The translations under genes were made by a program, and so were the position numbers. From the NCBI RefSeq assembly GCF_012927165.1, contig NZ_JABBGA010000007.1:186001-250000 (forward strand): a DNA stretch of 64,000 nucleotides, given 5' to 3'. The notes under the pieces are model-generated. The model did not search any database. It had not been told where the DNA came from and worked only from the letters and a program-made list of their open reading frames with translations. Of this stretch, positions 1 to 64,000 are shown one piece after another. Positions within the stretch are counted from its first letter, which is position 1; the number at the start of each line of letters is the position of its first letter. Origin of the DNA: Zoogloea dura. GTDB taxonomy: Bacteria; Pseudomonadota; Gammaproteobacteria; Burkholderiales; Rhodocyclaceae.

Positions 1-102
1 CACGCGCTGGCCGGCAGAGGCAAGGCCGGCGGCCAGATTGACACAGGTGGTGGTCTTGCCGACGCCACCCTTCTGGTTGGCAATGCAGAAAATGCGGGCC
101 AT
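1..102 (-). CDS. parA: ParA/Soj chromosome-partitioning ATPase, N-terminal 34 codons only
   Basis: The visible 34 residues begin [10 protein letters not shown] and contain the deviant Walker A motif KGGVGKTTT followed by CVNLAAGLA. This is the signature of ParA/MinD-type ATPases, and the MARIF start is typical of chromosomal ParA. The rest of the gene lies beyond the left edge. It starts 4 bases after the rsmG stop, so it is the third gene of an mnmG-rsmG-parA operon, a very common bacterial order that usually continues into parB. The family binds DNA non-specifically in its ATP form and works with ParB-parS in segregation of the chromosome origin region. Identity is secure; only the truncation limits the call. 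Confidence 0.93.
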
Positions 103-106
103 GGGC

Positions 107-742
107 TCAGGTCCGTTTCACGATGATGAGGTGGCGTTCCGCGTCCAGGCCGGGGACGTGCAGCGGCAGGCTGGCGTCGAGGACGAAGCCCTGGGGGATG
201 CGGGCGATCTCGTCGGCCGGATACACCCCCTTCATGGCAAGGATGCGGGTGTCGGGGCCGGCCAGGTGGGCGGTGAGGTTCACGAAGTCGGCCAGGTCGG
301 CGAAGGCGCGGGAGATGATCCCGTCGGGGGCGTCCGGCGCGTAGGCGGGACGCCAGTTCTCGATGCGGGCGTGGTGGGCGCGGAAGTTGGGCAGCTTGAG
401 CTCGATCTTCGCCTGGTTCTGGAAGGTCGCCTTCTTCTGCACCGTCTCGACCGAATCCACCTGCAGGTCGGGGCGGCAGATGGCCAGCACCACGCCGGGC
501 AGGCCGCCGCCGGAACCCACATCCACCAGCCGCGTGATGCCGTCGAGCTGCGGCAGCACCGACAGGGAATCCAGCAGGTGGTGGGAAACCACCTGGGCTT
601 CGTCGCGGATGGCGGTGAGGTTGTAAACCTTGTTCCACTTGATCAGCAGCTGGCCGAAGGCCAGCAGGCGGGCCGGCGCGTCGGCGGGCAGGCTGAGGCC
701 GAGGGCGGTGATGCCCTGTTCGAGGGTCTGCAGGGCGTTCAT
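107..742 (-). CDS. rsmG: 16S rRNA (guanine-N7) methyltransferase RsmG (GidB)
   Basis: This 211-residue protein is full length for RsmG. The family methylates N7 of G527 in 16S rRNA using S-adenosylmethionine; loss can give low-level streptomycin resistance. The SAM-binding motif [17 protein letters not shown] is visible near residues 70-86, preceded by the family segment [13 protein letters not shown] and [10 protein letters not shown]. Its start overlaps the mnmG stop by 4 bases (ATGA), which argues for translational coupling and fixes the start. An open frame continues upstream through mnmG in another register, but that part is a shadow of mnmG. parA follows 4 bases downstream. Confidence 0.96.
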
Positions 743-2643
743 GCGGATCTTTGCTCCCGGCCGCGGGCCAGCTCGCTGCGCTTGAGCCACACCAGCAGCA
801 GGCTGATGGCTGCCGGGGTGATGCCCTGGATGCGGCTGGCCTGGCCGATGGTCTCGGGTTTGTGCTGGTTGAGGCGGCCCTGGACCTCCTTGGACAGGCC
901 GCGCACGGTGGCGTAGTCCAGGTCTGCGGGCAGGCGGGTGGCCTCGGCGTCGGCCTGGCGGGCGACTTCGTCCAGCTGGCGGTCGATGTAGCCCTGGTAT
1001 TTGGCGGCGATCTCGAGCTGCTCGACCACCTGTGGATCGGTCTCGGGGGCTTCGGGGGCGCAGGGCAGGGTCATCAGGGCTGCGTAGCTCACGCCCGGGC
1101 GGCGCAGCAGATCGAAGAAGGAGTATTCCCGTTCGATGGACTTGCCGAGCACGGCCTCGGCGGCCTCGGCCGGCACCTTGACGGGGGTGGCCCAGGTGGC
1201 GCGCAGGCGGGCCGTTTCGCGGTCGATGGCTTCGCGTTTGGCGCAGAAGGCGGCCCAGCGGATGTCGTCCACCAGGCCCAGGCGGCGGCCGGCTTCGGTC
1301 AGGCGCAGGTCGGCGTTGTCCTCCCGCAGGCTCAGGCGGAATTCGGCGCGGGAGGTGAACATGCGGTAGGGCTCGGTGACGCCGCGGGTGATCAGGTCGT
1401 CGGCCAGCACGCCCAGGTAGGCTTCGTCCCGGCGCGGGCACCAGGCCTCCTGGCCCTTGACCTGCAGGGCGGCATTGAGGCCGGCCAGCAGGCCCTGGGC
1501 AGCGGCTTCCTCGTAGCCGGTGGTGCCGTTGATCTGGCCGGCGAAGAAAAGCCCGCCGATGGACTTGGTCTCGAGGCTGGACTTGAGGTTGCGCGGGTCG
1601 AAGTAGTCGTACTCGATGGCGTAGCCGGGGCGCAGGATGTGGCAGTTTTCCAGGCCCTTGATCGAGCGCACGATGTCCAGCTGGACGTCGAAGGGCAGGC
1701 TGGTGGAGATCCCGTTGGGGTAGATCTCGTGGGTGTCGAGGCCTTCGGGCTCGAGGAAGACGTGGTGGCTGTCCTTGTCCGCGAAGCGGTGGATCTTGTC
1801 CTCGATGCTCGGGCAGTAGCGCGGGCCGACCCCTTCGATCACGCCCGAATACATGGGCGAGCGGTCGAGGTTGGCGCGGATGATGTCGTGGGTGCGGCTG
1901 TTGGTGCTGGTGATCCAGCAGGGCAGCTGGCGCGGGTGCTGGCCGGCCTGGCCGAGGAAGCTGAAGACCGGTACCGGGTCGTCGCCGGGCTGCACTTCCA
2001 TGACCGAGAAGTCGATGCTCCGCGCATCCAGGCGCGGCGGCGTGCCGGTCTTGAGGCGGCCCTGGGGCAGGGCGAGTTCCTTGAGGCGCTCGCCCAGGCT
2101 GATCGCTGGCGGGTCGCCGGCGCGGCCGGCGGAGTAGTGCTGCAGGCCCACGTGGATCAGGCCATTGAGGAAGGTGCCGGCGGTCAGCACCACGGTGGGC
2201 GCCTCGAAGCGCAGGCCGATCTGGGTGACCACGCCGGTGACCCGGTCGCCGACCACGGTGATGTCGTCCACGGCCTGTTGAAACAGGGACAGGTTGGGCT
2301 GGTTCTCGAGGCGCCTGCGGATGGCCGCCTTGTACAGCACCCGGTCGGCCTGGGCGCGGGTGGCGCGCACGGCCGGGCCCTTGCTTGCATTGAGGATGCG
2401 GAACTGGATGCCGCTCTCGTCGGTGGCCGCGGCCATGGCGCCCCCCAAGGCATCCACTTCCTTGACCAGGTGACCCTTGCCGATCCCGCCGATGGACGGG
2501 TTGCAGCTCATCTGGCCGAGGGTCTCGATGTTGTGGGTGAGCAGCAGGGTTGCGCACCCGGCCCGGGCGGCCGCCAGGGCGGCTTCGGTACCGGCATGGC
2601 CGCCGCCGACAACAATGACGTCGAATCGGGTGGGATGAAGCAT
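739..2643 (-). CDS. mnmG: tRNA uridine-5-carboxymethylaminomethyl modification enzyme MnmG (GidA)
   Basis: This 634-residue FAD protein has the normal MnmG length. With MnmE it installs the cmnm5 group on uridine 34 of several tRNAs. The N-terminal dinucleotide-binding motif [20 protein letters not shown] is at residues 9-28. Family blocks [34 protein letters not shown] and [19 protein letters not shown] are all present, and the C-terminal domain ends with the conserved GYIDRQ region and the PEAISQ-equivalent [18 protein letters not shown]. It leads the mnmG-rsmG-parA operon. The upstream spacer of about 370 bases separates it from the divergent chemotaxis cluster. mnmE is not in the window. 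Confidence 0.97.
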
Positions 2644-2872
2644 GGGATGAACCGGGAGAAGCGGGATCGGGGGAGCCGAATGATACGACCTTGCGCTGCA
2701 AAAAGACAGGGCCGGGTTGCCCGTGTGTGTAGAAAACAGGCGGATTTACAACGGCTTATGTGAGTTTTCCTGAGATTTTGCGGGGCGGCGCCCTGCGGCG
2801 TCCCGGGCTGGATGTGTCAATGAGGAATTGATATTCCTTTTTGTTTCATATAACAATTTATTGCGATTTTTC

Positions 2873-2899
2873 TCAAGTTTGGTATTCCAAGTCCGTAGA
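2873..2899 (+). promoter_or_regulatory. Putative sigma-28 (FliA) promoter of the chemotaxis operon
   Basis: TCAAGTTT (2873-2880), an 11-base spacer and TCCGTAGA (2892-2899) resemble the flagellar sigma-28 consensus TAAAGTTT-N11-GCCGATAA. The -35 half matches at 7 of 8 positions with exact spacing. The -10 half keeps the CCG core and the final A but is weaker. It lies about 117 bases before the first chemotaxis start codon, on the right strand. Family knowledge makes FliA control of chemotaxis genes plausible; no transcription data were available. Confidence 0.5.
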
Positions 2900-2911
2900 G
2901 CCTTGTAACAG

Positions 2912-2953
2912 AAAGGGTGCCGGACATGGCCGGATTGGCCTCCGGCGCCCTTT
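2912..2953 (+). promoter_or_regulatory. Leader hairpin upstream of the chemotaxis operon
   Basis: AAAGGGTGCCGG (2912-2923) pairs with CCGGCGCCCTTT (2942-2953), giving a 12-base-pair stem with one G-T wobble. A second small GGCC/GGCC stem fits inside the 18-base loop. Four T residues end the right arm. It sits just downstream of the predicted sigma-28 promoter, so it would form in the 5' leader. It could act as a leaky terminator or attenuator, an mRNA-stability element, or an old terminator. The function is inferred. Confidence 0.5.
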
Positions 2954-3015
2954 TCATCCAGTTCGATACGTTGTTCCGGGGATGTTGTCTGCATGCCCTG
3001 GGAGGGAGTGATTAC

Positions 3016-3381
3016 GTGAAAACGATCATGCTGGTGGATGATTCCGCCACTGTGCTGCTGTCCATTTCGGGCATTCTGACCAAGGCGGGTTTCCAGGTCG
3101 TCACCGCCAACAGTGCCGAGGACGGCCAGAAGAAGTTGGCCGGCGGCACCAAGCCCGACCTGCTGATCACCGACCTCAACATGCCGGGCATGAACGGGAT
3201 CGAGTTCATCAAGGTGGTGCGGCAGAAGGCCGAGCTGCGCTTCATGCCTATCCTGTTCCTGACCACCGAGTCGCAGCAGGCAAAGCGTGCCGAGGCGAAG
3301 GCCGCGGGTGCGTCGGGCTGGATCGTCAAGCCCGCCACGGCGGATACGCTGCTCAATACGATTAAGCTGGTCTTGCGCTGA
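3016..3381 (+). CDS. cheY: CheY-like single-domain response regulator
   Basis: This is a 121-residue stand-alone receiver. The acid pair D8-D9, phospho-acceptor D53 (in [13 protein letters not shown]), T83 (FLTTES) and K105 (WIVKPA) are all at the expected places. It should be phosphorylated by the downstream CheA and signal to a motor or other output. I chose the GTG at 3016 because GGAGGG (3001-3006) lies 9 bases upstream; a longer in-frame version from 2917 would start inside the leader hairpin. A methyl-accepting protein follows after 11 bases, so this is the first gene of the chemotaxis operon. No CheZ or CheC phosphatase is present in the window. Confidence 0.9.
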
Positions 3382-3392
3382 GCGACCGGGAC

Positions 3393-4670
3393 ATGGGCGG
3401 GAGCAGCAAGTCCTGGCAGCGCATCGTCCTGCTGTCTGTCGTGACCGCGACCGGGGTGTTCGCTGCGGTCTATCTCGGCGACACGTTCTACCATGAGCTT
3501 CTCGAAGGGCTGGGCTTCAGCCATTCCATGGGTGACGCCCTCGGTGCCGCGCTGGCGGTGATCCTGGCCTTCGTCGTCCATCACGCCTTGTCTGTTGCGC
3601 GCTACCACGACGCCATTTATGGCGTGGAACTTGAGCTGGGCAAGGAGCGTGAGGTCATCGGGCAGCACCAGGCGGTTGCCGTGGAGGTCGGGAAGTCCCT
3701 CGACCAGGTGCCCCACCTCAACAGCATCCTGGTCGGCCAGTTGAACGCGGTGACCGAGCAGACCGAGAGCGCCGCCTTCGGCATGGTCGAACGGCTGCAG
3801 GCGGTGGATGCCGTGGTGCGCAGGCTCGACGAGGTGGTCCAGAATTTCTCGGACGAGTCCTCCCACATCGTCGATGAGGCCAACAACCGGGCGGCCCGCA
3901 ACCAGGAAACCCTCGAGGCCCTGCAGCGCTACATCCATTCCCGCCTCGAGAACGTCAGCGAGGAGCAGGAGCATGTGATGTCGGCCCTCAACGAGGCCAA
4001 GTCGTTGGCCCAGTTCGTCAATCTGGTCCGCGACATTTCCGGCCAGACCAACCTGCTGGCGCTCAATGCGGCCATCGAGGCGGCCCGCGCCGGCGAGGCG
4101 GGGCGCGGCTTTGCGGTGGTGGCCGACGAAGTGCGCAAGCTGGCCGGGCAGACCGATCAGGCGGTGCTGAAGATCAACGAAGGCATCGGCCGGGTGGTGA
4201 GCACCATCGAGTCGAAGTTCCAGGCGCAGCTGGATCAGACCATCTCCAACGCCGAAGAGGATGCCCTGCGTACCGTGGTGGTCCAGTTCGGCGAGGTCAG
4301 CGAGAGCTACAACCAACTGCTGTCCCACGAGAGCCGGATGCTTTCCGTGATCCGCGAGTCCAGTGGGCAGCTTGGGGCCATGTTCATGGAGACCATGGCC
4401 GGCGTGCAGTTCCAGGATGTGACGCGGCAGCAGGTGGGGCACGTGATCGAGGCCCTGGAGCGTCTCGACGAGCATGTACTCAAGCTGTCGGCCTGCCTGT
4501 CCGGCCAGGGCGCGGTGAGCGACATCCCGGCCATGACCGAGCAGATCGACCGGTTGTTTGAAAGCTATGTGATGCAGCGGGAGCGTGACGAGCATGCGCG
4601 CCGCAGCGGTCGTGCCGCGCCTGCCGTGGCCAGCGGTGGCGGCGATGGTCCGCCGGTCGAGCTGTTCTGA
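3393..4670 (+). CDS. Methyl-accepting chemotaxis protein with two N-terminal membrane segments and no large periplasmic domain
   Basis: This is a 425-residue chemoreceptor. Two hydrophobic helices (about residues 9-27 and 47-66) are separated by only about 20 residues, so almost nothing projects into the periplasm. A long coiled coil follows, with the CheA/CheW-binding tip [16 protein letters not shown] and [18 protein letters not shown] near residues 215-250. There is no HAMP domain that I can recognise. It could sense membrane state or an internal signal, or work with a partner protein. The C terminus ends GPPVELF after a Gly-rich linker, and the same VELF ending occurs on the CheD at 10281-10877. 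The STAS gene follows 29 bases downstream. Confidence 0.9.
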
Positions 4671-4699
4671 GCCTGCCCGCGCTCAGGATGGAGAAAAAG

Positions 4700-4993
4700 A
4701 TGAATGTGATCCGCAAGGCCTTCCACGAGGATTTCACGATCTACCGGGTGGCCGAACTCAAACCGCTGCTGCTCGACACCGTCGCTGAAGGCGAACGCAT
4801 AGAACTCGACCTGTCCGGCGTGGAGCACATGGACTCGGCAGGCTGCCAGCTGCTGATGCTGGTCAAGCGCGAAGCCAGCGTCGCAGGCAAGACCCTGGCC
4901 ATCGTGGCCCACAGCCCGGCGGTGCAATCCCTGATCGAGTTCTACAACCTCGCCGCCTGGTTCGGCGACCCTCTCGTTGTGGCTGCGCAATAG
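4700..4993 (+). CDS. STAS-domain protein (anti-sigma-antagonist-like) in the chemotaxis operon
   Basis: This 97-residue protein is a single STAS domain. The strand RIELDLSGVEHMDSAGCQLL carries the phosphorylatable-serine position S46 in the DSAG motif typical of SpoIIAA-like antagonists. The ATG at 4700 is preferred over 4688 because GGAG (4690-4693) is 6 bases upstream. cheA starts 13 bases after its stop. STAS proteins usually bind an anti-sigma kinase or a regulator. In this position it may modulate CheA or a receptor, or be phosphorylated in a side branch. No SpoIIAB/RsbW-type kinase gene is nearby, so its partner is unknown. Confidence 0.85.
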   Translation: MNVIRKAFHEDFTIYRVAELKPLLLDTVAEGERIELDLSGVEHMDSAGCQLLMLVKREASVAGKTLAIVAHSPAVQSLIEFYNLAAWFGDPLVVAAQ

Positions 4994-5006
4994 CGGCAGA
5001 ACCATC

Positions 5007-7181
5007 ATGGACGAACTCAAGCAAGTCTTCGTGCAGGAAAGCGGCGAGCAGCTCGACGCCCTGGAAGCCCTGTTGCTGGAGCTGGAGAACCGGCCCGACG
5101 ACGAAACCACGCTGAACGGCATCTTCCGCGCAGCCCACACCATCAAGGGGGCCGCCGGCATGGTGGAGGCGGCCGCCGTGGAGGCCTTTGCCCACGTGGT
5201 CGAGAACGTGCTCGACCGCCTGCGCAACCACGAGATCGAGGTCACCACCGAGCTGGCCGCGCTGATGCTGGCCTGCACCGACCAGCTGCGGGTGCTGGTG
5301 GCCGCCGAGGCCGGGGCCGCCGACAAGGACGAAGCGCAGATCGCCGCCGATTCGGCCCGCCTGCTCGAGCGGCTGAACGCCTACGGGCCGGCCGGGCAGC
5401 ATGCGGCGGGCAGCCCGCGGGTGGTCGAACCGGACGTGCAGCGCATTCCGTCCCCCCAGGCCGGGCACAACTGCTGGCACCTCTCCGTGCGTTTCGGGCC
5501 GGATGTGCTGCGCCAGGGCATGGACCCGGAGAACTTCCTGCGTTTCCTTGAGACGGTGGGCAACATCCGCCATCTGGAAACCCTGGCCGACAGCATGCCG
5601 GCCGCGGAGGTGATGGATCCGGAGCTGTGCTACCTGGGCTTCGAGATCGCCCTCGAATCGGCTGCCGACAAGCAGGCCATCGAGGACGTCTTTGCCTTCG
5701 TGCGCGATGAATGCCAGCTTGCCATCCTGCCCCCCAACAGCAAGGTGGGCGACTACCTCGAGCTGATCGAGAGCCTGCCCGAAGACAGCCTGCGCCTGGG
5801 CGAGATCCTGGTGCGGGTGGGCGCCCTGACCGCCGACGAGTTGGCCGAGGGCCTGCGTGCCCAGTCCGGCCCGGCTGCCGGGGAGATGGCCCAGGAGGCC
5901 AGGCAGATCGGCGAGATCCTGGTGGCCCAGCACGTGGTGCAGCCGGAGCTGGTGGCCGCGGCTGTGGCCAAGCAGACCCAGGTCAGTGAAAAGAAGGCCC
6001 ACGATGCCAAGCTGATCCGCGTGCCGGCGGACAAGCTTGACCACCTCATCAACCTGGTCGGGGAACTGGTGATCGCCGGCGCGGCGACCAGCCTGTTGTC
6101 CCACAGCCGGCGCGACGGCGAGCTGATCGAGTCCGCCTCGCTGCTGACCCGCCTGGTCGAGGAGATCCGCGATGCCTCCCTGCAGCTGCGCACGGTGCAG
6201 ATCGGCGAGACCTTCAACCGCTTCCAGCGCCTGGTGCGGGACGCCTGCAAGGACCTGGGCAAGGACGTGGAGCTGCTGATCTCGGGCGGTGAGACCGAGC
6301 TGGACAAGTCCATCGTCGAGAAGATCGGCGACCCCCTGATGCACTTGGTGCGCAATTCCCTCGACCACGGCATCGAGGCGCCGGCGGTGCGCGAGGCCGC
6401 CGGCAAGAACCCGCGCGGCAGCCTGTCGCTCAACGCCTTTCACGACGCCGGCAATATCGTCATCGAAGTGACCGACGATGGCGCCGGCCTGAACCGCGAC
6501 AGAATCCTGGCCAAGGCCATCGAGCGTGGGCTGGTTGATGCAGAAGCCCACCTGTCCGATCGGGAAGTCTATGACCTGATCTTCGCCCCAGGCCTGTCCA
6601 CCGCCGAGCAGGTCACCAACCTGTCCGGCCGCGGGGTGGGCATGGACGTGGTGCGCCGGAACCTGCAGGCCCTGCGTGGCACCATCAACGTGGACAGCCA
6701 GCCGGGCAGGGGCACCCGCCTGACTCTGCGCCTGCCGCTGACCCTGGCCATCATCGATGGCTTCCTGGTCGTGTCGGCCAACCGCTCCTATGTGATCCCG
6801 CTGGACGCCGTGGTCGAGTGCATTGAACGGCCGGTGGCGGAGCACGACCGCAATTATTTCAACCTGCGCGGCCAGGTCCTGCCGGCTGTGTGCCTGCGCG
6901 AGAGCTTCAACCTGCCCGGCGAGCGGCCGACCCGCGAGAGCGTGGTGGTGGTGCAGTACGCCGGCCAGCGCGCCGGCATCGTGGTGGACCGCCTGGCCGG
7001 CGAACTGCAGGCGGTGATCAAGCCCCTCGGGGCGATCTTCCGCCACCTGCAGGGCATCGGCGGATCGACCATCCTGGGCAGCGGCGAAGTGGCCCTGATT
7101 CTCGACATATCCGCCCTCATCAAGATTTCCGGCCAGGCAGAACAACGCCTCCTGGCCAGACCCGAACAACGTAGCGCCTGA
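5007..7181 (+). CDS. cheA: Chemotaxis histidine kinase CheA
   Basis: This 724-residue protein has the complete CheA plan. The N-terminal HPt domain carries phospho-accepting H44 in [15 protein letters not shown] middle region (about residues 150-320) holds a P2-like segment and two repeats resembling LGEILV-containing linkers. The P3 dimerisation helix includes [12 protein letters not shown]. The ATPase domain has [25 protein letters not shown] and [14 protein letters not shown], and a CheW-like P5 domain closes the protein. The true start MDELKQVF is at 5007; the frame extends a few codons upstream into the STAS gene. It autophosphorylates at the receptor array and passes phosphate to CheY and CheB. 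Confidence 0.96.
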
Positions 7182-7207
7182 ACCTTCTGCATCATCCGGA
7201 GACCATC

Positions 7208-9664
7208 ATGTTCAAGAACCTCAAGATCGGAGTTCGCCTGGGACTGGGATTTGCCTTTGTCCTCGTCCTGCTGGCAACGATCTCCATCGTGTCGATCTCG
7301 CGTATCAACATCCTCAATGGGCAGGTGGTCCAGCTCGCCGAGGAGCGCCTGCCGAAGATCGTGCAGACGGAGGAGGTCCGCCTCAACGTCCAGCTCATCG
7401 GACGGGGGGTGCGCAACATGATCATGAGCACCGACAAGGCTGCGGAAAAAAAGCAGCTCGAGGACATCGCCAAGTACCGCAGTCGTAACGTGCAGATCCT
7501 CGAGGAAATGGCGCCGATGGTGCATACCGAGAAGGGTAAGGCGCTCCTGGCCAAGACCCAGGAGGCCCGTGCCCGTTTCAACGCGGTGGTGGAGCGCCTG
7601 CTGCCGATCGCTGATACGTCGTCACCCCAATACAACCAGGACAAGGCCGTGCAACTGCTGTTCGGGGAATATAGCGAGGTGGCGGCGGCCTACAACGGGG
7701 CCCTTGAGGAGTTTTCCAAGTTCCAGGTGGTGGGTGCGAAGACCACGGGTGAGGTTGCTGTCGAACTGTCTGCAGCAGCCCAGACCTTGTTGATTTCGCT
7801 GTCCGTGCTGGCCATTGTGCTGGCTGTCGTGATCGCCCTTCTGCTGACCCGCAGCATCACCCGCCCGGTGAGCCAGGTCGTGGATGCCGCCAAGAAGATG
7901 GCAGTGGGCGACTTCAGCTTCAGCCTGACAAGCGATGCGAAGGATGAGGTCGGCCAGGTTGTGAATGCAGTGGCGGCGGTGCAACGAGCGGTGCAAGCCA
8001 TGGCAACCGACGCCTCGATGCTGTCCAAGGCTGCGGTGGAGGGCCGCCTGGCCACCCGCGCCGATGCCAGCAAGCACCAGGGCGATTTCCGCAAGATCGT
8101 GGAAGGGGTGAACGACACCCTGGACGCAGTGATCGGGCCGCTCAACGTGGCGGCCAACTACGTGGACCGCATCTCCAAGGGCGATATCCCGGCCAAGATC
8201 AGCGACAGCTACAACGGCGACTTCAACCTCATCAAGAACAACCTGAACACCTGCATTGAAGCGGTGGACAAGCTCGTTGCCGATGCCATCCTGCTGTCCA
8301 AGGCCGCGGTCGAGGGTCGTCTGGCGACGCGTGCCGATGCCGGCCAGCACCAGGGCGATTTCCGCAAGATCGTGGAAGGCGTCAATAACACCCTGGACGC
8401 GGTGATCGGCCCCCTGAACGTGGCGGCCAACTACGTGGACCGTATTTCCAAGGGCGACATCCCGGCGAAGATCACCGACAGCTACAACGGTGACTTCAAC
8501 CTCATCAAGAACAACCTGAACACCTGCGTCGAGGCGGTGAACAAGCTGGTGGCCGACGCCAACCTGCTGTCCGCGGCAGCCATCGCAGGCCGCCTGGAGA
8601 CCCGTGCCGACGCTACCCAGCACCAGGGCGACTTCCGCAAGATCGTGGATGGCGTGAATGGCACCCTGGATGCCATCGTCGGCCCGATCAACGAGGTGCG
8701 CCGCATCATGAGCGCCATCGAGCAGGGCGACCTGACCCAGAACATCGTCAACGACTACCAGGGTGACTTCAAGGCGCTCAAGGAAGCGGTGAACAACACC
8801 GTCGCCAAGCTCTCCGACACCATCACCCAGGTGCGTACCGCGGCTGACGCGCTGACCAACGCCTCCGGTCAGGTCTCGGCCACCGCCCAGAGCCTGTCCC
8901 AGTCCTCGTCCGAGCAGGCGGCCAGCGTGGAGGAGTCGTCCGCGTCGGTCGAGCAGATGTCGGCCTCCATCAACCAGAACGCCGAGAACGCCAAGGTCAC
9001 CGACAACATGGCCTCCAAGGCCGCGGTGGAAGCCACCGAGGGCGGCGACGCGGTGAAGAACACCGTGGATGCGATGAAGAAGATCGCCCAGAAGATCGGC
9101 ATCATCGACGACATCGCCTACCAGACCAACCTGCTGGCCCTCAACGCGGCTATCGAGGCGGCCCGTGCCGGCGAGCATGGCAAGGGCTTCGCGGTGGTGG
9201 CGGCCGAAGTACGCAAGCTGGCCGAGCGCAGCCAGGTGGCGGCGCAGGAGATCGGCGGCCTGGCGGGCGACTCGGTGGGCCTGGCCGAGCGTGCCGGGCA
9301 CCTGCTCGACGAGATCGTGCCGTCGATCCGCAAGACGTCCGACCTGGTCCAGGAGATCGCCTCGGCCTCCCAGGAGCAGTCTTCCGGCGTGGCGCAGATC
9401 AACAACGCGATGAACCAGCTCAACCAGGCCACCCAGCAGAACGCCTCGGCGTCCGAGGAGCTGGCAGCCACCGCCGAAGAGCTGGGCGGCCAGGCCGAAC
9501 AGCTGCAGCAGCTGATGCAGTTCTTCACCATCGACGAACGCAGCATGGGGCGCAGCCTCGTCCAGGCTCCGTCGATGGCCGGTGCGCGCCCCGCGGCCAG
9601 GCCCAGGGCAGCGGCCCGGGTGGCGGGCTTCGCCTTCAACGAGAGTGACTTCGAGAAGTTCTGA
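7208..9664 (+). CDS. Methyl-accepting chemotaxis protein with three tandem HAMP-type repeats
   Basis: This is an 818-residue receptor. A first membrane helix (about residues 11-31), a periplasmic four-helix-bundle-like domain (about 32-195), a second membrane helix (about 196-216) and a HAMP domain come first. Three 91-residue HAMP-type units follow (about residues 272-545), each with GDFRKIV and [11 protein letters not shown]-like helices. The signalling domain has [16 protein letters not shown] and [18 protein letters not shown] proline/alanine-rich linker ends in NESDFEKF, resembling the tethers that recruit CheR and CheB. A good ribosome site GAGACC is weak, but the ATG is unambiguous. 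cheW follows 20 bases downstream. Poly-HAMP receptors such as Aer2 often relay redox or gas signals; here the ligand is unknown. Confidence 0.93.
8021..8839 (+). repeat. Three tandem 273-bp repeat units inside the poly-HAMP receptor gene
   Basis: CTGTCC-anchored units start at 8021, 8294 and 8567, an exact 273-base (91-codon) period. Units 1 and 2 are nearly identical at the protein level, differing at only a few residues (for example DASKHQ against DAGQHQ). Unit 3 matches for its first half, then diverges after the DAIVGP segment. This is a recent in-frame duplication, and each unit is about the size of a HAMP pair. Copy number could vary between strains by slippage or recombination. Confidence 0.9.
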
Positions 9665-9684
9665 GGGGTGAAAGGAGTCCGGCC

Positions 9685-10263
9685 ATGAGCATCCCATCCA
9701 CCCCGGCGGGCCTGCCTGCCACGGGCGCCGCCAAGGCGCCGGTGGCTGTCGAGGCCAGCCCTGCCCAGTACCTCACCTTTCAGCTCGGCGGCGAGATGTT
9801 TGCCGTGGGCATTCTCAATATCAAGGAGATCATCGAGTACGGCTCCGTCACCGAAATCCCCATGGTGCCGCCCTTCATCCGCGGGGTGATCAACCTGCGC
9901 GGGGCGGTGGTGCCGGTGATCGACCTGGCCAGCCGCTTCGGCGGAAAGCGCTCCGAAGTGTCGCGCCGCACCTGCATCGTGATCATCGAACTGGCCGAAG
10001 GCGAGGAGCGCCAGGACATCGGTGTGGTGGTGGATTCGGTGTCCGAAGTGCTGGAGATCCCGGCGTCGGAAATCGAGCCGCCGCCGGCCTTCGGGGCGCG
10101 CATCCGGGCCGACTTCATCAAGGGCATGGGCAAGGTGAACGGCAGGTTCGTGATCATCCTGGACGTGGCCAAGGTGCTGTCGGTGGATGAGATCGCCTCG
10201 CTCTCCCATCTCGCCGGCGATGCCACCGGAGATGCCCTTGCGGGCAGCGCCGGTCAGGCCTGA
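9685..10263 (+). CDS. cheW: Chemotaxis coupling protein CheW
   Basis: This 192-residue protein is a CheW domain preceded by a 27-residue Pro/Ala-rich tail. Family motifs QYLTFQLGGEMFAVGILNIKEI, FIRGVINLRGAVVPVIDL and KGMGKVNGRFVIILDVAKVL are clear. A strong ribosome site AAAGGAG (about 9670-9676) precedes the ATG. CheW links receptor tips to CheA in the cytoplasmic array. It sits between the poly-HAMP receptor and cheD, so it probably couples that receptor. The operon has no second cheW. Confidence 0.95.
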   Translation: MSIPSTPAGLPATGAAKAPVAVEASPAQYLTFQLGGEMFAVGILNIKEIIEYGSVTEIPMVPPFIRGVINLRGAVVPVIDLASRFGGKRSEVSRRTCIVIIELAEGEERQDIGVVVDSVSEVLEIPASEIEPPPAFGARIRADFIKGMGKVNGRFVIILDVAKVLSVDEIASLSHLAGDATGDALAGSAGQA

Positions 10264-10280
10264 GGCGGCAGCCCGCGCCG

Positions 10281-10877
10281 ATGGCCATGGACTACGCGAG
10301 TCTGCCGGCCCGTGAGATCGAGCGCCTGTCCCGCAATGTGCCGCCCGGCGCCTGGGCGGTGGAGCGGGAGAGGCCGCTGTCCACGCTGCTGGGTTCCTGC
10401 GTGGCAGTGTGCCTGTTCGATGCCCAGGCGCGTATCGGCGGCCTCAACCATTTCATGCTGCCCAACCTGCAGCGCAGCGCCCACAGCGAGGTGGACTCGC
10501 TGCTGGCCGGCGACTACGCCATGGAGGCCTTGCTCAACGCCCTGCTGGCCCAGGGCGCGCGCAAGCCGAGGATCCAGGCCAAGGCCTTCGGCGGCGGCAC
10601 CATCATCGAGACCTCCGGCCAGTCCCTGGCCATCGGGCAGCGCAACGCGCACTTCGCCCGCGAGTGGCTGAAGCGAGAGGGCATCCCGGTGATCGCCTCG
10701 GATTTCCTGGGGCCGTGGTCGCGCAAGGTGCTGTTCCTGCCCTCCGTCGGCGATGCGTGGTGCAAGCGCATCGTCACCTCCCATGCCACGGCGGAAGTGA
10801 TCGCCCGCGAGGAGCGGGCCTACGCCGCCACGCTGGCGGCGCCCAAGACGCCGGACGACAACGTGGAACTGTTCTGA
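10281..10877 (+). CDS. cheD: Chemoreceptor glutamine deamidase CheD (first copy)
   Basis: This is a 198-residue CheD. The catalytic cysteine C40 lies in TLLGSCVAVCLFD and the catalytic histidine H57 in IGGLNHFMLP. Their 17-residue spacing equals that of characterised CheD enzymes (C27/H44 in Thermotoga). The KAFGGG block is also present. CheD converts receptor glutamines to methylatable glutamates and in some bacteria is regulated by CheC; no cheC is seen here. The C terminus DDNVELF shares its last four residues with the first receptor of this operon. Two in-frame ATGs (10281 and 10287) are possible starts. cheR follows 7 bases downstream. Confidence 0.94.
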   Translation: MAMDYASLPAREIERLSRNVPPGAWAVERERPLSTLLGSCVAVCLFDAQARIGGLNHFMLPNLQRSAHSEVDSLLAGDYAMEALLNALLAQGARKPRIQAKAFGGGTIIETSGQSLAIGQRNAHFAREWLKREGIPVIASDFLGPWSRKVLFLPSVGDAWCKRIVTSHATAEVIAREERAYAATLAAPKTPDDNVELF

Positions 10878-10884
10878 GACTGCC

Positions 10885-11730
10885 ATGCCTGCACCCGCCG
10901 CCGGGCGCCCGACGACGGGTGCTGCCATCACCGATGAGGAGTTCAGCCTCTTCCAGCGCCTGATCTACCGGATCGCCGGCATCAGCCTGTCCGACGCCAA
11001 GAAGGTGCTGCTGGTGGGGCGGCTGTCGAAGCGGCTGCGCCACTACGATCTGGCGAACTTCTCCCAGTATTACCGGATGCTCGCCGGTGGCCAGCACCCG
11101 GAGGAGCTGCAGGTGATGGTGGACCTGCTCACCACCAACGAGACCTATTTCTTCCGGGAGCCCCGCCATTTCGAGTTCCTGCGCGATGAGATCATCCGGC
11201 CCCGGCGCAGCCCGGCCCCCTTCCGGGTGTGGAGCGCCGCCAGCTCCACGGGGGAGGAGGCCTATACCCTGGCGATGCTGCTGGCCGAGACCCTGAATAC
11301 CTCGCCCTGGGAGATCGTCGGTTCGGACATCAGCACCCAGGTGCTGGCCAAGGCCGAGGCGGCCCACTACCCGATGGAGCGCAACGAGGGGATTCCACCG
11401 GATTTCCTGGTCAAGTATTGTCTGAAGGGTGTGCGCGCCCAGAGCGGCACCTTCCTGATCGTGCCCGAGCTGCGGCGCCGGGTGCGCTTCGTGCAGATCA
11501 ACCTGACCCTGCCGGTGGAGGCCGATATCGGCGAATTCGACGTGATCTTCCTGCGCAACGTGATGATCTATTTCGACATGGAGACCAAGCGCAAGGTGGT
11601 GGGCAACCTCCTGCCCCGGCTCAAGCGTGGTGGTCACCTGATCATCGGTCATTCCGAGACCCTCAATGGCATCCAGCAAGGCCTCGAGGCGGTGCGGGCG
11701 ACCATCTATCGCAAGCCGCTGGTTGAATGA
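10885..11730 (+). CDS. cheR: Chemoreceptor glutamate methyltransferase CheR
   Basis: This 281-residue protein matches CheR. The N-terminal helical domain (FQRLIYRIAGISLSDAKKV, then VDLLTTNETYFFREPRHF) is followed by the SAM-binding domain with VWSAASSTGEEAYTLAM, IVGSDISTQVLAKA and FDVIFLRNVMIYFD. It methylates receptor glutamates using S-adenosylmethionine, so its targets should be the two receptors in this operon. The last codon overlaps the second cheD by 4 bases (ATGA at 11727), showing translational coupling. Confidence 0.95.
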   Translation: MPAPAAGRPTTGAAITDEEFSLFQRLIYRIAGISLSDAKKVLLVGRLSKRLRHYDLANFSQYYRMLAGGQHPEELQVMVDLLTTNETYFFREPRHFEFLRDEIIRPRRSPAPFRVWSAASSTGEEAYTLAMLLAETLNTSPWEIVGSDISTQVLAKAEAAHYPMERNEGIPPDFLVKYCLKGVRAQSGTFLIVPELRRRVRFVQINLTLPVEADIGEFDVIFLRNVMIYFDMETKRKVVGNLLPRLKRGGHLIIGHSETLNGIQQGLEAVRATIYRKPLVE

Positions 11731-12227
11731 TCGAAACCGGTGATGACATCCGGGAGGTCTTCCTGCAGCCCGGCGGCTTCCATTTCGGCAGCGGGCGTAC
11801 CCGCATCGCGACCCTGCTCGGCTCCTGCGTATCGATCACCCTGTGGCATCCGCGCCGGCTGATCGGCGGCATGTGCCACTACATGCTGCCGTCACGTGCC
11901 CGCCGCCCGTCCGATCCGCTGGACGGGCGCTATGCCGACGAGGCCCTGGCGCTCTTCGATCGGGAGGTGGCGCGGGTTGGCAGCGCGCCGGGGGATTACC
12001 AGGTGAAGGTCTTCGGGGGCGGCAACATGCTGCAGCGGGGTGATGCCGCGCCGCCGGTGATGGACATCGCCGCCCGCAACGTGGATAGCGCGCATGCCTT
12101 GCTGGCCCGCCATGGCTATCGGCCGACGGTCAGCCACTGCGGCGGGCGGGGCCATCGCAAGCTGTTCTTCGAGCTGTGGACCGGGCATGTCTGGCTGGCC
12201 CACCGACCCCTGGGCGGGGAGGGCTGA
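11727..12227 (+). CDS. cheD: CheD-family deamidase (second copy)
   Basis: This 166-residue protein is a second, divergent CheD. C34 ([14 protein letters not shown]) and H51 ([10 protein letters not shown]) keep the catalytic 17-residue spacing, and KVFGGGNM matches the first copy's KAFGGG. Unlike the first copy it has no VELF tail and a shorter N terminus. It overlaps cheR at its start (ATGA) and cheB at its end (TGATG), so the three are translated as a coupled block. Both catalytic residues are intact, so two active CheDs are possible. They may act on different receptors, or one may have become a regulator. Confidence 0.92.
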
Positions 12228-13318
12228 TGAGGGGGAAGCCGATCCGGGTGATGATCGTCGATGACTCGGCGATCGTGCGCCAGGTGGCCAGCGAGGCCAT
12301 CGCGGCGCAGCCCGACATGAAGGTGCTGGCCACCGCGGCGGATCCCCTCTTCGCCATCGAGAAGATGCGCCGGGAGTGGCCGGACGTGATCGTGCTCGAC
12401 ATCGAGATGCCGCGCATGGACGGGCTGACCTTCCTGCGCAAGCTGATGGCCGAAAGGCCGACCCCGGTGGTCATCTGCTCGTCCCACGTGGCGCGGGGCG
12501 CCAAGGCCAGCTTCGACGCGCTGGCCGCCGGTGCGGTGAGCCTGGTGACCAAGCCCAAGGTGGGGCTCAAGCAGTTCCTGCAGGATGAAAGCGAGAGCCT
12601 GGCGGCGGCGGTGCGGGCGGCGGCAGCGGCGCGCCTGCGTCCGGGCCTGCAGGCGCCGGTGCCGCGCCCCAAGCTGACCCTTGACGATCTGCCTCGTCCG
12701 CCGCGCCTGAAGGGGAGCAGCGATGGCGCCCAGGTGGTGGCGATAGGCACGTCCACCGGGGGCACCCAGGCGCTCGAGGCGGTGCTGACGGCGCTTCCCG
12801 CCAGCGTGCCGGGCATCGTGGTGGTGCAGCACATGCCGTCCGGTTTCACCGACATGTTTGCCCGTCGTCTGAACGGCCTGTGCCGTCTCCAGGTGAGGGA
12901 GGCCCGCCACGGCGACCGGGTCGAGGAGGGGCTGGTCCTGATCGCCCCGGGAGGGCGTCACCTGCAACTCGCCCGGGATGCCGCCGGCTACCACGTGCGG
13001 GTGGTGGAGGGGCCGTTGATCAACCGTCACAAGCCTTCCGTGGATGTGCTGTTCCGTTCCGTCGCGCGGGCTGCGGGCGGCAACGCGCTGGGCATCATCA
13101 TGACCGGCATGGGGGACGACGGCGCCCTCGGGCTGCGTGAGATGTTCGATGCCGGGGCGGCCACGCTGGCCGAGTCGGAAGAGACCTGCGTGGTCTTCGG
13201 CATGCCGAAGGAGGCCATCCAGCGCGGCGCGGTGCAGAGTGTGCTGCCCCTGCATGAAATCGCTGGCGCCCTGCTCGCCTGGAGCCGTGCTCCCGGAGGG
13301 CGCGGGGGGCAGGGGTGA
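12227..13318 (+). CDS. cheB: Chemotaxis methylesterase/response regulator CheB
   Basis: This 363-residue protein is a receiver plus methylesterase. The receiver has D12-D13 and phospho-acceptor D58 ([11 protein letters not shown]). The esterase triad is S176 ([11 protein letters not shown]), H202 ([10 protein letters not shown]) and D297 ([12 protein letters not shown]). It removes methyl groups from receptors and is activated by CheA. The ATG at 12227 shares a base with the cheD stop; an upstream in-frame start lies inside cheD and is rejected. The hybrid kinase gene follows after 118 bases. Confidence 0.95.
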
Positions 13319-13436
13319 CTTCCCTCAACCGGCAGCCGATCCTGCCGTTATGATCATGCCCTTGCCGTGCGGCCGCCTTTCCCGACGGGATTGAGGCCCG
13401 AATGCCCTGACGACGTTCACCCCGGAGATTCCCAGC

Positions 13437-17380
<3,944 letters not shown>

Positions 17381-17384
<4 letters not shown>

Positions 17385-18823
17385 GCGTCCGCGCGTCGAT
17401 TGAGCCCTTCTGCTGGGCGAGCTATTTCGAAACCGGCTTTGGCGAGGTGGACGCCCAGCATCGCAAGCTGGTGGACCTGGTCAACGTGCTGGCCCAGCGG
17501 GCCGCCAGCGGCATCGAGATCCAGCCGGCGGAGCTGGCCAAGGTGCTGGATGGCCTGTCCCGCTATGCGCTCCACCATTTCGCAACCGAAGAGGCCTTGA
17601 TGGTGGACGCGGGGATCGATCCGCGCCATATCCAGAGCCACCGCAAGGCCCATGCGGATTTCGTGACCCAGGTCGGTGAAATGCGGGGTGCTTCGGCTAC
17701 GAGCCGGGTAGTGCCTTTGCTTCATCGTTTCGTGACCAGCTGGCTCACCTTCCACATCCTCGATACCGACCAGAGCATGGCGCGCCAGATGCGTGCCGTG
17801 GCCGCCGGGACGAGTCCGGCGGAAGCCTACGAGGCGGAGTCCGGTCACAGCAGCGACCCGGGCAATACGGCGCTGGTGGTGGCGGTGCGCAACCTGCTCG
17901 GCCTGGTGGCCGAACGCAACAACGAGCTGGCGCGCATCAATGCCTGTCTGGAGGAGCGGGTCGGCGAGCGGACGGCGGCGCTGACCGCGGCCAACCAGAC
18001 CCTGCAGCGCACCCTGGATACCCTGCAGGACACCCGCGACCGCCTGCTGGAGGCCGACAAGCTCGCCGCCGTGGGGCAGCTGGCCGCTGGCGTGGCCCAC
18101 GAGATCAACAACCCCCTGGGCTACGTGGCCTCCAACCTGGGGACCTTGCGGGAATATGCCGATCGGCTGCTGGCCCTGGTGGATACCGCCGACCGGCTGG
18201 TGGCGGGCTCGGGGCGGCAGGATGCCTGGGTGGCCGCGCGGGATGGCACCGATCTGGATTTCATCCGCGAGGACCTGCCGAGCCTGGTCTCCGAGTCGGG
18301 CAAGGGGCTCGGCCGGGTGGCCGAGATCATCCATGCCCTGCAGGACTTTGCCAGCCCGGGCCCGACTGAGGTCAGTCCCCACCCGCTCGACGCCCTGCTC
18401 GACGAAGTCTTGCGGACCACTGCCGCGGGCCGCCTGCCGGGTCAGGAGGTGGTGCGCAGTTATGGCGAACTGCCTGCGATACCGGTCAATCCGACCTTGC
18501 TGTGCGAGGGGTTCAAGGCCTTGCTCGACAACGCCTGCCGGGCGCTAGGCGGCGGGCCGGGGAAGATCACCCTGCGGGCCAGGCAGGTGGGCGAGAGTCT
18601 GGTCGTGGACGTGGAGGACACCGGCTGTGGCATGGATGAGGCGACCCGTGCGCGGATCTTCGAGCCTTTCTTCACCACACGCCCGGTGGGGCAGGGGCGC
18701 GGGCTGGGCCTGTCCACCACCTACCGCATCGTGCGCCAGCATGGCGGGCAGATCGAAGTGGCCAGCCGCCCCGGCAAGGGCAGCCGCTTCCGGGTGAGCC
18801 TGCCGCTCCGTCTCCCCTCCTGA
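17381..18823 (+). CDS. Bacteriohemerythrin-histidine kinase fusion
   Basis: This 480-residue protein joins a hemerythrin domain to a kinase. All seven di-iron ligands can be placed: H27, H66 and E70 ([10 protein letters not shown]), H87 and H91 (HRKAHADF), and H125 and D130 (HILDTD). A coiled coil (about 180-230) leads to the H-box with H240 in [13 protein letters not shown], then an ATPase domain with [22 protein letters not shown] and [13 protein letters not shown]. There is no membrane segment or receiver. Hemerythrins bind oxygen reversibly, so it is likely a cytoplasmic oxygen or redox sensor. It may phosphorylate a receiver in this operon, such as the hybrid kinase or the CheY-like protein. 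Confidence 0.93.
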
Positions 18824-18828
18824 AAGTG

Positions 18829-18854
18829 CAGAACCCGGCCGGGGCCGGGTTCTG
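18829..18854. terminator. Hairpin between the convergent chemotaxis operon and htpX
   Basis: CAGAACCCGGCC (18829-18840) and GGCCGGGTTCTG (18843-18854) are perfect complements with a 2-base centre, so about 10 pairs can form with a tetraloop or larger. The T tract is poor on both sides. It lies 6 bases after the hemerythrin-kinase stop and about 20 bases from the htpX stop, a position suited to a bidirectional terminator. Confidence 0.7.
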
Positions 18855-18874
18855 GTTGTGCAGGCAGGAAGGTA

Positions 18875-19723
18875 TCAGCGTCGCGCCATGGCCCGCAGGC
18901 GGGCGACCCGCTCCTCGGTGGCCGGGTGGGTGCTGAACAGCCCGCGCAGGCCGCCACCGGACAGGGGGTTCATGATCATCATCTGGCCGGTTTCGGGGTG
19001 AGCCTCGGCGGTGGCCATGGGAATTCCGCGGGCGTAGGCGTCGATCTTCGTCAGCGCATCAGCCAGGGCATGCGGGTCACCGGAAATCTCGGCGCCGCCC
19101 CGGTCGGCCTCGAACTCGCGGGCACGGGAGATCGCCATCTGGATCACGCTGGCCGCCAGGGGGGCCAGCAGGCTGACCGCGATGGACGCCACGATGTTGG
19201 TCGGGCGCCCCTCGGCGTCGCGTCCGCCGAAGAACATGGCGAAGTTGGCGAGGGCCGAGATGGCACCGGCCATGGTTGCCGAGATGGTCGAGATCAGGAT
19301 GTCGCGGTGCTTCACGTGGGCCAGCTCGTGGGCCATCACGCCGCGCAGCTCACGCTCGCTGAGCATCTGCAGGATGCCCGAGGTGGCCGCCACAGCGGCG
19401 TTTTCCGGGTTACGGCCGGTGGCGAAGGCGTTGGGTTGGTCTTCATGGATGATGTAGACCTTGGGCATCGGCAGCTGGGCGCGGCCGGCCAGCTCGCGGA
19501 CCATGTTGTAGAGGTAGGGCGAGCTGGTCTCGTCCACCGGCTGTGCGTTGTACATGCGCAGCACCATCTTGTCCGAGAACCAGTAGGAGAAGATGTTCAT
19601 CGCCCCGCCGAAGACCAGGGCGAGGAGCATCCCCGACTTGCCACCGATCATGGCGCCGATCGCCCCGAAGAGGGCGATGATCCCTGCCATGAGGATAGAG
19701 GTCTTGAGCCAGTTGCCGAGCAT
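18875..19723 (-). CDS. htpX: Membrane zinc metalloprotease HtpX
   Basis: This 282-residue protein has the normal HtpX length. Two N-terminal membrane helices (about residues 7-25 and 31-50) precede the zinc motif [12 protein letters not shown], two more hydrophobic segments ([38 protein letters not shown]) and the third ligand in [14 protein letters not shown]. HtpX degrades misfolded inner-membrane proteins and works alongside FtsH. It is convergent with the chemotaxis operon. About 90 bases with nothing recognisable separate it from fmt. Confidence 0.96.
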
Positions 19724-19813
19724 TGGGTTTATCCGTCCTTTCGAAGTTAAGCGGAAAGCGAGGGATTAGATGGGGCGATTCCCAAAAGATTCAATGGACT
19801 GCAAAACCCTGTT

Positions 19814-20734
19814 TCAGTTGAAGCGGCTGCCGGCGGCGATCGGCATGCCGCGCAGGAAGTCGGCCGCCGGCAGCCGCTTGGCGCCAGGCTTCTGCAACTC
19901 GGTGACGCACAGCGAGCCCTCGCCGCAGGCGACGATGACGCCGGCGCCCTCGGCCAGCAGCACCTCGCCCGGCGTGCCGGAGGCGTCGATGGCGCGCGCC
20001 CGCCACAGCTTGACCGGCGTGTCGCCATGGGTGGCCACGACCCCCGGGAAGGGGTTGAAGGCGCGCACCATGCGTTCGATCTCGATGGCCGGACGGGTCC
20101 AGTCCACAGCAGCTTCCGCCTTGCCGATCTTGGCTGCGTAGGTGACACCGCCTTCCGGCTGCGGTGTGGCGTGGAGGCCGTCCGGCAACTGGTGCAGGGC
20201 CTCGACGATCATGTCGGCGCCCAGCCAGGCCAGGCGGTCGTGCAGGCTGCCGGTGGTGTCGTCGGCGGCGATGGCCTCGGCGCGGCGCAGCAGCATCGGG
20301 CCGGTGTCGAGGCCGGCATCCATCTGCATGATGGTGATGCCGGTTTCGGCGTCGCCGGCCTGAATCGCCCGGTGGATGGGCGCAGCCCCGCGCCAGCGCG
20401 GCAGCAGCGAGGCGTGGATGTTGAGGCAGCCGTAGCGGGGCAGGTCAAGCACCGCCTGGGGCAGGATGATGCCGTAGGCCGCCACCACCAGCACGTCTGC
20501 ACCGGCCGCTGCCAATGCCGCCTGCTGTTCGGGGGTGCGCAGCCTTTCCGGCTGATCCACCGGGATGCCGGCGGCCAGCGCCACCTGCTTGAGCGGGCTG
20601 GGCTGCAGCTGCATGCCGCGGCCGGCGGGACGGTCGGGCTGGGTGAGGACCAGGGGCACCTCGAAGCCGGCTGCAATGATGGCTTCAAGGGCGGTGGCGG
20701 CGAACTCGGGGGTTCCGGCGAAGGCAACTTTCAT
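19814..20734 (-). CDS. fmt: Methionyl-tRNA formyltransferase
   Basis: This 306-residue protein formylates initiator Met-tRNA with 10-formyltetrahydrofolate. It shows the N terminus [19 protein letters not shown], the folate-binding catalytic block [21 protein letters not shown] with the conserved N-H-D set (D in [11 protein letters not shown]), and a C-terminal tRNA-binding domain. Its ATG shares a base with the def stop (TGATG), fixing the start and indicating coupling. The def-fmt pair is a standard bacterial unit. Confidence 0.97.
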
Positions 20735-21237
20735 CAGGCGGTGATCCGGGATTTCTTGGCAAGCTTGCCCTTGATGCGGGTCTGCTTGAGCTGGGAGAGG
20801 TATTCCACGAAGACCTTGCCGTCCAGGTGGTCGAGTTCGTGCTGCACGCACACGGCGAGCAGGCCTTCGGCGTCGAGCTCGAAGGATTCGCCCTGGGCAT
20901 TGAGGGCGCGCACCCGAACGGTTTCGGAGCGGGTCACCTTGTCGTAGATGCCGGGCACCGACAGGCAGCCTTCCTCGCAGATCTGTTCGCCGGAGCGGGC
21001 GATGATCTCGGGGTTGATCAGGGCGAGCAGGGCCGATTTGTCCTCGGACACGTCGATGACCACCACCCGCTTGTGGACGTTGACCTGCGTTGCAGCAAGG
21101 CCGATGCCGGGGGCCTCGTACATGGTCTCGGCCATGTCGGCGATCAGCCGGCGGATTTCGTCGTCCACTTTCTGAACCGGCGTGGCGCGGGTGTGCAGGC
21201 GTGGATCGGGGTAGCGGAGAATGGGTAGGAGAGCCAT
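20734..21237 (-). CDS. def: Peptide deformylase
   Basis: This 167-residue enzyme removes the formyl group from nascent proteins. The three deformylase motifs are intact: [18 protein letters not shown] (metal-binding Cys) and QHELDHLDG (two His ligands and catalytic Glu). It is transcribed away from the LysM gene, with 154 bases of shared upstream region, and leads the def-fmt operon. Confidence 0.97.
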
Positions 21238-21391
21238 AAAGATTGCCGGATGAAGACTTTACGTGCAGAATTTTGAGCAAAATCTGCGATGCCCGCGTCT
21301 TGAACTAAGGGCATCGACTTCGCAACGCGCACGGCCCCGGGGGCCATGCTGCCAAGCGCCATTTGGACCGCCGAAAGCGAGCGCAATTCCA

Positions 21392-22489
21392 ATGATCCGC
21401 ATTATATCCGCCCTCTTCATCGGCGTCGCCGCCCTGCTTCCCGCGGGCGCGGGGGCGGCCGGCCCGATCCGCCTTGCCGACGATGCGCCCGACAGCCACG
21501 TCGTGGTCCCCGGGGACACCCTGTGGGGAATCTCCGGCAAGTTCCTGCGCGAGCCCTGGCGCTGGCCGGAAGTGTGGCGGCTGAACCGCGAGCAGATCCG
21601 CAATCCCCACCTGATCTATCCGGGCCAGATCGTCGTGCTGGACCGCAACGGGCCGTCCCTCAAGCTCGGCCGGCCGCTCGGCGGGAGCAAGCCGCTGTAC
21701 GAGAAGCGCTTCCCGCAGGTCCATTCCGAGACCGCACAGACGGCTATCCAGAGCATTCCGCTGCGGGCCATCGCTCCCTTCCTGGTGCAACCGCTGGTCG
21801 TCGCCGATGCGGATGACGCATCCGCCGGGATTGTCGTGGCCACCCAGGAGGGGCGCGTGTTCACCGGGCCCGGAGACATCATCTTCGCGACCCGCATCAC
21901 CCCGGGCGTCAGCCAGTGGAGCGTTTATCGCAAGTCCAAGCCGCTGAAGGATCCCGTCACCGGCGAGATCCTCGGCTATGAGGCAGCCTACCTGGGGCAG
22001 GCCCGGGTGGCTTCCGAAGCGGGCGTCGTATCGGCCGAGGCGAGCCTGCCGTCCATCCCACCCGGTTCGCCGGTGCCGGCCAGCCTGGTGGTCACCTCCT
22101 TCAAACAGGAGATCGGCAAGGGTGACCGCCTGCTGCCGGCGGGGCGTCCCGAGCTGCCCAGCTACGTGCCCCACGCCCCGGATACCGAGGTTTCCGGCCG
22201 CGTGGTGTCCATCTATAACGGTGTCGAAGGCGCTGGCCGCTACAACGTGCTGGCCCTCAGCGTCGGCAAGCGCGACGACATCGAGGTCGGCCACGTGCTG
22301 GCCCTGCACCGCAACCGTGGTCAGTCCGAGTACCGGGAAGACAACGTCGGCCCGGCCCAGCGCTATGTGCTGCCCGAGCAGCGCTACGGACTGGTGTTCG
22401 TGTTCCGGGTCTTCGAGCGGGTGGCCTACGCCCTCGTGATGGAGAGCAACGGGCCCGCCGCGGTGGCGGACAGCGTCCGCCGGCCCTGA
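21392..22489 (+). CDS. Secreted LysM-domain protein
   Basis: This 365-residue protein starts MIRIISALFIGVAALLPAGA, a signal peptide with likely cleavage near residues 21-25. A LysM domain follows: VVVPGDTLWGISGKFL and WPEVWRLNREQIRNPHLIYP with GQIVVLD. The remainder (about 100-365) is a conserved region found in betaproteobacterial LysM proteins encoded next to dprA. It probably binds peptidoglycan in the periplasm. I placed the start at 21392, in frame, because the upstream extension lacks a signal peptide and runs through the promoter region divergent from def. dprA starts 16 bases downstream. Confidence 0.88.
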   Translation: MIRIISALFIGVAALLPAGAGAAGPIRLADDAPDSHVVVPGDTLWGISGKFLREPWRWPEVWRLNREQIRNPHLIYPGQIVVLDRNGPSLKLGRPLGGSKPLYEKRFPQVHSETAQTAIQSIPLRAIAPFLVQPLVVADADDASAGIVVATQEGRVFTGPGDIIFATRITPGVSQWSVYRKSKPLKDPVTGEILGYEAAYLGQARVASEAGVVSAEASLPSIPPGSPVPASLVVTSFKQEIGKGDRLLPAGRPELPSYVPHAPDTEVSGRVVSIYNGVEGAGRYNVLALSVGKRDDIEVGHVLALHRNRGQSEYREDNVGPAQRYVLPEQRYGLVFVFRVFERVAYALVMESNGPAAVADSVRRP

Positions 22490-22505
22490 TCGGCGGCACA
22501 GGCCC

Positions 22506-23594
22506 TTGCCGGGGTTGCATCCCTCCGCGGCCTGGTTGCGCCTGACGCTCACGCCGGGCCTCGGCCCGACGGCGCAGCGCCAGTTGCTGGCCGCCTTCGG
22601 GCCGCCGGATGCGCTGTACACGGCTTCTCACAGTTCCCTGGCCGGCGTGGTCGGGGGGCCGGCGGCAAGGCTGCTGCTGGAGCATGATGCTTCCGCGGCA
22701 GTGGCCCAGGCCCTGGCGTGGCTCGACGAGCCCGGCAACGCCCTGGTGACCCTGGGCGATGCGGCTTATCCGGCCGGCTTGCTCGAGATTCCTGATCCTC
22801 CTGTCTGCCTCTATGTAAAAGGTGATGTGTCGCTGCTGCAGCGGCCGGGTCTTGCCGTGGTGGGCGCGCGCAGCGCCACGCCTCAGGGGGAAGCCAATGC
22901 GGAGGCCTTTGCGTCCGTGCTGTCCCGCGCCGGCCTGGTGGTCGTCAGCGGGCTGGCCCTCGGGATCGATGCCGCGGCCCACCGCGGTGGCCTTGCGGGG
23001 GCGGGGCGGACGGTGGCCGTGATCGGCACCGGCGCCGACCGGATCTACCCGGCCCGCAATGGCGAGCTGGCCCGGCGGATTGCCGCGGAGGGTGCCATCG
23101 TCAGCGAGTTTCCCCTGGGTACCGGGCCCCTGACCCACAACTTCCCCCGCCGCAACCGCCTCATCGCCGGCCTGGCGCGGGGGGTGCTGGTGGTCGAAGC
23201 GGCGGTGAAGAGCGGATCCCTGATCACCGCCCGGTTGGCCGCCGAGTGCGGGCGGGAGGTTTTTGCCATCCCTGGTTCCATCCACTCGCCCTTGGCGAGG
23301 GGCTGCCATCGCCTGATCCGTGATGGCGCCAAGCTCGTCGAGTGTGCCGACGACATCCTTGAGGAGCTGTCCCTGGCCGTGCCGGAAGCCGCGCCAGCCC
23401 TTGATCCCCTTGTCGCCGAGGCGGTGGGGGAGGAAGCCCTGGTGCTGCAGGCGGCGGGGCATGATCCGGTGGATATCGATCTGCTTGTGCACCGCACCAG
23501 CTTGACGCCGGAAGCGCTCTACGCCATTCTGCTTACGCTGGAGCTCGAAGGACGGGTTGCCCGCCTGCCCGGAGGGCGCTTCCAGCGTCTCTGA
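22506..23594 (+). CDS. dprA: DNA-processing protein DprA (Smf)
   Basis: This protein of about 362 residues has the Rossmann-like DprA core with VVGARSATPQGEANAEAFA, VVSGLALGIDAAAHRGGL, VIGTGADRIYPARN and GSLITARLAAECGREVFAIPG motifs, plus an N-terminal SAM-like region and a C-terminal winged helix. DprA protects incoming single-stranded DNA and loads RecA in natural transformation. The start is uncertain: no ATG fits, and TTG at 22506 or 22515 are the best candidates. smg follows 27 bases downstream. Confidence 0.94.
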   Translation: MPGLHPSAAWLRLTLTPGLGPTAQRQLLAAFGPPDALYTASHSSLAGVVGGPAARLLLEHDASAAVAQALAWLDEPGNALVTLGDAAYPAGLLEIPDPPVCLYVKGDVSLLQRPGLAVVGARSATPQGEANAEAFASVLSRAGLVVVSGLALGIDAAAHRGGLAGAGRTVAVIGTGADRIYPARNGELARRIAAEGAIVSEFPLGTGPLTHNFPRRNRLIAGLARGVLVVEAAVKSGSLITARLAAECGREVFAIPGSIHSPLARGCHRLIRDGAKLVECADDILEELSLAVPEAAPALDPLVAEAVGEEALVLQAAGHDPVDIDLLVHRTSLTPEALYAILLTLELEGRVARLPGGRFQRL

Positions 23595-23621
23595 AAATGA
23601 CCGGCCTCAGGCCCATGCGCC

Positions 23622-24101
23622 ATGTTCGATATCCTCGTGTACCTGTTCGAGAATTATGTCCACGCCGACGCGTGCCCTGAACCCGCGCAACTGGCCCGCA
23701 AGCTGACGGCCGCTGGCTTCGAGGAAGAAGAGATCACCGAAGCCCTCGAGTGGCTCTCCGGCCTGCGCCAGCTTTCCGACGGCGAGCGGCCGGCCCAGTT
23801 CTCCCGTGCCGGTTCCCTGCGTATCTATGCCGATGACGAACAGGTCCGCCTGGGTGTCGAGTGCCGTGGCTTCCTGCTGTTCCTCGAGAACAGCGGCATC
23901 CTTGATTCCGAGTGTCGCGAAATGATCGTCGAGCGGGCCCTGGCCCTCGGCGAGACCGAGATTGAGCTGGAGAACCTCAAGGTCATCGTGTTGATGGTGC
24001 TGTGGCAGCAGGACCGGCCCATCAACGGCCTGATCCTCGACGAACTGCTCAATGAATCCGCTGAGGAGGAAGAGGGGCAGGAGTCATACCCGGTGCATTG
24101 A
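23622..24101 (+). CDS. smg: Smg family protein (DUF494)
   Basis: This 159-residue acidic protein matches the Smg/DUF494 family (MFDILVYLFENYVHADACP, then ENLKVIVLMVLWQQD). Its place between dprA and topB is the usual one in beta- and gammaproteobacteria. The molecular function of the family is not established. It is predicted cytoplasmic with no signal or membrane segment. The C terminus is Glu-rich. The next 160 bases to topB contain a small GC hairpin (CGCCCC/GGGGCG) without a T tract. Confidence 0.92.
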   Translation: MFDILVYLFENYVHADACPEPAQLARKLTAAGFEEEEITEALEWLSGLRQLSDGERPAQFSRAGSLRIYADDEQVRLGVECRGFLLFLENSGILDSECREMIVERALALGETEIELENLKVIVLMVLWQQDRPINGLILDELLNESAEEEEGQESYPVH

Positions 24102-24262
24102 ATGGCCGTCGGCTTGCAAGCCCGGCGCGGCCTTCCGTATGATGCGCCGCAGCTCCCAACAACCCGAGCGCCAGTAAACCGGTTTGCCGAGCGCCCCGCG
24201 AAGGGGCGTGCAGCTGCGTGTTTACATCTTTCCAGCAAGGCGTCACGAGGCACCCTACAGGC

Positions 24263-26791
24263 ATGAGCAAGCAGCTGATCATCGCGGAAAAACCTTCTGT
24301 CGCGGCGGACATCGCCCGATCCCTCGGTGGTTTCACCAAGGAAAAGGATTATTTCGAATCCGAGCATTACGTGCTCTCTTCCGCGGTGGGTCACCTGCTG
24401 GAGCTCGCAGTGCCCGCTGAATTCGAGGTCAAGCGCGGCAAGTGGTCGTTTGCCCACCTGCCGGTGATACCGCCGCATTTCGCGCTCAATCCCATCGAGA
24501 AGACCGAAGACCGGCTCAAGCTGCTCACCCGCCTGATCAAGCGCAAGGACGTCACCGGCCTGATCAACGCCTGTGACGCGGGCCGCGAGGGCGAGCTGAT
24601 CTTCAGTTTCATCGTGCAGCATGCCGGCACCAGCAAGCCGGTGCAGCGCCTGTGGCTGCAGTCCATGACGGCCGGCGCCATCCGCGACGGTTTCGCACAG
24701 CTGCGTGCCGCCGCCGACGTCGAGGGCCTGCGCGAGGCCGCCGTGTGCCGGGCCGAGAGCGACTGGCTGATCGGCATCAATGGCACCCGGGCGATGACCG
24801 CCTTCAACTCCAAGACCGGCGGCTTCCACCTCACCACGGTAGGGCGTGTGCAGACACCGACCCTGGCGCTTGTTGTCGAGCGTGAAGAAAAGATCCGCGC
24901 CTTCAAGCCCACCGATTACTGGGAGCTGGAGGCCAGCTTCGGCTGCGCCGCAGGTGCCTACGCCGGTCGCTGGTTCGACGAAGGCTTCCGGAAGCCCGAG
25001 GAGGGCACGCCGCTGGCCGAGCATGCCACTGCCTTCCGGCTGTGGGACAAGGCACGCGCACAGGCCATCAAGGCCAAGTGCGAGGGCAAGCCGGGTACCG
25101 TCGAGGAGGAGTCCAAGCCTTCCACCCAGCTGTCGCCGCTGCTCTTCGACCTGACCTCCCTGCAGCGGGAAGCCAACGGCCGTTTCGGCTTCTCGGCCCG
25201 GACCACGCTGCAGCTGGCTCAGGCGCTGTATGAAAAGCACAAAGTCCTGACCTATCCGCGTACCGATGCCCGCGCCCTGCCGGAGGACTACGTGGGGCAG
25301 GTGAAGGGCATCCTGAGCGGTCTGCCGGACAGCTACGCCCCCTTTGCCAACGAGATCGTCAAGCAGGGCTGGGCCAAGCCCAACAAGCGGATCTTCAACA
25401 ACGCCAAGATCTCCGACCACTTCGCCATCATCCCCACCGGCACGGCGCCCAAGAGCCTGTCCGAGGCTGAGGCCAAGATCTACGACCTGGTCACCCGACG
25501 CTTCCTGGCCGTGTTCTACCCGGCCGCCGAATATCGCGTGACCACCCGCATCACCCGGGTCGAGGGCGAGGCCTTCAAGACCGAGGGCAAGATCCTCGTC
25601 AATCCGGGCTGGCTGGCCGTGTATGGCAAGGCTGCCGCCGTGGCCGACGACGAAGAGGGCGGCACGCCCCAGCTGGTGGCCGTGACGCCGGGCGAGAAGG
25701 TCAGCACCGACGAGATCCTGCTCAAGTCACTGGTCACCAAGCCGCCTGCGCGATACAACGAAGCCACCCTGCTGTCGGCCATGGAAGGCGCCGGCAAGAT
25801 GGTGGACGACGAGGAGTTGCGCGCCGCCATGGCCGGACGTGGCCTCGGTACGCCGGCCACCCGCGCCCAGATCATCGAGAACCTGATCGGCGAAACCTAC
25901 ATGCTGCGCGACGGCAAGGAGCTGATTCCGACGGCCAAGGCTTTCTCCCTGATCACCCTGCTGCGCGGCCTCGGCACCAACGAATTGACCTCGCCCGAAC
26001 TCACTGGCGAGTGGGAGCACAAGCTGGCCCAGATGGAGCGGGGGGCCTTGTCCCGAGCCGAGTTCATGGAGCACATCCAGGCCATGACGCGGGACATCGT
26101 CGAGCGCGCCAAGCGCTACGAGTCGGATACCGTGCCCGGTGATTTCGCCACCCTGCAGACGCCTTGCCCGAAGTGCGGTGGCCTGGTGAAGGAGAACTAC
26201 AAGAAGTTCGCCTGCCAGGCCTGCGACTGGAGCGCCTGGAAGATCGTTGCCGGCCGCCAGTTCGAGATATCCGAGATCGAAACCTTGCTGGCCACCGGCC
26301 GGGTCGGGCCGCTGCTGGGTTTCCGCAACAAGATGGGGCGGCTGTTCAACGCCGAGATCCGTCTCAATGACGACCAGCAGCCCGAGTTCGACTTTGGCCA
26401 GCCCAAGGAGGACGAGGCGGCCGAGGCGGTGGACTTCTCCGGGCAGGACTCCCTTGGCCAGTGCCCCAAGTGCCAGGCCCAGGTGTACGAGCACGGTCTT
26501 TCCTATGTCTGCGAAAAATCGGTGGGGCCGGACAAGTCCTGCGATTTCCGCTCCGGCAAGATCATCCTGCAGCAGCCCATCGAGCGCGAGCAGATGCACA
26601 AGCTCCTCGATACGGGGCGTACCGAATTGCTGAGGGGCTTTGTCTCCAGCCGCACCAAGCGCAAGTTCTCGGCCTTCCTGGTGAGGGGTGACGATGGCAA
26701 GGTCGGCTTCGAGTTCGAGAAGAAGGAGCCCAAGGCGCCCGCGGCGGCGAAAAAGCCCGCCGCCCGCAAGAAGGTCGTTGCCGAGGAATAG
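24263..26791 (+). CDS. topB: DNA topoisomerase III (type IA), with extended zinc-ribbon C terminus
   Basis: This 842-residue type IA topoisomerase starts MSKQLIIAEKPSVAADIARS, the toprim motif of TopB. The acidic toprim set is visible in NACDAGREGELIF, and the active-site tyrosine is Y331 in LTYPRTDARALPEDY. It relaxes and decatenates DNA through a single-strand break. E. coli TopB is about 650 residues; here roughly 200 extra C-terminal residues carry a four-cysteine ribbon (CPKCGG...CQACDW), then CPKCQA...CEKSVGPDKSCDF and GxxLL-GF repeats, and a Lys/Ala-rich tail. An in-frame extension to 24218 is possible but has no better ribosome site. Confidence 0.95.
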   Translation: MSKQLIIAEKPSVAADIARSLGGFTKEKDYFESEHYVLSSAVGHLLELAVPAEFEVKRGKWSFAHLPVIPPHFALNPIEKTEDRLKLLTRLIKRKDVTGLINACDAGREGELIFSFIVQHAGTSKPVQRLWLQSMTAGAIRDGFAQLRAAADVEGLREAAVCRAESDWLIGINGTRAMTAFNSKTGGFHLTTVGRVQTPTLALVVEREEKIRAFKPTDYWELEASFGCAAGAYAGRWFDEGFRKPEEGTPLAEHATAFRLWDKARAQAIKAKCEGKPGTVEEESKPSTQLSPLLFDLTSLQREANGRFGFSARTTLQLAQALYEKHKVLTYPRTDARALPEDYVGQVKGILSGLPDSYAPFANEIVKQGWAKPNKRIFNNAKISDHFAIIPTGTAPKSLSEAEAKIYDLVTRRFLAVFYPAAEYRVTTRITRVEGEAFKTEGKILVNPGWLAVYGKAAAVADDEEGGTPQLVAVTPGEKVSTDEILLKSLVTKPPARYNEATLLSAMEGAGKMVDDEELRAAMAGRGLGTPATRAQIIENLIGETYMLRDGKELIPTAKAFSLITLLRGLGTNELTSPELTGEWEHKLAQMERGALSRAEFMEHIQAMTRDIVERAKRYESDTVPGDFATLQTPCPKCGGLVKENYKKFACQACDWSAWKIVAGRQFEISEIETLLATGRVGPLLGFRNKMGRLFNAEIRLNDDQQPEFDFGQPKEDEAAEAVDFSGQDSLGQCPKCQAQVYEHGLSYVCEKSVGPDKSCDFRSGKIILQQPIEREQMHKLLDTGRTELLRGFVSSRTKRKFSAFLVRGDDGKVGFEFEKKEPKAPAAAKKPAARKKVVAEE

Positions 26792-26813
26792 GCCGGGCAC
26801 CCTGCCAGCCAAG

Positions 26814-26856
26814 CCCAACAAAAAGCCCGCCGTGATCCGGCGGGCTTTTTGTTGGG
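26814..26856. terminator. Perfect 18-bp bidirectional terminator between topB and the HDOD gene
   Basis: The arms 26814-26831 and 26839-26856 are exact 18-base complements with a 7-base loop. The stem contains AAAAAGCCCGCC on one side and GGCGGGCTTTTT on the other, so each strand has a GC core followed by a T tract. It lies between the convergent stops of topB and the HDOD gene and should stop transcription from both. Confidence 0.95.
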
Positions 26857-26882
26857 TGAGCCGCCTGGTTCAGGCCATGGTC

Positions 26883-27740
26883 TCAGACCAGGGCGGCGGC
26901 GATGATCTCGCGGAACTCATCGATGTCCGCGTCCGAGCTGCCGAGGAACATCCTGGCGTCTTCAAAGACCTTGCTGCCGACTGGCGCGGCATTGCCCGTC
27001 AGGTCGGCAATCGCGTGCTCGGTGATCACGGTGACGGCGATCAGGGCCAGGGCGCTGGAGGGCAACTCCTTCTCCGGCAGGATGTAGACCTCGGGGTCAT
27101 GGTGATAGCGGATGGCCGAGGCAATCAGGGGCGGCAGGCCCCAGCTGCGGGCGAGCAGCCAGCCCACCACCGCGTGGTCACAGTTGAAATGCTCGCGCTC
27201 GATCGGAATCAGGCTTTCCGGATCATCCAGGGCTTCACCGCAGATTTCCGCATATTTCGGGAAATTGAGCATCAACACCGGGATCGCCGCGTCATGGAAC
27301 AGGGCATAGGTGTAGGCCGCATCGGGCGAGATGCCGATGTGGCGGCGCGCCAGCACCCCGGTGGCCAGTGCCAGGGTAGAAGTGCGTGCCCAGAACTTCT
27401 CCATCAGATCGGCCGGCAGGCCGGTGGTGGTGTTGCGCAGGGCGACCGCGATGACCACGTTGAGGATATTGCTGGTGCCCAGGCGGCTGACCGCCTGCTG
27501 CACGCTCTTCACCGGACCGCCGTTGCCAAACATGGGCGAATTGGCCAGTTTGACCGCGAGGGCCGACATGCCCACGTCGGACGAGATGATGCGGGCCAGA
27601 ACCTTGACCTGGGGGTCGTCCTTCTGGGCCTCGCGCATGACTTCGGCGACGGTCGCGGGATAGGCGGGGATCCGGACGGATGCCAGGGCCTCTTCGAGTT
27701 CGGTGTGAGTCAGGGAGCGCGTATCGACGGCAGTGTTCAT
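26883..27740 (-). CDS. HDOD-domain signalling protein
   Basis: This 285-residue protein is one HDOD domain: IPAYPATVAEVMREAQ, VKVLARIISSDVGMSALAVKLANSPMF, VKSVQQAVSRLG and ALFHDAAIPVL followed by YHHDPE. HDOD proteins are related to HD hydrolases but usually lack full catalysis. They appear in signalling, chemotaxis and cyclic-di-GMP contexts, and their function is mostly scaffold-like. I start at ATG 27740; a TTG 9 codons upstream is possible. A TGCCAAAA/TTTTGGCA inverted repeat (27779-27801) sits upstream of it. Confidence 0.9.
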   Translation of the reverse strand: MNTAVDTRSLTHTELEEALASVRIPAYPATVAEVMREAQKDDPQVKVLARIISSDVGMSALAVKLANSPMFGNGGPVKSVQQAVSRLGTSNILNVVIAVALRNTTTGLPADLMEKFWARTSTLALATGVLARRHIGISPDAAYTYALFHDAAIPVLMLNFPKYAEICGEALDDPESLIPIEREHFNCDHAVVGWLLARSWGLPPLIASAIRYHHDPEVYILPEKELPSSALALIAVTVITEHAIADLTGNAAPVGSKVFEDARMFLGSSDADIDEFREIIAAALV

Positions 27741-28114
27741 GAGCGTGATCAACAATGTGTGCGGCAAAATGTTGAATTTGCCAAAAAAATCAATTTTGGC
27801 ATTTTATGGAAGGCTGCGAGTTTTGCCCGACGATTCTCTCTCCCCGCCGTCACTATGTCACGGGCCGGGGAATTGAGTTCGGCACGGGCATGGTGGGCAT
27901 GAATGCGATGCCGTGCAACCCGCGGCAGGTCCATTGAGGAAATGCGCCGAACTGGGTCTAACGGCCAGATCTGGAGGATCTTCAACAGATTTTTGCACTT
28001 CGGTGCTCGCCGTGGGGCGCGTCATGGCGTAGATCACGGAGCAACTCCCATGCCGTGTTTTCTTTGAGGATTGCTGTATCACAATCTGTGACATTCTGAC
28101 TTTCTCAGCCTTCC
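27741..28114. other. Divergent intergenic region with an inverted repeat
   Basis: About 370 bases upstream of both the HDOD gene and the DUF1631-like gene, with no convincing small gene. TGCCAAAA (27779-27786) and TTTTGGCA (27794-27801) form an 8-base inverted repeat with a 7-base spacer, which could be an operator or a leader hairpin for the HDOD gene. TCACA-ATC-TGTGA (28079-28091), 24 bases before the DUF1631-like start, is a second small palindrome. No promoter is assigned with confidence. Confidence 0.45.
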
Positions 28115-30073
28115 ATGCAGTCGCTCAAGCCCGCCGGCCCGTCGCCGGCCACTCCCGCCAACGTCCTGATTGCCCATTGCCGGCAGGGTTTCCTTGAAGC
28201 CCTGGGTGCCGCCGTCGAGGAGGTCGTCCATCATCCGGGTTGGCGCACGGCCTTCGTGAAAGCCGCCGGCGAATGTTTCGATGAGCTTTGCGGTGGCGGG
28301 CGTCCCGGCTTTGAAGCAGCCAGGGGGCTGACTGCCTCGAGGATCAGCCTGGTGCACGACGAGGACCTCGATTACTCCGTCGAACTGATGAATCTCGATC
28401 AGCGTCTCCACACCTTTTGCGAAAGGGAGCTGTCGGCGCTGAACATCCGCATGCGGCCGCTCCTTGCCGGGGTGGATGCCGTTCCGCCGGAGGAACTGCC
28501 CCTCGGTACGGAGGCTGTGTGCCGCGCGCTGCGTGCCTTCAAGGACAGGGAAGGCCTGAGTCCGGCGGAGGGGCTCAAGCTGATCCCCCTTCTCGAGCCT
28601 GCCCTGGGGCGGCATCTGTGTGCCTTCTACCGTGCCCTGGAGCAAAGGCTCGCGACGGCGGGGGGCGAGCCGGCGCGCGTGCGTGCGGTGCCGCGCCAGA
28701 ACGACGGGGCCGCCTGGAGCAACTCCGCCGCGGCCCGCAGCAGCCTGCCGATCCACCCAGTCGAATCCCTGCGCCTGGCCGTCATGGCGCGGCGTCAGGA
28801 GATGCGGGGCGGGCGCAGCAACCTGGATGCGGGGCTGGCCGCCGTGCTGATCGACCGCATCGAGGCCTGGCTCGGGGAGCGCCAGCGCTTTGGCGAAGGC
28901 ATGCCGGAGTCCCTGGGAACCAGCGAGCTGGGCGCCCTGTTGTCACCCGCCCGGGCGGTTGCGGTGGAGGTCATCGAGGCGGTCTGCGACTACGCAGTCC
29001 GGAAGGACGTGCTGCCGGCAGCGCTCCAGGCGGTTGTCGCCCAGTTGCGGATCCCGCTCCTGCGCCTGGCCTTGCGCAGCGAAACCCTGCTGGCCGAACC
29101 GCGCCATGCGGCCCTGCGCCTGCTTGACCTGATCGGCAACCTGGGCCGCAGCCTGGCACCCGATTGTTCGCCGGAATTGCCGGTATGCCGTGGTCTGCTG
29201 CACCTGGCCATGGAGCTCGCCAAGGCGCCGCGCATCGGCGAGAAGGATGTCGAGGCGGCGCTCGTCAATGCGGAGGGGCTGATCGAAGCGCGCCGCCGCC
29301 ATGCCCTCGAACGTGCCGCCGCCCTGGCCGGCGAGGCGGGGCGCCTGGAGCGTCGCGAGGTGGCGCTGCATCAGGCGAGCCGCGCCATCCACCTGATGCT
29401 GAGTCCGGATGACAGCGCCGCCGCCCGCGATTTCGTGGAGGGCTACTGGGTCCATGTGCTGGCCAAGGCAGCCTACCGCTACGGCACCGAGAGCCCGCGC
29501 TGGGCGGCCCGGGTGCAGATGGCCAACCGCCTGCTGAGCACTACCCGGGCCCACCCGGACGCGGCTGCCCGGGCCGAGTTGCAGGCCCAGATGCGGGCGC
29601 TGATGGCCGGCCTGGAGGACGGCCTGCGCTGGATCGGCTTGAGCGACGAGAAGGTGGTGGAGGGCCTCACCATGGTCCGCAGCCTGCTGGCGGCGCTGAT
29701 CGCCGGCCATCCCCTGCCGCCGCCGATGCGCCGGCCGGTCGCCGTGCCGGCTCTCACGCCGGTGGCTGACGTGCAGAATCTGTGGGTGCTCAAGCACAAG
29801 CAGTATTTCATCGGCGAGCAATCCCTGCTACCCGAGTGGGAGGATGTCGAGGTCGGCGACCCGGTTGCCATCAGCCTGCCCAGTGGCAGCGTGATGCGCG
29901 GCTTTGTCGCCCTGCTCGGGCCGCAGCAGCACCTGATCCTGATCGCTGACGGCGACAGCCACCTGGTGCTGGCGGTGACCGCCCGGGCACTGGCCTACCT
30001 GTCCGAGGCCCGCTGCGTGCAGCCTTGCTCCCTGGTGGACGAGGCCGCCATCGACCGGGTGATCAACCCCTGA
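28115..30073 (+). CDS. DUF1631-like protein of unknown function
   Basis: This 652-residue, largely helical cytoplasmic protein resembles the DUF1631 family in overall organisation. An N-terminal helical region (VLIAHCRQGFLEALGAAVEE) comes first. A middle block, LPAALQAVVAQLRIPLLRLA then RHAALRLLDLIGNLGRSLAP, matches the family's conserved helix pair, and a C-terminal beta-rich region (about residues 550-652: NLWVLKHKQYFIGEQSLLPE onward) looks PilZ-like. The PilZ arginine motif RxxxR with D/NxSxxG is not obvious, so c-di-GMP binding is unproven. Family function is unknown. uvrA follows 103 bases downstream. Confidence 0.65.
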   Translation: MQSLKPAGPSPATPANVLIAHCRQGFLEALGAAVEEVVHHPGWRTAFVKAAGECFDELCGGGRPGFEAARGLTASRISLVHDEDLDYSVELMNLDQRLHTFCERELSALNIRMRPLLAGVDAVPPEELPLGTEAVCRALRAFKDREGLSPAEGLKLIPLLEPALGRHLCAFYRALEQRLATAGGEPARVRAVPRQNDGAAWSNSAAARSSLPIHPVESLRLAVMARRQEMRGGRSNLDAGLAAVLIDRIEAWLGERQRFGEGMPESLGTSELGALLSPARAVAVEVIEAVCDYAVRKDVLPAALQAVVAQLRIPLLRLALRSETLLAEPRHAALRLLDLIGNLGRSLAPDCSPELPVCRGLLHLAMELAKAPRIGEKDVEAALVNAEGLIEARRRHALERAAALAGEAGRLERREVALHQASRAIHLMLSPDDSAAARDFVEGYWVHVLAKAAYRYGTESPRWAARVQMANRLLSTTRAHPDAAARAELQAQMRALMAGLEDGLRWIGLSDEKVVEGLTMVRSLLAALIAGHPLPPPMRRPVAVPALTPVADVQNLWVLKHKQYFIGEQSLLPEWEDVEVGDPVAISLPSGSVMRGFVALLGPQQHLILIADGDSHLVLAVTARALAYLSEARCVQPCSLVDEAAIDRVINP

Positions 30074-30176
30074 GCCTTCGGGGTTGCCGCAAATGGGCGC
30101 TAATGGAGGTTAAGGGGCGGCGACGGAAGGGTGGAAGACACTACAATGCGTACTGTGTTTTCATTCACCTATCGCC

Positions 30177-35687
<5,511 letters not shown>

Positions 35688-35797
35688 GTTTCGCGTGGTG
35701 GAACGCGTGGATAGAGATCTGCGCAATCTCGAGATTTATCCAAGAATGTGTAAGCCGGTTTTGTGCGCCGGCCACACAAGAATCCCGAGGAGACACC

Positions 35798-37546
35798 ATG
35801 AAAACCCTGCCCTTGCTGCTTGCCACCCTGTGGGCGCCTGCCCTGGCGCTCGCCGCACCTGCTGCCAAGCCCGACAGCGCTCCAGCCAAGCGCCCCAACA
35901 TCCTGTTGATCGTCGCCGATGATCTGGGCTACACCGACCTGGGCAGCTTCGGCGCCGAGATATCCACGCCCAACCTGGACGCGCTGGCCCGCACCGGGGT
36001 GCGCATGACCAGTTTCTACGCCGCACCCTTCTGCTCGCCCACCCGGGCCATGTTGATGTCCGGCTCGGACAATCACCTGGTCGGTTTTGGCGACATGGCC
36101 GAGCTGATCACCGCCGAACAGAAGGGCAAGCCCGGTTACGAGGGCTACCTCAACGACCGCGTCGTGCCGATGGCCCAGATCCTCAAGGATGGCGGCTATC
36201 GCACCCTCATGGCCGGCAAGTGGCACCTCGGTGTGCCCGAACAGTTCAGCCCGGCCACCCGTGGCTTCGAGCAGTCCTACGCCATGGTGATGGGGGGCGC
36301 CAGTCACTGGGGCGACCAGAGCGGTATCGTCGCCCTGGACCCGGACAAGCCGCCCAAGGCGGTGTATCGGGAGAACGGCAAGGCCATCGACATCCCCCGT
36401 GACGGCTTCTACTCGTCGGTGGCCTTCACCGACAAGCTGCTGGAGTACATGAAGAACGGCGAAGACACCGGCAAGCCCTTCTTTGCCTACCTGGCCTTCA
36501 CCGCGCCCCACTGGCCGCTGCACGCACCCGACGAAGACATCGCCAAATACGAAGGCCGCTACAAGGAAGGCTACGACAGGCTGCGCAAGGAACGCCTCGA
36601 GCGCATGAAGAAGCTCGGCCTCGTCCCCGCCGACACGCCTGTGTACGAAGGCCACCCCCATTGGCCCCGCTGGGACAGCCTGACGCCCGAGCAAAAGGCC
36701 TCCGAAGCCCGCCGCATGACGGTTTACGCTGCCATGATCGACAACATGGACCGCCAGATCGGCCGTGTGCTCGACTACATCAAGCAAAAGGGCGAGCTGG
36801 ACAATACCTTCGTCTTCTTCATGTCCGACAACGGCGCCGACGGCAACTCGGTGTACGACGTGGGCCGCACCCGCGAGTGGATCCACAAGGACATGGACAA
36901 CAGCACCGCCAACATCGGCAAGCGGGGCTCCTTCATCGAGTACGGGCCGGGCTGGGCGCAGGTGGGGTCGACACCCTTCAAGCTCTACAAGTCCTTCATG
37001 TACGAGGGTGGCATCTCGGTGCCCGCCATTGCCTGGGGGCCGGGCATCGGAGGCGGCACCATCAAGCGTGAGTTTGCCCACGTGATGGACGTAGCCCCCA
37101 CCATCTACCAGATCGCCGGCGTGAACCACCCGGGCACCCAATACCAGGGCCGTGAAGTGCTGCCCCTGCGGGGCAAGTCCATGCTGCCCTACCTGCAAGG
37201 CAAGGCGCCCGGCGTGCGCGGCAAGAACGACGTGGTGGGCTGGGAACTGGGCGGCCGCAAGGCCTTGCGCAAGGGCGACTGGAAGATCGTCTACGCCAAC
37301 ACGCCCTGGGGCGAAGGCAGCTGGGAGCTCTACAACATCACCAAGGACCGCACCGAGAGCCGCAACCTCGCCACCGCCCAACCGGCCAAGCTCAAGGAAC
37401 TGCTGGCCGACTGGAAACAGTACGTCGCCGAGACCGGCACCCTGGAAATCGACAACCTGGCCAACCGGCCCGGCTACAGCAACGGCGGCAAGTACTACGA
37501 CGACCTGTCCATCGAAGTAAAGATGCAGCCGCGCGAAGTACGCTGA
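35798..37546 (+). CDS. Secreted arylsulfatase-type sulfatase
   Basis: This 582-residue protein begins with a signal peptide (MKTLPLLLATLWAPALALAA). The metal-binding start NILLIVADDLGYTDLGSFG and the formylglycine motif CSPTRAMLMSG (the Cys is converted to formylglycine by a maturase) identify the sulfatase family; KWHLG and SDNGAD blocks fit too. It probably hydrolyses sulfate esters in the periplasm; the substrate is unknown. GAGGAG lies about 10 bases before the ATG. The gap of 110 bases from uvrA has nothing definite. No maturase gene is in the window. Confidence 0.93.
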   Translation: MKTLPLLLATLWAPALALAAPAAKPDSAPAKRPNILLIVADDLGYTDLGSFGAEISTPNLDALARTGVRMTSFYAAPFCSPTRAMLMSGSDNHLVGFGDMAELITAEQKGKPGYEGYLNDRVVPMAQILKDGGYRTLMAGKWHLGVPEQFSPATRGFEQSYAMVMGGASHWGDQSGIVALDPDKPPKAVYRENGKAIDIPRDGFYSSVAFTDKLLEYMKNGEDTGKPFFAYLAFTAPHWPLHAPDEDIAKYEGRYKEGYDRLRKERLERMKKLGLVPADTPVYEGHPHWPRWDSLTPEQKASEARRMTVYAAMIDNMDRQIGRVLDYIKQKGELDNTFVFFMSDNGADGNSVYDVGRTREWIHKDMDNSTANIGKRGSFIEYGPGWAQVGSTPFKLYKSFMYEGGISVPAIAWGPGIGGGTIKREFAHVMDVAPTIYQIAGVNHPGTQYQGREVLPLRGKSMLPYLQGKAPGVRGKNDVVGWELGGRKALRKGDWKIVYANTPWGEGSWELYNITKDRTESRNLATAQPAKLKELLADWKQYVAETGTLEIDNLANRPGYSNGGKYYDDLSIEVKMQPREVR

Positions 37547-37589
37547 GGTTTGCTTCGTTTCAGCAGGCGGGGGGCGCTGTGCTCCCCTG

Positions 37590-37624
37590 CGAGATCAGGC
37601 TCCACGGGGGCCTGATCTCGTTTC
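37590..37624 (+). terminator. Intrinsic terminator of the sulfatase gene
   Basis: CGAGATCAGGC (37590-37600) and GCCTGATCTCG (37610-37620) form a perfect 11-base-pair stem with a 9-base loop, followed by TTTC. It lies 44 bases after the sulfatase stop. The T tract is short but the stem is strong. Confidence 0.85.
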
Positions 37625-37695
37625 TGCACCCGGTTTACTCAGTCAAGCGACCGCGGATTTGACATCCGGGGGCGCGGATGTGAGTTACGCCGTCC

Positions 37696-37884
37696 GTTAA
37701 CTCAAATCCGCGGAGCGTTAACTCAGTTAACGAAGTCGTTAACTGACATCTGCAGTGCGTTAACTGAGTTAACGAACTTGTGAAGTGACATCCGGGCTTC
37801 GTTAACTGAGTTAACGAAGCTGTGAACTGACATCCGCGATGCGTTAACTCAGTTAACAGGTTCGTGAACTGAGTTCTGCGGTGG
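37696..37884. repeat. 42-bp tandem repeat array rich in GTTAAC palindromes
   Basis: One 21-base half unit (37696-37716) is followed by four 42-base units starting at 37717, 37759, 37801 and 37843. Units share GTTAACTSAGTTAACGAA followed by GTGAACTGACATCCG-type sequence; each is itself two related 21-base halves. Degenerate copies extend left to about 37640 and right to about 37905. Read on the minus strand the period is 14 codons (7-residue half repeats such as QLTTSLT and ELTLRGF), open from 37635 to 38123, but that frame runs into the inverted repeat and is probably not a gene. There are no unique spacers, so it is not a CRISPR. Confidence 0.9.
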
Positions 37885-37994
37885 CGTGATCGAGTTTTGC
37901 TGGAGGGGATGGAAATTCGGCCAAGGACGGACTTGGGCTTGTCCGGATTTCTGTGTTCGAGGCCTTTGTCTGGTCGGCTTTCCGTTGTTCCGCC

Positions 37995-38553
37995 TTGGAT
38001 TGGCCGGGATTTCGCCCCGGCGGGCGACCCCTTTCTTTGCGTCGCCAAAGAAAGGGGGAAAGAAAGGCGACCCGGCTTCCCCGGTCGTCCGCGTAGCGGA
38101 CGACTCCCCTGCGCTGCTCGCATCGGGCGGCCGGCGCGGAACTCGTCGGCTACGCCTCCTCAGACAGCCGCGCCGGACTTCCCCGCCCGCTGCTGCGCTG
38201 CTCGGCGGGTCAGAACGGGCTTTCAGCAAACACCGAGCCTCTACGGAAAGCTCGGTGGGTGCGAGACGCTGGGGTTTTGCTTTGCGTTGATCATCAACAA
38301 CTACTTCAGCAAAGGCTCGGTGTTTGCGAAAAGCCCGTTCCGACCCGCCGAGCAGCGGAACGGCAGGCGGGGAAGTCCGGCGCGGCTGTTTGAGCCCGCA
38401 GGGCGAGTTCCGCGCCGGCCGCCTGGCGTGAGCAGCGCAGGGGAGTCATTCGCGCAAGCGAATGACCGGGGAGGCGGGTCGCCTTCTTTGCCTCCTTTCT
38501 TGGCGAAGCAAGAAAGGAGGTCGCCCGCCGGGGCGAACTCCCGGCCAATCCAA
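37995..38553. repeat. 559-bp imperfect inverted repeat element
   Basis: The left arm (37995-38250) and right arm (38304-38553) are reverse complements with scattered mismatches and small gaps, around a centre of about 53 bases. Both arms start with TTGGATTGGCCGGG and contain CGCCCCGGCGGGCGAC, GGCGGCCGGCGCGGAACTCG and AACACCGAGCCT blocks. Open frames across it are mirror images and probably spurious. Similar long GC-rich inverted repeats occur dispersed in many proteobacterial genomes; I infer a non-autonomous mobile or repeat-family element, but no transposase or target duplication is visible. Confidence 0.85.
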
Positions 38554-39073
38554 CGTGGAATACGGGGAAAACCGGCCAGTAAAGGCACAGACGCAGTATG
38601 ACAACCTACGACCTGAGCAGCATCAGCCTGCAGCCCTTGGTGACTCCGGTAGTCGACGGAAGGTAAAGGTGCGAGCGGTCAGTGGCTTCGGGGTCGTAGC
38701 GGGCGACTTCAGCTACCTCGGCGTTTTGACCAATGAATCGAACCGCCGCCCAGAACGCCTGAAAGAAACAGTCTGAATTACCGTTGAGGATGGGGAGCGG
38801 CAACACGTAAAGCGCATCTCCGATATTCCTCTACGTCCGACACCCACGCTTTTCCATATATCGCGCGCACTGCGTGCGAGAACTCCCGGCTTTGGAGCAA
38901 AGCGTTCGACGTCATTTTGACGGGCGTCTTCGCGCTGTAGGATTGCGTCACCTGGCAAGTCTGCGTCGGCCCGCAGATAATCTTCCGGGCAGCGCAGGGG
39001 CAGAAGCGAACCAGCACGCCCCACTAATCGCCACAAACATGCGACGCTCACACTTTACAAGGAGGAATGGTGA
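38554..39073. other. Low-GC spacer before the KAP NTPase gene
   Basis: About 520 bases with clearly lower GC than the flanking core. I see no confident gene. Short minus-strand frames (38606-38806, 38713-39051 and 38778-39017) lie in different registers and could be the remnant of a decayed gene, but the translations are unrecognised. The region must hold the promoter of the KAP gene. AAGGAGGA (39060-39066) is that gene's ribosome site. Confidence 0.4.
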
Positions 39074-42049
39074 ATGGCGGCTACCAAGCACACGATGAAG
39101 ATGCCGGAACTTCTGGTCTTTACCAAGATGTTCGTTGTGGGCTTTGTAGCCGCAGAAGTTTGCAGGGCAGCTTACTACCTAGGAACTGCGTTTGCTCCTG
39201 CGATAGCCGACTTTTCCCTTTGTGCAAGGGGCATACTGGTTCTCATCGGGCTGGCGATTTGTGTGGTATACGCCGTCAATCGTGGTGCGCATATTTCTGC
39301 TGTACAAATGGGGCGAAGCCTTCGTCTCGACCTACTCATCGCAATGTGCTTGGGAGCGTGGTCAAACGAGTTGGCCATGCCTTGGTTTTCTAAGTTCCAT
39401 GCAGCATTAAAAGCGTCGGACCCGTATTGGGCGCCAGTTGCTCTTCTGCTGTTCTGCACTGCGCTTTTGTCCCCGCTCGTCCAGCGGCATTGGCCTAGGA
39501 GGCGGCAGACTCCTTCGCAACTCCATTTCCTTGCGGACGAAGAGATCGGACGCGAGAACGACGATCTGCTTTCGAATGAGACCCAAGCAAAGTCGTTCGC
39601 AGAGACAGTCCTCGCAAGCGGTGCGCATTCGGGATTGGTATTCGGTGTCGATGGCCCGTGGGGTGTGGGTAAGACCAGCTTCATTAATCTTGCCGAGCGC
39701 TACTGGGAACGAGCTGCGGACAAGGTGATCGTTTGTCGGTTTGAGCCCCTGCGATATGCGTCGGAGCCAGATCTTGCCGATCGCTTGATTCGCGACCTGT
39801 CTGCTGCGATTCAGAGCAAGGTCTTTGCACCGGAGTTCCGTCCAGCAGCCTCCCGATACTCTCGACTCATCAAGGGGAAGGCGGACGTTTCGTTCCTAGG
39901 TTTCAAGCTTTCCCTGGAGCCATCGCAGGAAACTGTTGATGAACTGCTTGATGACATTGATGAGGTCCTTCGTCGCATTGGTCGACGAGTGATTGTTGTC
40001 ATCGACGACTTAGATCGTTTGGACGCAAAGACCGTCAACAACGTCCTGTTCGCAACTCGGCGCACATTCAAGTTGTCGCAAGCGACCTACGTCCTTTGCT
40101 ATGACACTGAGGTACTGGCCGGCGGCAAGGAGGAAGGATCCAGAGCGCGTGAATTCCTTGAGAAGTTTGTGACAGTCAAACTGAGCTTGTTCGTGGATAG
40201 TTCCAGTATCCGCAATTTTCTGCGGCGTGACTGGGGACGCGCCGAAAGTCAGCTCGGCTCAGTGCCGTCAGACACGATGGTCAAGCTTGGTGCCGTTCTC
40301 AATGAGCTTGCGAATATTCTGGATGGCGACTCTGCGGCAAAGTACCTGCCTTTGGTCGGCGATCTGCGCAAGGTCAAGCGCTTCATCAATGCGATTCTTC
40401 TCATGCAGATTGAGAAGACGAACCTGGGGCGTACCGACTTCGACAAGCGTGACCTAATTAACCTGATGCTGCTGCATTTGAACTATCCAGGGTTGTTCAG
40501 GCGCATATACGCCGAGGAGACAGAGGGGCGCAGTGGTATTTTCTCAGTTAAGCTGGAGTACGACGATCCGGGGTTCAAGAACGCCAAAGGCTTTGCACAG
40601 GTTAAGGAAGAGCACCAAGGAGCTGCCAAGTTCTTGCTAGAAGAGTTGTTTGATGTGGGGATATTAGAGCTAGGCGACGGGCGCAACGTTGAAGAGTCGG
40701 TCCTTCGGTCTCGTGCGTGTTTCAACAAGGGCGGCACCAGAAACCTGGAGAACTACTTGAAGCTCATCGTGCGATTTGCAACGCCGGAGCCGCAAGAGAC
40801 CTTTGTTCTCTACCAAACAGCTGTGGATCGAGTTCGCAAGGGGCAATCCATTGCTTCGGTACTCGTAGAGGCGGACTTTTTGTTGGAACGAACAGAGCAA
40901 GCGCACGACCAGTTCTGGCGAGTGCTGGTCAGTCAGGCCTACGACTTCACTAGCGCGACCGCCGAAGACGCCATTGAAACGCTCGTCGAGTACGTGCCTC
41001 GATATTCGTCGTTCGACAACGATGATCGGGGCCTGCGGCCGAGGTCGATTTACTCGTTGTTGCTGCTGTTGGATCGCGCAGGCTGGGGGCGTACGGCTGG
41101 CCGACGACGGACAAACAGTCCGGAAAACGTCATAGAGATCGCGCGGCGCATCTTTGGCGAGCAAGGTTTCGTTGGCAAAGGCCTGCTGGAGCGGCTTACC
41201 AGCACAGACCGTGGCGTACTGGGCTGGAACGATCTCATGTTGTTCAGGTTGCAGTGCTCGGCGGATCGCGGTGGTCAGTTGTACAACCTACACACAGCAC
41301 TCATCGTCGACCAGGACATGTCAGCTCCGACGTCCGGGTCGGTCAGTCGACTGGCGTTACTAGGGATGAGGAAGCTCTCTCAACGCGTTTTTGCACTTTT
41401 CAAGCGTTCCTACATTGACACTGGACGGAACTTCATTACAGAAGCGTATGAAGTTCCCGTAGACGCGCTCCTAGGCAAGGCCTTTGTCCATCTTCATGAA
41501 CAGGCTTCGCGGGACCCCGGATCCGAGCACGGCGACACAACGATGTCACTTCGAGTCGCCGCTGCACGCTCCTTCGCCGCTTCGTTCGTGATCTATCAGC
41601 TCAGCAATGCGCTCGCTCCGAATGGCGCAGGCGTCGGTTGCGGCCACTACGATGAAGTCGGGACTGAGGACCTCGGCGGGATATCGAAGCAGATGAACGA
41701 CTATGTCTTCGGCTTTTGCTTCAATCCGCAGATCGATGACGATAATGTGCTCCGATTCCTCGATCACTGCCTATCTCATTTGAGTAGCCCGTTCCATACA
41801 GGTCGAGATGAGGGCGGCTTCGTTGCGACCAAGACAGAGTTACCTGGTGGACTAGACCCGAAAGCGATGGGTATGTACTGGCTGCAACATCGCGACTACA
41901 TACGGGGGCTTGGACTCCAAGACGGTGGGCGATGCGTGTTTATGCCTGGCTACACGGCTTCCTATCACGACGACCTTGCTGGCGTGTTTGCCGTGCTCGA
42001 CGAACTAGCTGAAGAGGTGGCTTCCGCTACGCCTGATTCAGACGGCTGA
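39074..42049 (+). CDS. Membrane-anchored KAP-family P-loop NTPase, candidate defence gene
   Basis: This 991-residue protein has four predicted N-terminal membrane helices (about residues 13-35, 46-67, 82-103 and 113-135). A KAP P-loop domain follows: Walker A GVDGPWGVGKTSF at about 191-203 and Walker B VIVVIDDLDRLD at about 306-317, with the KAP-type RFIN-like segment KVKRFINAILL. The C-terminal half (about 450-991) is unrecognised. KAP NTPases include the phage-exclusion protein PifA, and some occur in other defence loci. AGGAGG lies 8 bases before the ATG. GC is visibly lower than the neighbours, with many A/T-ending codons, and repeats lie to the left. It stands alone, with no obvious partner. 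Confidence 0.85.
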   Translation: MAATKHTMKMPELLVFTKMFVVGFVAAEVCRAAYYLGTAFAPAIADFSLCARGILVLIGLAICVVYAVNRGAHISAVQMGRSLRLDLLIAMCLGAWSNELAMPWFSKFHAALKASDPYWAPVALLLFCTALLSPLVQRHWPRRRQTPSQLHFLADEEIGRENDDLLSNETQAKSFAETVLASGAHSGLVFGVDGPWGVGKTSFINLAERYWERAADKVIVCRFEPLRYASEPDLADRLIRDLSAAIQSKVFAPEFRPAASRYSRLIKGKADVSFLGFKLSLEPSQETVDELLDDIDEVLRRIGRRVIVVIDDLDRLDAKTVNNVLFATRRTFKLSQATYVLCYDTEVLAGGKEEGSRAREFLEKFVTVKLSLFVDSSSIRNFLRRDWGRAESQLGSVPSDTMVKLGAVLNELANILDGDSAAKYLPLVGDLRKVKRFINAILLMQIEKTNLGRTDFDKRDLINLMLLHLNYPGLFRRIYAEETEGRSGIFSVKLEYDDPGFKNAKGFAQVKEEHQGAAKFLLEELFDVGILELGDGRNVEESVLRSRACFNKGGTRNLENYLKLIVRFATPEPQETFVLYQTAVDRVRKGQSIASVLVEADFLLERTEQAHDQFWRVLVSQAYDFTSATAEDAIETLVEYVPRYSSFDNDDRGLRPRSIYSLLLLLDRAGWGRTAGRRRTNSPENVIEIARRIFGEQGFVGKGLLERLTSTDRGVLGWNDLMLFRLQCSADRGGQLYNLHTALIVDQDMSAPTSGSVSRLALLGMRKLSQRVFALFKRSYIDTGRNFITEAYEVPVDALLGKAFVHLHEQASRDPGSEHGDTTMSLRVAAARSFAASFVIYQLSNALAPNGAGVGCGHYDEVGTEDLGGISKQMNDYVFGFCFNPQIDDDNVLRFLDHCLSHLSSPFHTGRDEGGFVATKTELPGGLDPKAMGMYWLQHRDYIRGLGLQDGGRCVFMPGYTASYHDDLAGVFAVLDELAEEVASATPDSDG

Positions 42050-42483
42050 GTATGATCCTCGGAGAGCTCAGTCCTATCAGTCGGAGATAGTGCTTCAAGG
42101 CTGACTCGGCGCTGAGCCCGGCGCAGTTATGGCCCAAACCGCCGATCTTGACGCTGCATACGTTCTCCGGCGACTACAACTGTTTTTCGCTGTTCAGCGT
42201 AGACTGGGCCTTCGAACACCAACGACCGCAATCGCTGGAAGCAGCCATCGGACGTTCCAGATCGAACGTCCGCTTTGGGTCGGATCCAGTCTGCTGGCAG
42301 CCGGGAAAGCTGTCGTTCAGCCCTGACGTAGCCTGGGCGACAGCTGACTGCCGCATAGCTGCCACTCCGTCTGCTGACCATGAGCGTCAGCAAAGGCCGA
42401 AAAGCCGCCCCTCACCCATCGGGCTTGAGCCCAGCAACCACCAACCCTTGCCCGGGACCGCAGCTCCCCTCACCCCGCCAAAA
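42050..42483. other. Spacer downstream of the KAP gene, with a 9-bp hairpin
   Basis: About 430 bases with no convincing gene. CGGACGTTC (42250-42258) and GAACGTCCG (42265-42273) make a perfect 9-base stem with a 6-base loop. The text around it (ACGTCCGCTTTGGGTCGGATC) resembles dispersed intergenic sequence found in several proteobacteria, so this may be the eroded right edge of an insertion. GC rises again toward the iclR stop. Confidence 0.4.
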
Positions 42484-43296
42484 CTACGCACCGCCTCCCC
42501 CCCGACCCTCCCCCAACCCCTCCGCAATCGCCCTCGCCGTACCCTGCAAATCCTCCAGATGCGCTTCCACGACCTTGCTGCGCAGTTTGTACCGCCGTGG
42601 CCACACCAGGTTGATGCAGCCGGGGACGCCGGTCGGGGTGAGGATGGGGACGGCGATGGCGTCGAAGCCGTCGTCGAACACGCTGATGTCTTCCTCTGCA
42701 CCGCCGAAGCCCGGATCCCGGACCGCATAGCCTTGTTGCCGGGTTTCGGTGAGGAGGGCGTCAAGCCCTGCTTTCAATACGCGGGCGCTCAGGGGGTTGG
42801 CGGGGGGATGTTCGGCGTAGTGGGCGAGGGCGGCTTCGCGTTCTGCGTCGGGGCAGAAGGCGAGCCAGGCGCGGCCGGGGGCGGAGAGGATCAGGTCCAC
42901 CCGGAAGCCGATCTGGTAGCGCGGGTTCATGGCCAGGCCGGAGAGGCGTCGGGAGCTTTCGGCCAGTTCCATCTGGAAGTTGTCGTAGATGAGCAGGTCG
43001 GAAGGCCACAAGGCTTTGCGTTGCAGGGCGGCGAGGTGGGGGGCGGCGAGCTCGGCGAAGCGCAGGTTGCGTTCGGCGGGGCGGCTGCCGATGTGCAGGG
43101 ACACGCTGCGTCGCCAGCGTCCGTCGCCGATGGCGCGCCAGGCCAGGCCGGCGGCTTCGAGGGTGTGCAGGATGCGCAGCAGGGTGGGCTTGGGCAGGGT
43201 GGTGCGCAGGTGCAGATCCTGCAGTGCCCGGCCTTCGTGCTGCTCGAGCAGGCGCAGGACTTCGAGTCCGCGCTCGAGGGCCCGTATGGACTTCAT
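42484..43296 (-). CDS. IclR-family transcriptional regulator
   Basis: This 270-residue protein has an N-terminal winged helix (SIRALERGLEVLRLLEQHEG, then LPKPTLLRILHTLEAAGLA) and a C-terminal IclR effector domain with VPILTPTGVPGCINLVWPR. The start MKSIRALERG at 43296 is backed by GGAGAA about 6 bases upstream; a longer start is rejected. IclR proteins respond to small aromatic or carboxylic ligands. It is divergent from pldA with 89 bases between, and may control neither or either neighbour; no catabolic operon is adjacent. Confidence 0.92.
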   Translation of the reverse strand: MKSIRALERGLEVLRLLEQHEGRALQDLHLRTTLPKPTLLRILHTLEAAGLAWRAIGDGRWRRSVSLHIGSRPAERNLRFAELAAPHLAALQRKALWPSDLLIYDNFQMELAESSRRLSGLAMNPRYQIGFRVDLILSAPGRAWLAFCPDAEREAALAHYAEHPPANPLSARVLKAGLDALLTETRQQGYAVRDPGFGGAEEDISVFDDGFDAIAVPILTPTGVPGCINLVWPRRYKLRSKVVEAHLEDLQGTARAIAEGLGEGRGGGGA

Positions 43297-43385
43297 CTGT
43301 TCTCCGCTTAAGAGGCTTTCCGGCTCGACAGTATGGCGCGTGGCGCCCACAATTCGAGGCCCTGACCTGCTCCGGAGTGTTCTTG

Positions 43386-44384
43386 ATGCGGCATCCCAAT
43401 CGATCGAAGGGGCCTGGCAGCGCCGCGCTCTTCATCCTGTTGTGCTGCGTTTCGCAGGCTTACGCTGGCGAACCGTCCACCTGTGCCGCCATTGCCGACA
43501 ATACCGAACGCCTGGCCTGCTATGACCAGGCCGTGGGGCGGCCCCACCAGGAAGCGCCACCCGCTGTAGAAACCGGCAACACGGCGCTGAGCGCCCGCTG
43601 GGAGCTGGATGCGGAGGACAAGCGTGGCACCTTCCTGATCCGTCCGTACCGGCCGACCTACTTGCTGCTGGGCCGATGGAGCAATACCCCCAACCGGCAG
43701 CCGGGGTCGCCGGCCCGGGACCACACGGTGACCGAGCCGATGGACGTGGCGCCGGTGGAGGCCAAGTATCAGATCAGTTTCAAGACCAAGCTGTGGGAAG
43801 GCTTGGTGGGCCACCACGGTGACCTGTGGCTGGGTTATACCCAGCAATCCAACTGGCAGGTGTACAACAAGAGCAATTCCTCGCCCTTCCGCGAGACGGA
43901 CTACGAGCCCGAGCTGATGGCGGTGTTTCGCAGCAACCTGGATGCGGGCCTGGGCTTCAAGGTGAAGATGTTGTCGGTGGGCATCAACCACCAGTCCAAC
44001 GGACGCGCCCAGCCGCTGTCGCGCAGCTGGAACCGGCTGATGACCCAGGTGGGGGTGGAGCGGGGCGATTTTGCGCTGCTGCTGCGCGGCTGGCACCGCT
44101 TCGAGGAGAAGAGCAGCAACGACGACAACCCGGACATCACCCGCTACCTGGGCAATGGCGACATCCAGGCCATGTGGAAGCTGGGTGAGCACGGCATCGG
44201 CCTGAACCTGCGCGGCAATCTGTTCGACAGCCGCGGTTCTGCCCAGCTGGACTGGAGCTTCCCGATCCACCGCAACCTGAAGGGCTATCTGCAGCTGTTC
44301 AGCGGCTACGGCGAGACCCTGATCGACTACAACCACCGCCAGACCACCTTCGGTTTCGGGGTGTCGCTGGTGGATTGGCTGTAG
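43386..44384 (+). CDS. pldA: Outer-membrane phospholipase A1 (PldA)
   Basis: This 332-residue protein has a signal peptide (about residues 1-27, ending QAYA) and then a STCAAIADNTERLACYD segment seen in this family. The beta-barrel catalytic motif NHQSNGRAQPLSRSWNR carries the His/Ser/Asn set of PldA. The C terminus ends in the aromatic GVSLVDWL of an outer-membrane barrel. It should hydrolyse phospholipids in the outer leaflet under membrane stress, working as a calcium-bound dimer. ATG 43386 is the first start giving a signal peptide. It converges with the next gene, leaving only 6 bases. Confidence 0.94.
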   Translation: MRHPNRSKGPGSAALFILLCCVSQAYAGEPSTCAAIADNTERLACYDQAVGRPHQEAPPAVETGNTALSARWELDAEDKRGTFLIRPYRPTYLLLGRWSNTPNRQPGSPARDHTVTEPMDVAPVEAKYQISFKTKLWEGLVGHHGDLWLGYTQQSNWQVYNKSNSSPFRETDYEPELMAVFRSNLDAGLGFKVKMLSVGINHQSNGRAQPLSRSWNRLMTQVGVERGDFALLLRGWHRFEEKSSNDDNPDITRYLGNGDIQAMWKLGEHGIGLNLRGNLFDSRGSAQLDWSFPIHRNLKGYLQLFSGYGETLIDYNHRQTTFGFGVSLVDWL

Positions 44385-44390
44385 GGGCGT

Positions 44391-46859
44391 TCAGGTTTCG
44401 GGAACGCGTCCGAGCAGGGCGGTGAACCAGAAGGTGCTGCCTTTGCCCGGGGTGCTGCTGACGCCGCTGCGGCCGCCCATCAGTTCGGCCAGCTGGCGGT
44501 TGATGGCCAGGCCGAGGCCGTTGCCGCCATGCTGGCGGGTCGGCGAGGCGTCGCCCTGCTCAAAGCTCAGGAAGATGCGCTCCTGGTCCTCCAGGGGCAC
44601 GCCGATGCCGGAATCCTCCACTTCGAAACGCACCAGCAGGCGCTCGCCGCGATAGTCCTGGATGCGGATGCGCAGGGCGACGAAGCCGCAGGGGGTGAAT
44701 TTCACCGAGTTGCTGATGTAGTTGATCAGCATCTGGGCGAGCCTGGCCCGGTCGCCGCGTAGCTGTGCGGGCATGCCGGTGATGTCCACGCGGTAGTCCA
44801 GGGCCTTGCTGCGCAGGCTTTCGCCGGTGGCGCGGAGGACGTCCTGCAGCAGCTCGGCCAGCATGAAGTGCCGCTCGTGGATCTGCATGCGCCGGGCCTC
44901 GATCTGTGCCAGGTCGAGGATGTCGTCGAGAACCAGGTGCAGTTGCCGTGCCGCGCTGATGACCTTGTCCAGGCGCATCTGCAGACCGGTGTCGTCGATC
45001 TTGCCGCGGATCATCGAGGTGAAGCCGAGGATCGCATTGAGGGGCGTGTGGATCTCGTGGCTCATGTTGGCGAGGAAGCTGCTCTTGGCCCGGTTGGCGG
45101 CTTCGGCCAGCTCCTTGGCCGCCAGCAGTTCGGCGGTGCGCAGGCCGACCTGTTCCTCGAGCTGCTGGCGGTTCTGTTCCAGCTCGCGGAGCATGCGGGT
45201 TTTCTCGGTCTGGTCCACGAACTGGATCAGCAGGTGGCGCTCGGCGCGGATCTGCACCGGCAGGATCAGGCAGTCGGCCCAGATCTCGCGGCCAAAGGAG
45301 GTGACCACGTGGATCTGCCGCTGCTGCTGGATGTTGCTGTCGAGGGCGTGCAGGCAGTCGTCCAGGAGGCCCGCGGCTTTCCAGGTCTCGAGCTGGCGGA
45401 AGTTCTGTTCCAGCAGTTGGGCGAGGGTGGCTCCGACCACGCGCGCGTAGGCTGCGTTGGCCATCACGCAGGGGCCGGCCGCCTCGTAGACGCCGATCGG
45501 GACGGGTGAGGCCTGGAGCACCGCGTCGCTGAAGCGTACGGCCTCCTGCAGGCGGTTCTCGGCCAGCCGGCGCTCGTCCACCTCGGCCTTGAGGCGGGTG
45601 TTGATGTCGGCCAGTTCGGCCGTCCGCTCCGCGACACGCTGTTCGAGCAGGTCGCGCTCGCGGTTGAGGTCGGTGAGGGCCTGGCGGCGCTGGCGGGCAA
45701 CACGGACCAGGGACAGGATCAGGGCGGTCTGCAGGGCCAGGACCAGCGCGGTTGCCAGGATCTCGGTGCGGTGCCGGTCCCAGAAGCCGATCGGCGCGTT
45801 GATGACCGTACTGCCTCTGGGCAGGCTGTCCGGTGCGATGCCGAAGCGCTGCAACACCGTGTGATCGAAGATGTCGCGGGTCGGTGAGCTCATCTTCACC
45901 GGGATGGAGGCGGGCGCCTCATCATCGAGGATGCGCAGGGCGATGGCGGCGGCCTCGCGGCCCTGGTCGCGGCCGTTGAGGACGTGGCCGCCGATCACCC
46001 CGGTGCCCAGGTGGAAGTCCCAGAACGCGTAGACGGGGACGGGGCTGGCCGCGGCGACCAGGCGGCCGTTCTCGATGGGAGTCAGGGCCCGTCCCACGCC
46101 CTGGTCCGACGTCTGGCCGACCAGGAACACCAGGCTGTCCTTGCCCAGCCCGGCGAGGCGGCCGCGGATCTCGGCCATGGTCGCATCCTTGAGCACGATC
46201 AGCTCGTGCTGCTGGCGCAGCAGCGGGAAGACCCGGCTCTCTGCGTCGCGGGTGTTCATGGCGCTGCTGGTGTCGCCGGTGGACAGGATGAAGACGAGCT
46301 TCCTGATGCCGCTATGCACCTTGAGGGCGAGGGCCACGGTGGCCGGGATGTCGATCTCTTCATTGACCCCGGTGATGTCCGGCACGTTGCGGATCACCTC
46401 GGGCATGAAGTTGTTGTAGCCGCAGAAGACGATGGGCTGGCCGGGAAACAGCTTCTGGCGGTAGCGCAGGGCAAAATCGAAGGCCGCGTTGTCGGAGGCG
46501 ATGATGAGGTCGTGCCGGAAGTTGCGGTACTTGGCGCCCAGCGCATCGGCGATGATCGCCTCCTGCTTGCGGTCGGGGAAGCGGCGGCTGTCGAGGTATT
46601 CCACCGACAGTTCCACTGGCCTGGCCCGGCTGCCGAGGACCTCCCGGATCCCCTGGCCTGTTTCGCGGCCCCAGGCATTGCCCGGGTCGTAGGAATCGAT
46701 GTGGAGGATGCGCGGCGGGGGCGTTTCGTCCGCGGCGTGCCCGGCGGCGGGCATGACCAGGGTGATGAGCAGCAGGTACACGGCAAACAGACCGGCCGGC
46801 AGCCCGGGGTGCTGGCGGGGGGGAGGGTTCCTACCGGTCAGGGGGACGGAGCTGCGCAT
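44391..46859 (-). CDS. Sensor histidine kinase with periplasmic ABC-type ligand-binding domain
   Basis: This 822-residue kinase has an N-terminal hydrophobic segment (about residues 20-42) and a periplasmic region resembling the ABC_sub_bind/TrpX family (about 55-330: RILHIDSYDPGNAWG, VFCGYNNFMPEVIRNVPDIT). A second membrane helix (about 365-385), a coiled coil, PAS, HisKA and an ATPase domain (SNSVKFTPCG, GNGLGLAINR) follow. The phospho-box reads HEIHTPLN rather than the usual HEIRTPLN. No receiver is attached or adjacent, so the partner regulator is elsewhere. The start is uncertain: 46859 places the signal close to the N terminus, but 46955 is open. Confidence 0.88.
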   Translation of the reverse strand: MRSSVPLTGRNPPPRQHPGLPAGLFAVYLLLITLVMPAAGHAADETPPPRILHIDSYDPGNAWGRETGQGIREVLGSRARPVELSVEYLDSRRFPDRKQEAIIADALGAKYRNFRHDLIIASDNAAFDFALRYRQKLFPGQPIVFCGYNNFMPEVIRNVPDITGVNEEIDIPATVALALKVHSGIRKLVFILSTGDTSSAMNTRDAESRVFPLLRQQHELIVLKDATMAEIRGRLAGLGKDSLVFLVGQTSDQGVGRALTPIENGRLVAAASPVPVYAFWDFHLGTGVIGGHVLNGRDQGREAAAIALRILDDEAPASIPVKMSSPTRDIFDHTVLQRFGIAPDSLPRGSTVINAPIGFWDRHRTEILATALVLALQTALILSLVRVARQRRQALTDLNRERDLLEQRVAERTAELADINTRLKAEVDERRLAENRLQEAVRFSDAVLQASPVPIGVYEAAGPCVMANAAYARVVGATLAQLLEQNFRQLETWKAAGLLDDCLHALDSNIQQQRQIHVVTSFGREIWADCLILPVQIRAERHLLIQFVDQTEKTRMLRELEQNRQQLEEQVGLRTAELLAAKELAEAANRAKSSFLANMSHEIHTPLNAILGFTSMIRGKIDDTGLQMRLDKVISAARQLHLVLDDILDLAQIEARRMQIHERHFMLAELLQDVLRATGESLRSKALDYRVDITGMPAQLRGDRARLAQMLINYISNSVKFTPCGFVALRIRIQDYRGERLLVRFEVEDSGIGVPLEDQERIFLSFEQGDASPTRQHGGNGLGLAINRQLAELMGGRSGVSSTPGKGSTFWFTALLGRVPET

Positions 46860-46995
46860 CGGTCGGTATCGGGCACCAGATTTCGAGGTGGGCTGGCTTG
46901 CCGGTGTATCCGGGCGATGTTGCCCGGGGAAACCGGGAGAGTGCAAGCACCGCATCGGACGATAGAATCCTTAATCTTTCGCTCAAGTATCGCCC

Positions 46996-47544
46996 ATGCC
47001 GAGTCAGCTTGCCCTGAAATATCTCCACGGCTACCCCGAGTCACTGGTCTCCCAGGTCAGGTCACTGCTGGCGCAGGGCCAGCTGGGGCCGTGGCTGCGT
47101 GCCCGCTACCCGGTCCTGCATGAGGTGCGCAACGACACCGCTTTGTACGAATACGTGACTGAGCTGAAGTCGCGCTACCTGCGCAATGCCGAGCCGCTCA
47201 GCAAGGTGGGCTTCGATGGCAAGCTGCAGAGCATCCACAACGCCCTGGGGACCCATACCACGGTGGCCCGGGTGCAGGGAGGCAAGATCAGGACCAAGCG
47301 GGAGATCCGTGTCGCGACCCTGTTCCGCGAGGCGCCGCCGGAGTTTCTGCGCATGATCGTCGTGCATGAGTTGGCGCATCTTAAGGAGCGCCAGCACGAC
47401 AAGGCCTTCTACCAGCTGTGCTGCCGGATGGAGCCGGACTACCACCAGCTGGAGTTTGATGTGCGGGCCTGGCTGAGCTGGGAGGAGGCCCAGGGGCAGC
47501 GCCTGTGGGTGCCGGATGGCACCGCGCCGCCCGCGCCAGGCTGA
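46996..47544 (+). CDS. YgjP-like (DUF45/M48-type) zinc metallopeptidase
   Basis: This 182-residue cytoplasmic protein has the zinc motif VVHELAHLKERQHDKAFY, where HELAH and the later H give a typical HExxH...H arrangement, and a following CC pair. It matches the YgjP/DUF45 domain family. Activity and substrate are not established for the family. It is convergent with the HHH gene, with 37 bases between stops and no clear terminator. Confidence 0.85.
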   Translation: MPSQLALKYLHGYPESLVSQVRSLLAQGQLGPWLRARYPVLHEVRNDTALYEYVTELKSRYLRNAEPLSKVGFDGKLQSIHNALGTHTTVARVQGGKIRTKREIRVATLFREAPPEFLRMIVVHELAHLKERQHDKAFYQLCCRMEPDYHQLEFDVRAWLSWEEAQGQRLWVPDGTAPPAPG

Positions 47545-47581
47545 GGTGAGGCGGACGGCTGGCGCCGCCCGCATCCAGTGC

Positions 47582-48691
47582 TCAGAGGCTGAGGCTGCCC
47601 TTGAGCTTGTCGAAGCTCTTCACGCCCATACCCTTGACCCCGACGAGTTCGTCGAGGCTCTTGAAGGGGCGGGCGGCCACGATGGCGGCGGCCACCGCCT
47701 TGGACAGGCCCTTGACGGCAGCCAGCTCGGCGGCGGTCGCGGTGTTGATCGATACGCTGGCCGGCGCCGCGGCAGCAGCTGCGGCGGCCTTGGGTTTGGC
47801 GGCCGGCTTGGCCTTGCTCGCGGATGGGCCCGCGGCCGGCTCGGCCGCAGATTCGGCAGCTTTGGCGGGAGCTTCCGCGGTAACTGCCGCGGCGGCCGGT
47901 GCTTCCTCTGCCGGTGCAGCGGCGGCAGGCGCGGCGTTCCAGGTGACCGGCAGCGGGAAGTTGCTGAAGTCACGGGTCACGTAGCCCTTGGCCGACCATT
48001 CGCGCAGCAGCAGGGCGATGTGCCAGGTGCCGGCGGGGTGGGTGGCGAGGGCCTGCGTGAAGGCCAGATCCTGCCAGGCTTGCTGGCCGGCCAGGCTGCC
48101 GAGGGCGACGCTGACCAGGGGCTGACCCTCCGGCTCGCCGGCCTGGTAGGGGGCGGGCAGGGCCCACAGTTCCAGGGCCAGGGAGCCGCTCAGGTTGTCT
48201 TCGGTGCGCGGGTTGCTGATGCGCTCCACCGCCATGGTGACGCCGTCTTCCGCCAGGCTGAAGCTGCTGGTGCCGTCGAGGCGCGGCTGCATGAAGCTCT
48301 CGGCGCGGGGGAAGTTGACGTAGTCCTGGACCTGCGCGAAGCAGCCATCCTGGCCGGCGGCGAGGATCAGCACCAGGTTGTGGTCGGCACGGCCAGCCGG
48401 CGGAAAGGCGTCGGTGGAGGCGCTGAACCAGGTGGTGCCGCTGTCGCCGGGCGCGGCAAGCGGTATTTCGGCGATCTTGGCGGCGGAAACGGGACGGCCG
48501 TCGAAGGGGGTGTCGCAGGCCCACAGTTGCAAGGCCCATTCCTGGCCTAGGGCTGCGGCGGGATCGTCAACCAGCAGTTCCGCGTCGAGGCGGACGCGGT
48601 CGCCATCGAAGGCGTAGCCGTGTTCAAAGCCGATGCGGATGGCGCTGGAGGCGGCGCTGAGGGGGGCCTGGAGGGTTTGGAACGTGGTCAT
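47582..48691 (-). CDS. Helix-hairpin-helix protein with unusual N-terminal domain
   Basis: This 369-residue protein ends in a ComEA-like HHH domain (VSINTATAAELAAVKGLS, then SLDELVGVKGMGVKSFDKLK). A long Ala/Pro/Lys-rich linker (about 245-305) separates it from an N-terminal 240-residue beta-rich region (ALQLWACDTPFDGRPVS, then YVNFPRAESFMQP) that I do not recognise. HHH domains bind DNA non-specifically. There is no signal peptide, so it is not a standard ComEA. AGGATT precedes the ATG at 48691. It may be a nucleoid or DNA-uptake-associated protein; function is unproven. Confidence 0.7.
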   Translation of the reverse strand: MTTFQTLQAPLSAASSAIRIGFEHGYAFDGDRVRLDAELLVDDPAAALGQEWALQLWACDTPFDGRPVSAAKIAEIPLAAPGDSGTTWFSASTDAFPPAGRADHNLVLILAAGQDGCFAQVQDYVNFPRAESFMQPRLDGTSSFSLAEDGVTMAVERISNPRTEDNLSGSLALELWALPAPYQAGEPEGQPLVSVALGSLAGQQAWQDLAFTQALATHPAGTWHIALLLREWSAKGYVTRDFSNFPLPVTWNAAPAAAAPAEEAPAAAAVTAEAPAKAAESAAEPAAGPSASKAKPAAKPKAAAAAAAAPASVSINTATAAELAAVKGLSKAVAAAIVAARPFKSLDELVGVKGMGVKSFDKLKGSLSL

Positions 48692-48857
48692 GGGGAATCC
48701 TGCCGGAATGCGAGGTCGCGGATTCTGCGGGTGCGCCGATGGCAGCGTCAATCTCTTGGCGATTGAATTTTTGGATGCACCGAGTCGGGGCGCAAAAAGC
48801 CGGAAAGCCGCACCAATACTGGGCTTGCACTGTGTTGGTGCGCTTATGTCAGGCACA

Positions 48858-50312
48858 TCAGAGCAGGACGATGTCGAACTGCTCCTGGGCGTAGCTGGCT
48901 TCGGGGTGCAGCGAGATCGTCTTGTCGATGAAATCCGACAGCATGGCCAGGGACTGGGACTCTTCCTCGTGGAAGAGGTCGATCACATTGGGGGCGGCCA
49001 GCACGCGGAACTCCCGTGCGTTGAACTGGCGCGCCTCGCGCAGTAGCTCGCGGAGGATCTCGTAGGCGACCGTGCGGGCGGTCTTGACCTCGCCGCGCCC
49101 GCTGCAGGTGGGGCAGGGTTCGCACAGCAGGTGGGCGAGGGATTCCCGGGTGCGCTTGCGGGTCATCTCCACCAGGCCGAGGCTGGTGAAGCCATTGACC
49201 GTCATCTTGGTGTGGTCGCGGGCCAGGGCCTTGCGGAATTCCTCGAGCACGGCGTTGCGGTGTTCGGGGCTCTCCATGTCGATGAAGTCGACGATGATGA
49301 TGCCGCCCAGGTTGCGCACCCGCAGCTGGCGGGCGATCGCCTGGGCGGCTTCCAGGTTGGTCTTGAAGATGGTGTCGTCGAAATTGCGGGCACCCACGAA
49401 GCCACCGGTGTTGACGTCGATGGTGGTCATCGCCTCGGTCTGGTCGATGATCAGGTAGCCACCGGACTTCAGATCGACCCGTCGGGCCAGGGCCTTCTCG
49501 ATCTCCGCCTCCACGCCGTGCAGGTCGAACAGCGGGCGCTCGCCGGTGTAGTGGTCGAGCAGCGGCTGAACCTGGGGCATGTATTCGCTGGCGAAGCTGG
49601 TGAGCTTCTGGAAGTTCTCCCGGGAGTCGGCGACGATGCGTGTGGTGGCGTCGGTGACCAGGTCGCGCAGGACGCGCTGGGCCAGGTTGAGGTCCTGGTA
49701 GAGCACGAAGGGCGGGCGGGCGCCGACCGCCCGGTTGCGGATCTCGGCCCACAGTTTCTTGAGGTAGGCGATGTCGGCGGCGAGTTCGTCGTCGGAGGCG
49801 TTCTCGGCCATGGTGCGCACGATGTAGCCGCCCGGCTCGTTGGGCGGCAGCAGGCGGCTGACCCGTTCGCGCAGGGCTTCGCGGCCGGCTTCGTCACCGA
49901 TCCGCTGGGAGATGCCGATGTGCTTGTCCTGGGGCAGGTACACCAGCATGCGGCCGGCGATGGAGATCTGGGTGGACAGGCGGGCGCCCTTGGTGCCCAG
50001 GGGGTCCTTGAGTACCTGCACGATCAGGTTCTGGCCTTCGGACAGGATCCGTTCGATCGGGCGCACGGCTTCCCCGGCATGGCGGTCAGACCAGATGTCG
50101 GCCACGTGCAGGAAGGCGGTGCGCTCCAGGCCCACGTCCATGAAGGCGGACTGCATGCCCGGCAGCACGCGCACGACGCGGCCCAGGTAGATGTTGCCGA
50201 CGATGCCGCGGCTGGCGGTGCGCTCGACGTGCACTTCCTGGACGACGCCCTGCTGCATGAGGGCGACGCGGGTTTCCTGAGGGGTGAAATTGATCAGGTA
50301 TTCTTCGGACAT
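48858..50312 (-). CDS. rng: Ribonuclease G
   Basis: This 484-residue protein has the RNase E/G core: an N-terminal S1 domain (QEVHVERTASRGIVGNIYLG), catalytic TTIDVNTGGFVG and IIIVDFIDM blocks, and the zinc-link CEPCPTCSGRGE. It lacks the long C-terminal scaffold of RNase E, so it is RNase G. It matures the 5' end of 16S rRNA and degrades some mRNAs. Start MSEEYLINFTPQETRVALM at 50312 is the family start; an open extension to 50405 is rejected. maf lies upstream, in the usual maf-rng order. Confidence 0.96.
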   Translation of the reverse strand: MSEEYLINFTPQETRVALMQQGVVQEVHVERTASRGIVGNIYLGRVVRVLPGMQSAFMDVGLERTAFLHVADIWSDRHAGEAVRPIERILSEGQNLIVQVLKDPLGTKGARLSTQISIAGRMLVYLPQDKHIGISQRIGDEAGREALRERVSRLLPPNEPGGYIVRTMAENASDDELAADIAYLKKLWAEIRNRAVGARPPFVLYQDLNLAQRVLRDLVTDATTRIVADSRENFQKLTSFASEYMPQVQPLLDHYTGERPLFDLHGVEAEIEKALARRVDLKSGGYLIIDQTEAMTTIDVNTGGFVGARNFDDTIFKTNLEAAQAIARQLRVRNLGGIIIVDFIDMESPEHRNAVLEEFRKALARDHTKMTVNGFTSLGLVEMTRKRTRESLAHLLCEPCPTCSGRGEVKTARTVAYEILRELLREARQFNAREFRVLAAPNVIDLFHEEESQSLAMLSDFIDKTISLHPEASYAQEQFDIVLL

Positions 50313-50462
50313 GATGCGGGTGGCAAACGGAGATGGGCGATGGCCCCGTGCGAAGCCATCGCCGATCGCCGCTCGTCCGGCATCGGTGGCGTGGTGGTGA
50401 ACCACGCGCTGGTCAGTGTCTCTCTCCTAATGGCCCGGCTGTCTGGGTGAAACCGCAGCCGG

Positions 50463-51074
50463 TCAGAGAGGATAGCCGAATTCCTGCAGCAGGGCGGCGG
50501 TCTCGAACAGGGGCAAGCCCATGATGCCGGTGTAGCTGCCGCGGATCTCTTCGACGAAGACGGCCGCGCGCCCCTGGATGCCGTAGGCGCCAGCCTTGTC
50601 GGCGGCTTCGCCGGTGGCCACGTAGCGCCGGATCTCCGCGTCCTGCATGGGGCGGAAGCGGACCTGGCTGGTGGACAGGCGCTGGGCGTAGCGTTCGCCG
50701 TCGGTGACCACCACGGCGGTGAGGATCTGGTGGGTGCGTCCGGACAATTCGCGCAGGATGGCGATGGCGTGCTCACCGTTGTCGGGCTTGCCAATGATCT
50801 CGCCGTCCAGCTCGAGGGTGGTGTCGGCGGCCAGCAGCAGGCGCGGGGGCAGGTTGCGCCAGCGGATGCGCTTGATGCCGCCCTCGGCCTTGGCCCGGGC
50901 GACCCGCTGCACGTAGGTGACCGCATCCTCGCCGGGGCGGGTGTCCTCGTTGATGTCGTCGTCGTGGCGCCCCGCGCCGCGGAACAGCAAGGGCTCGAAG
51001 CCCACGTGGATCTGCTTGAGCAGCTCGCGCCGGCGGGGGCTGTTGGAGGCGAGGTAGATCGGCGGATGGCTCAT
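50463..51074 (-). CDS. maf: Maf family nucleotide pyrophosphatase
   Basis: This 203-residue protein has the Maf motifs YLASNSPRRRELLKQI and LLLAADTTLELDGEIIGKP, followed by GIQGRAAVFVEEIRGSYTGIMGLPL. Maf proteins hydrolyse dTTP, UTP or modified nucleotides, a house-cleaning role, and were first linked to septum formation. The start at 51074 lies 2 bases after the rlmH stop. Operon order nadD-rsfS-rlmH-maf-rng is typical of betaproteobacteria. Confidence 0.95.
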   Translation of the reverse strand: MSHPPIYLASNSPRRRELLKQIHVGFEPLLFRGAGRHDDDINEDTRPGEDAVTYVQRVARAKAEGGIKRIRWRNLPPRLLLAADTTLELDGEIIGKPDNGEHAIAILRELSGRTHQILTAVVVTDGERYAQRLSTSQVRFRPMQDAEIRRYVATGEAADKAGAYGIQGRAAVFVEEIRGSYTGIMGLPLFETAALLQEFGYPL

Positions 51075-51075
51075 C

Positions 51076-51546
51076 TCATTCCCGGTGGTAGGGATGGTTC
51101 TTGAGCAGGCTCCAGGCCCGGTAGATGGCCTCGGCCAGCATGACCCGCACCAGGGCATGGGGCAGGGTCAGGCTGGACAGGCGCATGGTCTCGTGGGCGC
51201 TGGCCTTGAGGGTGGGGTCAAGTCCGTCCGGGCCGCCGATGATGATGGCCACGTCGTCGCCGCCGGCCTGCCAGTTCTCTAGCCGCCGGGCCAGAGCCCG
51301 GGAGCTGATGTCCTCGCCCCGTTCATCGAGGATGACCCGCCGGCAGCGGGCTGGCAGGGCGGCTTCGATGCGCACCGCCTCGGCCGCCATCATGGCTTCG
51401 ACGGTCTTGCCGGTGGTGCGCGGCTCGGCCTTGACCTCGATGAGCTGCAGCGGCAACTCGCGGGGCATGCGCCGGGCGAAATCTTCAAAGCCGGTGTCCA
51501 CCCAGTCGGGCATGCGGGTGCCAACGGCGACGAGCAGGAGTTTCAT
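51076..51546 (-). CDS. rlmH: 23S rRNA pseudouridine-1915 methyltransferase RlmH
   Basis: This 156-residue SPOUT methyltransferase begins [20 protein letters not shown] and has [11 protein letters not shown] and [24 protein letters not shown], with the conserved HPYHRE C terminus. It methylates N3 of pseudouridine 1915 in helix 69 of 23S rRNA. It lies between rsfS and maf. Confidence 0.97.
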
Positions 51547-51580
51547 GGCGTCGGAGAGCGCTGGCGGCGGCGCGTGCCGC

Positions 51581-51943
51581 TCAGGCGCTGCGGGCGATGG
51601 ACGGGCGGCCTGCGCGCAGTGGCGTGCCGGCCCACAGTTCCTCGAGGTTGTAATAGGCCCGCACGGCCGGCTGCATGACGTGCACGACGATGCTGCCCAG
51701 GTCCACCAGCACCCATTCGCCGGAGTCTTCGCCTTCGATGCTGAGGACTTGCTCGCCGGCCTCGCGGACCTTGTCGGCGACGTTGCGCGCCAGGGCGCGG
51801 GTCTGCCGGTTGGAGTCGCCGGTGGCGATGATGACGCGCTCGAAGAGGGCGGTCAGGCGGGTGGTGTTGATGACCTCGATGTCCTTGGCCTTGATGTCTT
51901 CAAGGGCGGATACGACGAGGCTTTCGAATTGGCTGATGTCCAT
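51581..51943 (-). CDS. rsfS: Ribosomal silencing factor RsfS
   Basis: This 120-residue protein shows the RsfS/Iojap pattern ([54 protein letters not shown]). It binds ribosomal protein uL14 and blocks subunit joining in starved cells. Start MDISQFESL at 51943 is the family start and lies 4 bases after the nadD stop. Confidence 0.96.
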
Positions 51944-51947
51944 TGAT

Positions 51948-52610
51948 TCAGGAATAGAGTTGATGCAGGGAAATATAGTCAAGAACCGGCGGCGGAAGCA
52001 AATAGCGCAGGCTGTGGCCCGCCGCCGCCCGGCTCCGGATGTCGGTGGCGGAGATGGCCAGGGGCGTCATCGAGAAGGGCACGATGCGCCCGGCCGGGGT
52101 GTCGCCGAGCCCGGCCGCGGTGGCGTGCCTGGCAGCCAGCTGTGCCGCCAGCGGCGGTGGCAGGGCCGCGCTGTCGAGGCTGTAGCCGGGGCGGTTGGCG
52201 ACGGCGATGTGGGCGAAGTCGAAGAGGGCCTCCCAGCGCCGCCAGGCGGGCAGGCCGAGGAAGGCGTCGAGCCCGAGCAGCAGGACCAGCGGACGCTCCG
52301 GCCCGAGGGCTGCGCGCAGGCGTTCCAGGGTGAGGATGGTGAAGCTGGCCTGCTGCGCCTCGACCTCGGCTGGATCAATCTCGAAGGCCGGGTTGTCGGC
52401 GGTGGCCAGGCGGGCCATGGCGAGGCGGTGCGCGCCGCTGGCGCCGGGGGCCGCCCGGTGCGGTGGCTGGCCGGCGGGGATCAGGCGCACCCGCGCCAGG
52501 CCGAGGGCTTCGCGGGCGGTTTCGGCCAGGCGCAGGTGACCGTAGTGGATCGGGTCGAAGGTGCCGCCGAACAGGCCCAGGGGGCCGCCACCTGCGTCAG
52601 GCAGCGTCAT
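51948..52610 (-). CDS. nadD: Nicotinate-nucleotide adenylyltransferase NadD
   Basis: This 220-residue protein has the nucleotidyltransferase motif GGTFDPIHYGHLRLAE and a C-terminal SATDIRSR, where the ISxTxxR motif is nearly complete. It makes deamido-NAD from nicotinate mononucleotide and ATP. Its first 14 bases overlap the end of the upstream membrane-protein gene, so it is translated in the same operon. Confidence 0.96.
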   Translation of the reverse strand: MTLPDAGGGPLGLFGGTFDPIHYGHLRLAETAREALGLARVRLIPAGQPPHRAAPGASGAHRLAMARLATADNPAFEIDPAEVEAQQASFTILTLERLRAALGPERPLVLLLGLDAFLGLPAWRRWEALFDFAHIAVANRPGYSLDSAALPPPLAAQLAARHATAAGLGDTPAGRIVPFSMTPLAISATDIRSRAAAGHSLRYLLPPPVLDYISLHQLYS

Positions 52611-53370
52611 CGGGCCCGATGCGCTCGAACACGTCGAGGGCGTTGGCGTAGAAGCTGGCGAAGATCACCGGGATGAAGATCACCGGGAAGGCCAGGGCCG
52701 GCAGCAGGGCGAGCAGCGGGGAGACCAGCTCGAGCACGCCGATCAGGATGGCGGCAGCCAGCGCGATCAGCATCAGGCCGACGCCGTAGGCCAGGAAGGC
52801 GCGCCAGTTGCGCATGCAGGCCACGAAGCTGAAGAACAGGGCCTTGCCCGCCGGGATGCGGCCCCAGCCGGCCAGCAGCGGGGCGAACCAGTAGGCCATC
52901 ATGACCGGCGTGGAGCCGATGGTGGCGACCAGCAGCGCGAGGCTGAAGGCCGGGTCGTCGAGGGCATCGTCCCAGTCGGTCTTGCCGAGCAGGGCCTTGG
53001 ACAGCTTGATGTTCATCTCGTCGTCGATGAGCAGGCTGATGCCCATCACGGCCAGGGTGCCGGCCAGGTACAGGCCGCCGATCTTGACCAGTTCGGGGAA
53101 GTTCTGGCGAAAGCCGGAGACCAGGATGTCCGGCCCGGCCTTGCGGCGTTCGGCGGCCGCCTTGCAGCCGTTGAAGATGCCGAGGGACAGGGCCGGCATG
53201 ATCAGCGACATCAGGACCTGGCCGATGAAGGGTACGGCGGCGATGACGAGCAGCGCCAGCGACGAGCCGAACACCAGGAAGGTGATCAGGGCTGGGTTGC
53301 GCCGCCACAGGTTGAAGCCGTCGAGGATCCAGGCCCAGCCGCGGTGGGCGGGCAGTATGCGTGCCTGCAT
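52597..53370 (-). CDS. BPSS1780-type membrane protein (first paralog)
   Basis: This 257-residue protein starts HRGWAWILDGFNLWRRNPA, the family's conserved amphipathic start, and then has about six membrane helices (for example LITFLVFGSSLALLVIAAV and LALLPALAFPVIFIPVIFA). Its function is unknown; the family is mostly betaproteobacterial. It overlaps nadD by 14 bases and lies 3 bases after the second paralog, so the two form one unit. Confidence 0.85.
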   Translation of the reverse strand: MQARILPAHRGWAWILDGFNLWRRNPALITFLVFGSSLALLVIAAVPFIGQVLMSLIMPALSLGIFNGCKAAAERRKAGPDILVSGFRQNFPELVKIGGLYLAGTLAVMGISLLIDDEMNIKLSKALLGKTDWDDALDDPAFSLALLVATIGSTPVMMAYWFAPLLAGWGRIPAGKALFFSFVACMRNWRAFLAYGVGLMLIALAAAILIGVLELVSPLLALLPALAFPVIFIPVIFASFYANALDVFERIGPDDAA

Positions 53371-53373
53371 GGC

Positions 53374-54168
53374 TTACTCCGCGGTGGGCGCCTCGGCAGG
53401 CGCCGGCAGCGCCGGCGGGGTGCCGAAGATGTCCTGGTAGGACGCGTACAGGGTGCCGGCGAGCACCGGCACCAGCACCAGCACGCCCAGGCCGGCGGGG
53501 ATCATGGCGACCCAGATCAGCACGTAGATCAGCACCCCGAGCAGCACGAAGGCGCCGAAGTTGCCGAAGCAGGCCGACAGGGACAGCTTCATCGCGTCGA
53601 GGGGCGGGGTGTCGCGCAAGACCACCAGCGGGGCGGCGAACCACAGGGCGGTGATCAGCAGCACCCACAGGATGGAGAACACCATGCTGCCCAGCACCAC
53701 CCCGCTGATCAGGCCCAGGCCGAGGCCGGCCAGGGCGCCGACCACGTAGCCGGTGAGGGCCGCGCCACCGCCGATGATGGCCGACACGAAGCCGGCGATC
53801 AGCCCGCCGAGCAGGTAGAACACCCCCACCAGGGCCAGGTTGCCGGAGTGCACCCGCAGCCCGGCGAAGAGGTGCTCGATGCGCAGGGGCCGGCCGGCGG
53901 CCTGGTCGTGGCAGCCCAGCACCATGCCCGCCACCATGATGGGGAAGCCGATCAGCACCACCGCCCAGCCCAGCAGCGGGACCAGCCCCAGCACGAACAG
54001 CATGATGGTGAAGATCACGCTGATCGCCACCCACACGCCCGGATTGCCGGTGAAGGTGCGCCAGCCCGCCTTGAGCCAGACCAGGGCCTCGGTGGGCGGC
54101 ACGTGGCGCGACGCGGGGTGGCGGGCGTCGCTGTGGGGGTGGGGTGCCGGATGGGCCGGTTCGTTCAT
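53374..54168 (-). CDS. BPSS1780-type membrane protein (second paralog)
   Basis: This 264-residue protein begins with a His/Pro-rich tail, then ALVWLKAGWRTFTGNPGVWV, which corresponds to the WILDGFNLWRRNPA start of its neighbour. About six membrane helices follow (for example AISVIFTIMLFVLGLVPLLG). The two paralogs are adjacent, in the same direction, and similar in plan but diverged in sequence, suggesting a local duplication and perhaps a heteromeric complex. Function is unknown. The start at 54168 is preferred over an in-frame one at 54216. Confidence 0.82.
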   Translation of the reverse strand: MNEPAHPAPHPHSDARHPASRHVPPTEALVWLKAGWRTFTGNPGVWVAISVIFTIMLFVLGLVPLLGWAVVLIGFPIMVAGMVLGCHDQAAGRPLRIEHLFAGLRVHSGNLALVGVFYLLGGLIAGFVSAIIGGGAALTGYVVGALAGLGLGLISGVVLGSMVFSILWVLLITALWFAAPLVVLRDTPPLDAMKLSLSACFGNFGAFVLLGVLIYVLIWVAMIPAGLGVLVLVPVLAGTLYASYQDIFGTPPALPAPAEAPTAE

Positions 54169-54276
54169 GGTGGGGCGTTGGAAAACGGAATGAAAAATCA
54201 GGATGTTGCAGCGCACCGAGATGCTAGCCCAAATTGGCGGCCCAGTTCAAACCGGCAGTCAGCGACAGAAGGAAAA

Positions 54277-55224
54277 TCACAGGGGGAGGGCCGGCAGCCC
54301 GCCGGCCTCCACGCGCAGTCGCAGGATGCGCCGGTATTCGCCCGGATCCTTCACCAGCACCATCTCGCCGGCCCGTGGCTGGTGGAAATCCTCCAGCCGC
54401 GACAGCCAGAAGCGCAGCGCGGCGGCGCGTAGCACGGCCGGCCAGGCGGCCCGCTCGGCCGCCGTGAAGGGGCGCGCCTCGGCATAGCCGGCCAGCAGCG
54501 CGGCAACCCGGGCGGTGTCGAGCTGGCCGTCGGCCCCGGCGCACCAGTCGTTGACGGTGACGGCCACGTCGAACAGCAGGGCATCCACGCCGGCGAAGTA
54601 GAAGTCGATCACCCCGCCGATGAAGTCGCCGTCCCACAGCACGTTGTCGCGGAACAGGTCGGCGTGCACCACCCCCTGGGGCAGGCGCCGCAGGTCGAAG
54701 CCGGCCTGGAAGGCGATCTCCGCGTCCAGCTCGGCGCGCTCGTCATCGGGCAGGTGGCTGCGCACCCGGGCGGCGCAGTCCTGGCGCCACTCGGCCCCCC
54801 GCGCATTGCCCTGCTTGCGGCCGAAGGACATGCCGGCCAGGTGCAGGCCGGCCAGCATGGCGCCGATGCGTGAGCAGTGGGCGGTGCCCGGCTCCATCAC
54901 CGACCTGCCGGCCAGGCGGGTCACCAGCACGGCCGGCTTGCCCGACAGGGTGCCGAGGTATTCGTTGTCGCGGTTGGCGATGGGGGCCGGCACCGGCAGA
55001 CCGTGGCGGGCCAGGTGGGCCATCAGGTGCAGGAAGAAGGGCAGCTCGGCCCGCGGCATGGTCTCGAACAGCGTCAGCACGTAGCGGCCAAGGCTGGTGG
55101 TGACGAAGAAGTTGCTGTTCTGCACGCCGGCAGAGATGCCCTGCAGGTCGTCCAGGCGGCCGATGGCGTAGTTCTTCAGCCAGGCGGCGAGGTCGGCGTC
55201 GGTGACGGGGGTGAAGACGGACAT
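54277..55224 (-). CDS. thrB: Homoserine kinase (ThrB, APH-fold type II)
   Basis: This 315-residue protein has the aminoglycoside-phosphotransferase fold. GVQNSNFFVTTSLGRYVLTL is the family N terminus, and the catalytic loop GVVHADLFRDNVLW and metal-binding VIDFYFAG are intact. It phosphorylates homoserine in threonine synthesis. It begins the leftward block that includes the two membrane proteins and nadD, although about 110 bases separate it from the next gene. It is divergent from rep. Confidence 0.95.
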   Translation of the reverse strand: MSVFTPVTDADLAAWLKNYAIGRLDDLQGISAGVQNSNFFVTTSLGRYVLTLFETMPRAELPFFLHLMAHLARHGLPVPAPIANRDNEYLGTLSGKPAVLVTRLAGRSVMEPGTAHCSRIGAMLAGLHLAGMSFGRKQGNARGAEWRQDCAARVRSHLPDDERAELDAEIAFQAGFDLRRLPQGVVHADLFRDNVLWDGDFIGGVIDFYFAGVDALLFDVAVTVNDWCAGADGQLDTARVAALLAGYAEARPFTAAERAAWPAVLRAAALRFWLSRLEDFHQPRAGEMVLVKDPGEYRRILRLRVEAGGLPALPL

Positions 55225-55311
55225 GATCGGGCGAGCTTACAACAATCCGGAGCCCCCTGCAGGGCGCGGTAGAATGCCATCCCAGCTTCAGCCCGACCTT
55301 TGCAGCACACC

Positions 55312-57309
55312 ATGTCGCTCCTCCTCAACGCCCCTCAACGGGAAGCCATCCACTACCTGGACGGCCCGTGCCTGGTGCTGGCCGGCGCCGGCAGCGGCAA
55401 GACCCGCGTGATCACCCAGAAGATCGCCTACCTGATCACCGAGTGCGGTTTCAACCCCCACAACATCGCGGCCATCACCTTCACCAACAAGGCGGCCAAG
55501 GAGATGCTTGAGCGCATCACCAAGCTGATGGGCGGGCGGGGCAGCAAGGGGCTCACCGTGTGCACCTTCCACGCCATGGGGGTGCGCATCGTGCGCCAGG
55601 AGGCCGCGCTGCTGGGGCTCAAGCCCCAGTTCTCGATTCTCGACGCGACCGACACCACCCAGATCATCGCCGAGATGACGGGCAACACCGACAAGAGCCG
55701 GGCCAAGGCCCTGCAGTGGCAGATCTCCAGCTGGAAGAACGCGCTGGTCGAGCCCAACGAGGCGGCCCACCTCGCCAACGACGAGATCTCCTCCGCCGCG
55801 GCGCTGCTCTACATGGAATACGACAAGACCCTGCGGGCCTACCAGGGGGTGGATTTCGATGACCTGATCCGCCTGCCGGTGAAGCTCTTCGACGAGCACC
55901 CCGAGGTGCGCGAGCGCTGGCAGAACAAGCTGCGCTACCTGCTGGTGGATGAATACCAGGACACCAACCGGGCCCAGTACCGTCTGCTCAAGCTCCTCAC
56001 CGGCGTGCGCGGCGCCTTCACCGCGGTGGGTGACGACGACCAGGCCATCTATGCCTGGCGCGGCGCCGACGTGGAGAACCTGCGCCAGCTGCCGGTGGAC
56101 TACCCCAAGCTCAAGGTCATCAAGCTGGAGCAGAACTACCGCTCCACCACGCGCATCCTGCACGCCGCCAACACGGTGATCGCCAACAACGAGAAGCTCT
56201 TCGAGAAGAAGCTGTGGTCCGAGCACGGCGCCGGCGACCCGGTCACGGTGGTGGCCTTCCAGACCCCCGAGCACGAGGCCGAGTCGGTGGTCATGAAGCT
56301 GTCCGCCCACAAGTTCGAGCACCGCACCCACTTCAAGGACTACGCCATCCTCTACCGGGGCAACCACCAGGCCCGCCTGTTCGAGCAGCAGCTGCGCAAC
56401 CACAAGATCCCCTACGCCATCTCCGGCGGGCGCAGCTTCTTCGAAAACGCCGAGATCAAGGACCTGTGCTCCTACCTGCGCCTGATCGCCAATGAGGACG
56501 ACGATCTGTCCTTCATCCGCTCGGTCACCGTGCCGCGGCGGGGCATCGGCCCGGCCACCATCGAGTCGCTCGGCCGCTACGCCACCAACCGCAAGATCAG
56601 CCTGTTCACCGCGGTCTTCGAGGAAGGGGTGGCCGAGCACGTGGCGGCCCGCCAGCTGGAAGGGCTGCGCGAGTTCTGCCATTTCATGAACCGCATGGCC
56701 CACCGCGCCCCGCGGGAGCCCGCCGGGCAGGTCATCAACGACCTGGTCAAGGCCATCAACTACGAGGCCTGGCTGTACGAAAGCTGCGAGCCCCGCGAGG
56801 CCGAGACCAAGTGGAGCAACGTGGGCGACTTCACCGGCTGGCTCGGCCGCAAGGGCGAGGAGGACGGCAAGACCCTGATGGACATGATCCAGACCATCAG
56901 CCTGATCACCATGCTCGACAAGGACGACGAGGAACTGGACCAGGTCCAGCTCGCCACCCTGCACGCCTCCAAGGGCCTGGAGTTCAAGCACGTCTTCCTG
57001 GTCGGGGTGGAGGAAGGCCTGCTGCCCCACCAGTCCTCCATCGACGAGGACAAGATCGAGGAAGAGCGCCGCCTCATGTACGTGGGCATCACCCGCGCCC
57101 AGCGCAGCCTGACCATCAGCTACTGCGAACGCCGCAAGGCCGGCCGCGACGTGCGCACCTGCGACCCGTCGCGCTTCATCGATGAGATGGGCATGGACGG
57201 CATCCGGCGCAGCGACCGCAAGTCGGCCGAGCCGGTGACCAGGGAAGACGCCAAGGCGCGCATCGCCAACCTGCGCGCGATGCTGGGCAAGCCGGGCGGG
57301 GCGGGGTAG
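55312..57309 (+). CDS. rep: ATP-dependent DNA helicase Rep
   Basis: This 665-residue superfamily 1A helicase has AGAGSGKTRVIT (Walker A), GVDFDDLI, LVDEYQDTN (Walker B), GDDDQAIYAWRGA, LEQNYRST and VQLATLHASKGLEFKHVFLV motifs. The length and absence of the UvrD C-terminal extension favour Rep over UvrD/PcrA. It unwinds duplex DNA 3' to 5' and helps forks pass bound proteins. Start at 55312; the in-frame extension to 55300 is unlikely. It is followed by the accessory patch. Confidence 0.94.
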   Translation: MSLLLNAPQREAIHYLDGPCLVLAGAGSGKTRVITQKIAYLITECGFNPHNIAAITFTNKAAKEMLERITKLMGGRGSKGLTVCTFHAMGVRIVRQEAALLGLKPQFSILDATDTTQIIAEMTGNTDKSRAKALQWQISSWKNALVEPNEAAHLANDEISSAAALLYMEYDKTLRAYQGVDFDDLIRLPVKLFDEHPEVRERWQNKLRYLLVDEYQDTNRAQYRLLKLLTGVRGAFTAVGDDDQAIYAWRGADVENLRQLPVDYPKLKVIKLEQNYRSTTRILHAANTVIANNEKLFEKKLWSEHGAGDPVTVVAFQTPEHEAESVVMKLSAHKFEHRTHFKDYAILYRGNHQARLFEQQLRNHKIPYAISGGRSFFENAEIKDLCSYLRLIANEDDDLSFIRSVTVPRRGIGPATIESLGRYATNRKISLFTAVFEEGVAEHVAARQLEGLREFCHFMNRMAHRAPREPAGQVINDLVKAINYEAWLYESCEPREAETKWSNVGDFTGWLGRKGEEDGKTLMDMIQTISLITMLDKDDEELDQVQLATLHASKGLEFKHVFLVGVEEGLLPHQSSIDEDKIEEERRLMYVGITRAQRSLTISYCERRKAGRDVRTCDPSRFIDEMGMDGIRRSDRKSAEPVTREDAKARIANLRAMLGKPGGAG

Positions 57310-57523
57310 CGGCCTGCCCGGGCCCTTTCAAGTCAGGAAGGCCCGCCGGAGGGGCTGCGCAGCCCGATGAAGAGCACTCGACACGCCGGATCACCACGGG
57401 CTTCGTCGAGGGCGATTGGCCGGGGTGTGGTGTCGAGTAAATGACCTGCGCCAAGGGCTGGAGCACGCGCATGTCCAGTCGGTTCAACCCAGTTGGCGAT
57501 GGACGTTGGTGCCTGCCGCCGGA

Positions 57524-57976
57524 TTAATTGCCATACCGCTCGATGAGTTGCGTTGTTCGACGTGCCACCTCAGCCCGATAGGCGTCCATGCCCTTCTTCA
57601 GCTCTTCGTCTTCGCAACAGTCTAGCGTTGCTGTGATGGGTGGATGTGCCTTCCGATAGAGGGCAACGGTGCGTAAGTACGTGTCGTGATCATATCCTTC
57701 GGAGAAAGGCCAGAATAACCAGGGGTGTCCGGACTCCAGAAAACTGAGAGCTTGCATTATCTCAATGTCAAGTTCCATCTCCTTGGTCTTGACCCGCTTC
57801 TCGTAAGATCCTGCATGTATTTCCTGCAGATCGCGAACCAACAGGTAGGCTCTGGTGGAACTATTCATCTGCCAGAACTGAACGGAACCGATATAGGCGC
57901 CGGCAATGAACGAGATGAGCAGCGCGACAGCGGCCACTGCGCCGCCAAGTGCCAGGCGTATCGGCTTACGTATCAT
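57524..57976 (-). CDS. Hypothetical protein with one N-terminal membrane helix
   Basis: This 150-residue protein starts MIRKPIRLALGGAVAAVALL, with a single membrane helix to about residue 29, and the rest is soluble and charged (LFWPFSEGYDHDTYLRTVAL). It is unrecognised. It overlaps the next gene by 11 bases at its start, which supports ATG 57976 and joint translation. Base composition is lower in GC than the core neighbours. The 214 bases between it and rep contain a 9-base inverted repeat (57376-57384 / 57430-57438) and no gene. Confidence 0.6.
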   Translation of the reverse strand: MIRKPIRLALGGAVAAVALLISFIAGAYIGSVQFWQMNSSTRAYLLVRDLQEIHAGSYEKRVKTKEMELDIEIMQALSFLESGHPWLFWPFSEGYDHDTYLRTVALYRKAHPPITATLDCCEDEELKKGMDAYRAEVARRTTQLIERYGN

Positions 57977-58556
57977 GTGTTGCTCCACGGTCACTGGAGG
58001 CGTTGCGGGTGTCCGTTCGGCCGACCCATGAAGTCTCATCGGTCCAGTATCCATGCACGCGAAGGAGTTCATCGGTTGAATCATGAAACTCGACTTCGCA
58101 GGGGCGCGTGTCGATGAGGTGCTCAAGAAAAGCTGCAACGGCTTGACGTTGAGGAGGTGTGCAGTAGGCAATCAGGGCGCTGCGTGGGCCGTCGCCTGCA
58201 AGGTGGGTCAGCAGTTGTCGCCAGTATGGAGGGGCATACTCTGCCCTATCCGCAAGGGCAAGCCGGACCAGGTCGGGCATGTAATACGCCTTGCCTTGAG
58301 GTGTGCAGAAGGACAGAGGGTCCCACTCTGGTTTGCCGACGTGCTCCAAGTTCAGGCTGCCACGCTCACCACCCAGAAGGGTGTGGTCGTGCTCTGCGCA
58401 TTCGTCGCAGTGCAGGTGGTTTGTGAAATGCTCGGGCCGGGCAACCTCAGCGTATGCCGCCTCGACCAATGCAATAACCGTCGCGTCGCTATCCATGCTG
58501 AGGTCCACTGTGCAATGCAAAGCGACGCTGCGCGGTTTTGTCGGATGAGTGCTCAT
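57966..58556 (-). CDS. Hypothetical protein, possibly DUF6714-like
   Basis: This 196-residue protein has an N-terminal segment HLHCDECAEHDHTLLGGE and a later LSFCTPQGKAYYMPDLVRLAL. These loosely match DUF6714-type proteins, which have no known function; this is a memory-based, low-confidence match. It may bind metal through its Cys/His-rich segment. Its start overlaps the stop of the next upstream gene by 4 bases (ATGA), so ATG 58556 is secure. Confidence 0.6.
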   Translation of the reverse strand: MSTHPTKPRSVALHCTVDLSMDSDATVIALVEAAYAEVARPEHFTNHLHCDECAEHDHTLLGGERGSLNLEHVGKPEWDPLSFCTPQGKAYYMPDLVRLALADRAEYAPPYWRQLLTHLAGDGPRSALIAYCTPPQRQAVAAFLEHLIDTRPCEVEFHDSTDELLRVHGYWTDETSWVGRTDTRNASSDRGATHDT

Positions 58557-58927
58557 GGCTTGCGCGGGGCATCAGGGGTTGGCTCGGGGTGCGCCGCTTG
58601 ACGACGAAACCACGTACCAAGGGCTGCGCTGAGTGCGACTAGAAAAGGGAAGGTCCAGACGCTGCCGATGTAGAACGACCCCGCCTCGCTCTGGATGGTG
58701 GGGCCTATGTCTGCGGACGTGACGTCGGAGATCAAGGCGCCGAATAAAACGAGCAGTAAAAGAAAAACCCCAACCAACAACCAAGGGCGATAGCGGCCCG
58801 CCATATAGCCGGCAGCTGTCAGCCCCACGCCCCACGACCAAACAAGACTCAAGGTGCCGACTTTATCCATGACCTCTGCACCTGCAATGGCGGGAAGCAG
58901 CATAAGCAGAAGTCCAAGGTCCTTCAT
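58553..58927 (-). CDS. Hypothetical small membrane protein
   Basis: This 124-residue protein has a likely signal or membrane start (MKDLGLLLMLLPAIAG) and about three to four hydrophobic segments (LSLVWSWGVGLTAAGYMAG, WLLVGVFLLLLVLFGALI, FPFLVALSAALGTWF). It is unrecognised. GGAGGAGG directly upstream gives a very good ribosome site for ATG 58927. It is coupled to the downstream gene. Confidence 0.65.
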   Translation of the reverse strand: MKDLGLLLMLLPAIAGAEVMDKVGTLSLVWSWGVGLTAAGYMAGRYRPWLLVGVFLLLLVLFGALISDVTSADIGPTIQSEAGSFYIGSVWTFPFLVALSAALGTWFRRQAAHPEPTPDAPRKP

Positions 58928-58968
58928 GCTCCTCCTCCCGGCGGAACCCTTGTACCGATCTCGGTGCA

Positions 58969-59418
58969 TCAGCATTGCCTCGGAAGAACGGTGTACCACT
59001 TCTGCCCCTTGTACTCCCCAATACCTACCTGGTAGTGCGCCAAAGAAATCAGGCCCATCAGCAATGGCGGTAGCACGGAGATGAATTTCAAGTCGTCGAA
59101 GTGAGCAGGGAACTCGGAGTGAGGATTGGGTGTGTGTACATAGATTGCATCAGAGCCCGGATCGATCGGATGGATGCACACATAGACCTGATGTGGCTTG
59201 TCCTGGTGCGCCAGTTCTTGCCGTACTCTTGAGAAGGCACGCATCAACGGCCTGATGTGCTTTCTGTGCTCAAGGCGACTGCGACTGCCCCGGCCGTCCC
59301 AGTCAAGGTGCTGGTGCCAATGGTTGCACCAGGCTTCGCCGGAGACATCGACGCGCAGGGTACGCGCCCTTCTCCAGACCTTACGCCAATACTTCAGCTC
59401 ATCAAGGTGCTTGGTCAT
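58969..59418 (-). CDS. Hypothetical protein
   Basis: This 149-residue protein begins MTKHLDELKYWRKVWRRART and is rich in His, Trp and basic residues (NHWHQHLDWDGRG, HRKHIRP). There is no membrane segment and no recognised family. The composition suggests a single-domain cytoplasmic protein of the kind common among orphan immunity or cassette genes, but nothing proves that. A 54-base spacer separates it from the disrupted gene upstream. Confidence 0.55.
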   Translation of the reverse strand: MTKHLDELKYWRKVWRRARTLRVDVSGEAWCNHWHQHLDWDGRGSRSRLEHRKHIRPLMRAFSRVRQELAHQDKPHQVYVCIHPIDPGSDAIYVHTPNPHSEFPAHFDDLKFISVLPPLLMGLISLAHYQVGIGEYKGQKWYTVLPRQC

Positions 59419-59472
59419 CGGTTTGATGCTCGAGTTTGCCCGCGGCCGAAGGCCGTTAGCTGTTAAGGGTGT

Positions 59473-59947
59473 TCAGGCAGCACCGCGAAGCATGTCAATG
59501 GAAGGGTCGAGGTAGCGCGCGCGGAGCTCCGGCATCAACAGCATGAGGCGTTCGCCAATGAACTGAGACGCCTCTTGCCAACTCATGCCCTGAAGCGTCT
59601 GCGACCGAATCTGAACAAGAGCCTCAGGGAACTTGGCTGCGTCGGGGTGAGCGATGAGAAGGCTGGCCAGCTCTGTATCCCAGCAAACAACAAACTCGTT
59701 GGAGAGAAGGTCTTGGGGGTCCAAGTGATGCACCTCAATGTTGAAGTGAGCGGCTGACGCAAGAAGCCATTCCACGGCATTTGTAATGCAGCCCTTCCAC
59801 AGGGAGAGGGGCTCGACCGAGTTCGCCGAAAAGCTCAAGCGAGTGGCCGCTGTTGACCAAGCGCTGCATCTCACCGATGTCGTCATCCGATGCGGTGTGA
59901 TGTAGTTGTTCCGCTTCGAAGGAGTCCTTTCGATCGTATGTGGCCAT
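59473..59947 (-). pseudogene. Hypothetical gene apparently split by a frameshift
   Basis: ATG 59947 opens MATYDRKDSFEAEQLHHTAS and reads into QRLVNSGHSLELF. In the next register the coherent protein continues PLSLWKGCITNAVEWLLAS and runs to a stop at 59473 (EASQFIGERLMLLMPELRAR). Joining the two with a one-base shift near 59810-59840 gives a plausible single protein of about 155 residues. It could be a real frameshift, a sequencing error, or two separate short frames; I favour the first two. The family is unrecognised. Confidence 0.5.
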
Positions 59948-59951
59948 GATC

Positions 59952-60010
59952 GCCTAACGTGGATGCACGCGAACCGCGCGGCCCTTTGCGCCGGTTTGCT
60001 GGGTTGTTGG
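59952..60010. repeat. attC-like imperfect palindrome between two small genes
   Basis: Plus-strand GCCTAAC (59952-59958) fits the integron RYYYAAC end. GTTGGGG (60004-60010) is one mismatch from GTTRRRY. Inside, AACCG (from 59972) pairs with CGGTT (about 59991-59996). Read on the minus strand, the perfect core GTTAGGC lies 5 bases before an ATG, as at the start of an integron cassette. Only this junction shows the pattern and no integrase is in the window, so the call is tentative. Confidence 0.35.
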
Positions 60011-60023
60011 GGTGTGGCGCGGG

Positions 60024-60518
60024 TCAGCGATTTGGCTTATTGCTGACATAGGGCGCGGGGAAGTCGTCGTCGTAGGTGCCTTTCCATGACCGAATGCGTA
60101 GAGCATTGGCGTAGTAGTACTCGTAGTTGGTGTTCGGGATTTCCGCCACGGGTACGGCTGACCCGGAAAATACGCCGTCCTTGATTAGATCGTCGCCGCT
60201 GCAAAGATACGAAACGATTGCAAGATCCTCATTTAGCAGTTGCTGTATGAAGGTGATGGCGCCTGTCGGTTCCTGGGAGGAGGGAAGTACTGAAGCGTAG
60301 TGATGGTGGCAGGAGTCAAAGGAGACCGTGATTTCCTCGTTGTGCAGAGAGGTAATGCCAAGTGGGCCGGCCTTGGCGCCGGGAAAGGGCGAGATTTCGA
60401 TGAGGAAGAAGTTGAGGCCGTCTTCCGTGACAACGGAGAGAAAGCTCTTCCATTCGGGGAAGACGAAAAACAAGTCCTCCACCATCTGGCGGGAGTACGG
60501 CTCAAGTGCCTGGATCAT
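60024..60518 (-). CDS. Hypothetical protein
   Basis: This 164-residue acidic, soluble protein starts MIQALEPYSRQMVEDLFFVF and contains SFDSCHHHYASVLPSS and NTNYEYYYANALRIRSW. No family is recognised. Its size, composition and single-copy position among orphan genes are like polymorphic-toxin immunity proteins, but no toxin is nearby. Its stop lies 14 bases from the attC-like element. Confidence 0.55.
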   Translation of the reverse strand: MIQALEPYSRQMVEDLFFVFPEWKSFLSVVTEDGLNFFLIEISPFPGAKAGPLGITSLHNEEITVSFDSCHHHYASVLPSSQEPTGAITFIQQLLNEDLAIVSYLCSGDDLIKDGVFSGSAVPVAEIPNTNYEYYYANALRIRSWKGTYDDDFPAPYVSNKPNR

Positions 60519-61196
60519 GGAGCGTCCCGGTGTTCAAGCGCCGCCGACGGCAGACAGCCTGGTTTGCGGTCGGGGTGAGCCTCGCGGTCACTGGTCGTCC
60601 TCCGGTCTGAGCGGAGAATGCTGCCACGAGTATGCGGACTGGAGGGCTCTGGCATCTCCGTCTGCCCATCGAGCTTGTTCATGAGAGGCCCCATGTCGCA
60701 GCTAAGGGGCAGGCACCATGGCGTCGCCAAAGCCAACGACCGGGAAGGCTGCGGGAGCGCAGGATGGGCGCAAAGGTTCAGACATGGCCGTAACGATAGC
60801 AGTGATTATGCCATTCGGGAAGTTGGGCGGCAGTTTCAGACAAGAGGTGTCCTAAGGTCGGATATGACCGGCGCTGCGCAACCTCACCGCGCAGCGTCAG
60901 GTGTGTTGGGGGGAATATGTCTATTGGGCAATGGCGATTCATTCTTTTGCATGCCAGAAGGTATCCGTGCTTGATGGCGGCGGCGGGTGGGTAGGTGTTC
61001 GAGAAGTCCTCGAGATAGACACCCCGCCCTGCAACAGGCAGGATCACTCCCGGGCTTGGGGTAACATCTCCCGGGCGGCCTGGGGTCTGCGCGGTGTGCG
61101 TGCGGTTCCGGGCCTGAGCACAACAATAAACAAGACCTGCCCTGCGGGGGCTGTTCCGGCCCGGTGATCCACGCAGGCGCATGACCGGCAGAGCAG
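60519..61196. other. Gene-poor region upstream of the diguanylate cyclase operon
   Basis: About 680 bases. Short open frames exist on both strands (for example 60618-60974 plus and 60778-61182 minus), but their translations look random and are Arg/Pro-rich. I see no RNA gene or clear riboswitch. The last part must hold the promoter of the operon that starts at 61197. Confidence 0.4.
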
Positions 61197-62471
61197 ATGT
61201 TTGACAGGATCTCGATTCGCTACAAGCTGATAGTCCTGTTGGGCTTGAGTGCGGCGCTGGCCTTGCTGATCTCCTCGGTGATCACGATCTATTCGACCTA
61301 CCTGAGCGAGTCGAGGTCGTCCCTGCGCGTGCTCCACCAATTGACCGACGTGATCAGCGAGAACATGCGCGCGGCCCTGGCCTTCCATGACGGGGAGAGC
61401 GCCCGGACCCTGCTGGCCGCGCTGCGGGCGGATCCGCACATCCAGTTTGCGGTGGTCCATGACGAGGCCGGGCAGCCGCTGGCGGAGTATCGTGCGGCGG
61501 GCGGGAGGGCGGACGTGACTGCGCGGCTGGAGGGCGTCCGCGCCAGGATCCGCGAGAACGCCGACCTGCTGCGCCGGGAGGATGGCTTTGTCGAGCACAT
61601 CGAAGAGGGCTCGATGATCGTGTTGCGCCCGGTGTTCTTCGAGGGCAAGCCCATCGGCCTGCTGGCGGTGGTGTCCGACACCCGCCTGCTGTGGGCCAAG
61701 ATCCGCGAGCTGGTCCTGCTGCAGGCCGTTACCTCGGTGGTGACGCTGGTGCTGCTGCTGTTCCTGTCGGTGAAGCTGCAGTCGATGTTCACCCGCCCGA
61801 TCATGAGCCTGATCCGCGCCATGCGGGAGGTGGCACGGACCAAGAATTACCGCGTGGTGCTCGAATCCGACCGCCGGGACGAGTTCCGCGATCTCCATGA
61901 GGGTTTCAACGCCATGCTGGCGGACATCCGCGAGCGCGACGACCGGCTCAGCCGGCTGGCCACCACCGACGCCCTGACCGGCCTGGCCAACCGCCGCCAT
62001 GCCATGGAGGTGCTGCAGACCATGGTGGTGCGGGCCCGGCGCAAGGCCGAGCCGGTGGGGGTCATCATGCTCGACATCGACGCTTTCAAGAAGGTGAACG
62101 ACCTCTACGGCCATCCGGCGGGCGATCTCGTGTTGCAGGAGGTGGCGCAGGTTTTGCTGGCCAGCGCGCGGGAGTATGACCTGGTGGCCCGGCTGGGGGG
62201 CGAGGAGTTCCTGGTGGTCTGCGATGGCGGCACGTCGGAGGTGACCATTGCCGTGGCAGAGCGGATCAGGGCCGGGGTCGAGGCCCGCCATATTGAATAT
62301 GAGCCGGGTGCCTTGCTGCATGTCACGGTGAGCCTGGGGGTGCATGCCGCGGTGCCGCAGTCCGCCGCCGGGGATATCGAGAAAATGATCCGGGCTGCCG
62401 ATAAGGCCTTGTACCGCGCCAAGGCGGCCGGTCGCAACCGCTGTGTCGTGGCGCAGGAGGAGGTGGGGTGA
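61197..62471 (+). CDS. Membrane diguanylate cyclase (periplasmic sensor-HAMP-GGDEF)
   Basis: This 424-residue protein has two membrane helices (about 12-35 and 172-195) around a CHASE8-like periplasmic region, a HAMP domain (FTRPIMSLIRAMREVARTKN) and a GGDEF domain. The active site is GGEEF (G334-F338), with a substrate segment LTGLANRRHAMEV. An inhibitory I-site R325-E-Y-D328 lies 5 residues upstream. It should make cyclic-di-GMP with product feedback. The stop overlaps the next gene's GTG (GTGA), and the downstream gene is YfiR-like, as in the Pseudomonas yfiBNR system, where YfiN is a HAMP-GGDEF cyclase. Confidence 0.94.
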   Translation: MFDRISIRYKLIVLLGLSAALALLISSVITIYSTYLSESRSSLRVLHQLTDVISENMRAALAFHDGESARTLLAALRADPHIQFAVVHDEAGQPLAEYRAAGGRADVTARLEGVRARIRENADLLRREDGFVEHIEEGSMIVLRPVFFEGKPIGLLAVVSDTRLLWAKIRELVLLQAVTSVVTLVLLLFLSVKLQSMFTRPIMSLIRAMREVARTKNYRVVLESDRRDEFRDLHEGFNAMLADIRERDDRLSRLATTDALTGLANRRHAMEVLQTMVVRARRKAEPVGVIMLDIDAFKKVNDLYGHPAGDLVLQEVAQVLLASAREYDLVARLGGEEFLVVCDGGTSEVTIAVAERIRAGVEARHIEYEPGALLHVTVSLGVHAAVPQSAAGDIEKMIRAADKALYRAKAAGRNRCVVAQEEVG

Positions 62472-62992
62472 AGAGGTTCTTGTGGGGTTTGCTGCTGCTG
62501 TTGTGCGTGCAGGTGCCGTCGGTACAGGCCGGCGATGAGGAGCGCAAGCTCGAGGCGGTGTTCATCGGCCGCTTTGCCAGCTACATCGAATGGCCTGCCA
62601 GGCCGCGGGAGCGTTTTGTGATCACCCTGCTCGATGACAACCCCTTCGGCAGCCTGCTCGACGACCTCTACCGCGACAAGCGCATCCACAACAAGCCGAT
62701 CGAATTGCGCTACGCCAACCGGCTTGACCAGGTGGGCGAGACGGATGCCCTGTTCATCACCCTGAGCAGCTCGGCCGCCCGCGCCGCCGCCATCGACCAC
62801 GCCCAGCGCAACGGCATCCTGACCATCAGCGAGGCCAAGGGCTTTGCCGAGAGCGGCGGCATCATCCAGCTCGACTTCATCGAGCAGAAGGCGCGCATCA
62901 AGATCAACCACGCCGCGGCCCTCAAGTCCGGCCTGCGCATCGGCGCGCCCTTGCTGTCGATCGCCACGGTGCTGCGGGGAGACAAACCATGA
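62468..62992 (+). CDS. YfiR-family periplasmic regulator (DUF4154)
   Basis: This 174-residue protein has a signal peptide (MKRFLWGLLLLLCVQVPSVQ) and the YfiR-type body (AVFIGRFASYIEWPA, then FITLSSSAARAAAIDHAQRN, GILTISEAKGFAESGGIIQL). In Pseudomonas, YfiR represses the cyclase YfiN from the periplasm in response to cell-envelope and redox state. Here it probably restrains the upstream cyclase. The start is GTG 62468, overlapping the cyclase stop. The TonB receptor gene overlaps its stop (ATGA). Confidence 0.92.
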   Translation: MKRFLWGLLLLLCVQVPSVQAGDEERKLEAVFIGRFASYIEWPARPRERFVITLLDDNPFGSLLDDLYRDKRIHNKPIELRYANRLDQVGETDALFITLSSSAARAAAIDHAQRNGILTISEAKGFAESGGIIQLDFIEQKARIKINHAAALKSGLRIGAPLLSIATVLRGDKP

Positions 62993-64000
62993 GGCCCCTG
63001 CATTGCACCGCGCTGCTGTTCGCCATGGCCGGCACGGCAGCGGCGGCCGACAAGGTGACCGACAAGGCTGTCCAGGAAAGCAACGACTACTACCAGCGGC
63101 CGCTGGAGCAGTTGCTGCGGGTCGAGACCCAGGCCAAGGCCGCGGTCGGCTCCCGCGGCGGCGCCCGCGATGCGCTGGATGCCGAGGTGCCCATCGACAT
63201 CATCACCTCGGCGCAGCTCCAGTCCACCGGCCAGACCGAACTGCTGCGGGCCCTGGCGGTGCTGGTGCCCGGCTTCAACGCGCCGCGGCCCAGCATCACC
63301 GACGGCACCGATCACGCGCCGCCCTTCACCCTGCGCGGCCTCAACCCCGACCAGGTGCTGGTGCTGGTGAACGGCAAGCGCCTGCACCAGAGTTCGCTAC
63401 TGCACAACAATGGCACGGTGGGGCGGGGCAGTTCGGGTGTCGACCTCAACACCATCCCGCTGCGCGCCATCGAGCGGGTGGAGGTGCTGCGCGACGGCGC
63501 GGCGGCGCAGTATGGCTCGGACGCCATCGCCGGCATCATCAACATCATCCTCAAGGGCTACGGGCAGCACAGCCAGGCCACCGTCACCTACGGGCGCACC
63601 GGCGAGGGCGACGGCATCACCCGGCAGGCGACCCTGTTCCATTCGCTGCCCCTGGCCGGCGACGGCTTCGTCAATCTCAGCGCCGAGTGGCGCGACCGCG
63701 GCGCCACCAACCGGGCCGGCCCGGATGCCGGCGACGGCGGCCGCATCAACACGCGTTTTGGTGACACGGATACACAGGATGGCCTGTTTGCCCTGAATGC
63801 CGAGCTGCCCCGCGGCGACGCCACCCTCTACCTGCACGGCCTGTACGACCAGCGGCGGAGCAGCGCCGGGGCCTTCTACCGTACGGCCGGCGACTACCGC
63901 AACGTCGCGGCGGTGTACCCGGACGGCTTCCTGCCGCGCATCGAGCCGAAGATCCTCGACTTCTCCGCCACCGCCGGCGTGCGCGGCGTGCTCGATGACG
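62989..64000 (+). CDS. TonB-dependent outer-membrane receptor, 5' part
   Basis: The first 337 codons are present and the rest runs off the window. A signal peptide (about residues 1-20, ending AAAA) precedes a plug domain with [39 protein letters not shown] and the plug-end motif [20 protein letters not shown], followed by barrel strands. The substrate cannot be told. It is translationally coupled to the YfiR-like gene, so the receptor is co-expressed with a cyclic-di-GMP module. I did not see a distinct N-terminal signalling domain, so any input to the cyclase would come through YfiR. Confidence 0.93.

Follow-up and report, generated by a model that had tools for sequence, protein, structure and literature searches.

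KAP-family NTPases are known from several antiviral proteins. PifA is a single-gene phage-exclusion protein with a KAP NTPase core. According to PMC8594841, it responds to products of T7 (Gp1.2, Gp10 also being involved), and killing by membrane depolarization is the proposed outcome; the BASEL authors also raise there the possibility that immunity was not what PifA primarily evolved for. Tmn, according to PMC11846954, is an anti-phage protein in which a KAP NTPase is combined with two transmembrane domains of an unusual kind; its authors regard its mechanism as still open. QatA, which has a KAP-type NTPase, is part of a multi-gene system (qatABCD), and RdrA of RADAR works with RdrB.

Here, we examined a gene for a KAP-family membrane NTPase located at 39074..42049 (+ strand) of a 64,000-nucleotide stretch of Zoogloea dura DNA (hereafter, the window). 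The product is probably a phage-defence protein that is related to PifA only in the engine domain.

Structure and conservation of the protein

The open reading frame starts with ATG and encodes the 991 amino acids that the first-pass annotation had reported, and the KAP assignment given there was confirmed: Pfam KAP_NTPase (PF07693) matched residues 169–443 (39578..40402, + strand) with an E value of 2.5e-54 and 185 bits against a cut-off of 20. This was the sole Pfam match above the cut-off, the weaker AAA-type matches lying inside the same domain. The Walker A motif GPWGVGKT (residues 194–201; 39653..39676, + strand) and the Walker B motif VIVVIDD (residues 306–312; 39989..40009, + strand) contain K200 and D311/D312, which had been correctly picked out as Walker residues: G194, G199, K200, T201, D311 and D312 are invariant in all 17 rows of the alignment, which consists of the window protein and 16 homologs.

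The N-terminal region, residues 10–139 (39101..39490, + strand), has about four membrane helices, as judged from hydropathy in the 17 aligned rows and from the low-confidence AF2 model, in which helices occur at residues 10–44, 49–69, 72–81, 85–100, 102–113 and 120–139. By the Kyte-Doolittle scale, three hydrophobic segments are strong in the window protein (approximately residues 12–30, 47–65 and 118–136), while the fourth (approximately 83–105) exceeds a looser cut in 11 of the 17 rows, the window protein not being one of them. Thus, the four helices claimed at first for this protein are a feature of the family that is not plain in the present copy. Membrane segments placed between Walker A and Walker B are a trait of only part of the KAP family; on the same scale, no hydrophobic segment was found between the two motifs of the window protein, and its helices precede the NTPase domain.

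The C-terminal half (residues 448–991; 40415..42046, + strand) is a putative sensor and is mainly helical in the predicted structures, which are weak (mean pLDDT of 60 and 64). These approximately 540 residues gave no weighty match in Pfam, NCBIfam or the PDB sequences, in agreement with their earlier description as unrecognised.

The most conserved part of the protein is residues 151–447, for which the mean identity to the window protein is 88%; the corresponding values are 68% for the C-terminal half and 58% for residues 1–150. The whole-gene dN/dS of 0.09–0.17 (seven pairs) indicates that the open reading frame is genuine and evolves under purifying selection. Seven pairs gave 0.032–0.083 for the NTPase region, 0.105–0.187 for the C-terminal half and 0.099–0.316 for the N-terminal region: selection maintains all three parts of the protein.

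Distribution and horizontal movement

In a scan of genome contigs, homologs turned up at 17 loci, the hosts of which include Comamonadaceae, Cupriavidus, Rubrivivax, Thauera, Undibacterium, Propionivibrio, a Lysobacteraceae MAG, Vreelandella, Shewanella and Pseudomonas. The full-length relatives are approximately 50–86% identical, and one genome (G901) carries two copies, with identities of 71% and approximately 50%. With the genome of the window itself counted, the gene occurs in 3 of 60 sampled relatives; in wider samples, it occurs in 7 of 296 genomes from the host's family, 2 of 399 from the order and 1 of 369 from the class. Among 72,556 plasmid records, four hold at least 80% of the gene product, all from B. 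glumae and at approximately 54% identity; in one of these (p35s4p), the homolog is annotated in three pieces. No relative was found in the phage records or the IMG/VR contigs.

In the tree, the window copy clusters with those of Acidovorax FJL06, 'Burkholderiales 8X' and Thauera (100/99). The copy from its own genus (G018, 68–69% identical) is placed elsewhere and was joined with the window copy in 0 of 200 bootstrap trees. The gene tree conflicts with the host genus, and the single gene moves horizontally between hosts. The size of the moving unit was estimated only from loci with comparable ends. The window and the Acidovorax sp. FJL06 locus (L005) have in common two blocks in the stretch upstream of the gene (38668..39073) and, at the other end of the co-transferred unit, a downstream stretch (42058..42248; 68%), and four further loci (L013, L044, L056 and L058) have upstream stretches and up to approximately 190 bp of downstream sequence in common. 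Since the shared sequence ends within approximately 400 bp upstream and approximately 200 bp downstream, the moving unit is little more than the gene.

GC content, insertion site and repeats

The GC contrast noted at first sight was borne out. The gene has a GC content of 55.1%, as opposed to 66.2% for the window, and coincides with the lowest-GC stretch of 2,976 bp there; its GC3 is 0.62, as compared with 0.85–0.96 in four other genes. Likewise, in each of 16 loci, the gene had a lower GC content than the flanking sequence. A second low-GC stretch (57–59%), in which a simple caller gave only short open reading frames, is seen at 57300–61000 of the window.

A contig of the same genus (L038) aligns to the window at 36376–37858 (90%) and 42498–49220 (85%), so that the two differ over 37859..42497. 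At the same site (1542–3437), L038 has approximately 1.9 kb of unrelated sequence of 46.9% GC with three short low-GC open reading frames (182, 113 and 77 aa), for which no Pfam match was found. Since L038 carries this unrelated low-GC sequence instead of the KAP gene, the site accepts different low-GC cargo.

The repeats require a different description from that of the first-pass annotation, in which the gene was placed between repeat-bearing flanks. Repeats occur on the left only, and no repeat pairing both sides of the gene was found within 9 kb (E ≤ 1e-4). The left end of the L038 match falls inside a 42-bp tandem array with GTTAAC motifs (37625..37900), which genome matches identify as a dispersed repeat that is not specific to the gene. 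It is followed by a palindromic element of approximately 590 bp (37975..38574), also dispersed and outside the defence gene, which is present at no fewer than 35 distinct places in its own genome, the window copy included (alignments of at least 559 bases, 85–100% identity); this count, made by hand from the 40 of 97 candidates that were scored, is a lower bound. The left-hand repeats are thus generic repeats of the genome and not the ends of an island. Six other genome matches of the array lie within 200 bases of copies of the palindromic element, and so the two may constitute one composite element. For the right flank (42050–42490), the genome contains just two other matches, both partial.

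Neighbouring genes

No conserved neighbour had been recognised in the window, and the comparison with the 17 loci gave the same result: no gene was found at a fixed place beside the homolog among the flanking open reading frames. When these were clustered, three clusters spanned more than one locus, namely, a kinase-type one in seven (six loci and the window), one without an assigned type in five, and one of the efflux type in two; the distances and strands of the kinase-type genes vary between loci. Of the window genes with Pfam matches, those nearest to the KAP gene encode a sulfatase on the upstream side and an IclR regulator on the downstream side. At 30177–35687 of the window lies an open reading frame of 1836 aa that by sight resembles a tandem fusion of two UvrA-type excinuclease proteins.

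Several loci have the character of mobile DNA. In L008 and L010, phage-type integrases lie a few hundred bases from the homolog, and L010 also has two tRNA-Phe genes approximately 3.4 kb upstream. In L015, the homolog follows guaA and lies between the two copies of a direct repeat (69 columns, 80%) that consists of the guaA end and, as seen by eye, a stem resembling a terminator. On the B. glumae plasmids, the homolog is located downstream of site-specific integrases, and in pR52p a second, different KAP NTPase of 446 aa (L034 11078–12418) lies directly downstream of it, which aligns weakly with the NTPase domain (24%, E 4e-4).

Defence-type genes were found at some loci. L004 has HsdS and HsdR upstream, with one 238-aa open reading frame separating HsdR from the homolog. 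In L017, an OloA/OloB-like pair stops 58 bp upstream of the homolog, and the same trio is found in another genome (L055), with Olo proteins 92 and 96% identical. L017 and L055 have in common a block of 7,646 bp (97% identical; L017 1813–9458) with 124-bp inverted repeats at its ends and unlike flanks, and no megablast match between the two was found beyond it. The trio fills this block, leaving approximately 0.3 kb at each end, which is too little for a transposase open reading frame. Copies of the 124-bp sequence are scattered through the host's family, with inverted pairs approximately 9 and 20 kb apart in two genomes (G1027 and G1000), and thus its role may be that of a repeat on which recombination acts, instead of an end belonging to one transposon. 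At L044, from the genus of the window, a NACHT-like gene (822 aa; 6743–9211) lies 353 bp upstream of the homolog. The other neighbours searched against Pfam were ordinary, many being metabolic, transport or signalling genes, or had no assignment.

Clear defence pairs are therefore present at 2 of the 17 loci of the first set (Hsd in L004 and Olo-like in L017), L055 representing the block of L017. Since PADLOC is noisy, with ordinary window genes also matching its models, and defence adjacency was counted without a matched control, the argument from defence context is restricted to these two gene pairs. The KAP domain by itself is no argument for defence, since it is widespread (10 of 14 control genomes have Pfam matches to the family).

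Interpretation and alternatives

A conserved housekeeping context of the homologs had been named beforehand as evidence against defence. No such context appeared, since the homologs are sporadic, low in GC and found in differing settings without a fixed neighbour. The search for proteins with the same C-terminal half did find relatives, partly in mobile or defence settings, but a clear defence pair exists in a minority of the loci. The notion of a single-gene defence locus was reasonable, and its description as an island needs correction. The context supports defence; the mechanism we infer. A role in defence appears reasonably likely, and, as an overall explanation, we lean slightly towards a single-gene, horizontally moved defence protein directed against phages or other invading DNA.

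A membrane-helix region, an intact KAP NTPase and a conserved helical C-terminal half are directly seen in one protein, and their N-to-C order is that of an effector-switch-sensor protein. By analogy with PifA, the C-terminal half would sense an infection product. The NTPase core, with its putative RdrA/ORC/NLR-like fold, would then change its nucleotide state and oligomerize, and the N-terminal helices, opened or clustered thereby, would depolarize the membrane. The infected cell would be stopped, which would constitute abortive infection as proposed for PifA (PMC8594841). If the protein does act in defence, a membrane effector is marginally favoured, and the chance that the C-terminal half is the sensor is about even. 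A more elaborate idea is tentative, and we would expect it to fail rather than hold: a one-protein NLR-like membrane immune sensor, composed of a four-helix membrane effector, an NTPase switch of the RdrA/ORC/STAND kind and a novel helical sensor, whose gene would spread nearly bare and sometimes travel with Olokun-like genes inside the 7.6-kb block between inverted repeats. The family is compact (one gene), clean in layout and conserved enough for structural work and mutagenesis; it would allow a direct test of KAP proteins as membrane-acting immune switches, and the C-terminal half may represent a new type of phage sensor.

Copies on plasmids and next to integrases could also be expected of a gene working for its mobile element, in the maintenance of a plasmid or island or in the exclusion of rival elements, rather than for the phage defence of the host, and the BASEL authors' suggestion on the origin of PifA (PMC8594841) points in the same direction. 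However, integrases were found only at L008 and L010 among the Pfam-searched neighbours, and the shared sequence ends so close to the gene that the gene also moves without element genes; we consider this explanation unlikely. The protein might instead be a membrane NTPase for a niche or stress function, that is, accessory cargo without a role in conflict. This would suit the many ordinary metabolic, transport or signalling genes among the examined neighbours, but is fairly improbable in view of the sporadic presence, low GC and lack of a fixed partner, the homology to the PifA and QatA NTPases, and the block in common with the Olokun-like pair.

That same block, in which the Olo-like pair and the KAP gene move as one, and the position of the homolog downstream of HsdR in L004 would fit an accessory subunit that assists known defence systems such as Olokun or type I restriction-modification and forms no system by itself. 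Neighbours vary from locus to locus, however, and among the matches listed (25 of 66 families; 124 flanking open reading frames at the 17 loci), the Hsd and Olo models match single members only, from L004 and L017, which makes such a subunit very improbable. The similarity to PifA raises the question of whether the protein is simply a PifA ortholog and hence already described. The best PADLOC model is indeed PifA (E 3.4e-33, in two stretches), and BLASTP against F-plasmid PifA aligned residues 172–475, across the NTPase, at 25% identity (E 1e-14). On the other hand, hhalign confined the match to residues 155–476 (probability 97.7, E 2.2e-12), no weighty PifA alignment was found by BLASTP or hhalign outside this part of the 991 residues, and the C-terminal halves do not align. 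Moreover, the PifA NTPase begins near PifA residue 14–31, leaving no room for N-terminal helices. Orthology is accordingly a scarcely credible option.

Comparison with known systems

The reference PifA was that of the F plasmid (NC_002483; L048 12446–14671), where it is annotated as 'P-loop NTPase fold protein' and was recognised by its place beside pifC. The parallel with PifA drawn at the outset holds for the homologous NTPase; the N-terminal helices and the C-terminal half are not common to PifA, and the neighbours are other. Since the homology is confined to the NTPase and PifA is without the helix region, the window protein is not a PifA: by sequence, PifA is a cousin in the engine domain and not the same protein.

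Going by its published description, Tmn is similar in combining a KAP NTPase with membrane helices; in contrast, the helices of the window protein are situated before Walker A. Of the PADLOC families hit at E ≤ 1, none bears the name Tmn. QatA follows PifA among the PADLOC models (E 1.2e-10) and gives a weak profile match (E 5.8e-11), but the NF041923 score of 41.8 bits does not reach the equivalog cut-off of 600, and the window gene has no fixed partner, unlike the multi-gene system of QatA.

In the weak predicted models, the NTPase core resembles those of RdrA, ORC and NLR/STAND proteins. The TM-score to RdrA is 0.14–0.16 on the query, with solid overlap only over residues 148–369, and RdrA did not appear when the PDB sequences were searched at E ≤ 1. 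No RdrB deaminase gene lies directly beside the window gene, where the sulfatase and IclR regulator genes are the nearest with Pfam matches. The NLR/STAND NTPases (Avs3, CED-4, Dark and the NRC resistosomes) gave lower Z values than RdrA and ORC, and the window protein matches KAP, with no Pfam NACHT or NB-ARC match found at E ≤ 0.1. The expectation of an undescribed system is to be narrowed: the protein would represent a putative further sub-type of the KAP defence NTPases, which include PifA, Tmn and QatA, rather than a new kind of system.
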